Positions 1-45,139 of a stretch of 45,139 nucleotides of DNA are shown one piece after another. The position numbers and the translations under genes were made by a program. The notes beneath the pieces are model-generated. The model saw only the letters and a program-made list of their open reading frames with translations. It had not been told where the DNA came from and did not search any database. Source of the DNA: Akkermansiaceae bacterium (GTDB taxonomy: Bacteria; Verrucomicrobiota; Verrucomicrobiia; Verrucomicrobiales; Akkermansiaceae); contig CAIKHZ010000126.1 of the NCBI GenBank assembly GCA_903827375.1, positions 1-45,139 of the forward strand. Direction: 5' to 3'. The stretch's first letter is position 1. Every line of letters starts with the position of its first letter.

Positions 1-271
1 CTGTCGGACTACACTCCTCGCGCCGCCACGAATGTGGAAAAGACAGCCCCGCGCATGCAAGCCAAGTTACTCTCCAACTCTATCCGCCCACCCGGCGGTT
101 GCTGCTCGCATGGTAACATTTGAGCTTACACGACCTATGGTGCTTTTGAGGTCGAACACTGAGTTCTGAGGGAGTAGAAAATTGAGGAATTTGGCCTGTA
201 AAGTGGGTTCTGGGCGAGGTGGGGTGTGGGCGTTCCTGGGGCAGGTTCCTCGGGATGTCGAACCCTGAGCT

Positions 272-286
272 CCGGAGGATTCCTCC
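272..286. repeat. 15-bp near-perfect palindrome upstream of hcp
   Basis: CGGAGGA and TCCTCCG flank a single T, giving a two-fold symmetric site typical in size for a dimeric regulator. It sits about 25 bp upstream of the candidate -35 element of hcp, so it could be an operator. No binding protein can be named. It does not resemble an FNR/HcpR-type TTGA-N6-TCAA site. Confidence 0.3.
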
Positions 287-309
287 GTGAGCATGACGAG
301 CCTCGACGC

Positions 310-339
310 TTGCTTGAAAAAAGAAGACAAACTTATCTT
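310..339 (+). promoter_or_regulatory. Candidate sigma70-type promoter of hcp
   Basis: TTGCTT (310-315) and TATCTT (334-339) are separated by 18 bp, in the only clearly AT-rich part of the upstream region. The predicted start point lies about 90 bp before the ATG of hcp, leaving a leader that contains a GC-rich hairpin (377-389, CCCCGC/GCGGGG around one A). Both hexamers are imperfect, so this is a modest prediction. Confidence 0.3.
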
Positions 340-434
340 GATTTATTCTGAGAGTTGCCCCACAACGTCGCTGTTCCCCCGCAGCGGGGTTCGATCATCC
401 CAACAACAACGACTGAATCCCCCCCCTAAACACC

Positions 435-2081
435 ATGAGTATGTATTGTTTTCAATGTCAGGAAGCGTCCAAAGGGATCGCTTGCACCGTCAAGGGCGTA
501 TGCGGCAAAACTGATGAGTTGGCCAATCTGATGGACCTACTGGTGCATCTGCTAAAGGGCATCTCACACTGGACCACGGCTCTGCGCGAACAGACTGGTT
601 TCGAGAGCGAAACGGCCAACAAGTTCATCATCGACGGGCTTTTCGCAACCATCACAAACGCCAATTTTGACCAGAATATCTTCTTGGACAAGATCGCTCA
701 GGCGCTCGACCTTCGGGACTCTCTGGTAGCCAAGGCCGCCGCATCCGGCGTCACCATCGACACCAGTTTCGACGGCAGCACCTGGCACGGCAGCCCGGCC
801 GACTACGCGGACAAGGCGCAACAGGTGGGAGTTCTGCAGGAAGCCGATGCCGACGTGCGCTGCCTCAAGGAACTGACGATTTACGGCATCAAGGGCATGG
901 CTGCCTACCTTGAGCACGCCTCCAACCTCGGCTTTGAAGACCGGTCCCTCGCCGCCTTCATGCAGACGGCCCTTGTCAAAACCACCCAGTCCCTCGCCAT
1001 CGGGGAATTGGTGGCTCTGGTGCTTGAGACCGGCAAACACGGCGTCACCGCCATGGCACTGCTGGATCAGGCGAACACCACCTGCTACGGCAATCCGGAA
1101 ATCTCTCGTGTCAATCTCGGGGTGCGTGGCAATCCAGGCATCCTCATCAGTGGGCACGACCTCAAGGACATGGAAGAACTGCTAGCCCAGACTGATGGCA
1201 GCGGCGTGGACGTTTACACCCACAGTGAGATGCTCCCTGCGAACTATTACCCGGCATTCAAAAAATACCGCCATTTTGTCGGCAACTACGGCAGCAGTTG
1301 GTGGCATCAAAACCAGGACTTCACCAGCTTCAACGGCCCCATCTTATTCACCACCAACTGCATCGTGCCACCCGCTGAAGGGGCCACCTACACTGGGCGA
1401 ATTTACACCACAGGTTCCTCCGGCTTGCCCGGTGCGGGCCACATAGCGCCGCGCGTCAACGGCCAGCCCAAGGATTTTTCGGCCGTCATTGAGCACGCAA
1501 AAACCTGCCAGGCTCCCGTCGAAATCGAAACTGGCGAACTCGTCGGAGGCTTTGCCCATGCGCAGGTGTTCGCCTTGGCAGACAAGGTGGTGGACGCCGT
1601 CAAGAGCGGTGCGATCCGCAAGTTCGTGGTCATGGCCGGCTGTGACGGCCGGATGAAAGGGCGCGACTACTACACTGAGTTTGCGACCAAACTACCGGGC
1701 GACACCGTGATCCTAACAGCAGGATGTGCGAAGTTCCGCTACAACAAACTGGACCTCGGCGATATCGGTGGCATCCCGCGGGTTCTCGATGCGGGCCAGT
1801 GCAACGATTCGTATTCACTGGCGGTCATCGCACTCAAGCTCAAGGAAATCTTTGGCTTGGCTGACATCAACGAGCTGCCCATCGCCTACAACATCGCCTG
1901 GTACGAGCAAAAAGCCGTCATCGTATTGCTGGCACTGCTGCATCTGGGCGTGAAAAACATCCACCTCGGCCCGTCCCTCCCGGCCTTCCTCTCGCCCAAC
2001 GTCACCCAGGTGCTCGTCGATAACTTCGGCATCGCCGGCATCAACACCGTTGACGAAGACCTCCTGCTGATGGTCGGCTGA
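435..2081 (+). CDS. hcp: Hydroxylamine reductase / hybrid cluster protein
   Basis: Cytoplasmic iron-sulfur protein of the prismane family, known to reduce hydroxylamine and, in better studied members, to act on nitric oxide during nitrosative stress. The N-terminus carries the cluster-binding cysteines in the pattern C-x2-C-x8-C-x5-C (Cys5, 8, 17, 23 from the first Met). This is the spacing of the class I, [4Fe-4S] type found in anaerobes rather than the wider enterobacterial pattern. Later Cys-containing segments such as [15 protein letters not shown] and ILTAGCAKF match the ligands of the hybrid cluster. Length (548 aa) is normal for the family. A second ATG six bases downstream (441) would also give a standard N-terminus. 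No hcr reductase gene is adjacent. The gene stands alone and converges on a sigma54-dependent regulator gene. Confidence 0.95.
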
Positions 2082-2087
2082 CCATCA
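2068..2087. terminator. Hairpin at the hcp/response regulator convergent junction
   Basis: TGATGGTC and GACCATCA form a perfect 8-bp stem around the loop GGCT. It overlaps the stop codon of hcp and lies 19 bp beyond the stop of the convergent regulator gene, so it could serve transcripts from either side. No T-run follows on either strand, which makes it weaker than a textbook intrinsic terminator. Confidence 0.45.
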
Positions 2088-2105
2088 AGCGCCGATGAAC
2101 CCGCC

Positions 2106-3473
2106 TTATTTGATGGAGTACTTGTCGAGCATATTATAGACCGTGCGTTCGGCGATGCCTAGTTCACGGGCGGTGCGCGCCTTGTTGCTGTCGTTGCGCT
2201 CATACGCCTCGATGAACGCTTGGCGAGCCACTTCATCGAGTGAGCGCGGCGCGGCGATGGAGGGCATTGCATGCGGACTGCCATTGCTGGCGCCTAGCAG
2301 GGGTCTCATATCGCTTTCGCCGAGTTCCTGAGTGTCAGCAAAGGCAGTGGCCCGTTCTAACACATTCTCAAGCTGCCGGATGTTGCCGGGCCATGACTGG
2401 CGTTGGAGCATCCGCGCGGCCGCCGTGGTGAGAGTCCAAGTAGGCTTGCCGCGTTTGCGGGCGATGCGTTCGAGGATGGCCCGGATCAGTTCGGGCAGGT
2501 CCTCGAGGCGCTCGCGCAGGGCGGGCAAGCGCAGGGCGAGCACATCGAGGCGGTAATAGAGGTCCTCGCGGAAGCCGCCGTCGCGCACCCGGGCCAACAA
2601 ATCCATGTTGGTCGCGGCAATGATCCGGGCATCCGTGCGCAATATCCGGTTGCCTCCCACGCGGAAAAACTCCTGATTTTGTAGGACGGTGAGGAGTTTT
2701 GGTTGGAGTTCGCCGGGCAGGTCGCCGATTTCATCGAGGAAAATGGTCCCCTTGCTTGCCTGTTCGAAGCGCCCCTCCCTGAGAGTGGTGGCGCCGGTGA
2801 AGGCACCCCGTTCGTGCCCGAACAATTCGCTTTCTAGCAACTCGCGCGGCAAGGCTGGGCAACTCACCGGGATGAAAGGTTCGGCGGCTCGCGGGCTGAG
2901 GCGGTGGATTTCGCGTGCTATCAGGGTTTTGCCAGTGCCACTTTCACCTGTTAGAAGGAGGGTAATGTCCAATTGCGCCGCCTTGATCATGCGCTGGTAC
3001 AATTCACGCATACTCTGGCTGCGGGCATGCTTGAGCCCATCCACTCCACACAGCGGCTCGGAGCAGGCATCACGCGCCTCAGCGCTGGATGCCTGCTGTC
3101 GCAAGCGGCATGCCTCCTGAATCACACTGAAGAGGCGCTCCAATTCAAAGGGCTTGGTCAGGTAGTCATCAGCTCCCGCCCGCAGCGCCCGCACCGCAGT
3201 CTCCGCGTCGTTGTGGCCGGTCAACATGATCACCGGCACATCCGGACGGATCTTGCGCAGACGGTCTAACATCTGTACACCGTCGCCGTCCGGCAACCCG
3301 TGATCGAGCACCACCGCCTTGACGTGGGAAGTAAGCAGGAGACAGCCTTCATCTCCTGTATCGGCCGCCACCGGTTGCCAACCGCGGCTTTTCGCTGCCG
3401 TCATTAGCAGGTTTCGAACGGCTTCGTCGTCATCGACAAGTAAGATGTTGGGCTGATTTTCTGATGCAGACAT
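2106..3473 (-). CDS. Sigma54-dependent response regulator (NtrC family)
   Basis: DNA-binding activator of sigma54 promoters controlled by phosphorylation. Residues 8-120 form a receiver domain with the acidic cluster DDD at 14-16, phospho-acceptor Asp57 (VVLDHGLPDGDG), Thr85 and Lys107. The central AAA+ domain has Walker A GESGTGKT (176-183), the sigma54-contacting GAFTGA loop (223-228) and a Walker B segment IFLDEIGD. The C-terminus carries a Fis-type helix-turn-helix (KARTARELGIAERTVYNML). All key residues are intact, so it should be a working activator. It lies downstream of, and on the same strand as, the duplicated histidine kinase operon, but a terminator-like hairpin and another gene intervene. 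A link to those kinases or to hcp is conjecture. No convincing TGGCAC-N5-TTGC promoter was seen in the window. Confidence 0.93.
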   Translation of the reverse strand: MSASENQPNILLVDDDEAVRNLLMTAAKSRGWQPVAADTGDEGCLLLTSHVKAVVLDHGLPDGDGVQMLDRLRKIRPDVPVIMLTGHNDAETAVRALRAGADDYLTKPFELERLFSVIQEACRLRQQASSAEARDACSEPLCGVDGLKHARSQSMRELYQRMIKAAQLDITLLLTGESGTGKTLIAREIHRLSPRAAEPFIPVSCPALPRELLESELFGHERGAFTGATTLREGRFEQASKGTIFLDEIGDLPGELQPKLLTVLQNQEFFRVGGNRILRTDARIIAATNMDLLARVRDGGFREDLYYRLDVLALRLPALRERLEDLPELIRAILERIARKRGKPTWTLTTAAARMLQRQSWPGNIRQLENVLERATAFADTQELGESDMRPLLGASNGSPHAMPSIAAPRSLDEVARQAFIEAYERNDSNKARTARELGIAERTVYNMLDKYSIK

Positions 3474-3483
3474 AATGGAGGAA

Positions 3484-3501
3484 CCGCCTGTTAACGGGCG
3501 G
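3484..3501. repeat. Inverted repeat in the leader of the sigma54 regulator gene
   Basis: CCGCCT and GGGCGG flank the palindrome GTTAAC (one T-G wobble in the stem), ending about 10 bp before the ATG of the regulator gene. It could be an operator or a leader hairpin. No T-run makes a terminator unlikely. Confidence 0.3.
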
Positions 3502-3577
3502 CAAGACCCTAAGTCTCAACAGCAGCGCAGGCAAGCGACAACATTGCAAAGTTTACTAAGTGAAAGTACTGAAACCT

Positions 3578-4066
3578 TCAAAATTGCACGGAGATGCCAA
3601 TATTCTGGCGCTGCCCAACATCACGAGTTTTGCGCCACTTACTTACGCTGGCGAGCCATCCGGCATGGATTGCCCAGATTTGCAGAACCGCCACCGGCAG
3701 GCCCGGCAGGGAGATCCACAGCCAATTCCCGGGCAAGTAATCCATTTCAAACAGCCAAATGACCGCCAAGGACACCAGTCCCTGCAAGACGGCGGTGACA
3801 AACCACGAGGATTTGCCGCCCTTGTGGCAGCGCAGGCTACTAAAGTAACTCAAGCTCATTGCGCCGAGCAGCACACCGATCCCGCGCAACCACAGCAACC
3901 CTTGGTCGGAAGGCGGCTTCAGCAACAAAATTTTCACGAGAAACTCTGGAAACACCACTAGCAACACGCATAACAGCGCGTTCGCCAGCCCCATGAAAGT
4001 GGCCCAAAATTCAACTAATTTGACCTTTTGTCGGATACGCCGCTCATTTTTTTCGTGGAAACCCAT
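3578..4066 (-). CDS. Small integral membrane protein of unknown function
   Basis: I do not recognise a family. The ATG at 4066 gives 162 residues beginning MGFHEKNERRIRQKVK; an upstream in-frame TTG at 4120 would add 18 residues but is less likely. A basic N-terminal segment is followed by about four hydrophobic stretches: FWATFMGLANALLCVLLVVF, then GLLWLRGIGVLLGAMSLSYF, then FVTAVLQGLVSLAVIWLF and LWISLPGLPVAVLQIWAIH. This indicates a four-helix inner-membrane protein. It lies between a terminator-like hairpin upstream (end of the kinase operon) and the sigma54 regulator gene, so it is probably transcribed on its own or with the regulator. Confidence 0.7.
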   Translation of the reverse strand: MGFHEKNERRIRQKVKLVEFWATFMGLANALLCVLLVVFPEFLVKILLLKPPSDQGLLWLRGIGVLLGAMSLSYFSSLRCHKGGKSSWFVTAVLQGLVSLAVIWLFEMDYLPGNWLWISLPGLPVAVLQIWAIHAGWLASVSKWRKTRDVGQRQNIGISVQF

Positions 4067-4128
4067 AGCAGAAACGTTGGTTTGTTCATTAGTGGCAGAA
4101 TCCGTGCCAAATTTCAACAATTCGCAAA

Positions 4129-4149
4129 ATCCCTTGGTATCAAAGGGAT
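4129..4149 (-). terminator. Terminator-like hairpin after the kinase operon
   Basis: Read on the minus strand, ATCCCTT pairs perfectly with AAGGGAT around a 7-nt loop, and the 3' arm runs into a short T-run (ATTTTG). It lies about 100 bp beyond the last stop codon of the kinase operon and before the ATG of the membrane protein gene, which suits an operon end. The T-run is short, so termination may be partial. Confidence 0.5.
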
Positions 4150-4249
4150 GCCGCAGATTTGCTCCGGGTCAAGTCGAGCCGTTAGACCTGCAAACCATTC
4201 AGGCCCCTGTCAGTTTTTCAGGGCTTGGTTCTGAGGCGTAAACTGAGAC

Positions 4250-5371
4250 TTATGGAGCGACGCTCGGCAATTGGCACCAGAACGTGCTTCCCGAGCCCGG
4301 TTCACTGGCCACTCCGATGCTGCCGTTTTGGGCTTCAGTGGCCAATTTGCAAAATGCCAGGCCCAATCCGGTGGAAGCACAGGTTTTGCCGAATGGCTGG
4401 TGAAGCACGGAGAATTTATCGAATATGAGTGACTGATCATCTGCGGCGATACCCGGCCCGTGGTCACGCACCCAGAGGCGAACGCCACCACCAGGGACGG
4501 GAGCGGCACCGAGTTCGATTGGGCCGCTGTTTGGGGCGTACTTGATGGCGTTGGTGAGCAGATTGGCGATGATTCGAACGGTTAGATTCACATCACAGAA
4601 CAATGGCGGACAAGCCTCGTCGATTCGTTCACAGATGGACTGCGAGCTGGCTGGATCGAGCACCTGTGCATGCGCGCCTCGAAAAACATCGTCCACCGAA
4701 ACCACCGCCAAATGCAGTGAAATGCTGGTGTTTTCAATGCGGCTCAAATCCACCACGGCAGAGACCATTTGGCTGAGCACACGCACTCCGCGACTGGCGG
4801 CTCGCAGGCTTTCGTTCGCCCCGCCCAAGGATTGATCGGGGCTGCTGCCGCTGAGGATTTGCAAATGACCGTCGATCACCTGCAAGGGGCTGCGCATGTC
4901 ATGCACCAGCATGTGGGTGAGTAGGTCCCGGTGGCGCTCCAACTGGAGGAGCCGGGCATGCTCGGCAGCAAGCTGGAGGTAAGCGCCGCGCAGGGCGACG
5001 TGGGTGCGCACCCGGGCCAGCACCTCGGGTTTGCGGAAGGGCTTGGCAATGTAATCGACGCCGCCGCATTCCAAGCCCGCCGCGATATCCTCTGCGGCCG
5101 ACAGCGCACTGATGAAAAGAATCGGGATATCCCGCAGGCCATCGTCCGCCTTGAAGCGGCGGCATACCTCGTGGCCGTCCAGGCCCGGCATGCGCACATC
5201 TAGCAACACAAGATCCGGCGCTTGTTGGCGGGCGGCTGCCAGCGCGAGTTCGCCGCAGGGAAAGGCCGACACCAGATAGCCCGCTTGGGTTAGGAGCGCT
5301 TCGAGAACATTCAAGTTCTCCGGCTCGTCATCCACAATCATGATCCACGCCGCTGGGGCCTTTTCGTTCAT
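4250..5371 (-). CDS. Receiver-histidine kinase hybrid (second cassette)
   Basis: Soluble two-component protein of 373 residues. An N-terminal receiver domain (about 10-125; acidic pair at 14-15, Asp58 in LLDVRMPGLDG, Lys110 in IAKPF) is followed by a coiled linker and a HisKA domain with His157 in LVHDMRSP. The HATPase domain has an N-box (IIANLLTNAIKYAP), G1 (DHGPGIA), an F-box-like IFDKF and G2 (STGLGLAF). It should be catalytically competent. Its start overlaps the stop of the large upstream kinase by ATGA, implying translational coupling. It is a paralogue of the gene at 8829-10010: the receiver domains share a long run of sequence (DDEPENLNVLE and PGxDGxEVCRRFKAD). Having the receiver first means kinase output could be controlled by phosphate from its partner. 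Confidence 0.92.
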   Translation of the reverse strand: MNEKAPAAWIMIVDDEPENLNVLEALLTQAGYLVSAFPCGELALAAARQQAPDLVLLDVRMPGLDGHEVCRRFKADDGLRDIPILFISALSAAEDIAAGLECGGVDYIAKPFRKPEVLARVRTHVALRGAYLQLAAEHARLLQLERHRDLLTHMLVHDMRSPLQVIDGHLQILSGSSPDQSLGGANESLRAASRGVRVLSQMVSAVVDLSRIENTSISLHLAVVSVDDVFRGAHAQVLDPASSQSICERIDEACPPLFCDVNLTVRIIANLLTNAIKYAPNSGPIELGAAPVPGGGVRLWVRDHGPGIAADDQSLIFDKFSVLHQPFGKTCASTGLGLAFCKLATEAQNGSIGVASEPGSGSTFWCQLPSVAP

Positions 5372-8300
5372 AGGTTATTTCCTTTCACATCGTCAAGCAA
5401 GGCACCCAAGCGCTCATAGGCGTAGGCGTTGACCAGTCCACTGAGTTGTGCCGCAAGCGCCGGTTGGGTAGCGGTCAATTCTGCGAGCCACTCGCGCAAG
5501 CGCCGGATATCGCCGCGGCGGAGCGCCACGGCGAGCGAGTGGCGCAGCTCCGCAGGCAAAGATGCCAGCGAGATGACGTCGCTGGGAGCGGTGGCAGTGG
5601 CCACCTGATGATAGACGTAGCGCACGCCGGTGAGTCGGCCGATTTCCGCCAACAGATCTTCCCGCCACACGGGCTTGGAGATAAAGCCGTCCACCCCGGC
5701 GGCAAGCGCCTGTGCCCGGTCTTCGGCCGCGCCGGCGGCCGTTACCATCAGCACCCGCAGTGAGCCACCACCTGGCAACTCGCGCAAATGGCCAAGCGTC
5801 TCATAGCCGTCCATCCCAGGCATCTGCCGGTCCAGCAACACCAAATCCGTGCCGCAGCCCTCCTCGAACCGCTGCAAGGCGTGTGCGCCGCTCGCCACCA
5901 CTTCGACAGCAAACCCCGCTGCCACAAGCATTTCAACGAGCATGGCGCGGTTTTCAGGGTCGTCGTCCACCACCAAGATGCGGCACTCGGGCTGTTGCGG
6001 AGCGAGCTCCAGCACCTTGGACCGATGGTGGGATTCGCTATCGTGGCTGGCATCCCGCAAGCCAAAGGTGACCCGGAAGCAGCTCTCGCCTCCAAGCCGG
6101 CTGGTCACGGTGACATCCCCACCGAGCGCCCGTGCAAAGCGGCGGCTCAAGGGCAGACCCAGGCCGGTGCCTTTACCGCTGCGGCGGCCGTCTTCCGCCT
6201 GCTCAAAAACCTCGAAGATGCGTTCCAAGTCGGCTTCCTCGATCCCACAACCACTGTCCTCGACGTCCACCGCAACGAGCGGTGTGCCGGACACGGCCTC
6301 AGCCACCACAGACGCCGCCATCCGCACGCTGCCTTTGGGGGTGAATTTGAATGCATTGCCCACGAGATTGACGAGAATTTGGCGGATTTTGCCTTGGTCG
6401 CTGTGGATAAATCGAGGGACGTTGGGGCTGAGTTCCAGCATCAGGTCAGGTGCCCCGACTAGGCTGGCAAACATCAAGCGCACGTCCTCCAGGACTCGAT
6501 AGAAATCAAAATCCTCCGGCTTGAGCGTCAGCGGTTGGGAATCACTGCGCACCAATTCAAGCAAATCGGTGACCAAGGTGAGCAGGTGTTCGCCGCTGCG
6601 GTTGATGGCGCTGAGGCGTCCACTTTTCGCGCAACTCCGACAATCCAGTTCCATGATCTGGGAATAACCGAGGATGGCGTTGAGAGGGGTGCGGATTTCA
6701 TGCGACATGTTGGCCAGGAACAAGCTCTTGGCGGCCACCGCCGCCTGTGCCGCGACGCTGGCATCGGTCAGACGCAGCTGCAGTTCTCGGGCTTCACTTT
6801 CCATCCGACGGCGGGCTTCAAAGTTGGCATAGAGTTGCGCCAGCACACCTAGCAACGCCTCTTCTTCCGCCGTCCATTTCCCCTTGCTCTCCAGATTTTC
6901 AAAACTCATGAATCCCCAACAGTCACCGTCATGCATCAGCGGTTGGCTCACCAGCGAGCAAATCCCCCGCGCTTTGAGTCTCTGGCGAAGCAGGCTGGCG
7001 GCCGGCAAGCTATCCGCATCGGCAGTGCTCACCAACTCGCCACGCCGGTGTCCCTCAGTCGCGTCGGAGATTTGGTCGATGGCCACCGCCTGCGAATTGC
7101 CAATGGTCGATGCCACACCCGGAGCACACCACTCATGAGTGTTAGAAAACGTCCCGGCATCAAAATCGTAGGAGAACAACTTGGCGCGATCCACGCCGAT
7201 GAGTCGTCCCATCAATGCCAGCGACTCGTTGATGGCAGCGTCCTGGGCCTCGAGCGGCACGTTGACAAACTTGGTGGCGAGACGGAGCAATTCACGTTGG
7301 ATGACCGAAAGTCTGGCAAACTCGATCTCCACCTGTCTGCGCGCCGAAATGTCCTTGAGCGTGCCAATCATGCGCTCCGCTTGGTCGGCCCCATCGCGAG
7401 TCACCACACAGCCTCGATCCAGCACCCATTTCCATGAGCCATCCTTGCACCTCATCCGATACTCACAGACGTAGGCAACACTTGGATCGGCAAGGTGCGC
7501 GTTCAATTGTTCCAACACCCCTGGCTTGTCGTCGGGATGAACCCGCGTGTTCCACTCTTCCAACCCCTCGCCAAGCTCGTTTTCGGCATACCCGAGCAGC
7601 CGCTTCCAACTCTTGGTGTAAACCACTTTGCCAGCGCCCATGTTCCAATCCCAGACACCGTCGCCAGCGCCTTCGAGGGCATATTTCCAGCGCTCCTCGC
7701 TCTGGCTCAAATCCTTGGTCAGACGCCGGGCCAAAACTTCGACTTTGCCCCGGGTACTGTACAACGAGTGCACCAAGCCAGCCAAAAGCAGGCTGCTGAG
7801 CACGCCTCCGCAACCCACCAACCAAGCCTTGCTGTAGTCCGTTCCACCGCCTGGTCCGGTGGATCTAACAAAGCTCAGCAGCCAGTCGTGACCTGCTGAT
7901 CTAACCGACACCTTGCTGCACATGAGAGTGGCAGCAGCGGGCAGCTTGCTACTGCCCGGCGTGCTGTCGTAGAGCAAGGCGGCGGGAGTGGCTTCGGTGC
8001 CATCGAAGATTTTCAGATGGATTTGGCGTGCATCCTTCGATTCGCGGCGACCCAAAACCCCGTGCATCAGGTCATTCATCCGGTACGGGCTGTAAACCCA
8101 GCCCATGATGGCAGCGCGGCGCTCGGCGAGCGTGGCTCGGGCTTCACCCATCCGATAGACTGGGGCGTACATCAGGGTGCCGGTCTGCACGTCTTGGCCA
8201 TCCTCTTGGACCAGCATGACTTTGCCGGAGAGGACGGTGGCGTCCTCATCGCGGGCTTGTTCCATGGCGGCGCGGCGCACGGGTTCTGCGAGCATGTCGT

Positions 8301-8763
8301 AGCCGAAGGCACGCAGGTTGCGTCCGGAGAAGGGTTCGAGGAAAACGATGGACGAATAGACATCGCGCTCGCCCTCCGGCCAGATCCGGTACTCAGAAAA
8401 CCCCTCGTCACGGATTTCGCGCAGGTGAGCGGCTAGTTGCTCGCGCGGCACCAACTTGGCAAATCCAATCCCCTGAATGCCCGGCAATGTCTGATCCACT
8501 TTCTGGCGCTTCGCAAATTCATGCCACTCCTCGCGGTCCACCTCGTCCCGATGGGCAAAAAATCCCGCACCGCTGCGAAGGATTTGTTCGTGAGCGTGAA
8601 GGCGCTCTTCGACCCTCGCTCGCAGGGCCTCACAGGCAAACTTGAAATCCTGCTCTGCCTCTTCGTCCAGCACAGCCATCATGAGATCGCAGGCCAGACC
8701 CGTGAAGCATAGGCCGAACCCGAGCAAGAGCCATGCCTGCCATGAGCCGACGCGCCGAAACAT
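5368..8763 (-). CDS. Membrane hybrid histidine kinase with CHASE sensor
   Basis: Large sensor of 1131 residues from the ATG at 8763 (an in-frame TTG at 8808 would add 15). A first membrane helix (about 8-28) and a second (about 312-335) bracket an extracytoplasmic CHASE-type domain (about 60-270, with FFAHRDEVDREEW and PGIQGIGFAKLVPR). Then follow a PAS/PAC module (about 365-480), a GAF domain (about 490-655, with NTHEWCAPGV), HisKA with His688 in MSHEIRTPLNAIL, HATPase (NLVGNAFKFTP, DSGCGIE, GTGLGLPLS) and a receiver with Asp978 (LLDRQMPGMDG). The last 75 residues form a small helical module without a histidine, so it is not an HPt domain. It is the second gene in a duplicated cassette and a paralogue of the kinase at 10007-13189 from the GAF domain onward. 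Confidence 0.93.
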   Translation of the reverse strand: MFRRVGSWQAWLLLGFGLCFTGLACDLMMAVLDEEAEQDFKFACEALRARVEERLHAHEQILRSGAGFFAHRDEVDREEWHEFAKRQKVDQTLPGIQGIGFAKLVPREQLAAHLREIRDEGFSEYRIWPEGERDVYSSIVFLEPFSGRNLRAFGYDMLAEPVRRAAMEQARDEDATVLSGKVMLVQEDGQDVQTGTLMYAPVYRMGEARATLAERRAAIMGWVYSPYRMNDLMHGVLGRRESKDARQIHLKIFDGTEATPAALLYDSTPGSSKLPAAATLMCSKVSVRSAGHDWLLSFVRSTGPGGGTDYSKAWLVGCGGVLSSLLLAGLVHSLYSTRGKVEVLARRLTKDLSQSEERWKYALEGAGDGVWDWNMGAGKVVYTKSWKRLLGYAENELGEGLEEWNTRVHPDDKPGVLEQLNAHLADPSVAYVCEYRMRCKDGSWKWVLDRGCVVTRDGADQAERMIGTLKDISARRQVEIEFARLSVIQRELLRLATKFVNVPLEAQDAAINESLALMGRLIGVDRAKLFSYDFDAGTFSNTHEWCAPGVASTIGNSQAVAIDQISDATEGHRRGELVSTADADSLPAASLLRQRLKARGICSLVSQPLMHDGDCWGFMSFENLESKGKWTAEEEALLGVLAQLYANFEARRRMESEARELQLRLTDASVAAQAAVAAKSLFLANMSHEIRTPLNAILGYSQIMELDCRSCAKSGRLSAINRSGEHLLTLVTDLLELVRSDSQPLTLKPEDFDFYRVLEDVRLMFASLVGAPDLMLELSPNVPRFIHSDQGKIRQILVNLVGNAFKFTPKGSVRMAASVVAEAVSGTPLVAVDVEDSGCGIEEADLERIFEVFEQAEDGRRSGKGTGLGLPLSRRFARALGGDVTVTSRLGGESCFRVTFGLRDASHDSESHHRSKVLELAPQQPECRILVVDDDPENRAMLVEMLVAAGFAVEVVASGAHALQRFEEGCGTDLVLLDRQMPGMDGYETLGHLRELPGGGSLRVLMVTAAGAAEDRAQALAAGVDGFISKPVWREDLLAEIGRLTGVRYVYHQVATATAPSDVISLASLPAELRHSLAVALRRGDIRRLREWLAELTATQPALAAQLSGLVNAYAYERLGALLDDVKGNNL

Positions 8764-8828
8764 GCGGCGGCGGATGCGAGTGGCAACTTGACTCTGTGGC
8801 GGATTCAAAGACTTCAGGGGCCTGGATT

Positions 8829-10010
8829 CTAACTAGAAAACTCAGTTGTGGAGGTGCTGGCGGGTGACTGCGCGCCGTCGATGGGAAAAGAAATCTCGAC
8901 GACCACACCTCGCTCGGCACCGTTGCGAACCGAGACATGTCCTTTGAAAAGCCGGATGATTCGACTTGCCAAAGCCGCCCCCAATCCAAAGTCCCCGCCG
9001 CATTTCAACAGCATACGCTGGCCGCCAACCTCGAAAAACGTCGAAATAGCCTCATCCGACAAGGGTTGGCCATGGGTGATGATGGCGATGTGTGCCTGAC
9101 CAGCGCTCACACAGGTTTCCAATGTGATGAGTTGTCCGGTCTCCACGCATTGCGAGGCGGTGAGCAGCAAGTCGGTGAAAGCCCGGTTGAGCAACTCCAA
9201 ATCCCCGACCACCGTCACGTTCTCCACCGCCGTCAGAACCGCCTGCACCTTGCTGCCGCCCACCAACCCCCCATTCATGTCCAGGGCGATTCGCAGCACC
9301 TGTGCCAATCGCAGCGAGCTCGCCGCAAAGTCTGCCGCCTCCACGTCAATCCGCGCCAGCGTCAGCGCATCGTCCATGAGCTTTTCGATCCGCAGCAGAG
9401 ATTCATCGTAATCGGTCCGCATGGCATGCTGCTCGGACTCAGGCGGCAAATCCATGAAAAGTAGCTCGGTAATTCCTATCAAACCATTGAGAGGGGTGCG
9501 CATTTCATGGGACAACACACTGAGCCACTGGCTCTTGGCATCGTCCCAGATGTGCAAGCGCCGATGCGCTTCGGCGAGTTCACGCACCCGCCGCTCAACC
9601 AGTTCTTCAAGGTGCAGTTGATGGCGGCGCAACCGCAAATGAGTTCCCACCCGGGCCAGCACCTCCACTTCAGCAAACGGCTTGAGCACGTAATCCACTC
9701 CCCCAACTTCAAAGGCTTGCACTTTCTCGGTGATTCTGGACTGGGCACTTAAAAATATAACCGGTATATCACACAGCCGCTCATCCGCCTTGAATCGCCG
9801 ACATACTTCGTAGCCATCCATCCCGGGCATCCGTATGTCTAGCAAAATTAAATCGGGCAGCTCATAACGCAGCGCTGCAAGAGCCATCTCGCCACTCCGA
9901 AACGCCGACACCCGATAGCCCACCAAGGTCAATAAGGATTCTAACACATTTAAATTCTCCGGCTCATCATCGATGATCATGATGGTCGCCTCGCTGCAAT
10001 CAATTTTCAT
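8829..10010 (-). CDS. Receiver-histidine kinase hybrid with degenerate ATPase domain (first cassette)
   Basis: Soluble protein of 393 residues, paralogous to the gene at 4250-5371. The receiver domain is complete (acidic pair 14-15, Asp58 in LLDIRMPGMDG, Lys110 in LKPF), and a HisKA domain with His168 in LSHEMRTPLNGL follows a helical linker. The ATP-binding domain looks damaged. The N-box position reads NRAFTDLLLTASQC without the usual second Asn. The G1 box DxGxG is replaced by THGQPLSD. Only a G2-like DFGLGAALAS remains. ATP binding is therefore doubtful; the protein could act as an acceptor, scaffold or regulatory subunit in a heterodimer. The ATG at 10010 overlaps the stop of the upstream kinase (ATGA). 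A short gap follows before the second cassette. Confidence 0.9.
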   Translation of the reverse strand: MKIDCSEATIMIIDDEPENLNVLESLLTLVGYRVSAFRSGEMALAALRYELPDLILLDIRMPGMDGYEVCRRFKADERLCDIPVIFLSAQSRITEKVQAFEVGGVDYVLKPFAEVEVLARVGTHLRLRRHQLHLEELVERRVRELAEAHRRLHIWDDAKSQWLSVLSHEMRTPLNGLIGITELLFMDLPPESEQHAMRTDYDESLLRIEKLMDDALTLARIDVEAADFAASSLRLAQVLRIALDMNGGLVGGSKVQAVLTAVENVTVVGDLELLNRAFTDLLLTASQCVETGQLITLETCVSAGQAHIAIITHGQPLSDEAISTFFEVGGQRMLLKCGGDFGLGAALASRIIRLFKGHVSVRNGAERGVVVEISFPIDGAQSPASTSTTEFSS

Positions 10011-13000
10011 AAGGTATCTTCAATTCTCTTTATTGGATCTAACAAATCGCTGAGGCGCTCATAGGCATAGGCATTGACCAGCACGCTCATCCGGGCCGCC
10101 AGCCCGGGGTACTCGGGGGCCAGGGTGGCAAGGAGGTGGCGCAGCTGGCGGATGTCGCCGCGGCGCAGTGCCTCGATGAGCGCTTGGCGTTGGGCGTCGG
10201 CCAGGCAGGTAAAGGCGGCGGCATCGAGCTGAGCGGGTTGCTGGGTGGTGACAGGGGCTTCATACAGGTACTTGACGCCTGCGGCACGGGCAATTTCGGC
10301 CAGGAGTTGCTCGCGGCGAAGCGGCTTGGCCACATATCCGTCAGCCCCGGCAGCCAGCGCCAATTGCTTCTCATTGGCCGAGCCCGAGGCAGTGACCACC
10401 AGCACTGCAAGGTCGCGCCCGCCGGGCAACTTCCGCAGGCGATCGATGGCCTCGTAGCCGTCCATTTCCGGCATTCGTTTATCCATCAATACCAAATGAA
10501 TCTGCGGAGCTTGGCTGAGCCGCTGCAGGGCCAGCGCCGCAGTGGCAGCCTCCTCGACCTCGAAGCCAACCGGGCTGAGCATGCCCACGAGCATGCTGCG
10601 ATTGTCCGGCTCGTCATCGACGACGAGCAAGCGGCAAGGCGGCTCATTGGCGGCCAAGTGGTGGACGCTGCCGCGGCGCAAGTGCTCGTCGGCATCGGCG
10701 CAAGCCTCCCCTGCATGGAACGTCAGCCGGAAACAACTGCCCTCCCCGGGCTGACTGGACACGGTGACATCCCCGCCCAAAGCCCGCGCATATCGGCGGC
10801 TCAGGGGCAGCCCCAAACCGGCACCTTTGCCGGGTTTGCGGCCTTGCTGAACCTGCTCAAACACATCGAAAATTCGCCCCAATTCCGCCGCGGCAATGCC
10901 GCAACCGGTATCCTCGACGTCCACAGCCACCATCACGCCATCCGGCCCGTCAGTGGACAAGAGTCGCGCCACCATCCGCACTCGGCCGTTCGTGGTGAAC
11001 TTGACGGCGTTGCCGACCAGATTGACCAAAATTTGACGCAACTTCCCCTTGTCGGCGTAGATGAACTGGGGCACATCCGGGGCAATGGATGGCTCAAACG
11101 TGAGCCCGCCAGCATCCGGGTGAGCCGCAAAAATGAGCCGGACGTCCTCCATCATTTGATAAAAATCAAAGTCCACCGGTGCCAGGGTGACCGCGCCGGC
11201 ATCGTTGCGGACCAACTCGAGCAAGTCGGAGAGCAATTCCAGAAGGTGGTCGCCGCTGCGGGTGATGGAGCTGAGGCGAGCCCCGGTCACGCAGTGGCGG
11301 CACTCACTTTCCATGATCTGGGCATTGCCCAAAATGGCATTGAGAGGCGTGCGGATTTCATGAGACATGTTGGCCAAAAACAAGCTCTTGGACTGCGCCC
11401 CGGCCTGCGCCGCATCACGGGCATGAATCAAGTTTTCCCTCAGTTGCCCGGCTTGACGCTCGGCGTCACGGCGCGCTTGAAAATTGGCGTAAAGCCCGGC
11501 GAGCACGCGCAGCAGGGCCACCTCTTCGTCGCGCCACCGGCGCTCATGGCGCACCGCGTCAAACCCCACAAACCCGAGGCACGCATCGCCCTGCATCAAT
11601 GGCAGCGTGATGAGCGAACGAATCCCCTGAGCCTCTAGCATCTGCCGCATAAAACCATCGGCCGGGAGCAGCGCCGTGCTCGGAATATGCAGCACCTCGC
11701 CTCGCCCATGCGCATCCACCCAGTCCGGCAAAAGAGCGCTGGGCACCGCTTGGAGGTTGGCTATCTCCGGCGCTATGCCGGGGCCGCACCACTCGTGGGT
11801 GTTGCACATGATTCCGGCTGCATGGTCGTAGGCAAACAAATAAGCGCGATCTGCTGCAATGAGCTGCCCCATGGTCGCCAGCGATTCGTCAATAGCCGCA
11901 TCTTGCCGCACCGTAGGCACGTTGATAAAATCCGTCGCCAAGCGCATCAGCTCGCGCTGAATGACCGAGAGTCGGGCCAACTCGACCTCGACCCGCTTGC
12001 GTTCCGTCACATTGACCATGACGCTCAGCAGATATTGCTGGCCCTGGTTATGGATCACTTCACCCGAAAAGATGCCATCAAGGATCCGGCCGTCCTTGCA
12101 GCGAACTTGCATTTCATAATCCTCCAGGCGGCCGTGGGACTTGAGTTCGTCGGCCCCGGCGTCGTGGCGTTGCACATCGACAAACAAATCGAGTTCGGCA
12201 CCCGTCTTGCCGATCACCTCCTCGCGGGTATATCCGAGGGTTGCCAAAAAGGCGTCGTTGACGTCCACAAAACGCTGCTCAGGCAGTGAACTCACCGCGA
12301 TCATGCCGGGATTGGAGCGGAACAAACGCTCGAAACGTTGCTTGGCTTCCTGCTCCTCACCGAGGTTTTTGCTGACTCCGAAAATGCAGTCCATCCCGTC
12401 CCACTTGCCGAACCATACGCGGGTATCCACCGGCACCAAGCCCCCATCCTTGCATGCCAGCGGCAACGGACAACTGGCGCGTTCGCCTCGGAACATTTCG
12501 CCAAAAATCCCCTCGGCTTCCTGCCGCCTATCCGCCGGATGCACATCCAGGATATGCATGCCTCGCAGTTCCTCTGGCGGGTATCCCAGCAAGCGGGTGA
12601 CAGCCGTGTTAGCAAATAATATCCGGCCCTCGGGAGTCCCCACAAAGACCATGTCGGTGATGGTCTCAAAAAACGCGCGGAAATTCGCCCCGCTTTCGCG
12701 CAGTGCCTCCTCGGCACACTTCTGGGCGGTGATGTCCCAGTTGGTGCCGACCATCCTCAGAGCCCGCCCGCTGGCATCCCGCTCAACCGTGGCAAATCCG
12801 CGGATGTGATGAATGCTGCCGTCAGGCCACAACACCCGGAATTCAATGTCAAATTCCTTGGTCGATTCCAAGGCGAGTTTGATCTCGGCGTCGCCGCGCG
12901 CCCGGTCATCCGGATGCAGCCCGGCCTGCCACGCCTCGTAGGCCCCGCTAAACTGGTCCCGCGTGATGCCGTAGAGCCGAAACATCTGCTCGTCCCATTC

Positions 13001-13189
13001 CAAACGGTTGTTGACCACGTCATAGTCCCAAATACCTACACCTCCGGCCTTCGCCGCCATGGCCAAGCGCTCGCCAACCCTCCGCTGCCCCTCCCCTTCG
13101 CCGCCGCCAACCAGCGCCTGAACCAACCCGCCATCATCACAACTGGCCGTTGCATAGTCGCGCGTTGGGTGATTCATGAGGTGAGGCAT
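10007..13189 (-). CDS. Cytoplasmic hybrid histidine kinase with three PAS domains
   Basis: First gene of the kinase operon, 1060 residues, with no membrane helix, so a cytoplasmic sensor. Three PAS/PAC modules (about 45-155, 165-280, 285-400; for example IWDYDVVNNRLEWDEQMFRLYG and VNVTERKR) precede a GAF domain (about 405-575, NTHEWCGPG). HisKA carries His610 in MSHEIRTPLNAIL, the HATPase has NLVGNAVKFT, DTGCGIA and GAGLGLPLS, and the receiver has Asp903 (LMDKRMPEMDG). The C-terminal 75 residues match those of the CHASE kinase (shared ALRRGDIR and LVNAYAYERL) and lack a histidine. An ATG 12 bases further on (13177) is an alternative start. The upstream region holds a good promoter candidate. 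Confidence 0.93.
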   Translation of the reverse strand: MPHLMNHPTRDYATASCDDGGLVQALVGGGEGEGQRRVGERLAMAAKAGGVGIWDYDVVNNRLEWDEQMFRLYGITRDQFSGAYEAWQAGLHPDDRARGDAEIKLALESTKEFDIEFRVLWPDGSIHHIRGFATVERDASGRALRMVGTNWDITAQKCAEEALRESGANFRAFFETITDMVFVGTPEGRILFANTAVTRLLGYPPEELRGMHILDVHPADRRQEAEGIFGEMFRGERASCPLPLACKDGGLVPVDTRVWFGKWDGMDCIFGVSKNLGEEQEAKQRFERLFRSNPGMIAVSSLPEQRFVDVNDAFLATLGYTREEVIGKTGAELDLFVDVQRHDAGADELKSHGRLEDYEMQVRCKDGRILDGIFSGEVIHNQGQQYLLSVMVNVTERKRVEVELARLSVIQRELMRLATDFINVPTVRQDAAIDESLATMGQLIAADRAYLFAYDHAAGIMCNTHEWCGPGIAPEIANLQAVPSALLPDWVDAHGRGEVLHIPSTALLPADGFMRQMLEAQGIRSLITLPLMQGDACLGFVGFDAVRHERRWRDEEVALLRVLAGLYANFQARRDAERQAGQLRENLIHARDAAQAGAQSKSLFLANMSHEIRTPLNAILGNAQIMESECRHCVTGARLSSITRSGDHLLELLSDLLELVRNDAGAVTLAPVDFDFYQMMEDVRLIFAAHPDAGGLTFEPSIAPDVPQFIYADKGKLRQILVNLVGNAVKFTTNGRVRMVARLLSTDGPDGVMVAVDVEDTGCGIAAAELGRIFDVFEQVQQGRKPGKGAGLGLPLSRRYARALGGDVTVSSQPGEGSCFRLTFHAGEACADADEHLRRGSVHHLAANEPPCRLLVVDDEPDNRSMLVGMLSPVGFEVEEAATAALALQRLSQAPQIHLVLMDKRMPEMDGYEAIDRLRKLPGGRDLAVLVVTASGSANEKQLALAAGADGYVAKPLRREQLLAEIARAAGVKYLYEAPVTTQQPAQLDAAAFTCLADAQRQALIEALRRGDIRQLRHLLATLAPEYPGLAARMSVLVNAYAYERLSDLLDPIKRIEDTL

Positions 13190-13231
13190 GGGGGTGGAGA
13201 AGTAGCTGTCACATTCCGTTAGGCGGAAATC

Positions 13232-13260
13232 AGTATAAACTGCAATTTCACAGCACGCAA
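13232..13260 (-). promoter_or_regulatory. Promoter candidate of the four-gene kinase operon
   Basis: On the minus strand TTGCGT (13260-13255) and TATACT (13237-13232) are exactly 17 bp apart, in an AT-rich stretch. The predicted start point near 13225 gives a leader of about 36 bases before the ATG at 13189. The -10 hexamer differs from TATAAT at one position. This is the best promoter match I found in the window. Confidence 0.55.
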
Positions 13261-13418
13261 TACAAATTCTTGCGTATGCAAACTTTTCAATCGATCACTG
13301 TATATTTTGCATGTACATGAGAACGGTTTCCGGATCGATGGCAAGGGTTGCAAGGCCATGGAGCATCTCTCCCCCACCCTTTTTCAGAGAACCAGATCAC
13401 CCAACCAGGGATGCGATG

Positions 13419-15059
13419 TCATCCGACGAAGCGCTGCACGATGGGCATCCGGCGGCCTATCCCAAATGCCTTGGAGGTGACCCGCAGGCCGGGGGCGGCT
13501 TGGTGGCGTTTCCATTCGTTGAGATCGACGCGGCGCTGGATCCAACGGACGATATGTTCCTCAAAGCCGCGTCCGATGATCTCATCGGTGGAGAGTTGTT
13601 GCTCGACGTACAGCTCGAGGATGGCATCCAACACCTCATAAGGCGGCAGCGTGTCCTGATCCTTCTGGTCGGGCCTCAGCTCGGCACTCGGCGCTTTATC
13701 AATGGTGTTCCATGGGATGATTTCTCGCTCACGGTTGAGCCAGCGCGCCACTTCATAAACCCTCACTTTCGGCAAATCCGAAATGACCGCTAAGCCCCCG
13801 CACATGTCACCGTAAATCGTGCAGTAACCCACCGCCAATTCACTCTTGTTGCCGGTGGTTAGTAACAGCCGCCCATCTTTGTTGGACAGCGCCATCAGCA
13901 ACAAGCCACGGATACGGGCTTGCATGTTTTCCTCGGTGACGTCCTCGGCCCTGCCTGCAAATACCGGCCGCATTGCCGCCTTGACCGCTTCGAAAGCCTC
14001 GCCAATGGGCACCACATCGCAGCCAATGCCAAGGTTGCGCGCCAGCGCCAACGAGTCATCCACGCTTCCTGCCGACGAATACCCGCTAGGCATCGTCAAC
14101 CCGTGAACGGCTTGCGGGCCGAGCGCCTCGGCTGCGATGGCGGCGGTGAGCGCGGAATCAATCCCGCCGCTCAGACCAAGACAAACCGTGGAAAATCCGC
14201 ACTTGGTGACGTAGTCGCGCAGCCCGAGCACCAGCGCTTGATAGAGCTGGGCCGGGGGATTTTCCACCGCAATTCCGGCCATGGCAGGGCCGCCGGTAAA
14301 TGGATCAATCACCCGGCAACTCTCAACAAAACCTGGCAATTCCACCCGGATGTTACCGGCGGCATCGGCCACCAGCGAGTGTCCATCGAACACGAGTTGG
14401 TCATTGCCGCCCACCGAGTTGCAATAAATCACTGGCACTTTTGCCGTGCGGGCCACCCCGCTTAACAACTCCCGGCGCTGCGCCGGCTTGCCAAGGTGAT
14501 AGGGCGACGCACTCAGATTGAGCAACAAATCGATGCCTTGGGCCGTCAATTCCTCGACCGGATCGCGCTCATAGAACGGTCGCTCGAGTGACTCGTCGTT
14601 CCAAATATCCTCACAGATTGTCACGCCGATTCGCCAACCGTTCCACAGCACTGGCTCGGTGTTTTCCCCGGGCTCAAAGTAGCGTCGCTCGTCAAACACA
14701 TCGTACGTCGGCAGCAGTGTCTTCCAAATACGCCGGACGACGCCCCCTCGCTCTAACCATGCCGCCGCATTGCGAAACGGCTTGCCGGGCTGCGCCGGAT
14801 GATGCACGTCAACGTAACCAACCACCAAGGGCACCTCGCCAATTTCTCCGGCAAGATAGTCGAGCGCCTGCAAACAGCGCGGGACAAACTGGGACTTGAA
14901 AACCAAATCCCTGGGAGGATAGCCGGTGAGCGCGAGTTCCGGAGTGAGCACCAACTGGGCACCTCCATCCAGACATGCACGGTAGGCCGCGAGGATGCGC
15001 TTCACATTGGCTGGAAAATCCCCAACCACCGAATTGATTTGTGCTAGACCGATCTTCAT
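13419..15059 (-). CDS. nadE: Glutamine-dependent NAD+ synthetase
   Basis: Last step of NAD biosynthesis: amidation of deamido-NAD with ATP and ammonia from glutamine. From ATG 15059 (MKIGLAQINSVVGDF; open frame further upstream has no family resemblance) the protein has 546 residues. The N-terminal half is a nitrilase-type glutaminase with the triad Glu41 (LTPELALTGYP), Lys113 (WKTLLPTYDVFDE) and Cys149 (VTICEDIW). The C-terminal half is the synthetase with the pyrophosphate-binding loop SGGIDS (297-302) and TTGNKSELAVGYCT. The gene is divergent from a TPR gene, with about 150 bp between the starts, and is followed by the promoter region of the kinase operon. Confidence 0.97.
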   Translation of the reverse strand: MKIGLAQINSVVGDFPANVKRILAAYRACLDGGAQLVLTPELALTGYPPRDLVFKSQFVPRCLQALDYLAGEIGEVPLVVGYVDVHHPAQPGKPFRNAAAWLERGGVVRRIWKTLLPTYDVFDERRYFEPGENTEPVLWNGWRIGVTICEDIWNDESLERPFYERDPVEELTAQGIDLLLNLSASPYHLGKPAQRRELLSGVARTAKVPVIYCNSVGGNDQLVFDGHSLVADAAGNIRVELPGFVESCRVIDPFTGGPAMAGIAVENPPAQLYQALVLGLRDYVTKCGFSTVCLGLSGGIDSALTAAIAAEALGPQAVHGLTMPSGYSSAGSVDDSLALARNLGIGCDVVPIGEAFEAVKAAMRPVFAGRAEDVTEENMQARIRGLLLMALSNKDGRLLLTTGNKSELAVGYCTIYGDMCGGLAVISDLPKVRVYEVARWLNREREIIPWNTIDKAPSAELRPDQKDQDTLPPYEVLDAILELYVEQQLSTDEIIGRGFEEHIVRWIQRRVDLNEWKRHQAAPGLRVTSKAFGIGRRMPIVQRFVG

Positions 15060-15211
15060 GAACTCAACCAGACAATACCTGCCCGCCACCCAGTAAAATA
15101 AAAATTTGCCGCCAACACCACCCTGCATCCGAGAAATCCATCATTTCCCCCAATTGTCGCCTTGCCGCACCGCCGCTTTGCGCCTAGTTTGCCTGCGAAG
15201 TCGCAATCGCC

Positions 15212-15985
15212 ATGAATACTTTCCGCATTTTTCCCTTTCTGCTAGCCATCCTCCCGGCCTGTGTCTCAGCCGATCCAGCGTCCCCGCCAGCAAAATCCGA
15301 CGCGCCTCCCGCCGTCAAAAAAGCCCTCCTCCCCAGCCAGCAGGCATTCCTGAATCTGCCCGAAGAACGCCGCAAGGAATTTAGCAAGCAACTCGCCGAG
15401 GCCCAACGATTGTTCCAACAAAAGCGCATCTTTGAAACCTTCGATGTCCTCGACAAGGCCGACGCCGTGTTCCCCGATAGCCACGAATCTAGCAACATGC
15501 GCGGTGCCTGCTACGTTGAGATCCGCAACTTCGACAAGGCCGCCGCCGCCTTCAACAGAGCCCTTCTGCTCTCCCCGGACAATCCCAGCATCAACTTCAA
15601 TATCGCCGAAGTCCTCTTCGTGACTAAAAAATGGCAGGAGGCCCACGACCTGTTTGGCAAACTCTTGCTGGACCTGCCCAAGGGCAACATCGCCCTCGCC
15701 CGCCTCGTCGAATTTAAAATGCTCCTATGCAAAAAGAAACTCGGCCTCAAGGACGGAGCCATCGCCCTCGCTGAGAAATATGACATGGACGACGACTCCC
15801 CATTTTACTGCTATGCTCATGCGGCCATCGCCTACGATAACAAAGACCTCGTCAAGGCCGAGGAATTGCTCGCTATGGCCTCCCGCATTTTCAAGAATCC
15901 TGAGGCCCTCTCGTCCTGGCAGGATACTCTCGTTGAATACGGATACATCAAGAGTTTCTACGGCGGCGAACTCAAGGAAGATTGA
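15212..15985 (+). CDS. Exported TPR-repeat protein
   Basis: 257 residues starting with a hydrophobic signal sequence (MNTFRIFPFLLAILPACVSA). The LPAC segment could be a lipobox-like site, but a normal cleavage after VSA is as likely. The mature part contains helical TPR-like pairs, clearest in RIFETFDVLDKADAVFPDS, then NFDKAAAAFNRALLLSPDNP and KKWQEAHDLFGKLLLDLP, which suggests a protein-binding scaffold in the periplasm. No specific partner can be inferred. The last 28 bp overlap the convergent phosphatase gene. Confidence 0.75.
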   Translation: MNTFRIFPFLLAILPACVSADPASPPAKSDAPPAVKKALLPSQQAFLNLPEERRKEFSKQLAEAQRLFQQKRIFETFDVLDKADAVFPDSHESSNMRGACYVEIRNFDKAAAAFNRALLLSPDNPSINFNIAEVLFVTKKWQEAHDLFGKLLLDLPKGNIALARLVEFKMLLCKKKLGLKDGAIALAEKYDMDDDSPFYCYAHAAIAYDNKDLVKAEELLAMASRIFKNPEALSSWQDTLVEYGYIKSFYGGELKED

Positions 15986-16635
15986 GATTCCAGAAAACCT
16001 AGCAGTTCCTGGGGCGTGTCGCTCAGCGCATCCGGCCTTGCCGCCGCAAGCCCGTCGCGGTTGTGATAGCCCCAAGTCACCCCGACCGACCGCATTCCAG
16101 CGCGGTGGGCCGTTTCAATATCCATCGTGGAATCCCCAACCATCGTCAACCACTGCACGGGCTGGCCCAGCAAGGAGGCGATTTCCACGGCTCCCGCCGG
16201 ATCAGGTTTGTGCGGAATGCCCGAACGCTGGCCTAACACGGCGGCAAATGCCACTCTTGGAAACAACCCGCTGACCATCGCGGTGGTGAAGGCATGTGTT
16301 TTATTGGATAGGACGGCCAGGGGCACGCCCCGGCGTTGAAGCTCCGCGAGCAAGCCGGCCACTCCGGGATAGACCACGGTGCCCTCTCGCCACGTTAGAT
16401 CGTAATCCACCTTAAACGCTTCCTCCAGCGCGACAAGCTGAGGGGCCGCAGCCCCCTGCGGCGCTGCCCTCGACATGAGCACCGCCACACCATTGCCAAT
16501 GAATCCACGGATGGCTTGCAACGAATGCTGCGGCAAGCCAACACCCGCCAAGGCCCGGTTGAGCGATGCGGCAATCCCGGGCAACGAGTCCACCAGCGTC
16601 CCGTCCAAATCAAAAATCACTCCCTGCGGCGTCAC
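15958..16635 (-). CDS. gph: HAD-family phosphatase, phosphoglycolate phosphatase-like
   Basis: Haloacid dehalogenase-superfamily hydrolase, 225 residues. The catalytic motif FDLDGTLVDS lies at the N-terminus, the Thr/Ser and Lys motifs follow (LSNKTH), and the acidic metal site is MVGDSTMDIETAHRAG. The cap sequence and length fit the Gph/PgmB group, which removes phosphate from 2-phosphoglycolate formed during DNA end repair or oxygenation; substrate is not certain from sequence. The start is GTG inside the 3' end of truA (26 bp overlap), implying translational coupling. Its 3' end overlaps the convergent TPR gene by 28 bp. Confidence 0.85.
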   Translation of the reverse strand: MTPQGVIFDLDGTLVDSLPGIAASLNRALAGVGLPQHSLQAIRGFIGNGVAVLMSRAAPQGAAAPQLVALEEAFKVDYDLTWREGTVVYPGVAGLLAELQRRGVPLAVLSNKTHAFTTAMVSGLFPRVAFAAVLGQRSGIPHKPDPAGAVEIASLLGQPVQWLTMVGDSTMDIETAHRAGMRSVGVTWGYHNRDGLAAARPDALSDTPQELLGFLESQSSLSSPP

Positions 16636-17488
16636 CCCGCGAGCATGACTCCACCCGCCCCACTTGCAAAGCCCCGATATGAGCAGAGTTCATCCCTGGC
16701 GGGACTGGGTCACGGAGACAATCATCTGGATAGAGAACTTGTTGCAGATACAGCCCGTCTGCTGGGGCACAATGCGGCGACTTGCCGTGCGGCAATCCAA
16801 CCCCTTGATCAAGCAAACGACTGAGAGCCGCCAGATCCAACTTGCCCTGCCCCACTTTCACCACCGCACCCGTCAGCAAACGCACCATTTTATAGAGAAA
16901 CCCATCACCCACGTAGGTGATGCGACAACCATCCGCCAGCACTTCGAGCTCAGCAGAGTGCAGGGTCCGGTGGTAGTCCATCGCCGCAGTTTCATCCCCG
17001 CGGTAGGCCGCAAAGGCATGAAAATCGTGTCTGCCACACACCCGGCCCAGCGCCATGGCAAGCCATTCCATATCCAAACCCTGCCGCAGGTGCCAGACCA
17101 ATCCGGCCCGATGGGGGGGCAACACCGGAACCGTGCAAATATCGTAGTGATAGATTTTCCCGCAGGCGGAAAAACGCGCGTGAAATTCCTCCGAGGCTTC
17201 TTCACAGGCCATCACCCGGATGGTCGCCGGAAGCTTGGAATTGATCGCCCGCAACCAGTTGCCGGGACGCATCGTCGTCGGCTGCGCCACCTCAACATGT
17301 GCCACCTGACCCAGCGCGTGCACCCCGGTGTCGGTGCGCCCGCTGCCGTGAATGACCATCGCTCGCTTGGCAATTTCCCCCAAGGCATGCTGCAAGTGGT
17401 CCTGAACCGTCTTGCCGCCCGGCTGCGATTGCCAGCCGGTGTAGGGCCGCCCATCATAGGCAATGGTGAGCTTCAGGCGCATCGGCAT
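16610..17488 (-). CDS. truA: tRNA pseudouridine(38-40) synthase TruA
   Basis: Converts uridines 38, 39 and 40 in the anticodon arm of tRNAs to pseudouridine. The signature GSGRTDTGVHALGQVAH contains the catalytic Asp53. The N-terminal MRLKLTIAYDGRPYTGWQ and later FLYKMVRLLTGAVVKVGQG are family hallmarks. ATG at 17488 is used, with another ATG two codons downstream (17482) equally possible. The 292-residue length is slightly above the usual 250-270, with an extra tail of about 20 residues. It is first in a truA-gph pair, 88 bp after nth. Confidence 0.96.
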   Translation of the reverse strand: MPMRLKLTIAYDGRPYTGWQSQPGGKTVQDHLQHALGEIAKRAMVIHGSGRTDTGVHALGQVAHVEVAQPTTMRPGNWLRAINSKLPATIRVMACEEASEEFHARFSACGKIYHYDICTVPVLPPHRAGLVWHLRQGLDMEWLAMALGRVCGRHDFHAFAAYRGDETAAMDYHRTLHSAELEVLADGCRITYVGDGFLYKMVRLLTGAVVKVGQGKLDLAALSRLLDQGVGLPHGKSPHCAPADGLYLQQVLYPDDCLRDPVPPGMNSAHIGALQVGRVESCSRGDAAGSDF

Positions 17489-17576
17489 GGGCAGTGGCAG
17501 GCCACCGGCATGGATGGCGCTGCGGTGATGCGTTTGTCGGTTTGGGCTTGCATCTTCAAGTCTTGAGGTCCGCGTC

Positions 17577-18206
17577 TTACGATGGATGGGAGATCAATTC
17601 CCGACACAGCAGGCAGCGGGTTCCATCACACCCCCGGGCACTGCAAAATTCCCGGCCATAATAAATGATTTGCAGATGCAAGCGGTTCCATGACTCCCGG
17701 GGAAACAGCCGTTTGAGATCGCGCTCAGTCATCTCAACATTTTTCCCGGAGCTCAACTTCCAGCGAACTGCCAACCGGTGAATATGCGTGTCAACCGGAA
17801 AGGCCGGCACGCCAAAGGCTTGCGCCATCACCACTGAAGCCGTCTTGTGCCCCACCCCGGGCAGGGCTTCCAGCGCAGCAAAATCCGCAGGCACCTCACC
17901 CCCGTGCCCTTCAACCAGTATCTTTGATAATTGGGAAATCGCCGCAGCTTTCCGCGGCCCAAGTCCACAGGGGCGAACCACCGCCAAAATATCATCAACC
18001 GCCACCCGCATCATGTCCTGCGGGTTGCCCGCCAAGGCGAATAATGCCGGCGTCACTTGGTTCACCCGCACATCGGTGCACTGCGCAGACAGAAGCACAG
18101 CCACCAGCAGGGTGTAGGCGTCCCGATGGACCAGCGGAACCAAGGGGCTTGGATAAAGCTCGTTGAGGCGGCGCAAAAGGTAATCGGCTCGGTCTTGCTG
18201 GGTCAT
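17577..18206 (-). CDS. nth: Endonuclease III (DNA glycosylase/AP lyase)
   Basis: Base excision repair enzyme for oxidised pyrimidines. The helix-hairpin-helix LPGVGHKTA carries catalytic Lys121, and Asp139 lies in FPVDTHIHRLAVRW. The C-terminal iron-sulfur cysteines are Cys188, 193, 198 and 201, so the spacing is C-x4-C-x4-C-x2-C. The E. coli protein has C-x6-C-x2-C-x5-C and a longer tail. The protein ends eight residues after the last Cys. I recall chlamydial enzymes with a similarly altered end, so this may be a PVC-lineage form that still holds a cluster. Length 209 is normal. Confidence 0.95.
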   Translation of the reverse strand: MTQQDRADYLLRRLNELYPSPLVPLVHRDAYTLLVAVLLSAQCTDVRVNQVTPALFALAGNPQDMMRVAVDDILAVVRPCGLGPRKAAAISQLSKILVEGHGGEVPADFAALEALPGVGHKTASVVMAQAFGVPAFPVDTHIHRLAVRWKLSSGKNVEMTERDLKRLFPRESWNRLHLQIIYYGREFCSARGCDGTRCLLCRELISHPS

Positions 18207-18339
18207 GGGCGTGGCTGAAATATAGGCCCGTCGCGCTCAATTTGCACAGGAACAACTGGTCTTGTCGAGCCTGACACAACAGACATTTGAAGTATCCCAA
18301 GATGGTTGCATGGGTTCCGCTATGAACCTCCTCACTGGT

Positions 18340-19569
18340 TTACTGAGCCGTTCCACCGCGCTTCCCGCCCCGATAGAAAACCGCCAAAATGAAAAAGCAG
18401 CAAGCAATCATTGCACCGAGCGTCACCCATAATTCAACCCACCCGCTGCCGTCGGGGTGAATGAGCCAACTGCGCAGCCAACCGCAAAGCAGAGCCCCGA
18501 GCAAGGGGCCAAGACCGCTGGCTGCTAGAGTGAGCAACCCCTGCGCCTGGCCCTTGAGATCGGCCGCAACCCGCCGGTCCAAGAACACCTGAGCCGTAAT
18601 AAAGTAGAGGGTATAACAAACGCCGTGCAGCGCAATCCCCCCAATGTGCCAGCCTAGCAGCCCGCTGGCACCTGCGTAGGCACTCATCCCATAACGCAAC
18701 ACGGAAAGCCCCAGTGCCCACAGCAATAGAGTTTTCACGCGGAATCGTGTCATCAACCCCGCCACCAACAACATCGCTAGCATCTCGCTCCACTGCGCTA
18801 CCGACATCGTCGCCGTCGGGTGCTCACCACCAAGAACTAACAGTTGTTGCGGCGCCAACATGTAAAAACCGGCCAGCGGAATCGAAAATAACAAGGTCAC
18901 CGTGAAAAACACCAGTTGATTGCGCTCACGCAGCAAGCCGAAAGCCCCAATCCCCAGCGCCTTGCCCCAGGATCCTGCGCGACCCCGCGGCGGTGTGTGC
19001 GGCAAACCCATGGCCGCCAACCCCGCCAATACCGCCGCCAGCGCCGCCACATATCCAGCCACCGCGCTGGTGTCAGTCTTGAGCACGTAACTCGTCAGAT
19101 ATCCAGCCAGCACCCAGCCCATGGTCGAACCCAGACGAACCAGCGGAAACTGGCGCTCACCATGCGCCAAATGCGTGAGCGCCATCATCGCTAGCAATCC
19201 CCAAGCCGGCCCAGCCAAAATCGCAAAAATCATCAGTATGCCGAAAAACCACCACGGATTCCAATGCATCGATAGGCATGCAAAAGCACTGGCGAGCGCC
19301 ACCGCCGCCAGCATCGTCGAAACAATGTAAAGCCGGTTGGCAGACACCCGCTGGTCGGCCAATGCCCCACCAATCAGCGGCGAAACCAACGCCCCAATCG
19401 GCCCGATCATGAATGCCAAGGCCACCCAACCGCTCAGGCCATGAGCGCAAAGAATATTCGTCAACGCTGGAACCCAAAAACCAGGCGCCATCCCCTGAAA
19501 AAAATACACCAACCACAGCCGGAGGACTATCCCCCTGCTGCCTGCCCGTTGCTCGGTTGCGCTCGCCAC
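18340..19569 (-). CDS. MFS transporter, nucleoside:H+ symporter-like
   Basis: Inner-membrane transporter of 409 residues with about 12 hydrophobic helices. Its overall look, beginning LRLWLVYFFQGMAPGFWVP with the cytoplasmic-loop motif GALADQRVSANR, fits the NupG/XapB-like Nuc_H_symport branch of the major facilitator superfamily. Nucleosides are the likely substrate class but this is not proven by sequence. The start codon is GTG at 19569; the next Met lies inside the first helix. It is divergent from lexA, and the LexA operator lies about 120 bp upstream of its start. Confidence 0.8.
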   Translation of the reverse strand: MASATEQRAGSRGIVLRLWLVYFFQGMAPGFWVPALTNILCAHGLSGWVALAFMIGPIGALVSPLIGGALADQRVSANRLYIVSTMLAAVALASAFACLSMHWNPWWFFGILMIFAILAGPAWGLLAMMALTHLAHGERQFPLVRLGSTMGWVLAGYLTSYVLKTDTSAVAGYVAALAAVLAGLAAMGLPHTPPRGRAGSWGKALGIGAFGLLRERNQLVFFTVTLLFSIPLAGFYMLAPQQLLVLGGEHPTATMSVAQWSEMLAMLLVAGLMTRFRVKTLLLWALGLSVLRYGMSAYAGASGLLGWHIGGIALHGVCYTLYFITAQVFLDRRVAADLKGQAQGLLTLAASGLGPLLGALLCGWLRSWLIHPDGSGWVELWVTLGAMIACCFFILAVFYRGGKRGGTAQ

Positions 19570-19688
19570 GCCAATGTTCTACTCCCACTCCACCATTTTA
19601 CCAGCCGGATTTGAACCGAAATCCATGCCTATTCCTAACGAAAAAAGTTTCCGCATTTTTTGCTTGCATTTCCACGACGTCAGGTTTT

Positions 19689-19702
19689 TGTTCTTTGGAA
19701 CA
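19689..19702 (+). promoter_or_regulatory. LexA operator (SOS box) of lexA
   Basis: TGTTC-TTTG-GAACA is a perfect palindrome whose right end is 14 bp before the lexA ATG. It equals the TGTTC-N4-GAACA motif that I recall being reported for Verrucomicrobia LexA, so it is both an autoregulatory site and a taxonomic pointer. A further TGTTC (19704-19708) follows one base later, forming GAAC-N3-GTTC with the right arm. Its position within the predicted leader supports the start at 19717 rather than the longer reading frame. Confidence 0.85.
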
Positions 19703-19716
19703 CTGTTCACAATGCT

Positions 19717-20331
19717 ATGCAAGACCAACTCACTAACCGCCAACAAGAAATCGTCGATTACCTCCGCTTGGCCCAACACACCACAGGGGTGATGCCTTCC
19801 ACCCGCGAAATCCAACACTACTTCGGGTTCGCCAGCCAAACCGCCGCCATGAGCCACCTGCGTGCCCTCGAACGCAAAGGCGTCATCCAGCGCCTCCCCG
19901 GCAAGGCCCGCGCCGTGATCTTCCCCGATGAGCTCGACCGCCCCCAAATTGTTGATATCCCCATCTACGGCCGCATCGCCGCGGGCCGCTCTCAGGACGT
20001 CGAGGCACTGCGCGAAGGCTGCATTTCCATTGACGTGACCACCCTTGGCATTCGCCGTCCCGGGCGCGCCTTTGCCCTGCGAGTGCGCGGCGATTCCATG
20101 ATCGGTGCCCATATTTGCAGCGGCGACACAGTCATTCTGGAAAAACGCGAACCCTGCAAAGGTGATATCGTCGCCGCCCTCATCGACGGCGAAACCACCC
20201 TCAAACGCTACCTCTTAAACCGCGGAAAACCCTACCTCCGCGCGGAAAACCCGGCCTACCCAGACCTCATCCCCGCCCGCGAACTCATCATCCAAGGCGT
20301 CCTCATCGCCCTCATCCGCCACGCCGCCTAA
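19717..20331 (+). CDS. lexA: LexA repressor, SOS response
   Basis: Transcriptional repressor that cleaves itself when stimulated by RecA on single-stranded DNA. The 204-residue form begins MQDQLTNRQQEIVDYL. The winged-helix DNA-binding domain spans about 1-70 (MPSTREIQHYFGFASQTAAMSHLRALERKG is its recognition region, described here by positions 26-55). The cleavage site is Ala89-Gly90 (RIAAG), and the Ser-Lys dyad is Ser127 (GDSM) and Lys163 (TTLKRY). All are intact. It is preceded by a perfect SOS box. Its last codons and stop form the first unit of a 24-bp tandem repeat. Confidence 0.95.
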   Translation: MQDQLTNRQQEIVDYLRLAQHTTGVMPSTREIQHYFGFASQTAAMSHLRALERKGVIQRLPGKARAVIFPDELDRPQIVDIPIYGRIAAGRSQDVEALREGCISIDVTTLGIRRPGRAFALRVRGDSMIGAHICSGDTVILEKREPCKGDIVAALIDGETTLKRYLLNRGKPYLRAENPAYPDLIPARELIIQGVLIALIRHAA

Positions 20332-20417
20332 CTCCCGATCCGCCACGCCGCCTAACTCTCGATCCGCCACGCCGCCTAACTCCCGATCCGCCACGCCGCC
20401 CGCCGCCCGATCCGCCC
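20314..20417. repeat. 24-bp tandem repeat, about 4.3 copies, at the 3' end of lexA
   Basis: Units begin ATCCGCCACGCC and end CTAACTCCCG, at 20314-20337, 20338-20361, 20362-20385 and a diverged 20386-20409, with a partial fifth. Units 1 to 3 differ by a single base. Unit 1 encodes the last residues and the stop of LexA. Because 24 is a multiple of three, units 2 and 3 restate the same Ile-Arg-His-Ala-Ala-stop. It occupies the whole gap up to the stop of the convergent protease gene. No clear hairpin is visible within a unit. Confidence 0.9.
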
Positions 20418-20434
20418 TTAAGCCCAACCGAACG

Positions 20435-22051
20435 TCAGTTGGCCGGCTGGACGTAGGTGTCAACCCGCCTGTTATTGGACGGATTGGCATCGGTTTGCCC
20501 ACTGCCAAGCCACACCGAGGAGTCGAATTTGAGTGGGGTGGCTGAGTTCCAACTGGAACTAGGCAAGGGCAAGGTGAACGTCTGGACAGCATTTGGCATC
20601 AAAGTGGTCACGTTGAGTGGAACCGTGCCGCCCGGGGTGGTCACCTGCACACCGACGTTGACCAACATCTCGGTGCCACGGTTCTGAATGACCACCTGCA
20701 ATTGCGGGTAAGGCACCTCCGCACTCGGTGGAATCACCCAATTGGAGGCCACCGCAGCATCATAAATCCCAGACGTGCTGGCTTGCATGACCCGCCCCAT
20801 GTCGATCATGCCACCGCCGGTGGCTGCGTCCGCTCCGGGAGCACCAACGTCGTTCAAGTGAGTGAGCACCAGGTTCATTGCATCTCCGGCACTTCGCAGC
20901 GTTGCACCGCCGCTACTCATCGCTGCGGCGATGGCGCCGACCATGATTGGCGCACTGGCCGAAGTGCCGGTGAAGCCCACCGCTTGGTCACCCGTCCATG
21001 CGGCGTTGACCAGATACCCCGGGGCCGCTGCGGCCAAGGTGCTGCCACTGTTGGAAAATGCCATTGAGGTGCCCACGGCATCCACCGCACCGACGGCAAT
21101 GACGCCAGCATTGCCTGCCGGGAAGGCCAACTGCCCGAGTCCATCATTGCCGGCGGATGCAACGATTGCCACGCCTGCCTTGTTAGCATAGTCGATGGCA
21201 TTGCGAACGATGGGGCTGTCATTGCTGCTGCCTAGCGAGATATTGATGATGGCTGCGCCGGCGTCCACCGCTGCGACAATCCCCCTGGCAATGAGCATGG
21301 TATCGGACTGGCCGAGGTCATCGGCAATGCGCACCGAGAGGATATCCGCCCCTGGAGCCACCCCGGGAGTGAGCGTGTCCCTGCCGATAATCAGCGATGC
21401 CACCGCTGTGCCGTGGCCGTTCCAATCCGCCAAATTGGCAGGCAAGGGCACCAGATTGAGCGAGGTGATGGCGCTGCCAAACGCCTGATTGGGACTCACT
21501 CCGGTATCCAAAATGGCCACCAGAACGCCTTTGCCCCAGTTGGAGTTATCACTGTTGATGCCCAAAACACTCAGCAACTGGTTGCCCACCGCCACCACCG
21601 CACCGCTCTGAACAATGGCTGGCTTGGGGTTGGGCACATACGCCGGATAGATCATCGATTGATCCTCGGTCCCGTCTAGCAACCCAGCCAAATCATCGGG
21701 ATTGAGAAAGCCCACTTGCAGGACATGTAGCCCATCAATGCGCCCAAGAATACGCAAACGTCCCGAGACCTTGGCGACAAAGCGCTCCATCGACTCGCTA
21801 TCCTTGAACACCAACCCCCGCTGGCCCGGCAGCGCTCCCGCTTTGAGCGCCGCGACGTCACTCCGGAAAGCCGGCCGATCGCCATGCCGAAACGCTACCT
21901 CCTCCTCCGGCACACCGGCACCGGGCCCCGCAACCACAGCCTCCGCCACCTTGGCAGGTCTGACCGGTGCCGCGCTTCGGGCCAGCCAGTAGCCAGCCAC
22001 CGCAGTCAAACCAAAGCCGACTACCCAAATAGCTGTGCGATACCGTCCCAT
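20435..22051 (-). CDS. Subtilisin-like serine protease (S8), exported
   Basis: 538 residues from ATG 22051 (MGRYRTAIWVVGFGLTAVAGYWLA, a signal sequence or anchor helix). An N-terminal propeptide-like region precedes the S8 catalytic domain with Asp182 (AILDTGVS), His213 (NGHGTAVASLI), oxyanion Asn302 (ASAGNDG) and Ser364 (GTSASAPIMVGAIAA). The last 100 residues form a beta-rich module resembling CARDB (VVIQNRGTEMLVNVGVQV through DANPSNNR), often used for adhesion in secreted enzymes. All catalytic residues are present. It is divergent from the SNF2 gene. An in-frame extension to 22105 exists but would place 18 polar residues before the signal. Confidence 0.92.
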   Translation of the reverse strand: MGRYRTAIWVVGFGLTAVAGYWLARSAAPVRPAKVAEAVVAGPGAGVPEEEVAFRHGDRPAFRSDVAALKAGALPGQRGLVFKDSESMERFVAKVSGRLRILGRIDGLHVLQVGFLNPDDLAGLLDGTEDQSMIYPAYVPNPKPAIVQSGAVVAVGNQLLSVLGINSDNSNWGKGVLVAILDTGVSPNQAFGSAITSLNLVPLPANLADWNGHGTAVASLIIGRDTLTPGVAPGADILSVRIADDLGQSDTMLIARGIVAAVDAGAAIINISLGSSNDSPIVRNAIDYANKAGVAIVASAGNDGLGQLAFPAGNAGVIAVGAVDAVGTSMAFSNSGSTLAAAAPGYLVNAAWTGDQAVGFTGTSASAPIMVGAIAAAMSSGGATLRSAGDAMNLVLTHLNDVGAPGADAATGGGMIDMGRVMQASTSGIYDAAVASNWVIPPSAEVPYPQLQVVIQNRGTEMLVNVGVQVTTPGGTVPLNVTTLMPNAVQTFTLPLPSSSWNSATPLKFDSSVWLGSGQTDANPSNNRRVDTYVQPAN

Positions 22052-22179
22052 GTCCGCATAAAACCACCGATGCTGGAAAAAAGTAGCGAAATCTCTCGTT
22101 TCCACCCCATTTCAGCAACTTTGATTGAGACAACAGGCAATCTTGCCGGGCATTCCTCGCTACTCCCCCAAGGTTTTGG

Positions 22180-22207
22180 TTGCTTGATTTGAATTCGTGA
22201 GTATAGA
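22180..22207 (+). promoter_or_regulatory. Promoter candidate for the SNF2-ubiE pair
   Basis: TTGCTT (22180-22185) and TATAGA (22202-22207) are separated by 16 bp in an AT-rich stretch of the divergent intergenic region. The leader would be about 70 bases. Spacing is one base short of ideal, so the call is moderate. Confidence 0.4.
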
Positions 22208-22285
22208 CTGGCCTCCGCCCCGTATAACCAATCCGTCGCAACACCATGGACTGAATGCGGAGCGCTATCCTCACCTCCTCCAGCG

Positions 22286-25200
22286 ATGAATCCAGACCGA
22301 GCCACTCTCAACTTTCTCAACAGCTTTCCGGTTGAAGCCCGCAAGCGCGGTGAAATTCTCCAAAAAGATGGCGGCGTGACCCAGATTTTCGGCAATCACC
22401 TCTTCATTCAAGGCCGGGTGGAGGACGAGAGCGGCACCCATCGCACCAGTCTGCGTCTGCAAGGCAACCGCTGGTTTGGCTCCTGCACCGCCGAAGACGA
22501 CACCATCTCGGGTGCCTGCCAGTATGCCACCATGATGGAGCGGATGCACCGCGGGGAAGATCTGCCAGAATCGCCAAACGAGTTCGACGACACCCCCATC
22601 CTTGACATCATTGAGGAGAAACTCGATCGCGAACTCGATGACAAGGAGGCGGACTTTGTCACCAAACTCGAAAAACGCTACCGCCGTTACGTCATCGAAG
22701 GCGAGCTCCACGATCACGACATGGTGCGTATCACCCCTCGCTGGGAAATCACCACCTACGAACCCCTTGAGTTGTGGCCCATCCCCCCAGGCGATATCAT
22801 CGAGTTCTGGAACTACATCGCCTACGCTTTCTATAAGAAAAAACTCGCCTATCCAGATTTCATGAACGTGATCACCGACCTCGGTCACGTGCAGAAAAAA
22901 ATGGCGGATTGGGAGCAGGAGCGCGAAGTGGCGTCTTGGTATGAGCGCATCGAAAAAGTCAACGAGCGTCCGCCCCAGGAAGCTCCGCTGACGGTCAAAT
23001 TCCGCTTGGTTGCGACCATCAATGAGGCTCGCCTTGAGGTCAAGGAAGACAAGGCCAACCTGTGGGTTCAGCTCCGCGAGAAGAACGACATTGAGCACTA
23101 CGTGGATCTTCACCATGAAGCGGCTTTGCTGATGGATGCCTCCAGCCAAACCCTGTGGGAACATTTCCTGGCCTTCATGCGCAAATACGGCGACACCACT
23201 CTTGATTTCGACCAGGAAGAGTCCTGTCGCTTCATGAACCGGGTGTTCCGCCAACCCGCGCTCAAGGGCTACATCGTCAACCTCGACGACAAAGAATTCA
23301 AGGTCTCCGAGGAGGCCCTCAGCTGGGTCTGCGAAGACGATCCCTACGATGGTGCCAGTTTCGCCCTCCAACTCGTCACCTGCACCGGCGAAAATGTCTC
23401 CCACTCGGTGCGCCTCCTGCCCGGACGCAAGGAACTCTATCAATCCGATGAAACCGTCTTCCCCGGCCCGCCTCGCTGGCTCGAGGAAACCGACGTGATG
23501 CCCCGCTACCTCATTCCAAAGCGCGTCATCGATTCGCTCGAGGGCGTTGAGTTCCTGCGGAAAATCGGCGCGGCTTTGCCCGAATCCCTCAAAAAACGCG
23601 TGGTCGATCTCGAACTGCGCCCGCGCTTCGAAATGAAACTCGTCGCTGGCCTCACCGCCGCGGAGACCGAACACCTCGTCGTGGACGTCACCGCCATTGA
23701 GACCAAGGGCCGCCGCACCGAACACCTCACCAAGGAAGGCTGGGAACTCGCCGAGCAGCAACCCGTCAAAGGCAAACAACTGCTGCGCTTCGCCCGTGAG
23801 GACCTCTATCCGGTCCCCGCTACCCTGGATAACATGGGCCTTGCCTACGACGAGAAAATCCTCTCCTTCAAATCGCGCATTACCAAGCAGTTCCCCGAGC
23901 GCTTCGCCGAGTGGATCAAGAACATGCCGCCGAGCATCGAGCTGGATATCGACCTGCGCCTCAAATCCATCCTCGCCGACCCCGTCACCGCCGCCGTGCG
24001 CTTCGAGGTCGTCGGCCAGGACATCGACTGGTTCGACCTGCGCATCGTCATCGACGTGCAAGGCGTCAATCTTTCCAAAGCCCAGATCCGCCAACTCGTC
24101 GCCGCCCGCGGCGGCTATGTGCGCATGGAAGACGGCTCGTGGATGCGCCTGGAAATCAAGCTCGACGCCGACCAGCGCGAGGCGGTCACCCGTTTGGGCC
24201 TAGATCCATTTGACTTATCCGGCGAGACCCACCGGATGCATGCCCTGCAACTGGCCGATCCCAAGGCGGCGGAGGTATTCGACCCGAAGGCCTGGAAGCG
24301 CATCAAGGACCGGGCTGGAGATATCAAGCTTGAAATCAATCCGGAAGTGCCCGCCCTGCTCAAGGCCACCCTTCGGCCCTATCAGATCGACGGCTTCAGG
24401 TTCCTCACCTATCTATCCGTTAACAACTTCGGCGGCATCCTCGCCGACGACATGGGCCTCGGCAAAACCATCCAAGCACTGGCCTACCTCATCTGGCTGA
24501 TGGAGGAAAACGAAAAAGCCGGCATCGCCAAGAAGCCCGCTCTGGTCGTCTGTCCCAAATCCGTGTTGGACGTGTGGGCCGGGGAAGCCGAAAAATTCGC
24601 CCCCCATATCCGCGTGAAAATTTTGCGCAGTCGCGATGACATTCAGGTGGATGAGATTCAAAACAACGTGGACATGTTGGTGCTCAACTATGCTCAGTTG
24701 CGCGTTTGTGGCGAGGAACTCAACGGAATCAAATGGCTCACCACCATCCTCGACGAAGGCCAACAAATCAAAAACCCTGACTCGAAAGCTGCCAAGTGCG
24801 CCCGTGAATTGGACTCACAAAACCGCTTGGTGCTCACCGGTACTCCGATTGAAAACCGCCTGATGGATATGTGGTCGCTGATGGCCTTTGCCATGCCCGG
24901 GGTGCTCGGCTCGCGGGCCTACTTCAAAAAGCGCTTTGACAAACGCAAGGACCCGCTCAGCCAGTCGCGGCTCGCCTCGCGCTTGCGTCCCTTCCTGATC
25001 CGGCGCACCAAGCTGCAGGTGGCCCAGGACCTTCCGCCGCGTACCGAAGAGGAAGTTTATTCCAAAATGGAAGGCGTCCAACACGACCTCTACAAAGCCG
25101 AACTCAAACGCATCCAAAAAGCCCTGCTCGGCCTCGACTCCGACGAGTCCGTCAAGAAAAACTCGTTCGCCATCCTTCAAGGTCTCATGCGCCTGCGGCA

Positions 25201-25783
25201 AATCTGTTGCCATCCCGGCCTCATCGACCCGAAATATCTCAAGGACGAAAGCGCCAAGATGGAATCATTGTTCTATCTGCTCGATCAGCTCTACGAGGAA
25301 GGCCACAAGGTCTTGGTGTTCTCCCAGTTCGTCACCATGCTCGACCTGATCAAGGCAAGACTCGACCTCGAAAGCCGTCCTTACAACTATCTAACAGGCC
25401 AGACGAAGGATCGCAAAGGCGAGATCGAGCGCTTCCAGACGACCAAGGATCCGTCGGTTTTCATGCTCTCGCTCAAGGCGGGCGGCGCCGGCCTCAACCT
25501 AACATCCGCCTCCTACGTCATCCTCTACGACCCGTGGTGGAACCCCGCCGTGGAAAACCAAGCCATTGACCGAACCCACCGTATCGGCCAGAAAAACAAG
25601 GTTATTGCCTATCGTTTGCTGACCCGCGACACCGTTGAGGAGAAGATCCGCATTCTGCAACATCAGAAGACCCAGCTAGTGACCAACGTGCTTGGCGATG
25701 AGGGCTTTGCCTCCAACCTCGATCTCAACGACCTGCAGTTCATCCTCACCCACAGCATCGACGAGGAAGAGTTCAAGGAATAG
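22286..25783 (+). CDS. SNF2-family ATPase/helicase-like protein
   Basis: 1165-residue protein. The last 500 residues form a complete Swi2/Snf2 motor. Motif I is DDMGLGKT (about 721-728), the Walker B box reads LDEGQ (about 822-826), motif III is LTGTPIENRLMDMWSL, and the C-lobe has VLVFSQFVTMLDLI, LKAGGAGLNLTSA and QAIDRTHRIGQ. The first 650 residues are acidic and mixed alpha/beta. They contain no SWIM zinc finger or other domain I recognise. Members of this group move along double-stranded DNA or displace RNA polymerase, but a specific role cannot be assigned. ubiE starts 5 bp after the stop, so the two are probably co-transcribed. Confidence 0.93.
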   Translation: MNPDRATLNFLNSFPVEARKRGEILQKDGGVTQIFGNHLFIQGRVEDESGTHRTSLRLQGNRWFGSCTAEDDTISGACQYATMMERMHRGEDLPESPNEFDDTPILDIIEEKLDRELDDKEADFVTKLEKRYRRYVIEGELHDHDMVRITPRWEITTYEPLELWPIPPGDIIEFWNYIAYAFYKKKLAYPDFMNVITDLGHVQKKMADWEQEREVASWYERIEKVNERPPQEAPLTVKFRLVATINEARLEVKEDKANLWVQLREKNDIEHYVDLHHEAALLMDASSQTLWEHFLAFMRKYGDTTLDFDQEESCRFMNRVFRQPALKGYIVNLDDKEFKVSEEALSWVCEDDPYDGASFALQLVTCTGENVSHSVRLLPGRKELYQSDETVFPGPPRWLEETDVMPRYLIPKRVIDSLEGVEFLRKIGAALPESLKKRVVDLELRPRFEMKLVAGLTAAETEHLVVDVTAIETKGRRTEHLTKEGWELAEQQPVKGKQLLRFAREDLYPVPATLDNMGLAYDEKILSFKSRITKQFPERFAEWIKNMPPSIELDIDLRLKSILADPVTAAVRFEVVGQDIDWFDLRIVIDVQGVNLSKAQIRQLVAARGGYVRMEDGSWMRLEIKLDADQREAVTRLGLDPFDLSGETHRMHALQLADPKAAEVFDPKAWKRIKDRAGDIKLEINPEVPALLKATLRPYQIDGFRFLTYLSVNNFGGILADDMGLGKTIQALAYLIWLMEENEKAGIAKKPALVVCPKSVLDVWAGEAEKFAPHIRVKILRSRDDIQVDEIQNNVDMLVLNYAQLRVCGEELNGIKWLTTILDEGQQIKNPDSKAAKCARELDSQNRLVLTGTPIENRLMDMWSLMAFAMPGVLGSRAYFKKRFDKRKDPLSQSRLASRLRPFLIRRTKLQVAQDLPPRTEEEVYSKMEGVQHDLYKAELKRIQKALLGLDSDESVKKNSFAILQGLMRLRQICCHPGLIDPKYLKDESAKMESLFYLLDQLYEEGHKVLVFSQFVTMLDLIKARLDLESRPYNYLTGQTKDRKGEIERFQTTKDPSVFMLSLKAGGAGLNLTSASYVILYDPWWNPAVENQAIDRTHRIGQKNKVIAYRLLTRDTVEEKIRILQHQKTQLVTNVLGDEGFASNLDLNDLQFILTHSIDEEEFKE

Positions 25784-25788
25784 CCACC

Positions 25789-26460
25789 ATGCCCGACCCC
25801 GCCTACGTTCGCGACGCCTTTGCCCGCATCGCCGATCGCTATGTCCTAACCAATCACATCCTGAGTTGTGGGGCCGACCTGTGGTGGCGCCACGTTGTTA
25901 GTTCGCGCATCAAGGCGTGGAAACCCGCACGCCTGTTGGATGTGGCCAGCGGCACTGGCGATCTGGCCTTGGCCATCCAACGCAGCTGCCCGGACTGCGA
26001 AGTTATCGCCTCAGACTTTTGTGCCGAGATGCTCACCCATGCCACCAGGCGCGGCGTGACTCACACGCTCGTCGCCGATGCCCTCGCCCTGCCCTTTCCA
26101 GACGCCTCCTTCGATGTGGTGAGCGTCGCCTTTGGCCTGCGCAACATGGCCGACTACCCCGCCGCACTGCGAGAAATGTCCCGCGTCATCAAGCCAGGCG
26201 GTCACCTCGTGATCCTCGATTTTTCGCTGCCAACGAACCTGCTTCGCCTGCCCTATCGATTCTATCTGCACCGGATCCTCCCTCACCTCGCCGGTTGGCT
26301 CACCGGCCACAAGGACACTTACGAATACCTCGGCGGCTCCATCGAAGCATTCCCCGCCGGGACCGCCATGACGGGATTGCTAGAATCCTGCGGCTTGCGC
26401 CAAGCGTCATTCACCCCTCTGACGGGCGGTGTGGTCACTCTCTATCAGGGCGATAAATAG
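25789..26460 (+). CDS. ubiE: Demethylmenaquinone methyltransferase
   Basis: SAM-dependent C-methyltransferase of the UbiE/MenG family, which makes menaquinone from demethylmenaquinone (or the ubiquinone analogue). The SAM-binding motif LDVASGTGDLALAI, the family signature FDVVSVAFGLRNM, and MSRVIKPGGHLVILDFSLP are all present. The 223-residue length is typical. The N-terminus VRDAFARIADRYVLTNHILSCG is also characteristic. In this lineage menaquinone is the expected substrate (menG function). It begins 5 bp after the SNF2 gene and ends 9 bp before the convergent nagA. Confidence 0.93.
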   Translation: MPDPAYVRDAFARIADRYVLTNHILSCGADLWWRHVVSSRIKAWKPARLLDVASGTGDLALAIQRSCPDCEVIASDFCAEMLTHATRRGVTHTLVADALALPFPDASFDVVSVAFGLRNMADYPAALREMSRVIKPGGHLVILDFSLPTNLLRLPYRFYLHRILPHLAGWLTGHKDTYEYLGGSIEAFPAGTAMTGLLESCGLRQASFTPLTGGVVTLYQGDK

Positions 26461-26469
26461 CGGGATTTC

Positions 26470-27609
26470 TCAGCGTTCCTCACCATCGACGAGAGTTTTC
26501 CAAACTGTGAAATCCGGGTTGAGGATGACGATATCGGCAAAGAAGCCGGGGGCTAGCTGACCGAGGCCGGGAAGCCCCAGCGAGCGGGCCTGATTCCAAG
26601 ATGTGGCTTTGACGAGTTGGTGGAGCGGCAGCGCGTCGAGGTTTGCGAGGTTGCGCAAGCCCACGTTAAAACGCAGTGTGGAGCCCGCCAGCGCCCCGCC
26701 ATCCTTGAGACGTGCAGCACCGTCTTTGACCACCACGGCGAGGCCGCCCAGAGAGGTTTCGCCATCGGCAACCCAGGATGCCGCCATCGAATCCGTGATG
26801 AGCATGAGGCGTTCGATGGGCACCACTTGCAATACAAGTCTAAGCATATCCGGGCACAGATGGATGGTGTCGCAAATGAGTTCTAGCATCAACCCATCGT
26901 CAATAAGACCCGCGCCGACGACCCCGATTTCGCGGTGGTGCAGCGGCGTCATGGCGTTGCAAAAATGCGTTAGGTGAGTTAGACCGGCGGCCATGGCAGC
27001 GCGGAGTTGAGCGGCGCTGGCCGAAGTATGGGCCGCAGAACTGGTGATGCCGAGGGCCTTGGCGGCAGTGACGAGTTCGAGTGCCCCTTCGAGTTCCGGG
27101 GCTAACGACACGATGCGAACCTTGGCGATCCGGTCAATGGCACGCAGTTCTTCGAAATTCGCCGGACGGACAAATTGAGGGTTTTGGGCACCGGCATTTT
27201 TTCGATTGATGAAGGGCCCCTCGACATGCAAGCCCGGGGTTTTGCAAAAATCCGGATTGGCAAAATACTCCGCGCAGGCGGCAGCCACCTTTTCGAGGCA
27301 GTCCTGGGGCTGCGTCAGAGTGGTGGGCAGCCAAGTGGTCACACCCTCCTGCAATTTGCGTTTGGCGATGTGTCGGATCGCCTCCAGCGAGCCATCGCAG
27401 ACGTCGTGATGATCGGCGCCGTGGGAGTGGATATCGATGAAGCCGGGCATTGATATGCGGCCAGCGGCGTGGATGACCTTGTGGACGGAGGGTGGCGCGT
27501 CGCCGGGTGGCAACAGTGCGAGGATTTTCCCATTTTCGAGGAGGATCGAGCCTCCGTTGATTTCCCGATCCGGAGACACAATTCTAGTGTTTTCAATCAG
27601 TGTTTTCAT
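26470..27609 (-). CDS. nagA: N-acetylglucosamine-6-phosphate deacetylase
   Basis: Removes acetate from GlcNAc-6-phosphate in amino sugar catabolism and cell-wall recycling. The ATG at 27609 (MKTLIENTRIVSPDREI) gives 379 residues; the open frame extends upstream but would run into the preceding gene. Amidohydrolase metal and catalytic residues are visible: H61 and H63 in DIHSHG, Glu130 in LHVEGPFIN, His194 in AAHTSA, His215 and Asn218 in THFCNAM, and catalytic Asp273 in LITDSM. No nagB or transporter is adjacent. Confidence 0.95.
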   Translation of the reverse strand: MKTLIENTRIVSPDREINGGSILLENGKILALLPPGDAPPSVHKVIHAAGRISMPGFIDIHSHGADHHDVCDGSLEAIRHIAKRKLQEGVTTWLPTTLTQPQDCLEKVAAACAEYFANPDFCKTPGLHVEGPFINRKNAGAQNPQFVRPANFEELRAIDRIAKVRIVSLAPELEGALELVTAAKALGITSSAAHTSASAAQLRAAMAAGLTHLTHFCNAMTPLHHREIGVVGAGLIDDGLMLELICDTIHLCPDMLRLVLQVVPIERLMLITDSMAASWVADGETSLGGLAVVVKDGAARLKDGGALAGSTLRFNVGLRNLANLDALPLHQLVKATSWNQARSLGLPGLGQLAPGFFADIVILNPDFTVWKTLVDGEER

Positions 27610-27688
27610 AAGCCAGCAGACAAAAGTTACGCCTGAGAATGGGCCAAGCGCTGGTTGCTGACAAGATAGTTCGGCAATTTTTGCGGAT

Positions 27689-29470
27689 TCAGCCGTCGTC
27701 GGCGGTTTGGTTGAGCAAAGTGCCAATTTTCTGATAGGAAGTGTTGAAGGCGTTGAATTCCGTGCGCCAAGGGACGACAAACGATTTGGAATCCGCGGAA
27801 TGGCCACGGGTTGCACGGGCCAGACTGCGCAGGGTGACTAGCAATTCGTGCCCCTGAGTGAGCAAATCGCGGTCGCGTATTTCGGTGTAGCGCTCGAGGT
27901 GATCCACATCCCGGAGGCACGCCTCGTAAGTATCATTGAGGGGTTTGGTTTTGAGGGATTCCACCGGACGGGTCGAGATCCAAGCTGTGGCCCGGATGAC
28001 GCGGCGCAATTCATCGGCGAGGATATTGCGGGGCAACAGGGCGGGCCGCTTCCCCGATCCCTGGAGGAGCAGCATGCGGGCGGATGCATGAAACGAGGCC
28101 TCATGAGCCACTTCCTCGAGACGCAGACGGACAAAGCGGTTAGCGGCATACTCGGTGATGCGTTGGTTGCCAAGTTTGGACCGGATCTCGAGGAAATTGG
28201 TGGAGATTTTGGCCAATTCCGGCTCGGATTTTTTGGCGCTGCGTTCGATTAGATCGTGGAGATTGGCAGCGAGGAGGACTTCATAACTGAAGAAAAATCC
28301 AGGTTGTTCGAGTGTGAGAATTGCGGGCAGATATTTGGCTGCGTCCATCGGCAGGACGAGGCGGGCACCGGCGGCATCCGGGAGGCAGCGGAGTTTGTCC
28401 CAGAAGAGCGGTGGCAATTTCAGCGAGCCATCGGTCTGAACCTCGCCAATGACTGTGGCGCTGGGTTCGCAGCCGCTGACGGCAGCATGCATCAGCAATA
28501 CCGCCGCCGCAGAAATCGCAGCGTGATTTCGATCGATGAGGTAGTCCACATCGTCGCCACAGGTCAGCCCGACGGACACCCCACTCGGCAGCTGGCCGAA
28601 TTCCTTGGTCAGCGCGGTAACCAGGGTGGAACTCGTCTGTTTGAACGGGCTCCAATCCGATGCTGCGGGAGGTTTCTGAAACTCTCCTGCGGGCGCTTTC
28701 TGAAAATCCAACGAACACGACAGCGCCTCGTTCTTGGCATTGCCGTCTTTCAATTTGGCCTTCATGTGGATTGGCAGCACCCGCATGAGCGTCGAGTTGC
28801 TGGGCTTGTCAAAGGTCCACAGCGGCGTGCTAACCGTCGCTATCGCCAGCACGATCGGGGATTTCGCGGCAGACGGTGGTTCAGGAACTGGCACATGGCC
28901 TCCATCTGGCACCCCATTCTTGACGGCCACGGCGCTCTTGCTAAATGCCTCAAGGGGCTCAACCCACCCCCTCCAAGCGCCTTGTTCGCCTAGCTTGCGT
29001 CTGGCCTCAGCTCCTGGATGTTTCGGCTCAGCGACGACCAACACGTCGCCCAGACAAGAGGCCAGCGCATGGGCATCGGCACCGGCCGTTGTCAGCCAAT
29101 CGAGGAGCTGCCAAGCATGGCTGCGGGCCGCCTCCAACTGCTTTGCGTCGCTTTTGGGTTTGGGCTCACTTTTGGCAAAGGTATCCAGCAGCCTGCGGGC
29201 ATCGGCAAAACCCGGCTGCAAGGCTAGGGAGAGGGCGAGCATTTGGGCGCAGGCTCGTCGGTCTGCCGGGGTTTCGCCGCCCTGGGCTTGTGCCAGCACA
29301 CACAGGTGATTCGACAAAGCCAGCATGGTGTCAGCATCCAGCGGAAGCCGGTCGCGCCGAAATACCAGCGGTCCCTCAGCTGGAACCGCAAACGAACCCG
29401 CCTGCAACGGAGACGCCGCCAGCAGAGCGGCGCAAATCCCCAGGAGGCTTGATACATTCGGCAGCTTCAT
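27689..29470 (-). CDS. Exported protein with a degenerate Lon (S16)-like domain
   Basis: 593 residues from ATG 29470, with a signal peptide MKLPNVSSLLGICAALLAASPLQA. Residues 30-200 are helical and unassigned. Residues about 205-410 resemble the Lon proteolytic domain: LAIATVSTPLW, a segment corresponding to KDGPSAG followed by AISAAAVLLMHAAVSG, then ATVIGEVQTDGSLKLPPLFWDKL and GARLVLPMDAAKYL. This mirrors the TGEITLRGxVLPIGGLKEKL block of Lon. The catalytic Ser position appears to hold His316 and the catalytic Lys appears to be Trp357, so it is predicted to be inactive as a protease. The C-terminal 180 residues are helical. Function unknown; a scaffold or binding role is possible. It is divergent from the thioesterase gene. 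Confidence 0.7.
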   Translation of the reverse strand: MKLPNVSSLLGICAALLAASPLQAGSFAVPAEGPLVFRRDRLPLDADTMLALSNHLCVLAQAQGGETPADRRACAQMLALSLALQPGFADARRLLDTFAKSEPKPKSDAKQLEAARSHAWQLLDWLTTAGADAHALASCLGDVLVVAEPKHPGAEARRKLGEQGAWRGWVEPLEAFSKSAVAVKNGVPDGGHVPVPEPPSAAKSPIVLAIATVSTPLWTFDKPSNSTLMRVLPIHMKAKLKDGNAKNEALSCSLDFQKAPAGEFQKPPAASDWSPFKQTSSTLVTALTKEFGQLPSGVSVGLTCGDDVDYLIDRNHAAISAAAVLLMHAAVSGCEPSATVIGEVQTDGSLKLPPLFWDKLRCLPDAAGARLVLPMDAAKYLPAILTLEQPGFFFSYEVLLAANLHDLIERSAKKSEPELAKISTNFLEIRSKLGNQRITEYAANRFVRLRLEEVAHEASFHASARMLLLQGSGKRPALLPRNILADELRRVIRATAWISTRPVESLKTKPLNDTYEACLRDVDHLERYTEIRDRDLLTQGHELLVTLRSLARATRGHSADSKSFVVPWRTEFNAFNTSYQKIGTLLNQTADDG

Positions 29471-29532
29471 CGTTGCGCCTAGTATGAAATCAATCGGCCC
29501 GCTTTCAAGCCAGGATTGCAGATTTCTCACTC

Positions 29533-29964
29533 ATGCGGCATGCTCAAGCCATGCCCAGCCCCCCACCCCAGATTGAAACCCGCGAGGAAGTGATGTTTTT
29601 TGATACCGATTGCGGTGGCGTCGTCCATAACCTCGCCTATCTGCGCATGATCGAAACCTGCCGCACCCGCCTCGCCGCCCTCATGGGCCTTGACCTGCGC
29701 AGCATGGCCCAGACGGCCGAATTCCCGGTGCTCACCCGCACCGAGATTGACTACAAGCGCCCGGCCCAGCTCGGCGATTGGCTGCTCATCCGCGGTCGCC
29801 TCGACTCGATCTCCCGCGCCCGCTTCTGGTGTGCTTTTGAAATCATCCGCGAAGCCGACGACCTCACCCTGGTCACGGCCCGCCAAGGTCTTGCATTGGT
29901 CCAAATGCCCCAAGGCAAACCCCTGCGTCTGCCCTCCGCTTGGGCCCAACTCTGGAACCTCTAA
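29533..29964 (+). CDS. Hot-dog fold acyl-CoA thioesterase (YbgC/DHNA-CoA type)
   Basis: Small cytoplasmic thioesterase. The motif FFDTDCGGVVHNLAYLRMIE has the active-site Asp26 and following His of the 4-hydroxybenzoyl-CoA thioesterase/YbgC family, and TRTEIDYKRPAQLGD is the usual central strand pair. The natural start may be ATG 29551 (MPSPPPQIETREE). The menaquinone methyltransferase gene nearby makes a role on 1,4-dihydroxy-2-naphthoyl-CoA possible, but general acyl-CoA hydrolysis cannot be excluded. Confidence 0.85.
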   Translation: MRHAQAMPSPPPQIETREEVMFFDTDCGGVVHNLAYLRMIETCRTRLAALMGLDLRSMAQTAEFPVLTRTEIDYKRPAQLGDWLLIRGRLDSISRARFWCAFEIIREADDLTLVTARQGLALVQMPQGKPLRLPSAWAQLWNL

Positions 29965-30040
29965 CACTCCGCCTGCCACCAACGAGAACACCCGAATTTT
30001 TGCGAGCTGGACGTCAGGAACGCAATGGCTGTGTGGGCGC

Positions 30041-31237
30041 TCAACCGCGGCGGATTTCCGAGCCCTTGAAGCTGATATTGATGCGATAGACCTTTTTGAC
30101 GCGGCAAGAAATTTTACCGGTAGCCAGATCCATCTGCTCGGGAATTTCGATGAAATGAACATCGACCACGGCGTGATAGCCACGCTCTGAGAAGATATCG
30201 ATCAACATGCCGAGGGCGACGGGCTCACCCAACAAAAGGTCCTCGGTATTGATATTTGCATGGCCGGAGATGGCATGCAGTTTGATAACTGGCAACAAGG
30301 TGTTTTCGATAAATCCGACCACACGCTGGAAGAGTGCCGGAGAATTGAGTTCATAACCATCGAGGCGTTTGACGAGTTCCTGCCGGGCGTGAACAATGAT
30401 GTCGCTGGCCACCGGCAAGGTGCGCAGGCGGTCGAAGGTGAGAGGGTCGAGTTCGAGTGAGCTTTGATATTCGAGTTCGTTGAGTATGTTTTGCTCGACT
30501 TCGGCGACCGGTCCCTGAGCGTTGATCAAATGATAATGGAAGACATCTTTGAGGGACAATAGCGCGTCCCATGTCTGTTCCTTGAACACCCGGTAGCGGT
30601 GCCCGGCCAAGCGCTCATCAAAGTCGGTCGGACGCTTCTCCATCAACTCCCCGTGTTGCGTTCGCAGCACCTCCGCATTGTGCGCCTTGGTCTCACGCCC
30701 ACGTTTGAGCTGGCGTGTGATGCTCTCGCGTTCGTTGACAAAGAGCACAATAATCTGCACCACCGGTTGACGGAAATGAGTGGCCAGCGGCGTGCCGTAA
30801 TGCTCACGCCACAACCGTGTCATTTTTTCATAAAACATCTTGAGGCACTCGACCTGCACAGTGGTGCGCGGAAAACCATCGAGGATTGCCCCATCACGGT
30901 GCTCCGGCTTGAGCAGTTCGTGAAGCAGTACGGAGAGCACCTCGCGGTCACCAATCATGCCGCCGGTATCCTTGACGGCTTTCATGGCGGGCGAGTCCAA
31001 CAGGGAACTCATGACAATGGGTGCGCTGGTGAGGCCACGGGTTTTGGAAATAAATGCGGTGTTGGTGCCCTTGCCGGAACCGGGTGCACCTCCGAGAAGG
31101 ATGATTTCCTTCGGAAAACGCAGGTTTTCTCGGCCGTATCGCTCCTCCAGATCCTCCCAAATCGGGTCGAAGATGATTCGCGCATCTTTGATTTCCAAAT
31201 CCGCGCTCGGGGTAAAGGTGGCTTGAGACTCGCTCAT
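30041..31237 (-). CDS. Adenylate kinase-like protein with C-terminal extension
   Basis: 398 residues from ATG 31237 (MSESQATFTPS). The N-terminal half is a nucleoside monophosphate kinase: P-loop GGAPGSGKGT at 49-58, DREV, and DGFPRT at 120-125 with ILFVNERESITRQLKRGRET as the lid entry. The first 40 residues (IIFDPIWEDLEERYG) and the last 180 (from about NELEYQSSLELDPLTFDRL to VKKVYRINISFKG) have no domain I can name. An ordinary Adk has about 215 residues, so this is not the housekeeping form alone. The substrate is uncertain. Confidence 0.85.
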   Translation of the reverse strand: MSESQATFTPSADLEIKDARIIFDPIWEDLEERYGRENLRFPKEIILLGGAPGSGKGTNTAFISKTRGLTSAPIVMSSLLDSPAMKAVKDTGGMIGDREVLSVLLHELLKPEHRDGAILDGFPRTTVQVECLKMFYEKMTRLWREHYGTPLATHFRQPVVQIIVLFVNERESITRQLKRGRETKAHNAEVLRTQHGELMEKRPTDFDERLAGHRYRVFKEQTWDALLSLKDVFHYHLINAQGPVAEVEQNILNELEYQSSLELDPLTFDRLRTLPVASDIIVHARQELVKRLDGYELNSPALFQRVVGFIENTLLPVIKLHAISGHANINTEDLLLGEPVALGMLIDIFSERGYHAVVDVHFIEIPEQMDLATGKISCRVKKVYRINISFKGSEIRRG

Positions 31238-31563
31238 AGGGGGGACAGCGAAAGTGGCTCTTGCCGGTCCATGCCGCAAGCTGAAAATTCCAGAAGCCGC
31301 CGCACCACCAGGGCGGATTTTTGCACGGATCCTGGATGATAGGACCGCCCAGTCCCAAAAAGGATTCCGCCGTTTTGCCGGCCGACGGAAGGAATTATTG
31401 ATTTGTGATTCCACCAGCAACCGCCAAGAAAGAGGAAGCGACTCCGGGGTATCCGACGCCGAGCGTAATGCGAAGGCGCGAGAAACAGGCAGAGGCAGTC
31501 TTAGCATCTCGATAGTAGCGATTGAAAGCAGGGTACTTCCGCGCCAACACCACCCGCCCCCAT
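31238..31563. other. Intergenic stretch without visible gene
   Basis: Between the adenylate kinase-like gene and the decayed ATPase gene. No reading frame with natural composition, no RNA gene and no clear repeat was found. It probably contains the promoter of the kinase-like gene and remnants of the truncated ATPase region. Confidence 0.5.
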
Positions 31564-32208
31564 CTACCCCGAACTGCACAGACTCGTCATTAAAACCGCA
31601 GGCATTCTCCGGTCGTGGTTGGGGCATCCCGCCCGGGATGGCTCAGGCGAGAAGCGAAGTGAGCGAGGAGAGCGGTAAGGCGGTGGCCTCATGGCCAAGC
31701 GGGTAGCCACGTAGGATTGGAAAAACCCGCGGGCGTCAATGTCTGGTTTTGCGTGAAGCTCGGGAAAACCACCCCGCAAGATCGCCTCTTCGACGGTCGT
31801 TTCGGGACGCGCACGAAGGATTTCCGCGTAACTCAGTCCTCCCAGGGTCAATACCGCGGCCCGCCCGGCAAGTGACTCCGCCACTCCGGTCATGAGCTCA
31901 AAGGGCTGCGATCCAGTTAGAATGAAACGCCCGTTGTCGTCCCGGCGTGCGTCCACTTCCCGCTTTAAATGCCGCAGCAGACCCGGGGCGTACTGGACTT
32001 CATCGACAATCAACGGCGCTGGATGGCGGGACAGAAAGGCGGACGGATCATTCTCCGCCTGCTCAGCTTCACTGGGCAAGTCCAGGCTCACATAGTCATG
32101 CGTCGGAAAAAGCCGCCTGACCAAGGAGGTTTTCCCCGTCTGCCGGGCTCCCGTCAACCCAACCACTGGCCGCGTCCGGGCGCGGTCCAAGACCACAGGT
32201 TCGATCAA
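31564..32208 (-). pseudogene. Truncated AAA ATPase (DUF4143-type) remnant
   Basis: Remnant of an ATPase of the kind often seen as mobile or toxin-associated genes (AAA_14 plus DUF4143, normally about 380-420 residues). Walker A GARQTGKTSL, Walker B LIVDEVQYAP and sensor ILTGSQPF are intact. Similarity stops after FFQSYVAT at about 31700, and the remaining 40 codons look foreign, so the DUF4143 half is gone. The only start in frame is TTG (32208). Just upstream the reading frame continues as ACG-TGG-ATT-GAA-CGA (T-W-I-E-R), exactly where relatives begin MWIER or MYIER, so the ATG has apparently become ACG. Both ends are therefore damaged. Confidence 0.75.
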
Positions 32209-32338
32209 TCGTTCAATCCACGTCGTGCAAATTGTATGACGTGATCAAATGATTTTCAAGATTAGTTAGGCATCGATGCTGCTTGAGCTCAGAGAATGGA
32301 GCATGGTCGGTTCTTGGAATGGTACGCTTCAGGACAAG

Positions 32339-32839
32339 TTAGCTTGCGGGATTGCGCATGCGCTGAAGGTGGGAAGTGGTGGAATGACCTGCCACAAATG
32401 GCAAAAACACAATCTCCACCCCCGCCGATCCCAGCGCGGCACGCTCCGATGGATCGAGAGTGTCCAGCGAGTAGTCGCCGGCTTTGGTATAAATGTCGGG
32501 CTTGAGAGCAGTGATTTCGTCTGCAAGGCGGGGACCGGGAAAGATGAATACCGCCTCCACGCTGCGCAGACAGGCCAGTGCGTAGGCGCGGTCCTGCTCG
32601 TGATTGATTGGGCGGCCATCGCCTTTGAGCGCACGCACCGAGGCGTCGCTATTGACGGCGACGATGAGCAGATCGCCGAGTGCCGCGGATTGCCGGAGAT
32701 ATGTCAAATGACCGCGATGAAGCAGATCAAAGCAGCCGTTGGTGAGTACCACACGGCGGCCGACCGCTGCGGCCTGCCCTCGCAGGGTGAGCAGTTGCTC
32801 TAACGAATAAATGCGGCTGGATGGCTCGGTGTCGGTCAT
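32339..32839 (-). CDS. hldC: D-glycero-beta-D-manno-heptose 1-phosphate adenylyltransferase-like
   Basis: Stand-alone nucleotidyltransferase of 166 residues corresponding to the C-terminal domain of bifunctional HldE (RfaE2). It makes ADP-heptose for the LPS core. The signature LTNGCFDLLHRGHL contains the HxGH motif (His41, His44), followed by VAVNSDASVRALKGDGRPI. The C-terminus VEIVFLPFVAGHSTT is also typical. It overlaps the preceding phosphatase gene by ATGA. The partner sugar kinase domain (HldA) is not in the window. Confidence 0.9.
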   Translation of the reverse strand: MTDTEPSSRIYSLEQLLTLRGQAAAVGRRVVLTNGCFDLLHRGHLTYLRQSAALGDLLIVAVNSDASVRALKGDGRPINHEQDRAYALACLRSVEAVFIFPGPRLADEITALKPDIYTKAGDYSLDTLDPSERAALGSAGVEIVFLPFVAGHSTTSHLQRMRNPAS

Positions 32840-33387
32840 GGCTTGGGGAAAAGGTAGTCGATGGCCGCGCCAATGGAATCAAAAACAGGGAATTCGTCGG
32901 CCAGTCCCAGCGCCTGAAGTTCGGCGCGCAGGTCATCCAGCCCGCTGGCGATGCCTACGCCTCGGGTGCCGGCAGCCTGCGCGGTGGCGAGGTCGCTGCC
33001 GCGGTCGCCCAGATAACAAACGGCAGTGGGTTGCAGCGAGAACTCACAGATGACCTCCTGCGCAAACAAAGGCGAGGGCTTCCGGTAGAGAGAAGGAGCG
33101 GCGGGCACTTCCGGCGCGATGCATATCCGCTCAAACGGTCGCTCTCCGAGATCCAACAACTCAATGAGCCGCTGATTGCACGCATCCACGGCGGCAAAAT
33201 CAAAGAAGCCGCGGCCGATGCCCGATTGGTTGCTGTGCAAAAATAAGCGAGCCCCCGCTCTGATCGCGGTTTGCAGCGCCTCGCGCACACCAGGCAACAG
33301 CCGAACCTGCTCCGGTTCGCTCAGATAAGGCACGTGCTCGATGAGCGTGCCATCGCGGTCGAAAATCAAGGCGGCTGGTTTCATCAT
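32836..33387 (-). CDS. gmhB: Heptose 1,7-bisphosphate phosphatase-like HAD hydrolase
   Basis: HAD phosphatase with the histidinol-phosphatase/GmhB look: FDRDGTLIEHVPYLSEPEQVRLLPGV, LHSNQSGIGRGFF, YRKPSPL and LGDRGSDLATAQAAG. It would remove the 1- or 7-phosphate in ADP-heptose synthesis, matching its neighbours. The zinc-loop cysteines and histidine of E. coli GmhB are absent: the region reads CIAPEVPAAPSLYRKP, with only one Cys. The start is the ATG pair at 33387/33384, 10 bp after the preceding gene's stop; its own stop overlaps hldC. Confidence 0.85.
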   Translation of the reverse strand: MMKPAALIFDRDGTLIEHVPYLSEPEQVRLLPGVREALQTAIRAGARLFLHSNQSGIGRGFFDFAAVDACNQRLIELLDLGERPFERICIAPEVPAAPSLYRKPSPLFAQEVICEFSLQPTAVCYLGDRGSDLATAQAAGTRGVGIASGLDDLRAELQALGLADEFPVFDSIGAAIDYLFPKP

Positions 33388-33397
33388 GGATAGATTG

Positions 33398-34372
33398 CTA
33401 GATCGGGACTCGGATGGCGGCAAAAACCTCCTCAGCAGTTAGATCGGCGAGGTTCTCGCGTTTCAGCCAGTGCACCGTGGGCCCGCGTGGCAGCATGCGC
33501 ACCGGGTCCGTGACTCGCGACATCAACACCAGGGTCGGTGCTCCGACCATCGCTGTGACATGCACCGGGCCGGTATCATTGCCCACCACGGCCACCGCAC
33601 GCCGCGCCAAGGCCGCCACTTGGCCGAGGTCGGTGCGACCTGCCAAATTGATCAAGCCCGGGGCCAAGGCTTGGATTTCGCCGATGGCATCGTTGTCCAC
33701 AGCGGTGCCGATGGCCACTGCGGTCACGCCACGCGCTGCAAGCATTTCCACCAGTGCGGCAAAATGCCTTACTGGCCAGCGTTTGTATGGGTGTTGCGGC
33801 GCGCAACCCGGGACCAACAACAGGTAGCGGGCGGGAAGGTTGTAGTTAGACACATCTCCGTCCAGCCAGCCCAGTTCGGCGGGTCCGGCTCGCGGCACGT
33901 CCGCCGCCTCTATCAAGCGCAGCAGACGCTCCGTGACCGGGAGGTTTTCCCCGCCGAAATCAGGTCGCGGATGAGAACAGCCGCGCGCCACACCACACCA
34001 CTCGGGTCGGCCAGGACCGAGCAAACGAAAGTAGAATCCTGCGCGGTCGTTGCACTGGAGATCATAAACGCGACTGAAATTGGCGGAGCGCAGGTGCCTG
34101 CGGAACGCCAACCATTTGCTCACCTCCAGAAGCTTGGGCGCGGGGTCGGGCCAAATCGAATCAAACCATGGCATTTTTTCCGTTAGTAAAACAAACGGCT
34201 TGCGGGTCAGCAAGGTAATGGAATCATTGGCATGGTGCTTGCGGATCGCTTGGAAGGCTTCCATCGCCAGAATGATATCCCCCAGCGCGCCTAGCTTGAT
34301 GACGAGGATTTTGCGGGCACCGATCGAGGTTCGCGGCGGATGAATCCCGAACTCCAATGTTTGAGTTGTCAT
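33398..34372 (-). CDS. Glycosyltransferase family 9 (heptosyltransferase-like)
   Basis: LPS core glycosyltransferase of the WaaF/WaaC family, using ADP-heptose or a related sugar donor. The N-terminal ILVIKLGALGDIILAMEAFQAIRK is the GT9 hallmark. The second lobe has LLLVPGCAPQHPYKRWP and the donor-site motif VVGNDTGPVHVTAMVGAPTLVL. The ATG at 34372 (MTTQTLEFG) is preferred; an in-frame GTG at 34390 exists. It is in an operon-like order with gmhB and hldC and follows the lipid A acyltransferase gene by 36 bp. Confidence 0.92.
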   Translation of the reverse strand: MTTQTLEFGIHPPRTSIGARKILVIKLGALGDIILAMEAFQAIRKHHANDSITLLTRKPFVLLTEKMPWFDSIWPDPAPKLLEVSKWLAFRRHLRSANFSRVYDLQCNDRAGFYFRLLGPGRPEWCGVARGCSHPRPDFGGENLPVTERLLRLIEAADVPRAGPAELGWLDGDVSNYNLPARYLLLVPGCAPQHPYKRWPVRHFAALVEMLAARGVTAVAIGTAVDNDAIGEIQALAPGLINLAGRTDLGQVAALARRAVAVVGNDTGPVHVTAMVGAPTLVLMSRVTDPVRMLPRGPTVHWLKRENLADLTAEEVFAAIRVPI

Positions 34373-34408
34373 ATCATTTAGGTGAGCCACTGATGAAGTG
34401 AATAAATG

Positions 34409-35656
34409 TTAGATCGATAGGGAAACCAGCGGGATGCACTCGCGTCGGCTGGCTTTCGTTAGTGCCGGTGTTGCGCCGCAGGTGACGATATAATCCAATG
34501 GCAAGGGAGCCGTCAAATCCATAGCAGCAACGAGCTTTTCCAGGGTGGCGCGAATCGCTCCGCGCGGTGCCGTGTGCACTGGCGTGGTGTCTGGCAGCCA
34601 TGCGGGCAGGGCTTGCCCCGGTTCCATGACCGCTTCATAGGTCACATCTGGATGCGTCCATGCCTCAGGCAGGCACCATCCGTGTGGCGCATCCGAGAGC
34701 CAGACCAAGGCGCGGTGTGTCTTGCCGGAGCCATGCGTCTGGGTTCCGAGCCAATCGCGGATGGTGAAATCCGGTTCAAGATAGACTTTCCAGCGTTCCT
34801 GCAACCAGAACACATCCAAAGCGGCCCGCTGCATCGCTTTTTCGAGCGTCACCATGCATCCGTCAGTGGTGTTGGAGGCATCCATTGCCACAAAGCGAGC
34901 GCTCCATCGACCCGCCTCCACCGTGGTTAGAGAAAGGGCCAGCACCGAACTCTTCGCACGCCGAGCTAACAAACTCGGCAACGGACTGGCCCGCGTCAAG
35001 CGCCCGAAAAACCGCACAAGCTCGCCGGGAGCCCCCACCCGCTGGTCTGCTAAAATCCCTACAACGCCGCCCGCTCGCAGGAATCCGGCGACCAGATGCG
35101 GGTTATCCCGTTTTGAAAACATGCGGGTGCCATCGGCCTGGCGGCGCCTCAGGACGTCCTCATTGAGCAACGGGTTGTTGAGTGGGCGGTAGAATGCGCC
35201 GGCTTTTGTGCCCACTGGAAACAAGTGGACGATGCGACTGAGCAACTCCCAGTTGCCCATGTGTGAAAGCAGTAAGACCACGCCTTTGCCCTCGGCGAGT
35301 GCCTGTTCCAAGAGTTCGAGGTTTTCGATTTGAATCACGCTGCCGAGCTTGGCGGGGGCAAGGCGGGCGGTGCGCGCCGCAGAAAATAGATTGCCCCCGG
35401 TCCGTTGGAACGTCGCCTGCGCCATCCGCCGCAATTCCGGCAAATCGTGCTCACCACAAAAGGCGATACGCAGGTTTCGCAGCACCGTTTTCCGGCGTTG
35501 CGGCAGGCATTTCCAGACCACCCATCCTAACGATTCGCCCATGCGAAACACCAGCGGCCCCGGCAACCAGCCGACGGCCTTTTCCACTGCCGTTTGGCAC
35601 AGCCATTCGAAGCGCCATCGCCAGCGCTTCGGGTGATTCTCCGCAGGGCCGCTCAT
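34409..35656 (-). CDS. Lipid A acyltransferase (LpxL/HtrB family) with C-terminal extension
   Basis: Inner-membrane lipid A biosynthesis acyltransferase that adds a secondary acyl chain. The catalytic HX4E motif is HMGNWE (His132-Glu137). Family segments include VGILADQRVGAPGELVRFFGR and a C-terminal VFWLQERWK (family WxHRRWK-like site). From about residue 300 an extra 115 residues (HRALVWLSDAP... to IPLVSLSI) follow the normal end. They faintly resemble the first lobe of GT9 enzymes, but this is unproven. The start is ATG 35656, 22 bp after the stop of the oxidoreductase gene; the earlier in-frame GTG at 35710 would overlap that gene. Confidence 0.85.
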   Translation of the reverse strand: MSGPAENHPKRWRWRFEWLCQTAVEKAVGWLPGPLVFRMGESLGWVVWKCLPQRRKTVLRNLRIAFCGEHDLPELRRMAQATFQRTGGNLFSAARTARLAPAKLGSVIQIENLELLEQALAEGKGVVLLLSHMGNWELLSRIVHLFPVGTKAGAFYRPLNNPLLNEDVLRRRQADGTRMFSKRDNPHLVAGFLRAGGVVGILADQRVGAPGELVRFFGRLTRASPLPSLLARRAKSSVLALSLTTVEAGRWSARFVAMDASNTTDGCMVTLEKAMQRAALDVFWLQERWKVYLEPDFTIRDWLGTQTHGSGKTHRALVWLSDAPHGWCLPEAWTHPDVTYEAVMEPGQALPAWLPDTTPVHTAPRGAIRATLEKLVAAMDLTAPLPLDYIVTCGATPALTKASRRECIPLVSLSI

Positions 35657-35678
35657 GCAGGACTGAAAAAATCCGGCG

Positions 35679-37028
35679 TTAACTTTGCTCCCACTTGCCG
35701 CGAACCTCACAGGTCATCTGGGCATTGAGCGCTTCTGGTGATACGATGCGATAGCCCTTCGGATCCCAAACCACTTCTCCGCCGGACTTGATGGCAAGCA
35801 GCGAGAGGTGGCTCAATGCGTCGGAGCGAACCGCGTCCTCGATCGGCGCGATGGACGGCGTGCGACCGCGAACCGAATCGACAAAGGACTTGTAGTATTG
35901 ATTGTGATAGAGCACGCGGTGGGTCCCTTCGCACTCGCGCAATTTGAACCAATCCGGATTGCTCGCCGCCACGCCGCCACGGCTTAAGCTGACCCAGCCC
36001 TTCGATCCGAAAAACGTCGTGCCGTCACCATCAAAATTCGGACGATATTTTTTAACGATTGCTTCGGCGTGGTTATGGCTCATGAAATGCATGGGCAGGC
36101 CGCCTGCAAATTCAATGTTCACATCCCAAGTGGCGCAGGTGTCAAACAGCGCCTTGGGCGTCGGAAAATCCCCCGTGCCGCGGAATTTGGCAGGCCCTTT
36201 CTGGTCGTAGTCCATCCCCCAGATAGCGATGTCGAGTGGATGCGCTCCCCAACCGGCGATGAAACCCAGCGCGTAGTCCGAGCAATACCATGACCCGGCG
36301 CTAGTGATCCGGTCCTTGCTGCACGGCTTCAACGGTGCCGGCCCGAGGTAGGTGTCATAGTCAAGACCGCCCGGCACCGGAATCTCATCAAGTGAACCGC
36401 CACCGCTACCCGCAGGTGCCCACACCTCGATGCGTTGCAAGTCCCCGATGTAGCCGTTGAGGACCAGCTCAATGCCACGCTTGAGCATCTCCTGACTGCG
36501 TTGTTGGGTGCCATATTGGAAAATACGCTTGTTCTTCTGACATGCATCTAACATCGCCCGGTTCTGTGCGAGTGTGTGACCGAGGGGCTTCTCGATATAT
36601 ACATCCTTGCCGGCGCGCACCGCCGCCAAGCCCACCGGCACATGCCAGTGATCGGGAGTGGCGATGACTACCGCATCAATCGTCTTGTCAGCCAACAACT
36701 CACGGAAATCATTGTAAAGCTTCGGCTCGTGCTTCTGCGATTGCTTCACGATATCGCCTGAGCGCTCGCGCCTCTCCTTGTATGGATCAGCGATGGCCAC
36801 GCTCACAGCCCCATCCACCGATAGGAAATTGTGCAGCAGCCCGGTGCCCTGGCCGCCGGTACCGATATGACCGAGTTGGATCTTGTTGCTGGGTGCTGTT
36901 TCGCCTCCGAGCACACGGCTGGGTATGAACTGCGGGGCCACAGCCGCCGCAATCACGCCACCCAAAAACCGGCGGCGACTCGTCTGATCTTGCGTCTTCA
37001 CTTCACAAACTTGGGATTCGTTTTTCAT
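35679..37028 (-). CDS. Tat-exported Gfo/Idh/MocA family oxidoreductase
   Basis: 449 residues from ATG 37028 (MKNESQVCEV). A twin-arginine signal (SRRRFLGGVIAAAVAPQF) precedes an NAD(P)-binding Rossmann domain with GHIGTGGQGTG, VVIATPDHWH and the substrate-side EKPLGHT. This PVC/Bacteroidetes group of Tat-exported proteins is common in glycan-degradation clusters, probably acting on sugars or their glycosides with a tightly bound cofactor; the exact substrate is unknown. It follows the sulfatase gene by 143 bp, and the lipid A acyltransferase starts 22 bp later. Confidence 0.92.
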   Translation of the reverse strand: MKNESQVCEVKTQDQTSRRRFLGGVIAAAVAPQFIPSRVLGGETAPSNKIQLGHIGTGGQGTGLLHNFLSVDGAVSVAIADPYKERRERSGDIVKQSQKHEPKLYNDFRELLADKTIDAVVIATPDHWHVPVGLAAVRAGKDVYIEKPLGHTLAQNRAMLDACQKNKRIFQYGTQQRSQEMLKRGIELVLNGYIGDLQRIEVWAPAGSGGGSLDEIPVPGGLDYDTYLGPAPLKPCSKDRITSAGSWYCSDYALGFIAGWGAHPLDIAIWGMDYDQKGPAKFRGTGDFPTPKALFDTCATWDVNIEFAGGLPMHFMSHNHAEAIVKKYRPNFDGDGTTFFGSKGWVSLSRGGVAASNPDWFKLRECEGTHRVLYHNQYYKSFVDSVRGRTPSIAPIEDAVRSDALSHLSLLAIKSGGEVVWDPKGYRIVSPEALNAQMTCEVRGKWEQS

Positions 37029-37171
37029 GTTAGTTGCTAGGACTTGCCTGACATGAGGATACCCGCCCAAACCGCCGAACCAAGCACATTTTTTGAGAAT
37101 TGTTACAATGGCTGGAGGCGGACAGATTGGAAGCAGGGCTGGTCAGCAGCAGTCATCGACATAGGCAATCC

Positions 37172-38584
37172 TCAATTTCCCGTGCCGTTGACCCCAAATT
37201 GCTTCAGATATTGTTCTTTGAATGGATTGACTTTGGCAGCGGTTTTGTATGCCTTCTCGTTCTCCAAACATGGCAACACATCCTCCCACCATGCATCGTA
37301 GGCCTTGTCAAGCTTCGCAAGCAAATCGGCCTGCTGGCTGGCAAGGTCGGTCTTCTCACTTGGATCCGCTTTCAGATCATAGATGCACCACTTCCCCTGT
37401 TCTCTAACCTGCAAGTAGCGCTGCCAGCGCACGCTGCACTGCCCGTATTTTTGGGGTTCCGCTCCGGCATTCCAACGACCGACGTGCGTGAAAAGCATCC
37501 GCTCATCATGCCAGTCGGCCCGCGGATTCTCCAATAGCGGAAGCAAACTGAACCCCTCCAGCTTCCTTGCAACTTCATCAGGCACCTTGGCCGCCGCCAA
37601 CTCGCTCAAAGTCGGAAAAATATCCAGGTGGGCAGTTAGCTTGTCGCAGGCTGCCGGCTTTAGCATGCCCGGCCAGCGCCACAGTGACATAGCACGCGTT
37701 CCGCCATTGAATGCCGTCCCCTTCAAGCCGCGCATGCCGGCATTGAATCTACCGGCCGTACCGCCATTGTCGTTGAAGAACACAACCAGCGTGTTATCGT
37801 CGATGCCCAAGTCTTTCAGCTTAGCCATGAGTTTGCCAACATTATCGTCAATGTTGGCGATCATCCCATAAAACCGGTTGCCTCCACATCTCTTGATATA
37901 TTCCTCAGGACAATCCAGCGGCGCGTGCGGCGCATTTGTGGGAATATACGCGAAAAACGGCTGCTGGCCCTTGGATGAGGCTTCTATCCACTTCAATGCC
38001 TGCCCGAAGAATACATCTGTGCAATAGCCATTTGTTTTTTCAAAAGTGCCGTTGTGCTTGATGGCCGGACTGAAATAGCTATTGCCAGGCGCATCTCCGC
38101 AGGTGCCGGGATAGGTCTGGCCGATGCCACCTGCCCCGTGAATGAACACTTCGTCAAACCCGCGCTTGTCAGGCTGATAGGCGTCCTCATCTCCCAGATG
38201 CCACTTGCCGAAAATGCCCGTCGTGTACCCGGCCGACTTCATCACTTGGGCAATCGTCATGGACTTCAAGCTCATCCTCTCCCTTTCCAGGATGGTATGA
38301 GTGACACCATTCTTAAACTCATGCTTGCCACTCATGATCGACGAGCGGGTTGGCGAGCACGTCGGACTCACATGGAAATCCTCAAAATGAACACTCTCAT
38401 CGTACATTTTGTCCAAGTTTGGCGTCTTGATCTCCTTGTTGCCATTTCGCCCAAGATCGCCATACCCTTGGTCATCACTGACAATCATAATGATATTCGG
38501 CCGCTTGCCGGCGAGGCCCCCGGCCGAGACGCTGGCCCCGTGAGCCATCATCAATGCTACTATCGTGATTGCAATTGATTTCAT
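37172..38584 (-). CDS. Exported type I sulfatase
   Basis: Secreted arylsulfatase-family enzyme of 470 residues. The signal peptide is MKSIAITIVALMMAHGASVSA. The calcium-binding start is IIMIVSDDQGYGDLG (Asp37, Asp38). The formylglycine motif CSPTR at 76-80 (CxPxR) shows a Cys-type enzyme that needs an anaerobic or aerobic formylglycine-generating system, which is not in the window. Later motifs GKWHLGD, NAPHAPL and FFNDNGG are present. In this context the substrate is most likely a sulfated polysaccharide. Its start lies 13 bp after the upstream gene's stop. Confidence 0.95.
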   Translation of the reverse strand: MKSIAITIVALMMAHGASVSAGGLAGKRPNIIMIVSDDQGYGDLGRNGNKEIKTPNLDKMYDESVHFEDFHVSPTCSPTRSSIMSGKHEFKNGVTHTILERERMSLKSMTIAQVMKSAGYTTGIFGKWHLGDEDAYQPDKRGFDEVFIHGAGGIGQTYPGTCGDAPGNSYFSPAIKHNGTFEKTNGYCTDVFFGQALKWIEASSKGQQPFFAYIPTNAPHAPLDCPEEYIKRCGGNRFYGMIANIDDNVGKLMAKLKDLGIDDNTLVVFFNDNGGTAGRFNAGMRGLKGTAFNGGTRAMSLWRWPGMLKPAACDKLTAHLDIFPTLSELAAAKVPDEVARKLEGFSLLPLLENPRADWHDERMLFTHVGRWNAGAEPQKYGQCSVRWQRYLQVREQGKWCIYDLKADPSEKTDLASQQADLLAKLDKAYDAWWEDVLPCLENEKAYKTAAKVNPFKEQYLKQFGVNGTGN

Positions 38585-38597
38585 GGGTTTGTGTATA

Positions 38598-41123
38598 TTA
38601 GTTTAATGTCACAAGATAAGCGAGAAGATCAAGCAACTCTTCGGGCGTTTGGATGAGGCCCTCGGGCATTGGCGAGCGATCTTGCAGCTCGCGCTTGGCA
38701 ATGATATCTTTCTTGAGAGTGATGCGGACGCCAGCTGGCAACAACAACTCTATTGCGTCGGCGGTCTCCCCGGTAACTAGACCGGCGATGGTGGATGCAT
38801 CTTTGCGGGTCACCAAAGTCCAGCGAAACATGGGTGCCACAACTTTGTTGGGAACCATGACAGATTCTACCAGGTATTGCAAGGTGAAGCGAGAGCCCGC
38901 GCCTTGCAGTGCGGGCCCGCCGCCGCCCGAGTCACCGGCTTTGGCGGAGTGACAAACGGCGCAGCCGCGAGTGGTAAATAGAACCGCTCCGCTTTTTGAA
39001 TTGGCAGCAGCGAGGCGCGCTTGCCAGTTCACATTTTTAAATGCCTCCGGCAATTCCGTGATGCCGGAGGAGGTAGCATTTTTCAAGGGGATAGGTTGGA
39101 TAGCATCGCGAGTTGGAAGACCTAACACGGCAACGCATTGGCTGTCGCTTCGCGGATCCTTGAGCAAGCGGAGGAACATCGCGGCCTGCTTGGCATTGTC
39201 AGAAGCAACGTCGTTAAGGCACCGTTCCAACAATGCGAAAAGGCTCTCGTCAGCTGGTGATTTTGGCCGTTTGGCCCATGCGTCGGCGAACGTGAAATTT
39301 CCAAGTATTCCGCGGCTGGCCAGATCGATGGATTCGCCGACATAGGGGACAACGCACTGCATTGGGTCGAGCGGCCAGCCCTCGGGAAGTTGGCCTGAAA
39401 GCGGAGGGATGGTGAGGCGCTGGCCGGCAACGAGAATACCGGTTCTACGATCAATTGCATTCTTTGACTCGCAGAGTTGTTGGATTTCGGGAATAGCTAG
39501 GCGTGCTGCAAGAAGCTGCACAGCGGTCTGGCGGAGCAGGCGATCGGCCCCGCCGGCGTGATCGATGATCTGCGGCAAAGGTGCGGTATCGAAGCGATCA
39601 CGCAAAGCTACAAGAGCGATGTGGGCTGCTTGTGGGTTAGAATCTGCGAGAGCCTTTTCAAAGATGGCACGGTTTGGAACAGGCGCGAATCTGAGCAAGG
39701 CTCGCAGAGCCTGGTGACGGGCTTCGGGAACGGGAGATTCCGCAAGCGCCGAAACAGGCTCCATCGCCCCACTAGCGGCCGCGAGCCATAACAAATCTGT
39801 GTGCTGCGGGGTGCCGACGGCGGCCTGTCCAAGACGAGTGACGGCTTGCTGGCAAGCGGAGGGTCCGCGGCGCAGCAATTCGATGTGGGCACGCAGGCGG
39901 CGCTGTGAGGACCCATCCCCCAATTCGGAATAGAGCTTATCTAACTGAACCGTGGTTTCCTCATAACCATCGAAAGGCGCGGCGGGGCTATCGTCGGCAC
40001 GGGTGATCATGACAATTTCGCTGCGATACATGGGCGACGCCTCATTGGCCTCCATGTGGCAAACGCTGGTGAAGATTCGGCCGCCACGGCCCACAGCAAG
40101 GCCGACGGGGCGGACATTGGGTGGACAGCCAAGAAACTCGATTTGGGGTGCTTTGAACGATGAGCCAACCGCTCGCAACGGATAGCGAAGAAGTTTGCCG
40201 CGTCCCCACTCTGCCACATATAGACTGTGACGGCACGACTCGGGAAGGAATGTGTCGTCATAATAGATCTGACCGGTGGGCACATAACGCCCCAATTCGG
40301 GATTGAGCGAATCCAGTAAATCCGTCCGCCACGGCTGCTTTTCTGCCAACCAGCCGCGGGGCCAGGAGAAGTAGGCACCGTCAGTGACGTGCAACAGGCG
40401 GCCGGGGACGTATTGCTGTGGCCTCGACTCATGATCGTTATCACTGGTGAAGAGATTCCATGATCTATCAAAAGAGATGCCGCAATTGTTGCGTGTGCCT
40501 GCCGCGACGACCTCGAAGGATTCTCCATCAGGGCTGAAACGAAAGACGCCGCCGCAACCGGTGACGCGTGTGCTCTTGGTGCCATGATAGCAAGTCCAGT
40601 GCGACCAGTGGTCGGCACGATTGAAATCCCCGTAGTCAACAATCTCGTCTCCGCTAGAGTAATAGATATCTCCTTCCGGCCCGATAGCCATGCCGTGAAC
40701 GCCCTGGTGCATGTCCCAGCCCTTCATCATTGGAAGACCCCACACCAAGCGTTTAGGTGTAATGCCATCGCGCCGCTTGACCGCACCCTGCAGCAGATAG
40801 ATCGCGGTGTGAGTGGACACATAGAGGTCGTCACCGCGGATGGCGATATCGTAGATCCATGCATCTTTTGGGAAACGGAACAACAACTGCCGTGGTTGAT
40901 AGAGTCCGCCCGCCGCCGGCTCATACACAAACAACGCCTCACGGCAACCGGCGAACAGGCGGCCTGCTGCATCCAGTTGCATGCCAAGGAACGACTCACG
41001 TTCATCACTGTCGATCACGACGGCCTTGAGGCCAGCTTCGCCAAGAACAAAGGCGATGGGCTGCTGCGCTGCCAACAGGAACGAGAACCCGGCGATGGCA
41101 ACCAGGCTGATGAACAATTTCAT
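38598..41123 (-). CDS. PVC-type heme-binding dehydrogenase
   Basis: 841 residues with a signal peptide (MKLFISLVAIAGFSFLLAAQQ). Residues about 30-380 resemble the beta-propeller membrane-bound dehydrogenase domain of PVC proteins (VHGMAIGPEGDIYYSSGD, VFRFSPDG, GRLLHVTDGAYFSWP). The middle (about 400-600) has HEAT-like helical pairs. The C-terminus is the PVC heme-binding domain with CAVCH at 721-725 and an SPMPEGL segment that can supply the axial Met. It should carry one c-type heme in the periplasm. Electron donor and acceptor are unknown; a sugar oxidation role is suggested by context. Confidence 0.93.
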   Translation of the reverse strand: MKLFISLVAIAGFSFLLAAQQPIAFVLGEAGLKAVVIDSDERESFLGMQLDAAGRLFAGCREALFVYEPAAGGLYQPRQLLFRFPKDAWIYDIAIRGDDLYVSTHTAIYLLQGAVKRRDGITPKRLVWGLPMMKGWDMHQGVHGMAIGPEGDIYYSSGDEIVDYGDFNRADHWSHWTCYHGTKSTRVTGCGGVFRFSPDGESFEVVAAGTRNNCGISFDRSWNLFTSDNDHESRPQQYVPGRLLHVTDGAYFSWPRGWLAEKQPWRTDLLDSLNPELGRYVPTGQIYYDDTFLPESCRHSLYVAEWGRGKLLRYPLRAVGSSFKAPQIEFLGCPPNVRPVGLAVGRGGRIFTSVCHMEANEASPMYRSEIVMITRADDSPAAPFDGYEETTVQLDKLYSELGDGSSQRRLRAHIELLRRGPSACQQAVTRLGQAAVGTPQHTDLLWLAAASGAMEPVSALAESPVPEARHQALRALLRFAPVPNRAIFEKALADSNPQAAHIALVALRDRFDTAPLPQIIDHAGGADRLLRQTAVQLLAARLAIPEIQQLCESKNAIDRRTGILVAGQRLTIPPLSGQLPEGWPLDPMQCVVPYVGESIDLASRGILGNFTFADAWAKRPKSPADESLFALLERCLNDVASDNAKQAAMFLRLLKDPRSDSQCVAVLGLPTRDAIQPIPLKNATSSGITELPEAFKNVNWQARLAAANSKSGAVLFTTRGCAVCHSAKAGDSGGGGPALQGAGSRFTLQYLVESVMVPNKVVAPMFRWTLVTRKDASTIAGLVTGETADAIELLLPAGVRITLKKDIIAKRELQDRSPMPEGLIQTPEELLDLLAYLVTLN

Positions 41124-41156
41124 GATTGTAACGGTGTAGTAATCGGGGGATGTGGA

Positions 41157-42257
41157 CTATTTCCATTGGAACGCCTTGCTCAGCGCATCAAACCACCTGT
41201 CCGCATGTTTTTCGAGCCCCTTCTGATTGAAATGCACGCCGTCATGCCTGTATTCTGGGCCTAGCAGATCATCTGTGACCGGTCCCTGGAAGCAAATCTT
41301 GCCAGTCCAGAGGAGTTGTTGTCCCTTGGCCACCTGAGCCTGTTCCGGCGCCCCCGACCCGGGATGGAAGGATGCTTGGGCCACCAGCCACGGCAACTGA
41401 TAGGTGGCATCTTGGTTAAGCGCATCGACGATGGTTTTGATGCGCTCGCAGTAGGTTTCAGCGGATGTCCTAACCAGAGTGTCACTTTCGCCCTGATGCC
41501 AGAGTACGGCGCGGACACCATTCTTCCCGAATACTTTAACACAAGAGGCGAGATTTTTGTATAGATCGGTATTGGGCGGGAGCCAAGCTGCGACTTCCGT
41601 CCAATTCAAGGACGCTGAGCGGAAACAGACAGGGACCTGCTGCGAGGCAAAGATGCGGTCGCCTAGCAGCGCCCACGGACTGCCGCCGCCGCCACACCCA
41701 CCCGGGATCGGATCCTGAGCCCGCACATATCCTTTGCCATTGAAATACACGACCCGGTCATCCTTGGCCGTTTGCTGCGGGTTGCCAAAGTTCGCGGAGT
41801 TTGACTGCCCGGCAGTGACGAACACCTCGCCGACGCCCACCTTGTCCACCGCTTGCTCCACTAGCGTCCTAGTGGCCGAGCGGACGCGGACGGTCACCTG
41901 ATACCAACCGCCAGCAGGCAAGCTGAGATGGCCGGAGAAATTGCCTGTTACCGGTTGACCGTTAGGGGAGACGGCGACCCAACTGACCGCCGCGCCGCGT
42001 TTTGCACCGGGCAGCAAATCGGCTTTGGCCTCAACCACATCGGCCTTACCGGCGACGGTTCCCTCGATCAATATGGCAGCCTGATTGGTTCTATCTCGCT
42101 GGAACACTTGGCAGGAAACCGGCGATGTGAGGGTGAGGGCGGCAGCCAACTCCTCGGCCCCCGCAAACCCGCATAATCCGAGACCGCCGGGCAGCATCAG
42201 CATGGCCGCCATTCTCATGACTCTTTGTTGCATTTTGCATTTTGATAGAATATTCAT
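41157..42257 (-). CDS. Sialate O-acetylesterase-family carbohydrate esterase
   Basis: Secreted SGNH-type esterase of 366 residues (SASA/DUF303 domain) that removes acetyl groups from sugars. A signal sequence follows the ATG at 42257 (hydrophobic MRMAAMLMLPGGLGLCGFAGA). An N-terminal beta-sandwich-like part precedes the catalytic domain with the Ser block TAGQSNSANFG, block III WHQGESD, and the Asp-His block YRHDGVHFN. All three are intact. It starts 4 bp after the hydrolase gene, so the two should be translated together. Confidence 0.92.
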   Translation of the reverse strand: MNILSKCKMQQRVMRMAAMLMLPGGLGLCGFAGAEELAAALTLTSPVSCQVFQRDRTNQAAILIEGTVAGKADVVEAKADLLPGAKRGAAVSWVAVSPNGQPVTGNFSGHLSLPAGGWYQVTVRVRSATRTLVEQAVDKVGVGEVFVTAGQSNSANFGNPQQTAKDDRVVYFNGKGYVRAQDPIPGGCGGGGSPWALLGDRIFASQQVPVCFRSASLNWTEVAAWLPPNTDLYKNLASCVKVFGKNGVRAVLWHQGESDTLVRTSAETYCERIKTIVDALNQDATYQLPWLVAQASFHPGSGAPEQAQVAKGQQLLWTGKICFQGPVTDDLLGPEYRHDGVHFNQKGLEKHADRWFDALSKAFQWK

Positions 42258-42261
42258 TCTG

Positions 42262-44559
42262 TTATTGCGTTAGCATATTAACGATGTCTTTGGCACGGGC
42301 TTGTGGCATGACTGTGAGTTTTTCCAATCGGCCGCCTTTAAGGACACCCTCGACGGTTGTGTGGTTGGGAGCGTGGAGTTTAAATTCGCAATCCCAATCC
42401 TTGGGCCAGGCGGGGAAGAGCAGGATTTTGTCGTCCACAGTTTGCATCAGCATGTCCTGCAAGCCGACCATGGCACAACCACCGTGGTCGAAGTCCGGCC
42501 GCTGGCAGAAGCCAAAGGTATCATAGAACACCGGATAGCGCATACCCGATTGGGCACCTTTTTCCCGGTTGGGCCAAAGAAATTTGGCGATGGCGAACTC
42601 ACTGGCTTCTTTGGGCAAGCCTAGGTTGGCTGTATAGATCAGGCTTTGATACCAGCAGAAGTTGCGTTTCTGACGTGGTTGTTCGAAGCTAAATTCCCAG
42701 GTATCCCGAGCCAATTGGAGATTGGGTTTGCCGACGCCATAGATATGAAAAGGGAAGACGGGATATAACTCGGGCAATTCGATATTATCCCAAGTGGATG
42801 CCGATTTCCAAGATTCGGCGGGTGCCAGCGTTTGGTGACCACGCCGCTCGCGAGTGGGCAGCGGCGGCAGTTTCTTGCGGAACGCCTCACAAAAGGCACG
42901 CTGTTCGGTGGTCAACATGTTAGCCGGCAAGTCCAGCAAGGATTTACTCAGCGCCATGAGACCGGAAATGGTGCAGGCATCATTGCGCGTCTGTTGATAC
43001 ATCTCGATTGCATTGCCGGGGAAAATCACCAACTGGCCGTGTTCATCAAACTCCTTGCCTGTGAGTTTTTTGGTTTGTGCCCGATAGAACTGGTCATGGT
43101 ATTGCAAATAGCCGAGTGCAATAGGCAGATACGGGCGGGCATCGGTGCCGCCGTAACTTGCAGATTCCAACATCATGAGGGCGAATTCCATACCACTGAC
43201 TTTATGATAGGTGAGGTGGCCGGGACCGCCATGGCCTTCGGGATTGGGTGCCCAATCCGCTCCGTAGATCCCCATGCCCTCGTTGAATGCCAGCCCATCC
43301 ACCTGCCAGAAGTGCTTGGCCCAAGCGGTTTGAAGCTCTGTGCTGCGGCGGTAATACTCCAGTCCGACTTTGAGCAGATCAAAGTCGCCACTCTTCAGCA
43401 TCGGCCAATAGACCAAGCGCTGGTTCTGCGCCATGAACTGGCAGTCAAACCAGTTGCGTGAATCCGGGTTGGGCTCACAAGTGAAGTGGCCGCCGTTGAA
43501 AAGCGTTGGAAATTCGCCGTTGCGGTTGCTCGCCAGAAGCGCCCTGAATAGCTGATAGTTCCGTCCCGTCTGCCATGCGGGATCGTCCGGTCCCTTACCC
43601 GGATTGATCACGATGCGGCTGCGGTCCCAAAACCCCTGCCACCAAGCAACGCTGGCCCGCCAATCCTCCCGGGCAGTGGCGCGCTTGGCAGTCTCAAGCC
43701 TTTTCAGCTGTCCCTGCCATTCTTCGAGTGTGGCATCCTGGGCAATTCGCAGCGACGCGTGGAGATCGATGTGGTTCAGGGGCTTGGCTGATCTTAGTTT
43801 CACGGAGCGAAACTCCCTGCCGTCATAGGTCCCCTGCCCGGTTCCATCGGCCACAAATCCAACACCGGAAAGCCGACCTCCCATCGTCCTGTTAGACATG
43901 GGATTGGGAAGCAGTTTGGCTAACTCCTCAACTTTGAACCTGCGGATATATTCGGCGCGTCCCTCGTCGATAGCAGGGCTGCGCTCCCACCACTCAATGG
44001 CATCCCCGTCGATACGCCCCTCCCTAACCAATGGCCCGTAAACCTGGCCGGTGTTGTGAGGCGCCATGGCGAGACCAGTCGGGTATTCCACGGCTACAGC
44101 GGCCTCTATCGGGCTTTCGGACTGCCCTTCCAGGTGGACCACAGGTTGCATGGCGTCAATCCAGACACGCAATTTGATGGCATGACCATCGGTGGTTTTG
44201 CCGCTCAGCACGATGGAATTGGTGGCTAGCTCCAATTCCTGGCGGAACTCCTTGGCCCAAACCCCTGGGGAAAACTTCAGGCGCAAGCGGCCGAGCTTGG
44301 TTTGCATCTGGGTGTTAAAGCCCGCGCCGCGATAGCTCCAAGAATCCGGGCTGCCGAAGTAGATGAGCAGTTCGTCCTTCTCCACCCAGACGTTAAGGCC
44401 GATATTGCCGGCACCGATAGGCATCGAACCACGGGCATCAGCGCTCTGGCTGTCCCACACGATTTGATAGGAGTCGAGCCACGTCTGGTCTGGCTCGGCA
44501 CGAAGGGACTCCAATCCCAGAAGAATCAATGCGGATAATGGAAGGATATAGGGTTTCAT
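42262..44559 (-). CDS. Exported DUF5703/GH95-like glycoside hydrolase
   Basis: First gene of the polysaccharide cluster; 765 residues with signal peptide MKPYILPLSALILLGLESLRA. The N-terminal half (about 27-290: YQIVWDSQSADARGSMPIGAGNIGLNVWVEKDELLIYFGSPDSW, given here as residues 31-74) is the DUF5703 beta-sandwich. The C-terminal half resembles the (alpha/alpha)6 barrel of GH95-like enzymes, with GHFTCEPNPDSRNWFDCQFMAQN and a final FLLFPAWP-like segment (LLFPAWPKDWD). A fucosidase-like or related exo-activity is plausible. The catalytic acid cannot be named with certainty. Confidence 0.8.
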   Translation of the reverse strand: MKPYILPLSALILLGLESLRAEPDQTWLDSYQIVWDSQSADARGSMPIGAGNIGLNVWVEKDELLIYFGSPDSWSYRGAGFNTQMQTKLGRLRLKFSPGVWAKEFRQELELATNSIVLSGKTTDGHAIKLRVWIDAMQPVVHLEGQSESPIEAAVAVEYPTGLAMAPHNTGQVYGPLVREGRIDGDAIEWWERSPAIDEGRAEYIRRFKVEELAKLLPNPMSNRTMGGRLSGVGFVADGTGQGTYDGREFRSVKLRSAKPLNHIDLHASLRIAQDATLEEWQGQLKRLETAKRATAREDWRASVAWWQGFWDRSRIVINPGKGPDDPAWQTGRNYQLFRALLASNRNGEFPTLFNGGHFTCEPNPDSRNWFDCQFMAQNQRLVYWPMLKSGDFDLLKVGLEYYRRSTELQTAWAKHFWQVDGLAFNEGMGIYGADWAPNPEGHGGPGHLTYHKVSGMEFALMMLESASYGGTDARPYLPIALGYLQYHDQFYRAQTKKLTGKEFDEHGQLVIFPGNAIEMYQQTRNDACTISGLMALSKSLLDLPANMLTTEQRAFCEAFRKKLPPLPTRERRGHQTLAPAESWKSASTWDNIELPELYPVFPFHIYGVGKPNLQLARDTWEFSFEQPRQKRNFCWYQSLIYTANLGLPKEASEFAIAKFLWPNREKGAQSGMRYPVFYDTFGFCQRPDFDHGGCAMVGLQDMLMQTVDDKILLFPAWPKDWDCEFKLHAPNHTTVEGVLKGGRLEKLTVMPQARAKDIVNMLTQ

Positions 44560-44897
44560 GATTGTTGTGAGCCAACGGGTGAAAGAGCCCGGGAAATCCG
44601 AACCGGCGATCTAACGTGCGAGAATGTGGCAATTCTTTCGGAAATTTTTCACTTTAGAGAGGCCAAATCGCGGTTCCGGGCATCCTGAGCCTGCAGGCAG
44701 TGATACGGGTGGCGGCGCGCAAGGGGGAGAACACGGCCTGGGTTGCTGTCCAGGGCTGATTTCAGCACGGAGCACGCTTACTCACAGAGTGCTTGATCAC
44801 CGCACTTCCGTCCTTCCTACCATGAACTCAAGTTCTCAAATCCCTCCTTCGCAGATCACAGCCTAGCAGATTAAAACTTTGAAGTACCCCGAAAAAC
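44560..44897. other. Intergenic region upstream of the polysaccharide cluster
   Basis: About 340 bp with no convincing gene. It should contain the promoter for the minus-strand cluster but no clear hexamer pair was found. A perfect GCCTGCAGGC palindrome occurs near 44688-44697. The right end runs into the tRNA T-arm-like sequence and the transposase gene. Confidence 0.5.
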
Positions 44898-44922
44898 GCT
44901 GGTTCGAATCCAGCTTGTCAGA
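44898..44922 (+). other. tRNA T-arm/acceptor-like fragment
   Basis: GCTGG-TTCGAAT-CCAGC is a perfect T-arm (5-bp stem, 7-nt loop with the TTC-A pattern), followed by TTGTCAG-A like the 3' acceptor strand and discriminator base. No matching 5' acceptor (CTGACAA), D-arm or anticodon arm is present within the preceding 100 bp, so it is not a full tRNA. It could be a remnant or an attachment-type copy left by an element, or a coincidence. Confidence 0.4.
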
Positions 44923-45139
44923 CTCTTACGCGCAAATCCCTGGCACTCCACAGCAATCCCTTCACGCCGCTGCCACTACCCCTCATCGCCCGCGCTCCAT
45001 CTTTGCGCTTCGCGCTGAATCGCTCCCGGGCCCGGGCAAACGCCTCGTTCACAAACTCCTTGCTGCCGATTACCGCCCCATCCGTAAAATACCGTACCCT
45101 GCAATGCAGCATTTGGGCAATTCCCATATCCTTCAAGAC
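44918..45139 (-). CDS. REP-associated (Y1/IS200-type) transposase, C-terminal part
   Basis: Incomplete gene: the reading frame is open to the window edge and ends with TGA at 44920-44918. The 73 visible residues (GIAQMLHCRVRYFTDGAVIGSKEFV, AKRKDGARAMRG, SARDLRV as key parts) match the conserved C-terminal tail of transposase_17/RAYT proteins common in Verrucomicrobia. The catalytic HUH and Tyr residues lie outside the window. RAYTs usually sit beside REP hairpins; none was recognised here. Confidence 0.75.
   Translation of the reverse strand, partial: VLKDMGIAQMLHCRVRYFTDGAVIGSKEFVNEAFARARERFSAKRKDGARAMRGSGSGVKGLLWSARDLRVRV

Follow-up and report, generated by a model that had tools for sequence, protein, structure and literature searches.

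Architecture of the signaling locus

We analyzed a 45,139-nucleotide contig (hereafter, the window) from an Akkermansiaceae bacterium (GCA_903827375.1, contig CAIKHZ010000126.1). The genome to which it belongs, within which own-genome matches were sought, comprises 6.1 Mb in 370 contigs. Four minus-strand ORFs, herein termed L1, S1, L2, and S2, repeat the order hybrid kinase, receiver-first kinase twice in a row, exactly as a first-pass annotation of the sequence had described, and are followed by two further genes of interest. The features are listed below with the evidence for each.

10007..13189, minus strand: L1, hybrid histidine kinase, ordered three PAS, GAF, HisKA, HATPase, receiver, and conserved tail (translation, Pfam)
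8829..10010, minus strand: S1, with receiver, HisKA (His167), and degenerate HATPase (Pfam, motif columns)
9510..9512, minus strand: codon of S1 His167, in the H-box SHEMRTPL (alignment)
8880..9203, minus strand: degenerate catalytic/ATP-binding domain of S1, residues 270-377 (Pfam, motif columns, predicted model)
5368..8763, minus strand: L2, hybrid histidine kinase, ordered CHASE, one PAS, GAF, HisKA, HATPase, receiver, and tail (ORF list, translation, Pfam)
7969..8547, minus strand: CHASE sensor domain of L2 (Pfam CHASE, 6.9e-68; CHASE tree)
4250..5371, minus strand: S2, with receiver, HisKA (His157), and HATPase with intact N, G1, and G2 boxes (Pfam, motif columns)
3578..4120, minus strand: small hydrophobic protein, probably membrane, between S2 and the NtrC-like gene (translation)
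2106..3473, minus strand: NtrC-like sigma-54 response regulator, candidate output (Pfam, GAFTGA in translation)

The ATGA overlap reported for each pair was also recovered, with L1/S1 and L2/S2 each sharing 4 bp. S1 and L2 do not overlap: the S1 stop lies 65 bp from the L2 ATG (8763), or 20 bp if a possible alternative start in the ORF list, the TTG at 8808, is used. Based on this spacing, it is plausible that the four genes form one transcript. The promoter that had been placed at 13232-13260 was not supported, as no site there reached the threshold of our promoter scan, which over positions 3400-13450 returned one site, at 11903 and on the other strand, with 3.4 expected by chance.

Distribution and gene order among relatives

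Relatives were sought in several surveys, all of which count the window's own genome. Among 59 related genomes, four had a match to S1 at 1e-40, and a search of GTDB contigs returned 16 loci. From these, L011-L016 and L019 were taken as S1 orthologues and the weak loci L018 and L020-L026 were left out. Contig pairs of equal length (L014/L055, L016/L056, L011/G028-C777, and L017/L030) were regarded as one contig and counted once. Across the phylum, S1 matches at 1e-60 were rare (7 of 387 genomes), and an S1 profile at 1e-50 reached 29 of the 387, with many of its matches being ordinary receiver-first kinases. The S2 search of 73 genus genomes recovered eight at 1e-60, six of which hold the cassette type, while the L search recovered 8 of the 387 phylum genomes at 1e-130.

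The nearest relative of the window is G028 (L131). In these two, which are 88-95% identical, the order L1-S1-L2-S2 is followed by the small hydrophobic gene and then by the NtrC-like gene. G035 has the same four-gene order and carries its NtrC-like gene about 1.7 kb upstream; the same four genes were found in G006, probably divided over two contigs. Two further genomes carried damaged versions, specifically L1-S1-broken L2-S2 in G466, and remnants of L1 and S1 ahead of L2-S2 in G445. Synteny elsewhere, to which the first-pass annotation had looked as a check on its reading, included the full row in G028 and G035 and a single-L order L-S1-S2 in L013, L019, and G365. These last three also had further, more distant kinases nearby. 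Other arrangements were S2-L-S1 (L015), L-S1 without an adjoining S2 (L012 and L016), L-S2 without an adjoining S1 (G175 and G181), and, in L014, S1 without an L match alongside.

Of the 24 junctions between these genes that were listed for the relatives, 21 overlap by exactly 4 bp and one by 40 bp, and the two that are gapped (20 and 55 bp) are both S1-L2 junctions. Outside that list, L and S1 are separated by 135 bp in G365, and S2 and L by 65 bp in L015. By our reading, a hybrid kinase directly precedes a receiver-first kinase at approximately 11 further Verrucomicrobiota loci.

Receivers and kinase halves of the small genes

For the small proteins, we retained receiver-first ORFs of 331-469 aa, which excluded L077 and L087, and four proteins without a histidine kinase domain (L082, L084, L085, and one L073 ORF) were dropped from trees and motif counts. 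The first-pass annotation had noted that S1 and S2 share the receiver block, and indeed 77 of 117 residues (66%) are identical in the receiver alone. Identity is 50% over 192 aligned positions of receiver plus linker, and in the kinase half it falls to 41 of 233 residues (18%). Each is the best match of the other in their own genome, at 38%.

Phylogenetic reconstruction placed the S1 and S2 orthologues in two deep groups, each of which is present in other lineages, and forcing window-type S1 and S2 into one clade was rejected (delta lnL 384, AU p 0.0002). In a quick tree of receivers, 11 of the 12 S1 receivers grouped with those of S2 and of S3, an S2-like group comprising the G006 second copy, G462, and G464 (SH-aLRT 88), and support was 92 once L016_S1 and G181_S joined the S1/S2/S3 group. 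In the kinase-half tree, a quick reconstruction with ATP-site columns removed and with modest supports, S1 joined six more distant ATP-dead proteins (SH-aLRT 92), and S2 fell among ordinary receiver-first kinases. Support for separating the S1 side from the S2 side was 74, and L1 and L2 had their kinase halves on the S1 side (85). Related receivers thus sit on different kinase halves, a combination older than the window's lineage. Comparison of S1 with S2 receivers gave no useful signal of co-adaptation, identity being 0.632 when both came from the same genome and 0.618 between genomes.

An ATP site lost and an acceptor histidine kept

The N-box, G1, and G2 motifs have roles in the ATP site, and HExxT has a role in phosphatase action. 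In alignment columns, all 18 S1-type proteins (the 12 S1 and the six distant relatives) retained the acceptor His, and all 18 had lost both the N-box Asn and the G1 Asp. The three residues were all retained in 27 of 27 comparison proteins, made up of 10 S2 and 17 other receiver-first kinases that belong to none of the S1, S2, and S3 groups (17/17). In S2, the Gly columns were intact as well (10/10), and the S3 proteins showed the reverse of the S1 pattern, His lost (3/3) and Asn and Asp kept (3/3). The G2-box GLG persisted in 11 of 12 S1 and in two of the six distant relatives. The GDFGLG stretch in the S1 G2 box also matches DxGxG, a pattern for the G1 box, and such matches in S1 are false hits. 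Finally, an HExxT/N motif was present in 16 of the 18 S1-type proteins versus none of 10 S2.

Domain searches were in agreement, the HATPase_c score of S1 being 24.7 bits, under the curated cut-off of 26.4, compared with 76.7 for S2. At E <= 0.01 the Pfam scan of S1 returned Response_reg, HisKA, HATPase_c, and PDE8A_N only. A single change accounts for the ATP-dead state on the kinase-half tree, from which the motif columns had been removed. Between the window and G028, dN/dS was lower for S1 (0.080) than for S2 (0.186), L2 (0.223), or either of two parts of L1 (0.088 and 0.188), so that S1 is under purifying selection and is not decaying.

The predicted model of S1 (pLDDT 75, pTM 0.54) by our reading keeps the strand and helix order of a Bergerat domain; in the fold comparison, the best 50 matches listed cover the receiver. 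The S2 model had a pLDDT of 73.8. Profile searches of solved structures listed response regulators and ordinary kinases.

Judged by these motifs, S1 is a member of a conserved receiver-first family in which the ATP site was lost and the acceptor His was kept. By the same columns it cannot be an ordinary kinase, and weak nucleotide binding is possible given the retained GLG. S2, with its intact boxes, is by its predicted domains a receiver-controlled kinase of the LvrB layout. Among the open-licence PubMed Central articles listed in our literature searches, no title or opening part of an abstract described an ATP-dead receiver-first kinase family like S1.

Sensors and history of the large kinases

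L1 and L2 were reported in the first-pass annotation to have the half from GAF through HisKA, HATPase, and receiver to the tail in common at both protein and DNA levels, and this held, with 377 of 699 residues identical (BLASTP) and 64% DNA identity over 1982 aligned positions. The H-box stretches at 6680-6735 and 11340-11395, described as nearly the same, agree at 48 of 56 nt, and a 90-nt stretch around the H-box agrees at 72. Third codon positions agree in 42% of aligned codons, and the copies are accordingly old. The best other match of L1 in its own genome is L2 (54%), and the next match covering the transmitter is at 32%.

Transmitter motifs are intact in both proteins and it is the sensors that differ, a PAS array in L1, where Pfam returned no CHASE match, and CHASE in L2. 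This split, with L1 carrying the PAS array and L2 carrying CHASE plus one PAS, was seen in the window and in G035, and is not uniform, since G466_L1 retains CHASE. In the domain search, CHASE and PAS occurred together in the L kinases of L012, L013, L015, G365, and G274, while no CHASE match was found in the single L of L016, L019, G175, or G181 (Pfam for the last two).

Core identities between window L1 and the L kinases of L012, L013, L015, L019, and G365 were 61-65%, with 46% to L016_L and 63-68% to the L1 of G006, G035, and G466, which are from the same genus. Identity between the window's own L1 and L2 cores was 56%, lower than for L012, L013, L015, L019, and G365, whose single L kinases belong to other lineages.

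We consider that the L kinase may well have been duplicated in the window's lineage, judging from trees whose deep branches are weakly supported. A clade of window-type L1 and L2 was neither recovered nor rejected in the L core trees (AU p 0.343 and 0.238), and the same holds for one clade of all genus L1 and L2 (AU p 0.22). The CHASE domains of five L2s formed one clade in the CHASE tree (support 100/100). In contrast, the six L2 cores as one clade, a group chosen after the first tree had been seen, were rejected (AU p 8e-87), and the G035 L2 core was sister to its own L1 (100/100, 74% identity). One duplication of L followed by core conversion would explain both the L2 CHASE clade and the split L2 cores; a possible alternative for the same pattern is that L was duplicated separately and the sensor part was exchanged. 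In the history that we propose, an ancestral L-S1-S2 operon would have held one kinase with CHASE and PAS. Between S1 and S2 it would have gained a second kinase copy, after which the sensors would have been shared out, PAS going to L1, and CHASE with one PAS to L2.

Neighboring genes and putative output

The NtrC-like regulator has a receiver and a sigma-54 interaction domain (Pfam) and contains GAFTGA; all listed NCBIfam equivalogs scored below their cut-offs, so that it received no specific regulator name. Neither Pfam nor NCBIfam gave a match to the small hydrophobic protein at the thresholds applied; it has relatives at L011, L029, L050, and L127. At 67% identity or more, the NtrC-like gene was present in all six cassette genomes and in four of 67 others of the genus sample (Fisher 1.2e-6, at a cut of our own choosing and uncorrected for relatedness). 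Taking all matches at 1e-140, some of them partial and at contig ends, it occurred in 11 of the 67 genomes without the cassette. In five of the six genomes the gene adjoins the cassette or lies close to it; in G466 it is on another contig, and G444 (71% complete) carries the NtrC-like and small hydrophobic genes with no cassette alongside. The neighboring regulator is probably the output of the system, an assignment that is uncertain.

Within the window, four sigma-54 promoter-like sites were found at up to one mismatch, against 4.9 expected, and since the count is no higher than expected we propose no regulon. Hcp (435-2081) was considered as a target of the NtrC-like protein and rejected, there being no Hcp match listed at any relative locus examined, the stretch after the NtrC-like gene of G028 included.

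Comparison with known systems

The nearest described arrangement is that of Leptospira, in which LvrA phosphorylates the receiver of LvrB and raises LvrB autokinase activity, according to the cited passages of PMC5863495. LvrB is there, and in the portions drawn on from PMC13269768, a REC-DHp-CA protein of 382 aa; the latter source presents it as the structural prototype of receiver-controlled kinases and reports LvrC, an anti-sigma factor, as its partner. As far as these excerpts extend, LvrA/LvrB resembles each window pair in that a hybrid kinase adjoins a REC-DHp-CA protein of approximately 380 aa (PMC5863495, PMC13269768), and in that neither protein of the dyad has a DNA-binding domain. 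Both window pairs, like Lvr-type dyads, consist of a hybrid kinase gene followed by a REC-DHp-CA gene at operon-like spacing (Pfam, 4-bp overlaps). The intact catalytic core of the Lvr-type partner is present in S2 (10/10), where Asp58, His157, and an intact CA parallel the Asp56 and His161 given for LvrB in the material cited, and is lacking in S1 (18/18). The window further differs from LvrA/LvrB in that its hybrid kinases and its REC-first partners number two each, with S1 ATP-dead among the latter, and in having a CHASE sensor. Its neighbor is an NtrC-like regulator, LvrC being the partner reported for LvrB.

For S1 itself, the parallels are phosphate carriers. ChpT has a Bergerat-type domain and no autokinase activity (cited portion of PMC3433190), and the ATPase domain of PhyT is degenerated, the same source naming Spo0B and ChpT as parallel cases (cited portion of PMC5898713). 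To the extent covered by those portions, S1 is like all three in being derived from a histidine kinase, with a conserved acceptor His in the DHp domain and a CA domain that lacks the ATP residues and, by its motifs, a usable ATP site. It is unlike them in its N-terminal receiver, in a profile that groups with ordinary HisKA kinases, and in its place in an operon-like row with a presumed hybrid kinase.

Putative signaling scheme and alternatives

By analogy with these systems, we propose that the four genes would form one branched His-Asp signaling module, an LvrA/LvrB-like relay in which S1 serves as a ChpT/PhyT-like, ATP-independent node for phosphotransfer or phosphatase action, and put this at about an even chance. 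L1 and L2, as alternative inputs, would autophosphorylate, and the S1 and S2 receivers, similar to each other, would accept the phosphate. Phosphorylation of the S2 receiver would gate autokinase activity, as in Leptospira LvrB. The DHp His of S1 would not be charged from ATP; acting under the control of its own receiver, S1 would instead take phosphate from a receiver or give it back, the candidates being the L receiver, that of S1 itself, and that of the NtrC-like regulator. S1 is taken as an ATP-independent node because phosphate carriers derived from histidine kinases with dead ATP sites (ChpT, PhyT, and Spo0B) are known. Least certain are the way in which phosphate moves through S1 and the identity of the output. 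For the four-component phosphorelay suggested in the first-pass annotation, this would leave a multi-component relay as still likely, with S1 no longer among its ordinary kinases.

Loss of the ATP-site residues in all 18 S1-type proteins would also suit a role by binding, in which S1, as an ATP-dead regulator in the manner of DivL or RetS, forms complexes with L1/L2 or with S2 and adjusts their kinase/phosphatase balance, its receiver being the input. DivL and RetS are taken as binding parallels in part from PMC12189002 and PMC9491836, and the excerpt of PMC9491836 describes heterodimers between HrrS and a pseudokinase version of ChrS. The HExxT/N motif of 16 S1-type proteins, lacking in all 10 S2, fits phosphatase action under this reading. 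A pure scaffold has no need of the acceptor His, however, and this is kept in 18 of 18 proteins while the related S3 lost it in three of three; overall we find the binding role rather unlikely. That S1 binds ATP in an unusual manner and autophosphorylates could be argued from its G2-type GLG (11 of 12) and from the Bergerat-like element order that we read in the predicted model. With the Asn and Asp equivalents gone from all 18 and a HATPase_c score below the curated cut-off, such activity is quite improbable.

The origin of the operon can likewise be read in more than one way. The first-pass annotation saw a tandemly duplicated two-gene cassette. If this is taken as a recent event in the window's lineage, the repeated order, common domains, and mutual best matches within the genome would speak for it. 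Yet the rejected S1+S2 clade contradicts such an event for the small genes, S1 and S2 adjoin with a single L in other lineages, and copies lie nearer to other loci than to each other, S1 and S2 by tree and L1 by identity only (to the single L of other lineages rather than to L2). Cassette duplication hence holds, on the tree evidence, at most for the large kinase, where the clade was not rejected, and in its recent two-gene form it is highly improbable. An older tandem L-S duplication, preceding the lineage split and giving L-S1 and L-S2, with later loss of L and exchange of the kinase half in S1 or S2, would account for the sister receivers of S1 and S2 and for the occurrence of both L-S1 alone (L012, L016) and L-S2 alone (G175, G181). 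It sits poorly with the rejection of a clade of the six L2 cores and the two L of L-S2 pairs (AU p 4e-5), although L1/L2 conversion in G035 alone would break an L2-type clade, and with kinase halves that are 18% identical and in different groups. We regard it as distinctly unlikely.

A broader version of the proposed relay is possible, and we hold it tentatively, with the balance somewhat against it. Here S1 would represent a phylum-wide family of receiver-gated histidine phosphotransferases (REC-DHp-dead CA). Together with S2, an active twin bearing the same kind of receiver, it would divide the signal coming from one or two hybrid kinases between an ATP-driven and an ATP-independent branch. 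The genus would then have duplicated the input and divided the sensors, with gene conversion holding the transmitters alike in one lineage or more.

Duplication in the form first annotated is nothing special, and the dyad of hybrid kinase and receiver-first kinase is already known; what is of interest is the conserved ATP-dead S1 family with its active twin. Active and ATP-dead versions with sister receivers, beside the same hybrid kinases, form a natural pair, one suited to asking what a kinase half does after its receiver is phosphorylated. Moreover, the series of operons, from a single kinase with all sensors, to two with divided sensors, to broken copies, would present sensor division after duplication in bacterial signaling.

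Receiver-first kinases

Three receiver-first kinases resembling S2, the receiver-first kinase of the window with an intact kinase core, formed a group that we termed S3:

L030, 1688-2806: S3 receiver-first kinase, S2-like
L052, 8815-9888: S3 receiver-first kinase, S2-like
L053, 9008-10282: S3 receiver-first kinase, S2-like

All three had lost the acceptor histidine while retaining the N-box Asn and the G1 Asp, and in G006 the S3 gene lay 12 bp past the NtrC-like gene. S3 is a putative second type of dead kinase within the same signalling system as S1, the other receiver-first kinase of the window.

The S1 gene (8829-10010) had a G+C content of 55.9%, lower than the 60.5-61.5% of S2 and the hybrid histidine kinases L1 and L2, and also differed from these three in third-position composition. 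Its distance from receiver Asp to DHp His exceeded that of S2 by 11 residues; according to excerpts of the LvrB paper (PMC13269768), receiver-DHp linkers of this kind tend to favor multiples of seven. Near relatives of L1 (65%) and S1 (67%) were located on a contig labelled delta proteobacterium (L012), reflecting either a mislabelled genome or gene transfer.

Cassette remnants and neighboring genes

In G445, short fragments of the L1 receiver-tail and the S1 receiver (L050 13757-13966) were located directly ahead of an intact L2-S2 pair, and look like leftovers of an L1-S1 deletion. Two separate ORFs encoded the second large kinase of G466 (L051 5043-8213) and the first of G028 (L011 1643-4824), reflecting either real breaks or assembly errors.

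Other features of the window were:

435-2081: gene for a hybrid-cluster (prismane) protein; it and the NtrC-like gene converge, with 24 bp between their ends
22271-24094, minus strand: 607-aa ORF, probably spurious
22286-25783, opposite strand: SNF2 helicase gene, antisense to nearly the entire 607-aa ORF

Finally, the NtrC-like and small hydrophobic genes were adjacent in G444 (L127 812-2816; genome 71% complete) without the kinase cassette, and thus this gene pair may be older than the cassette.
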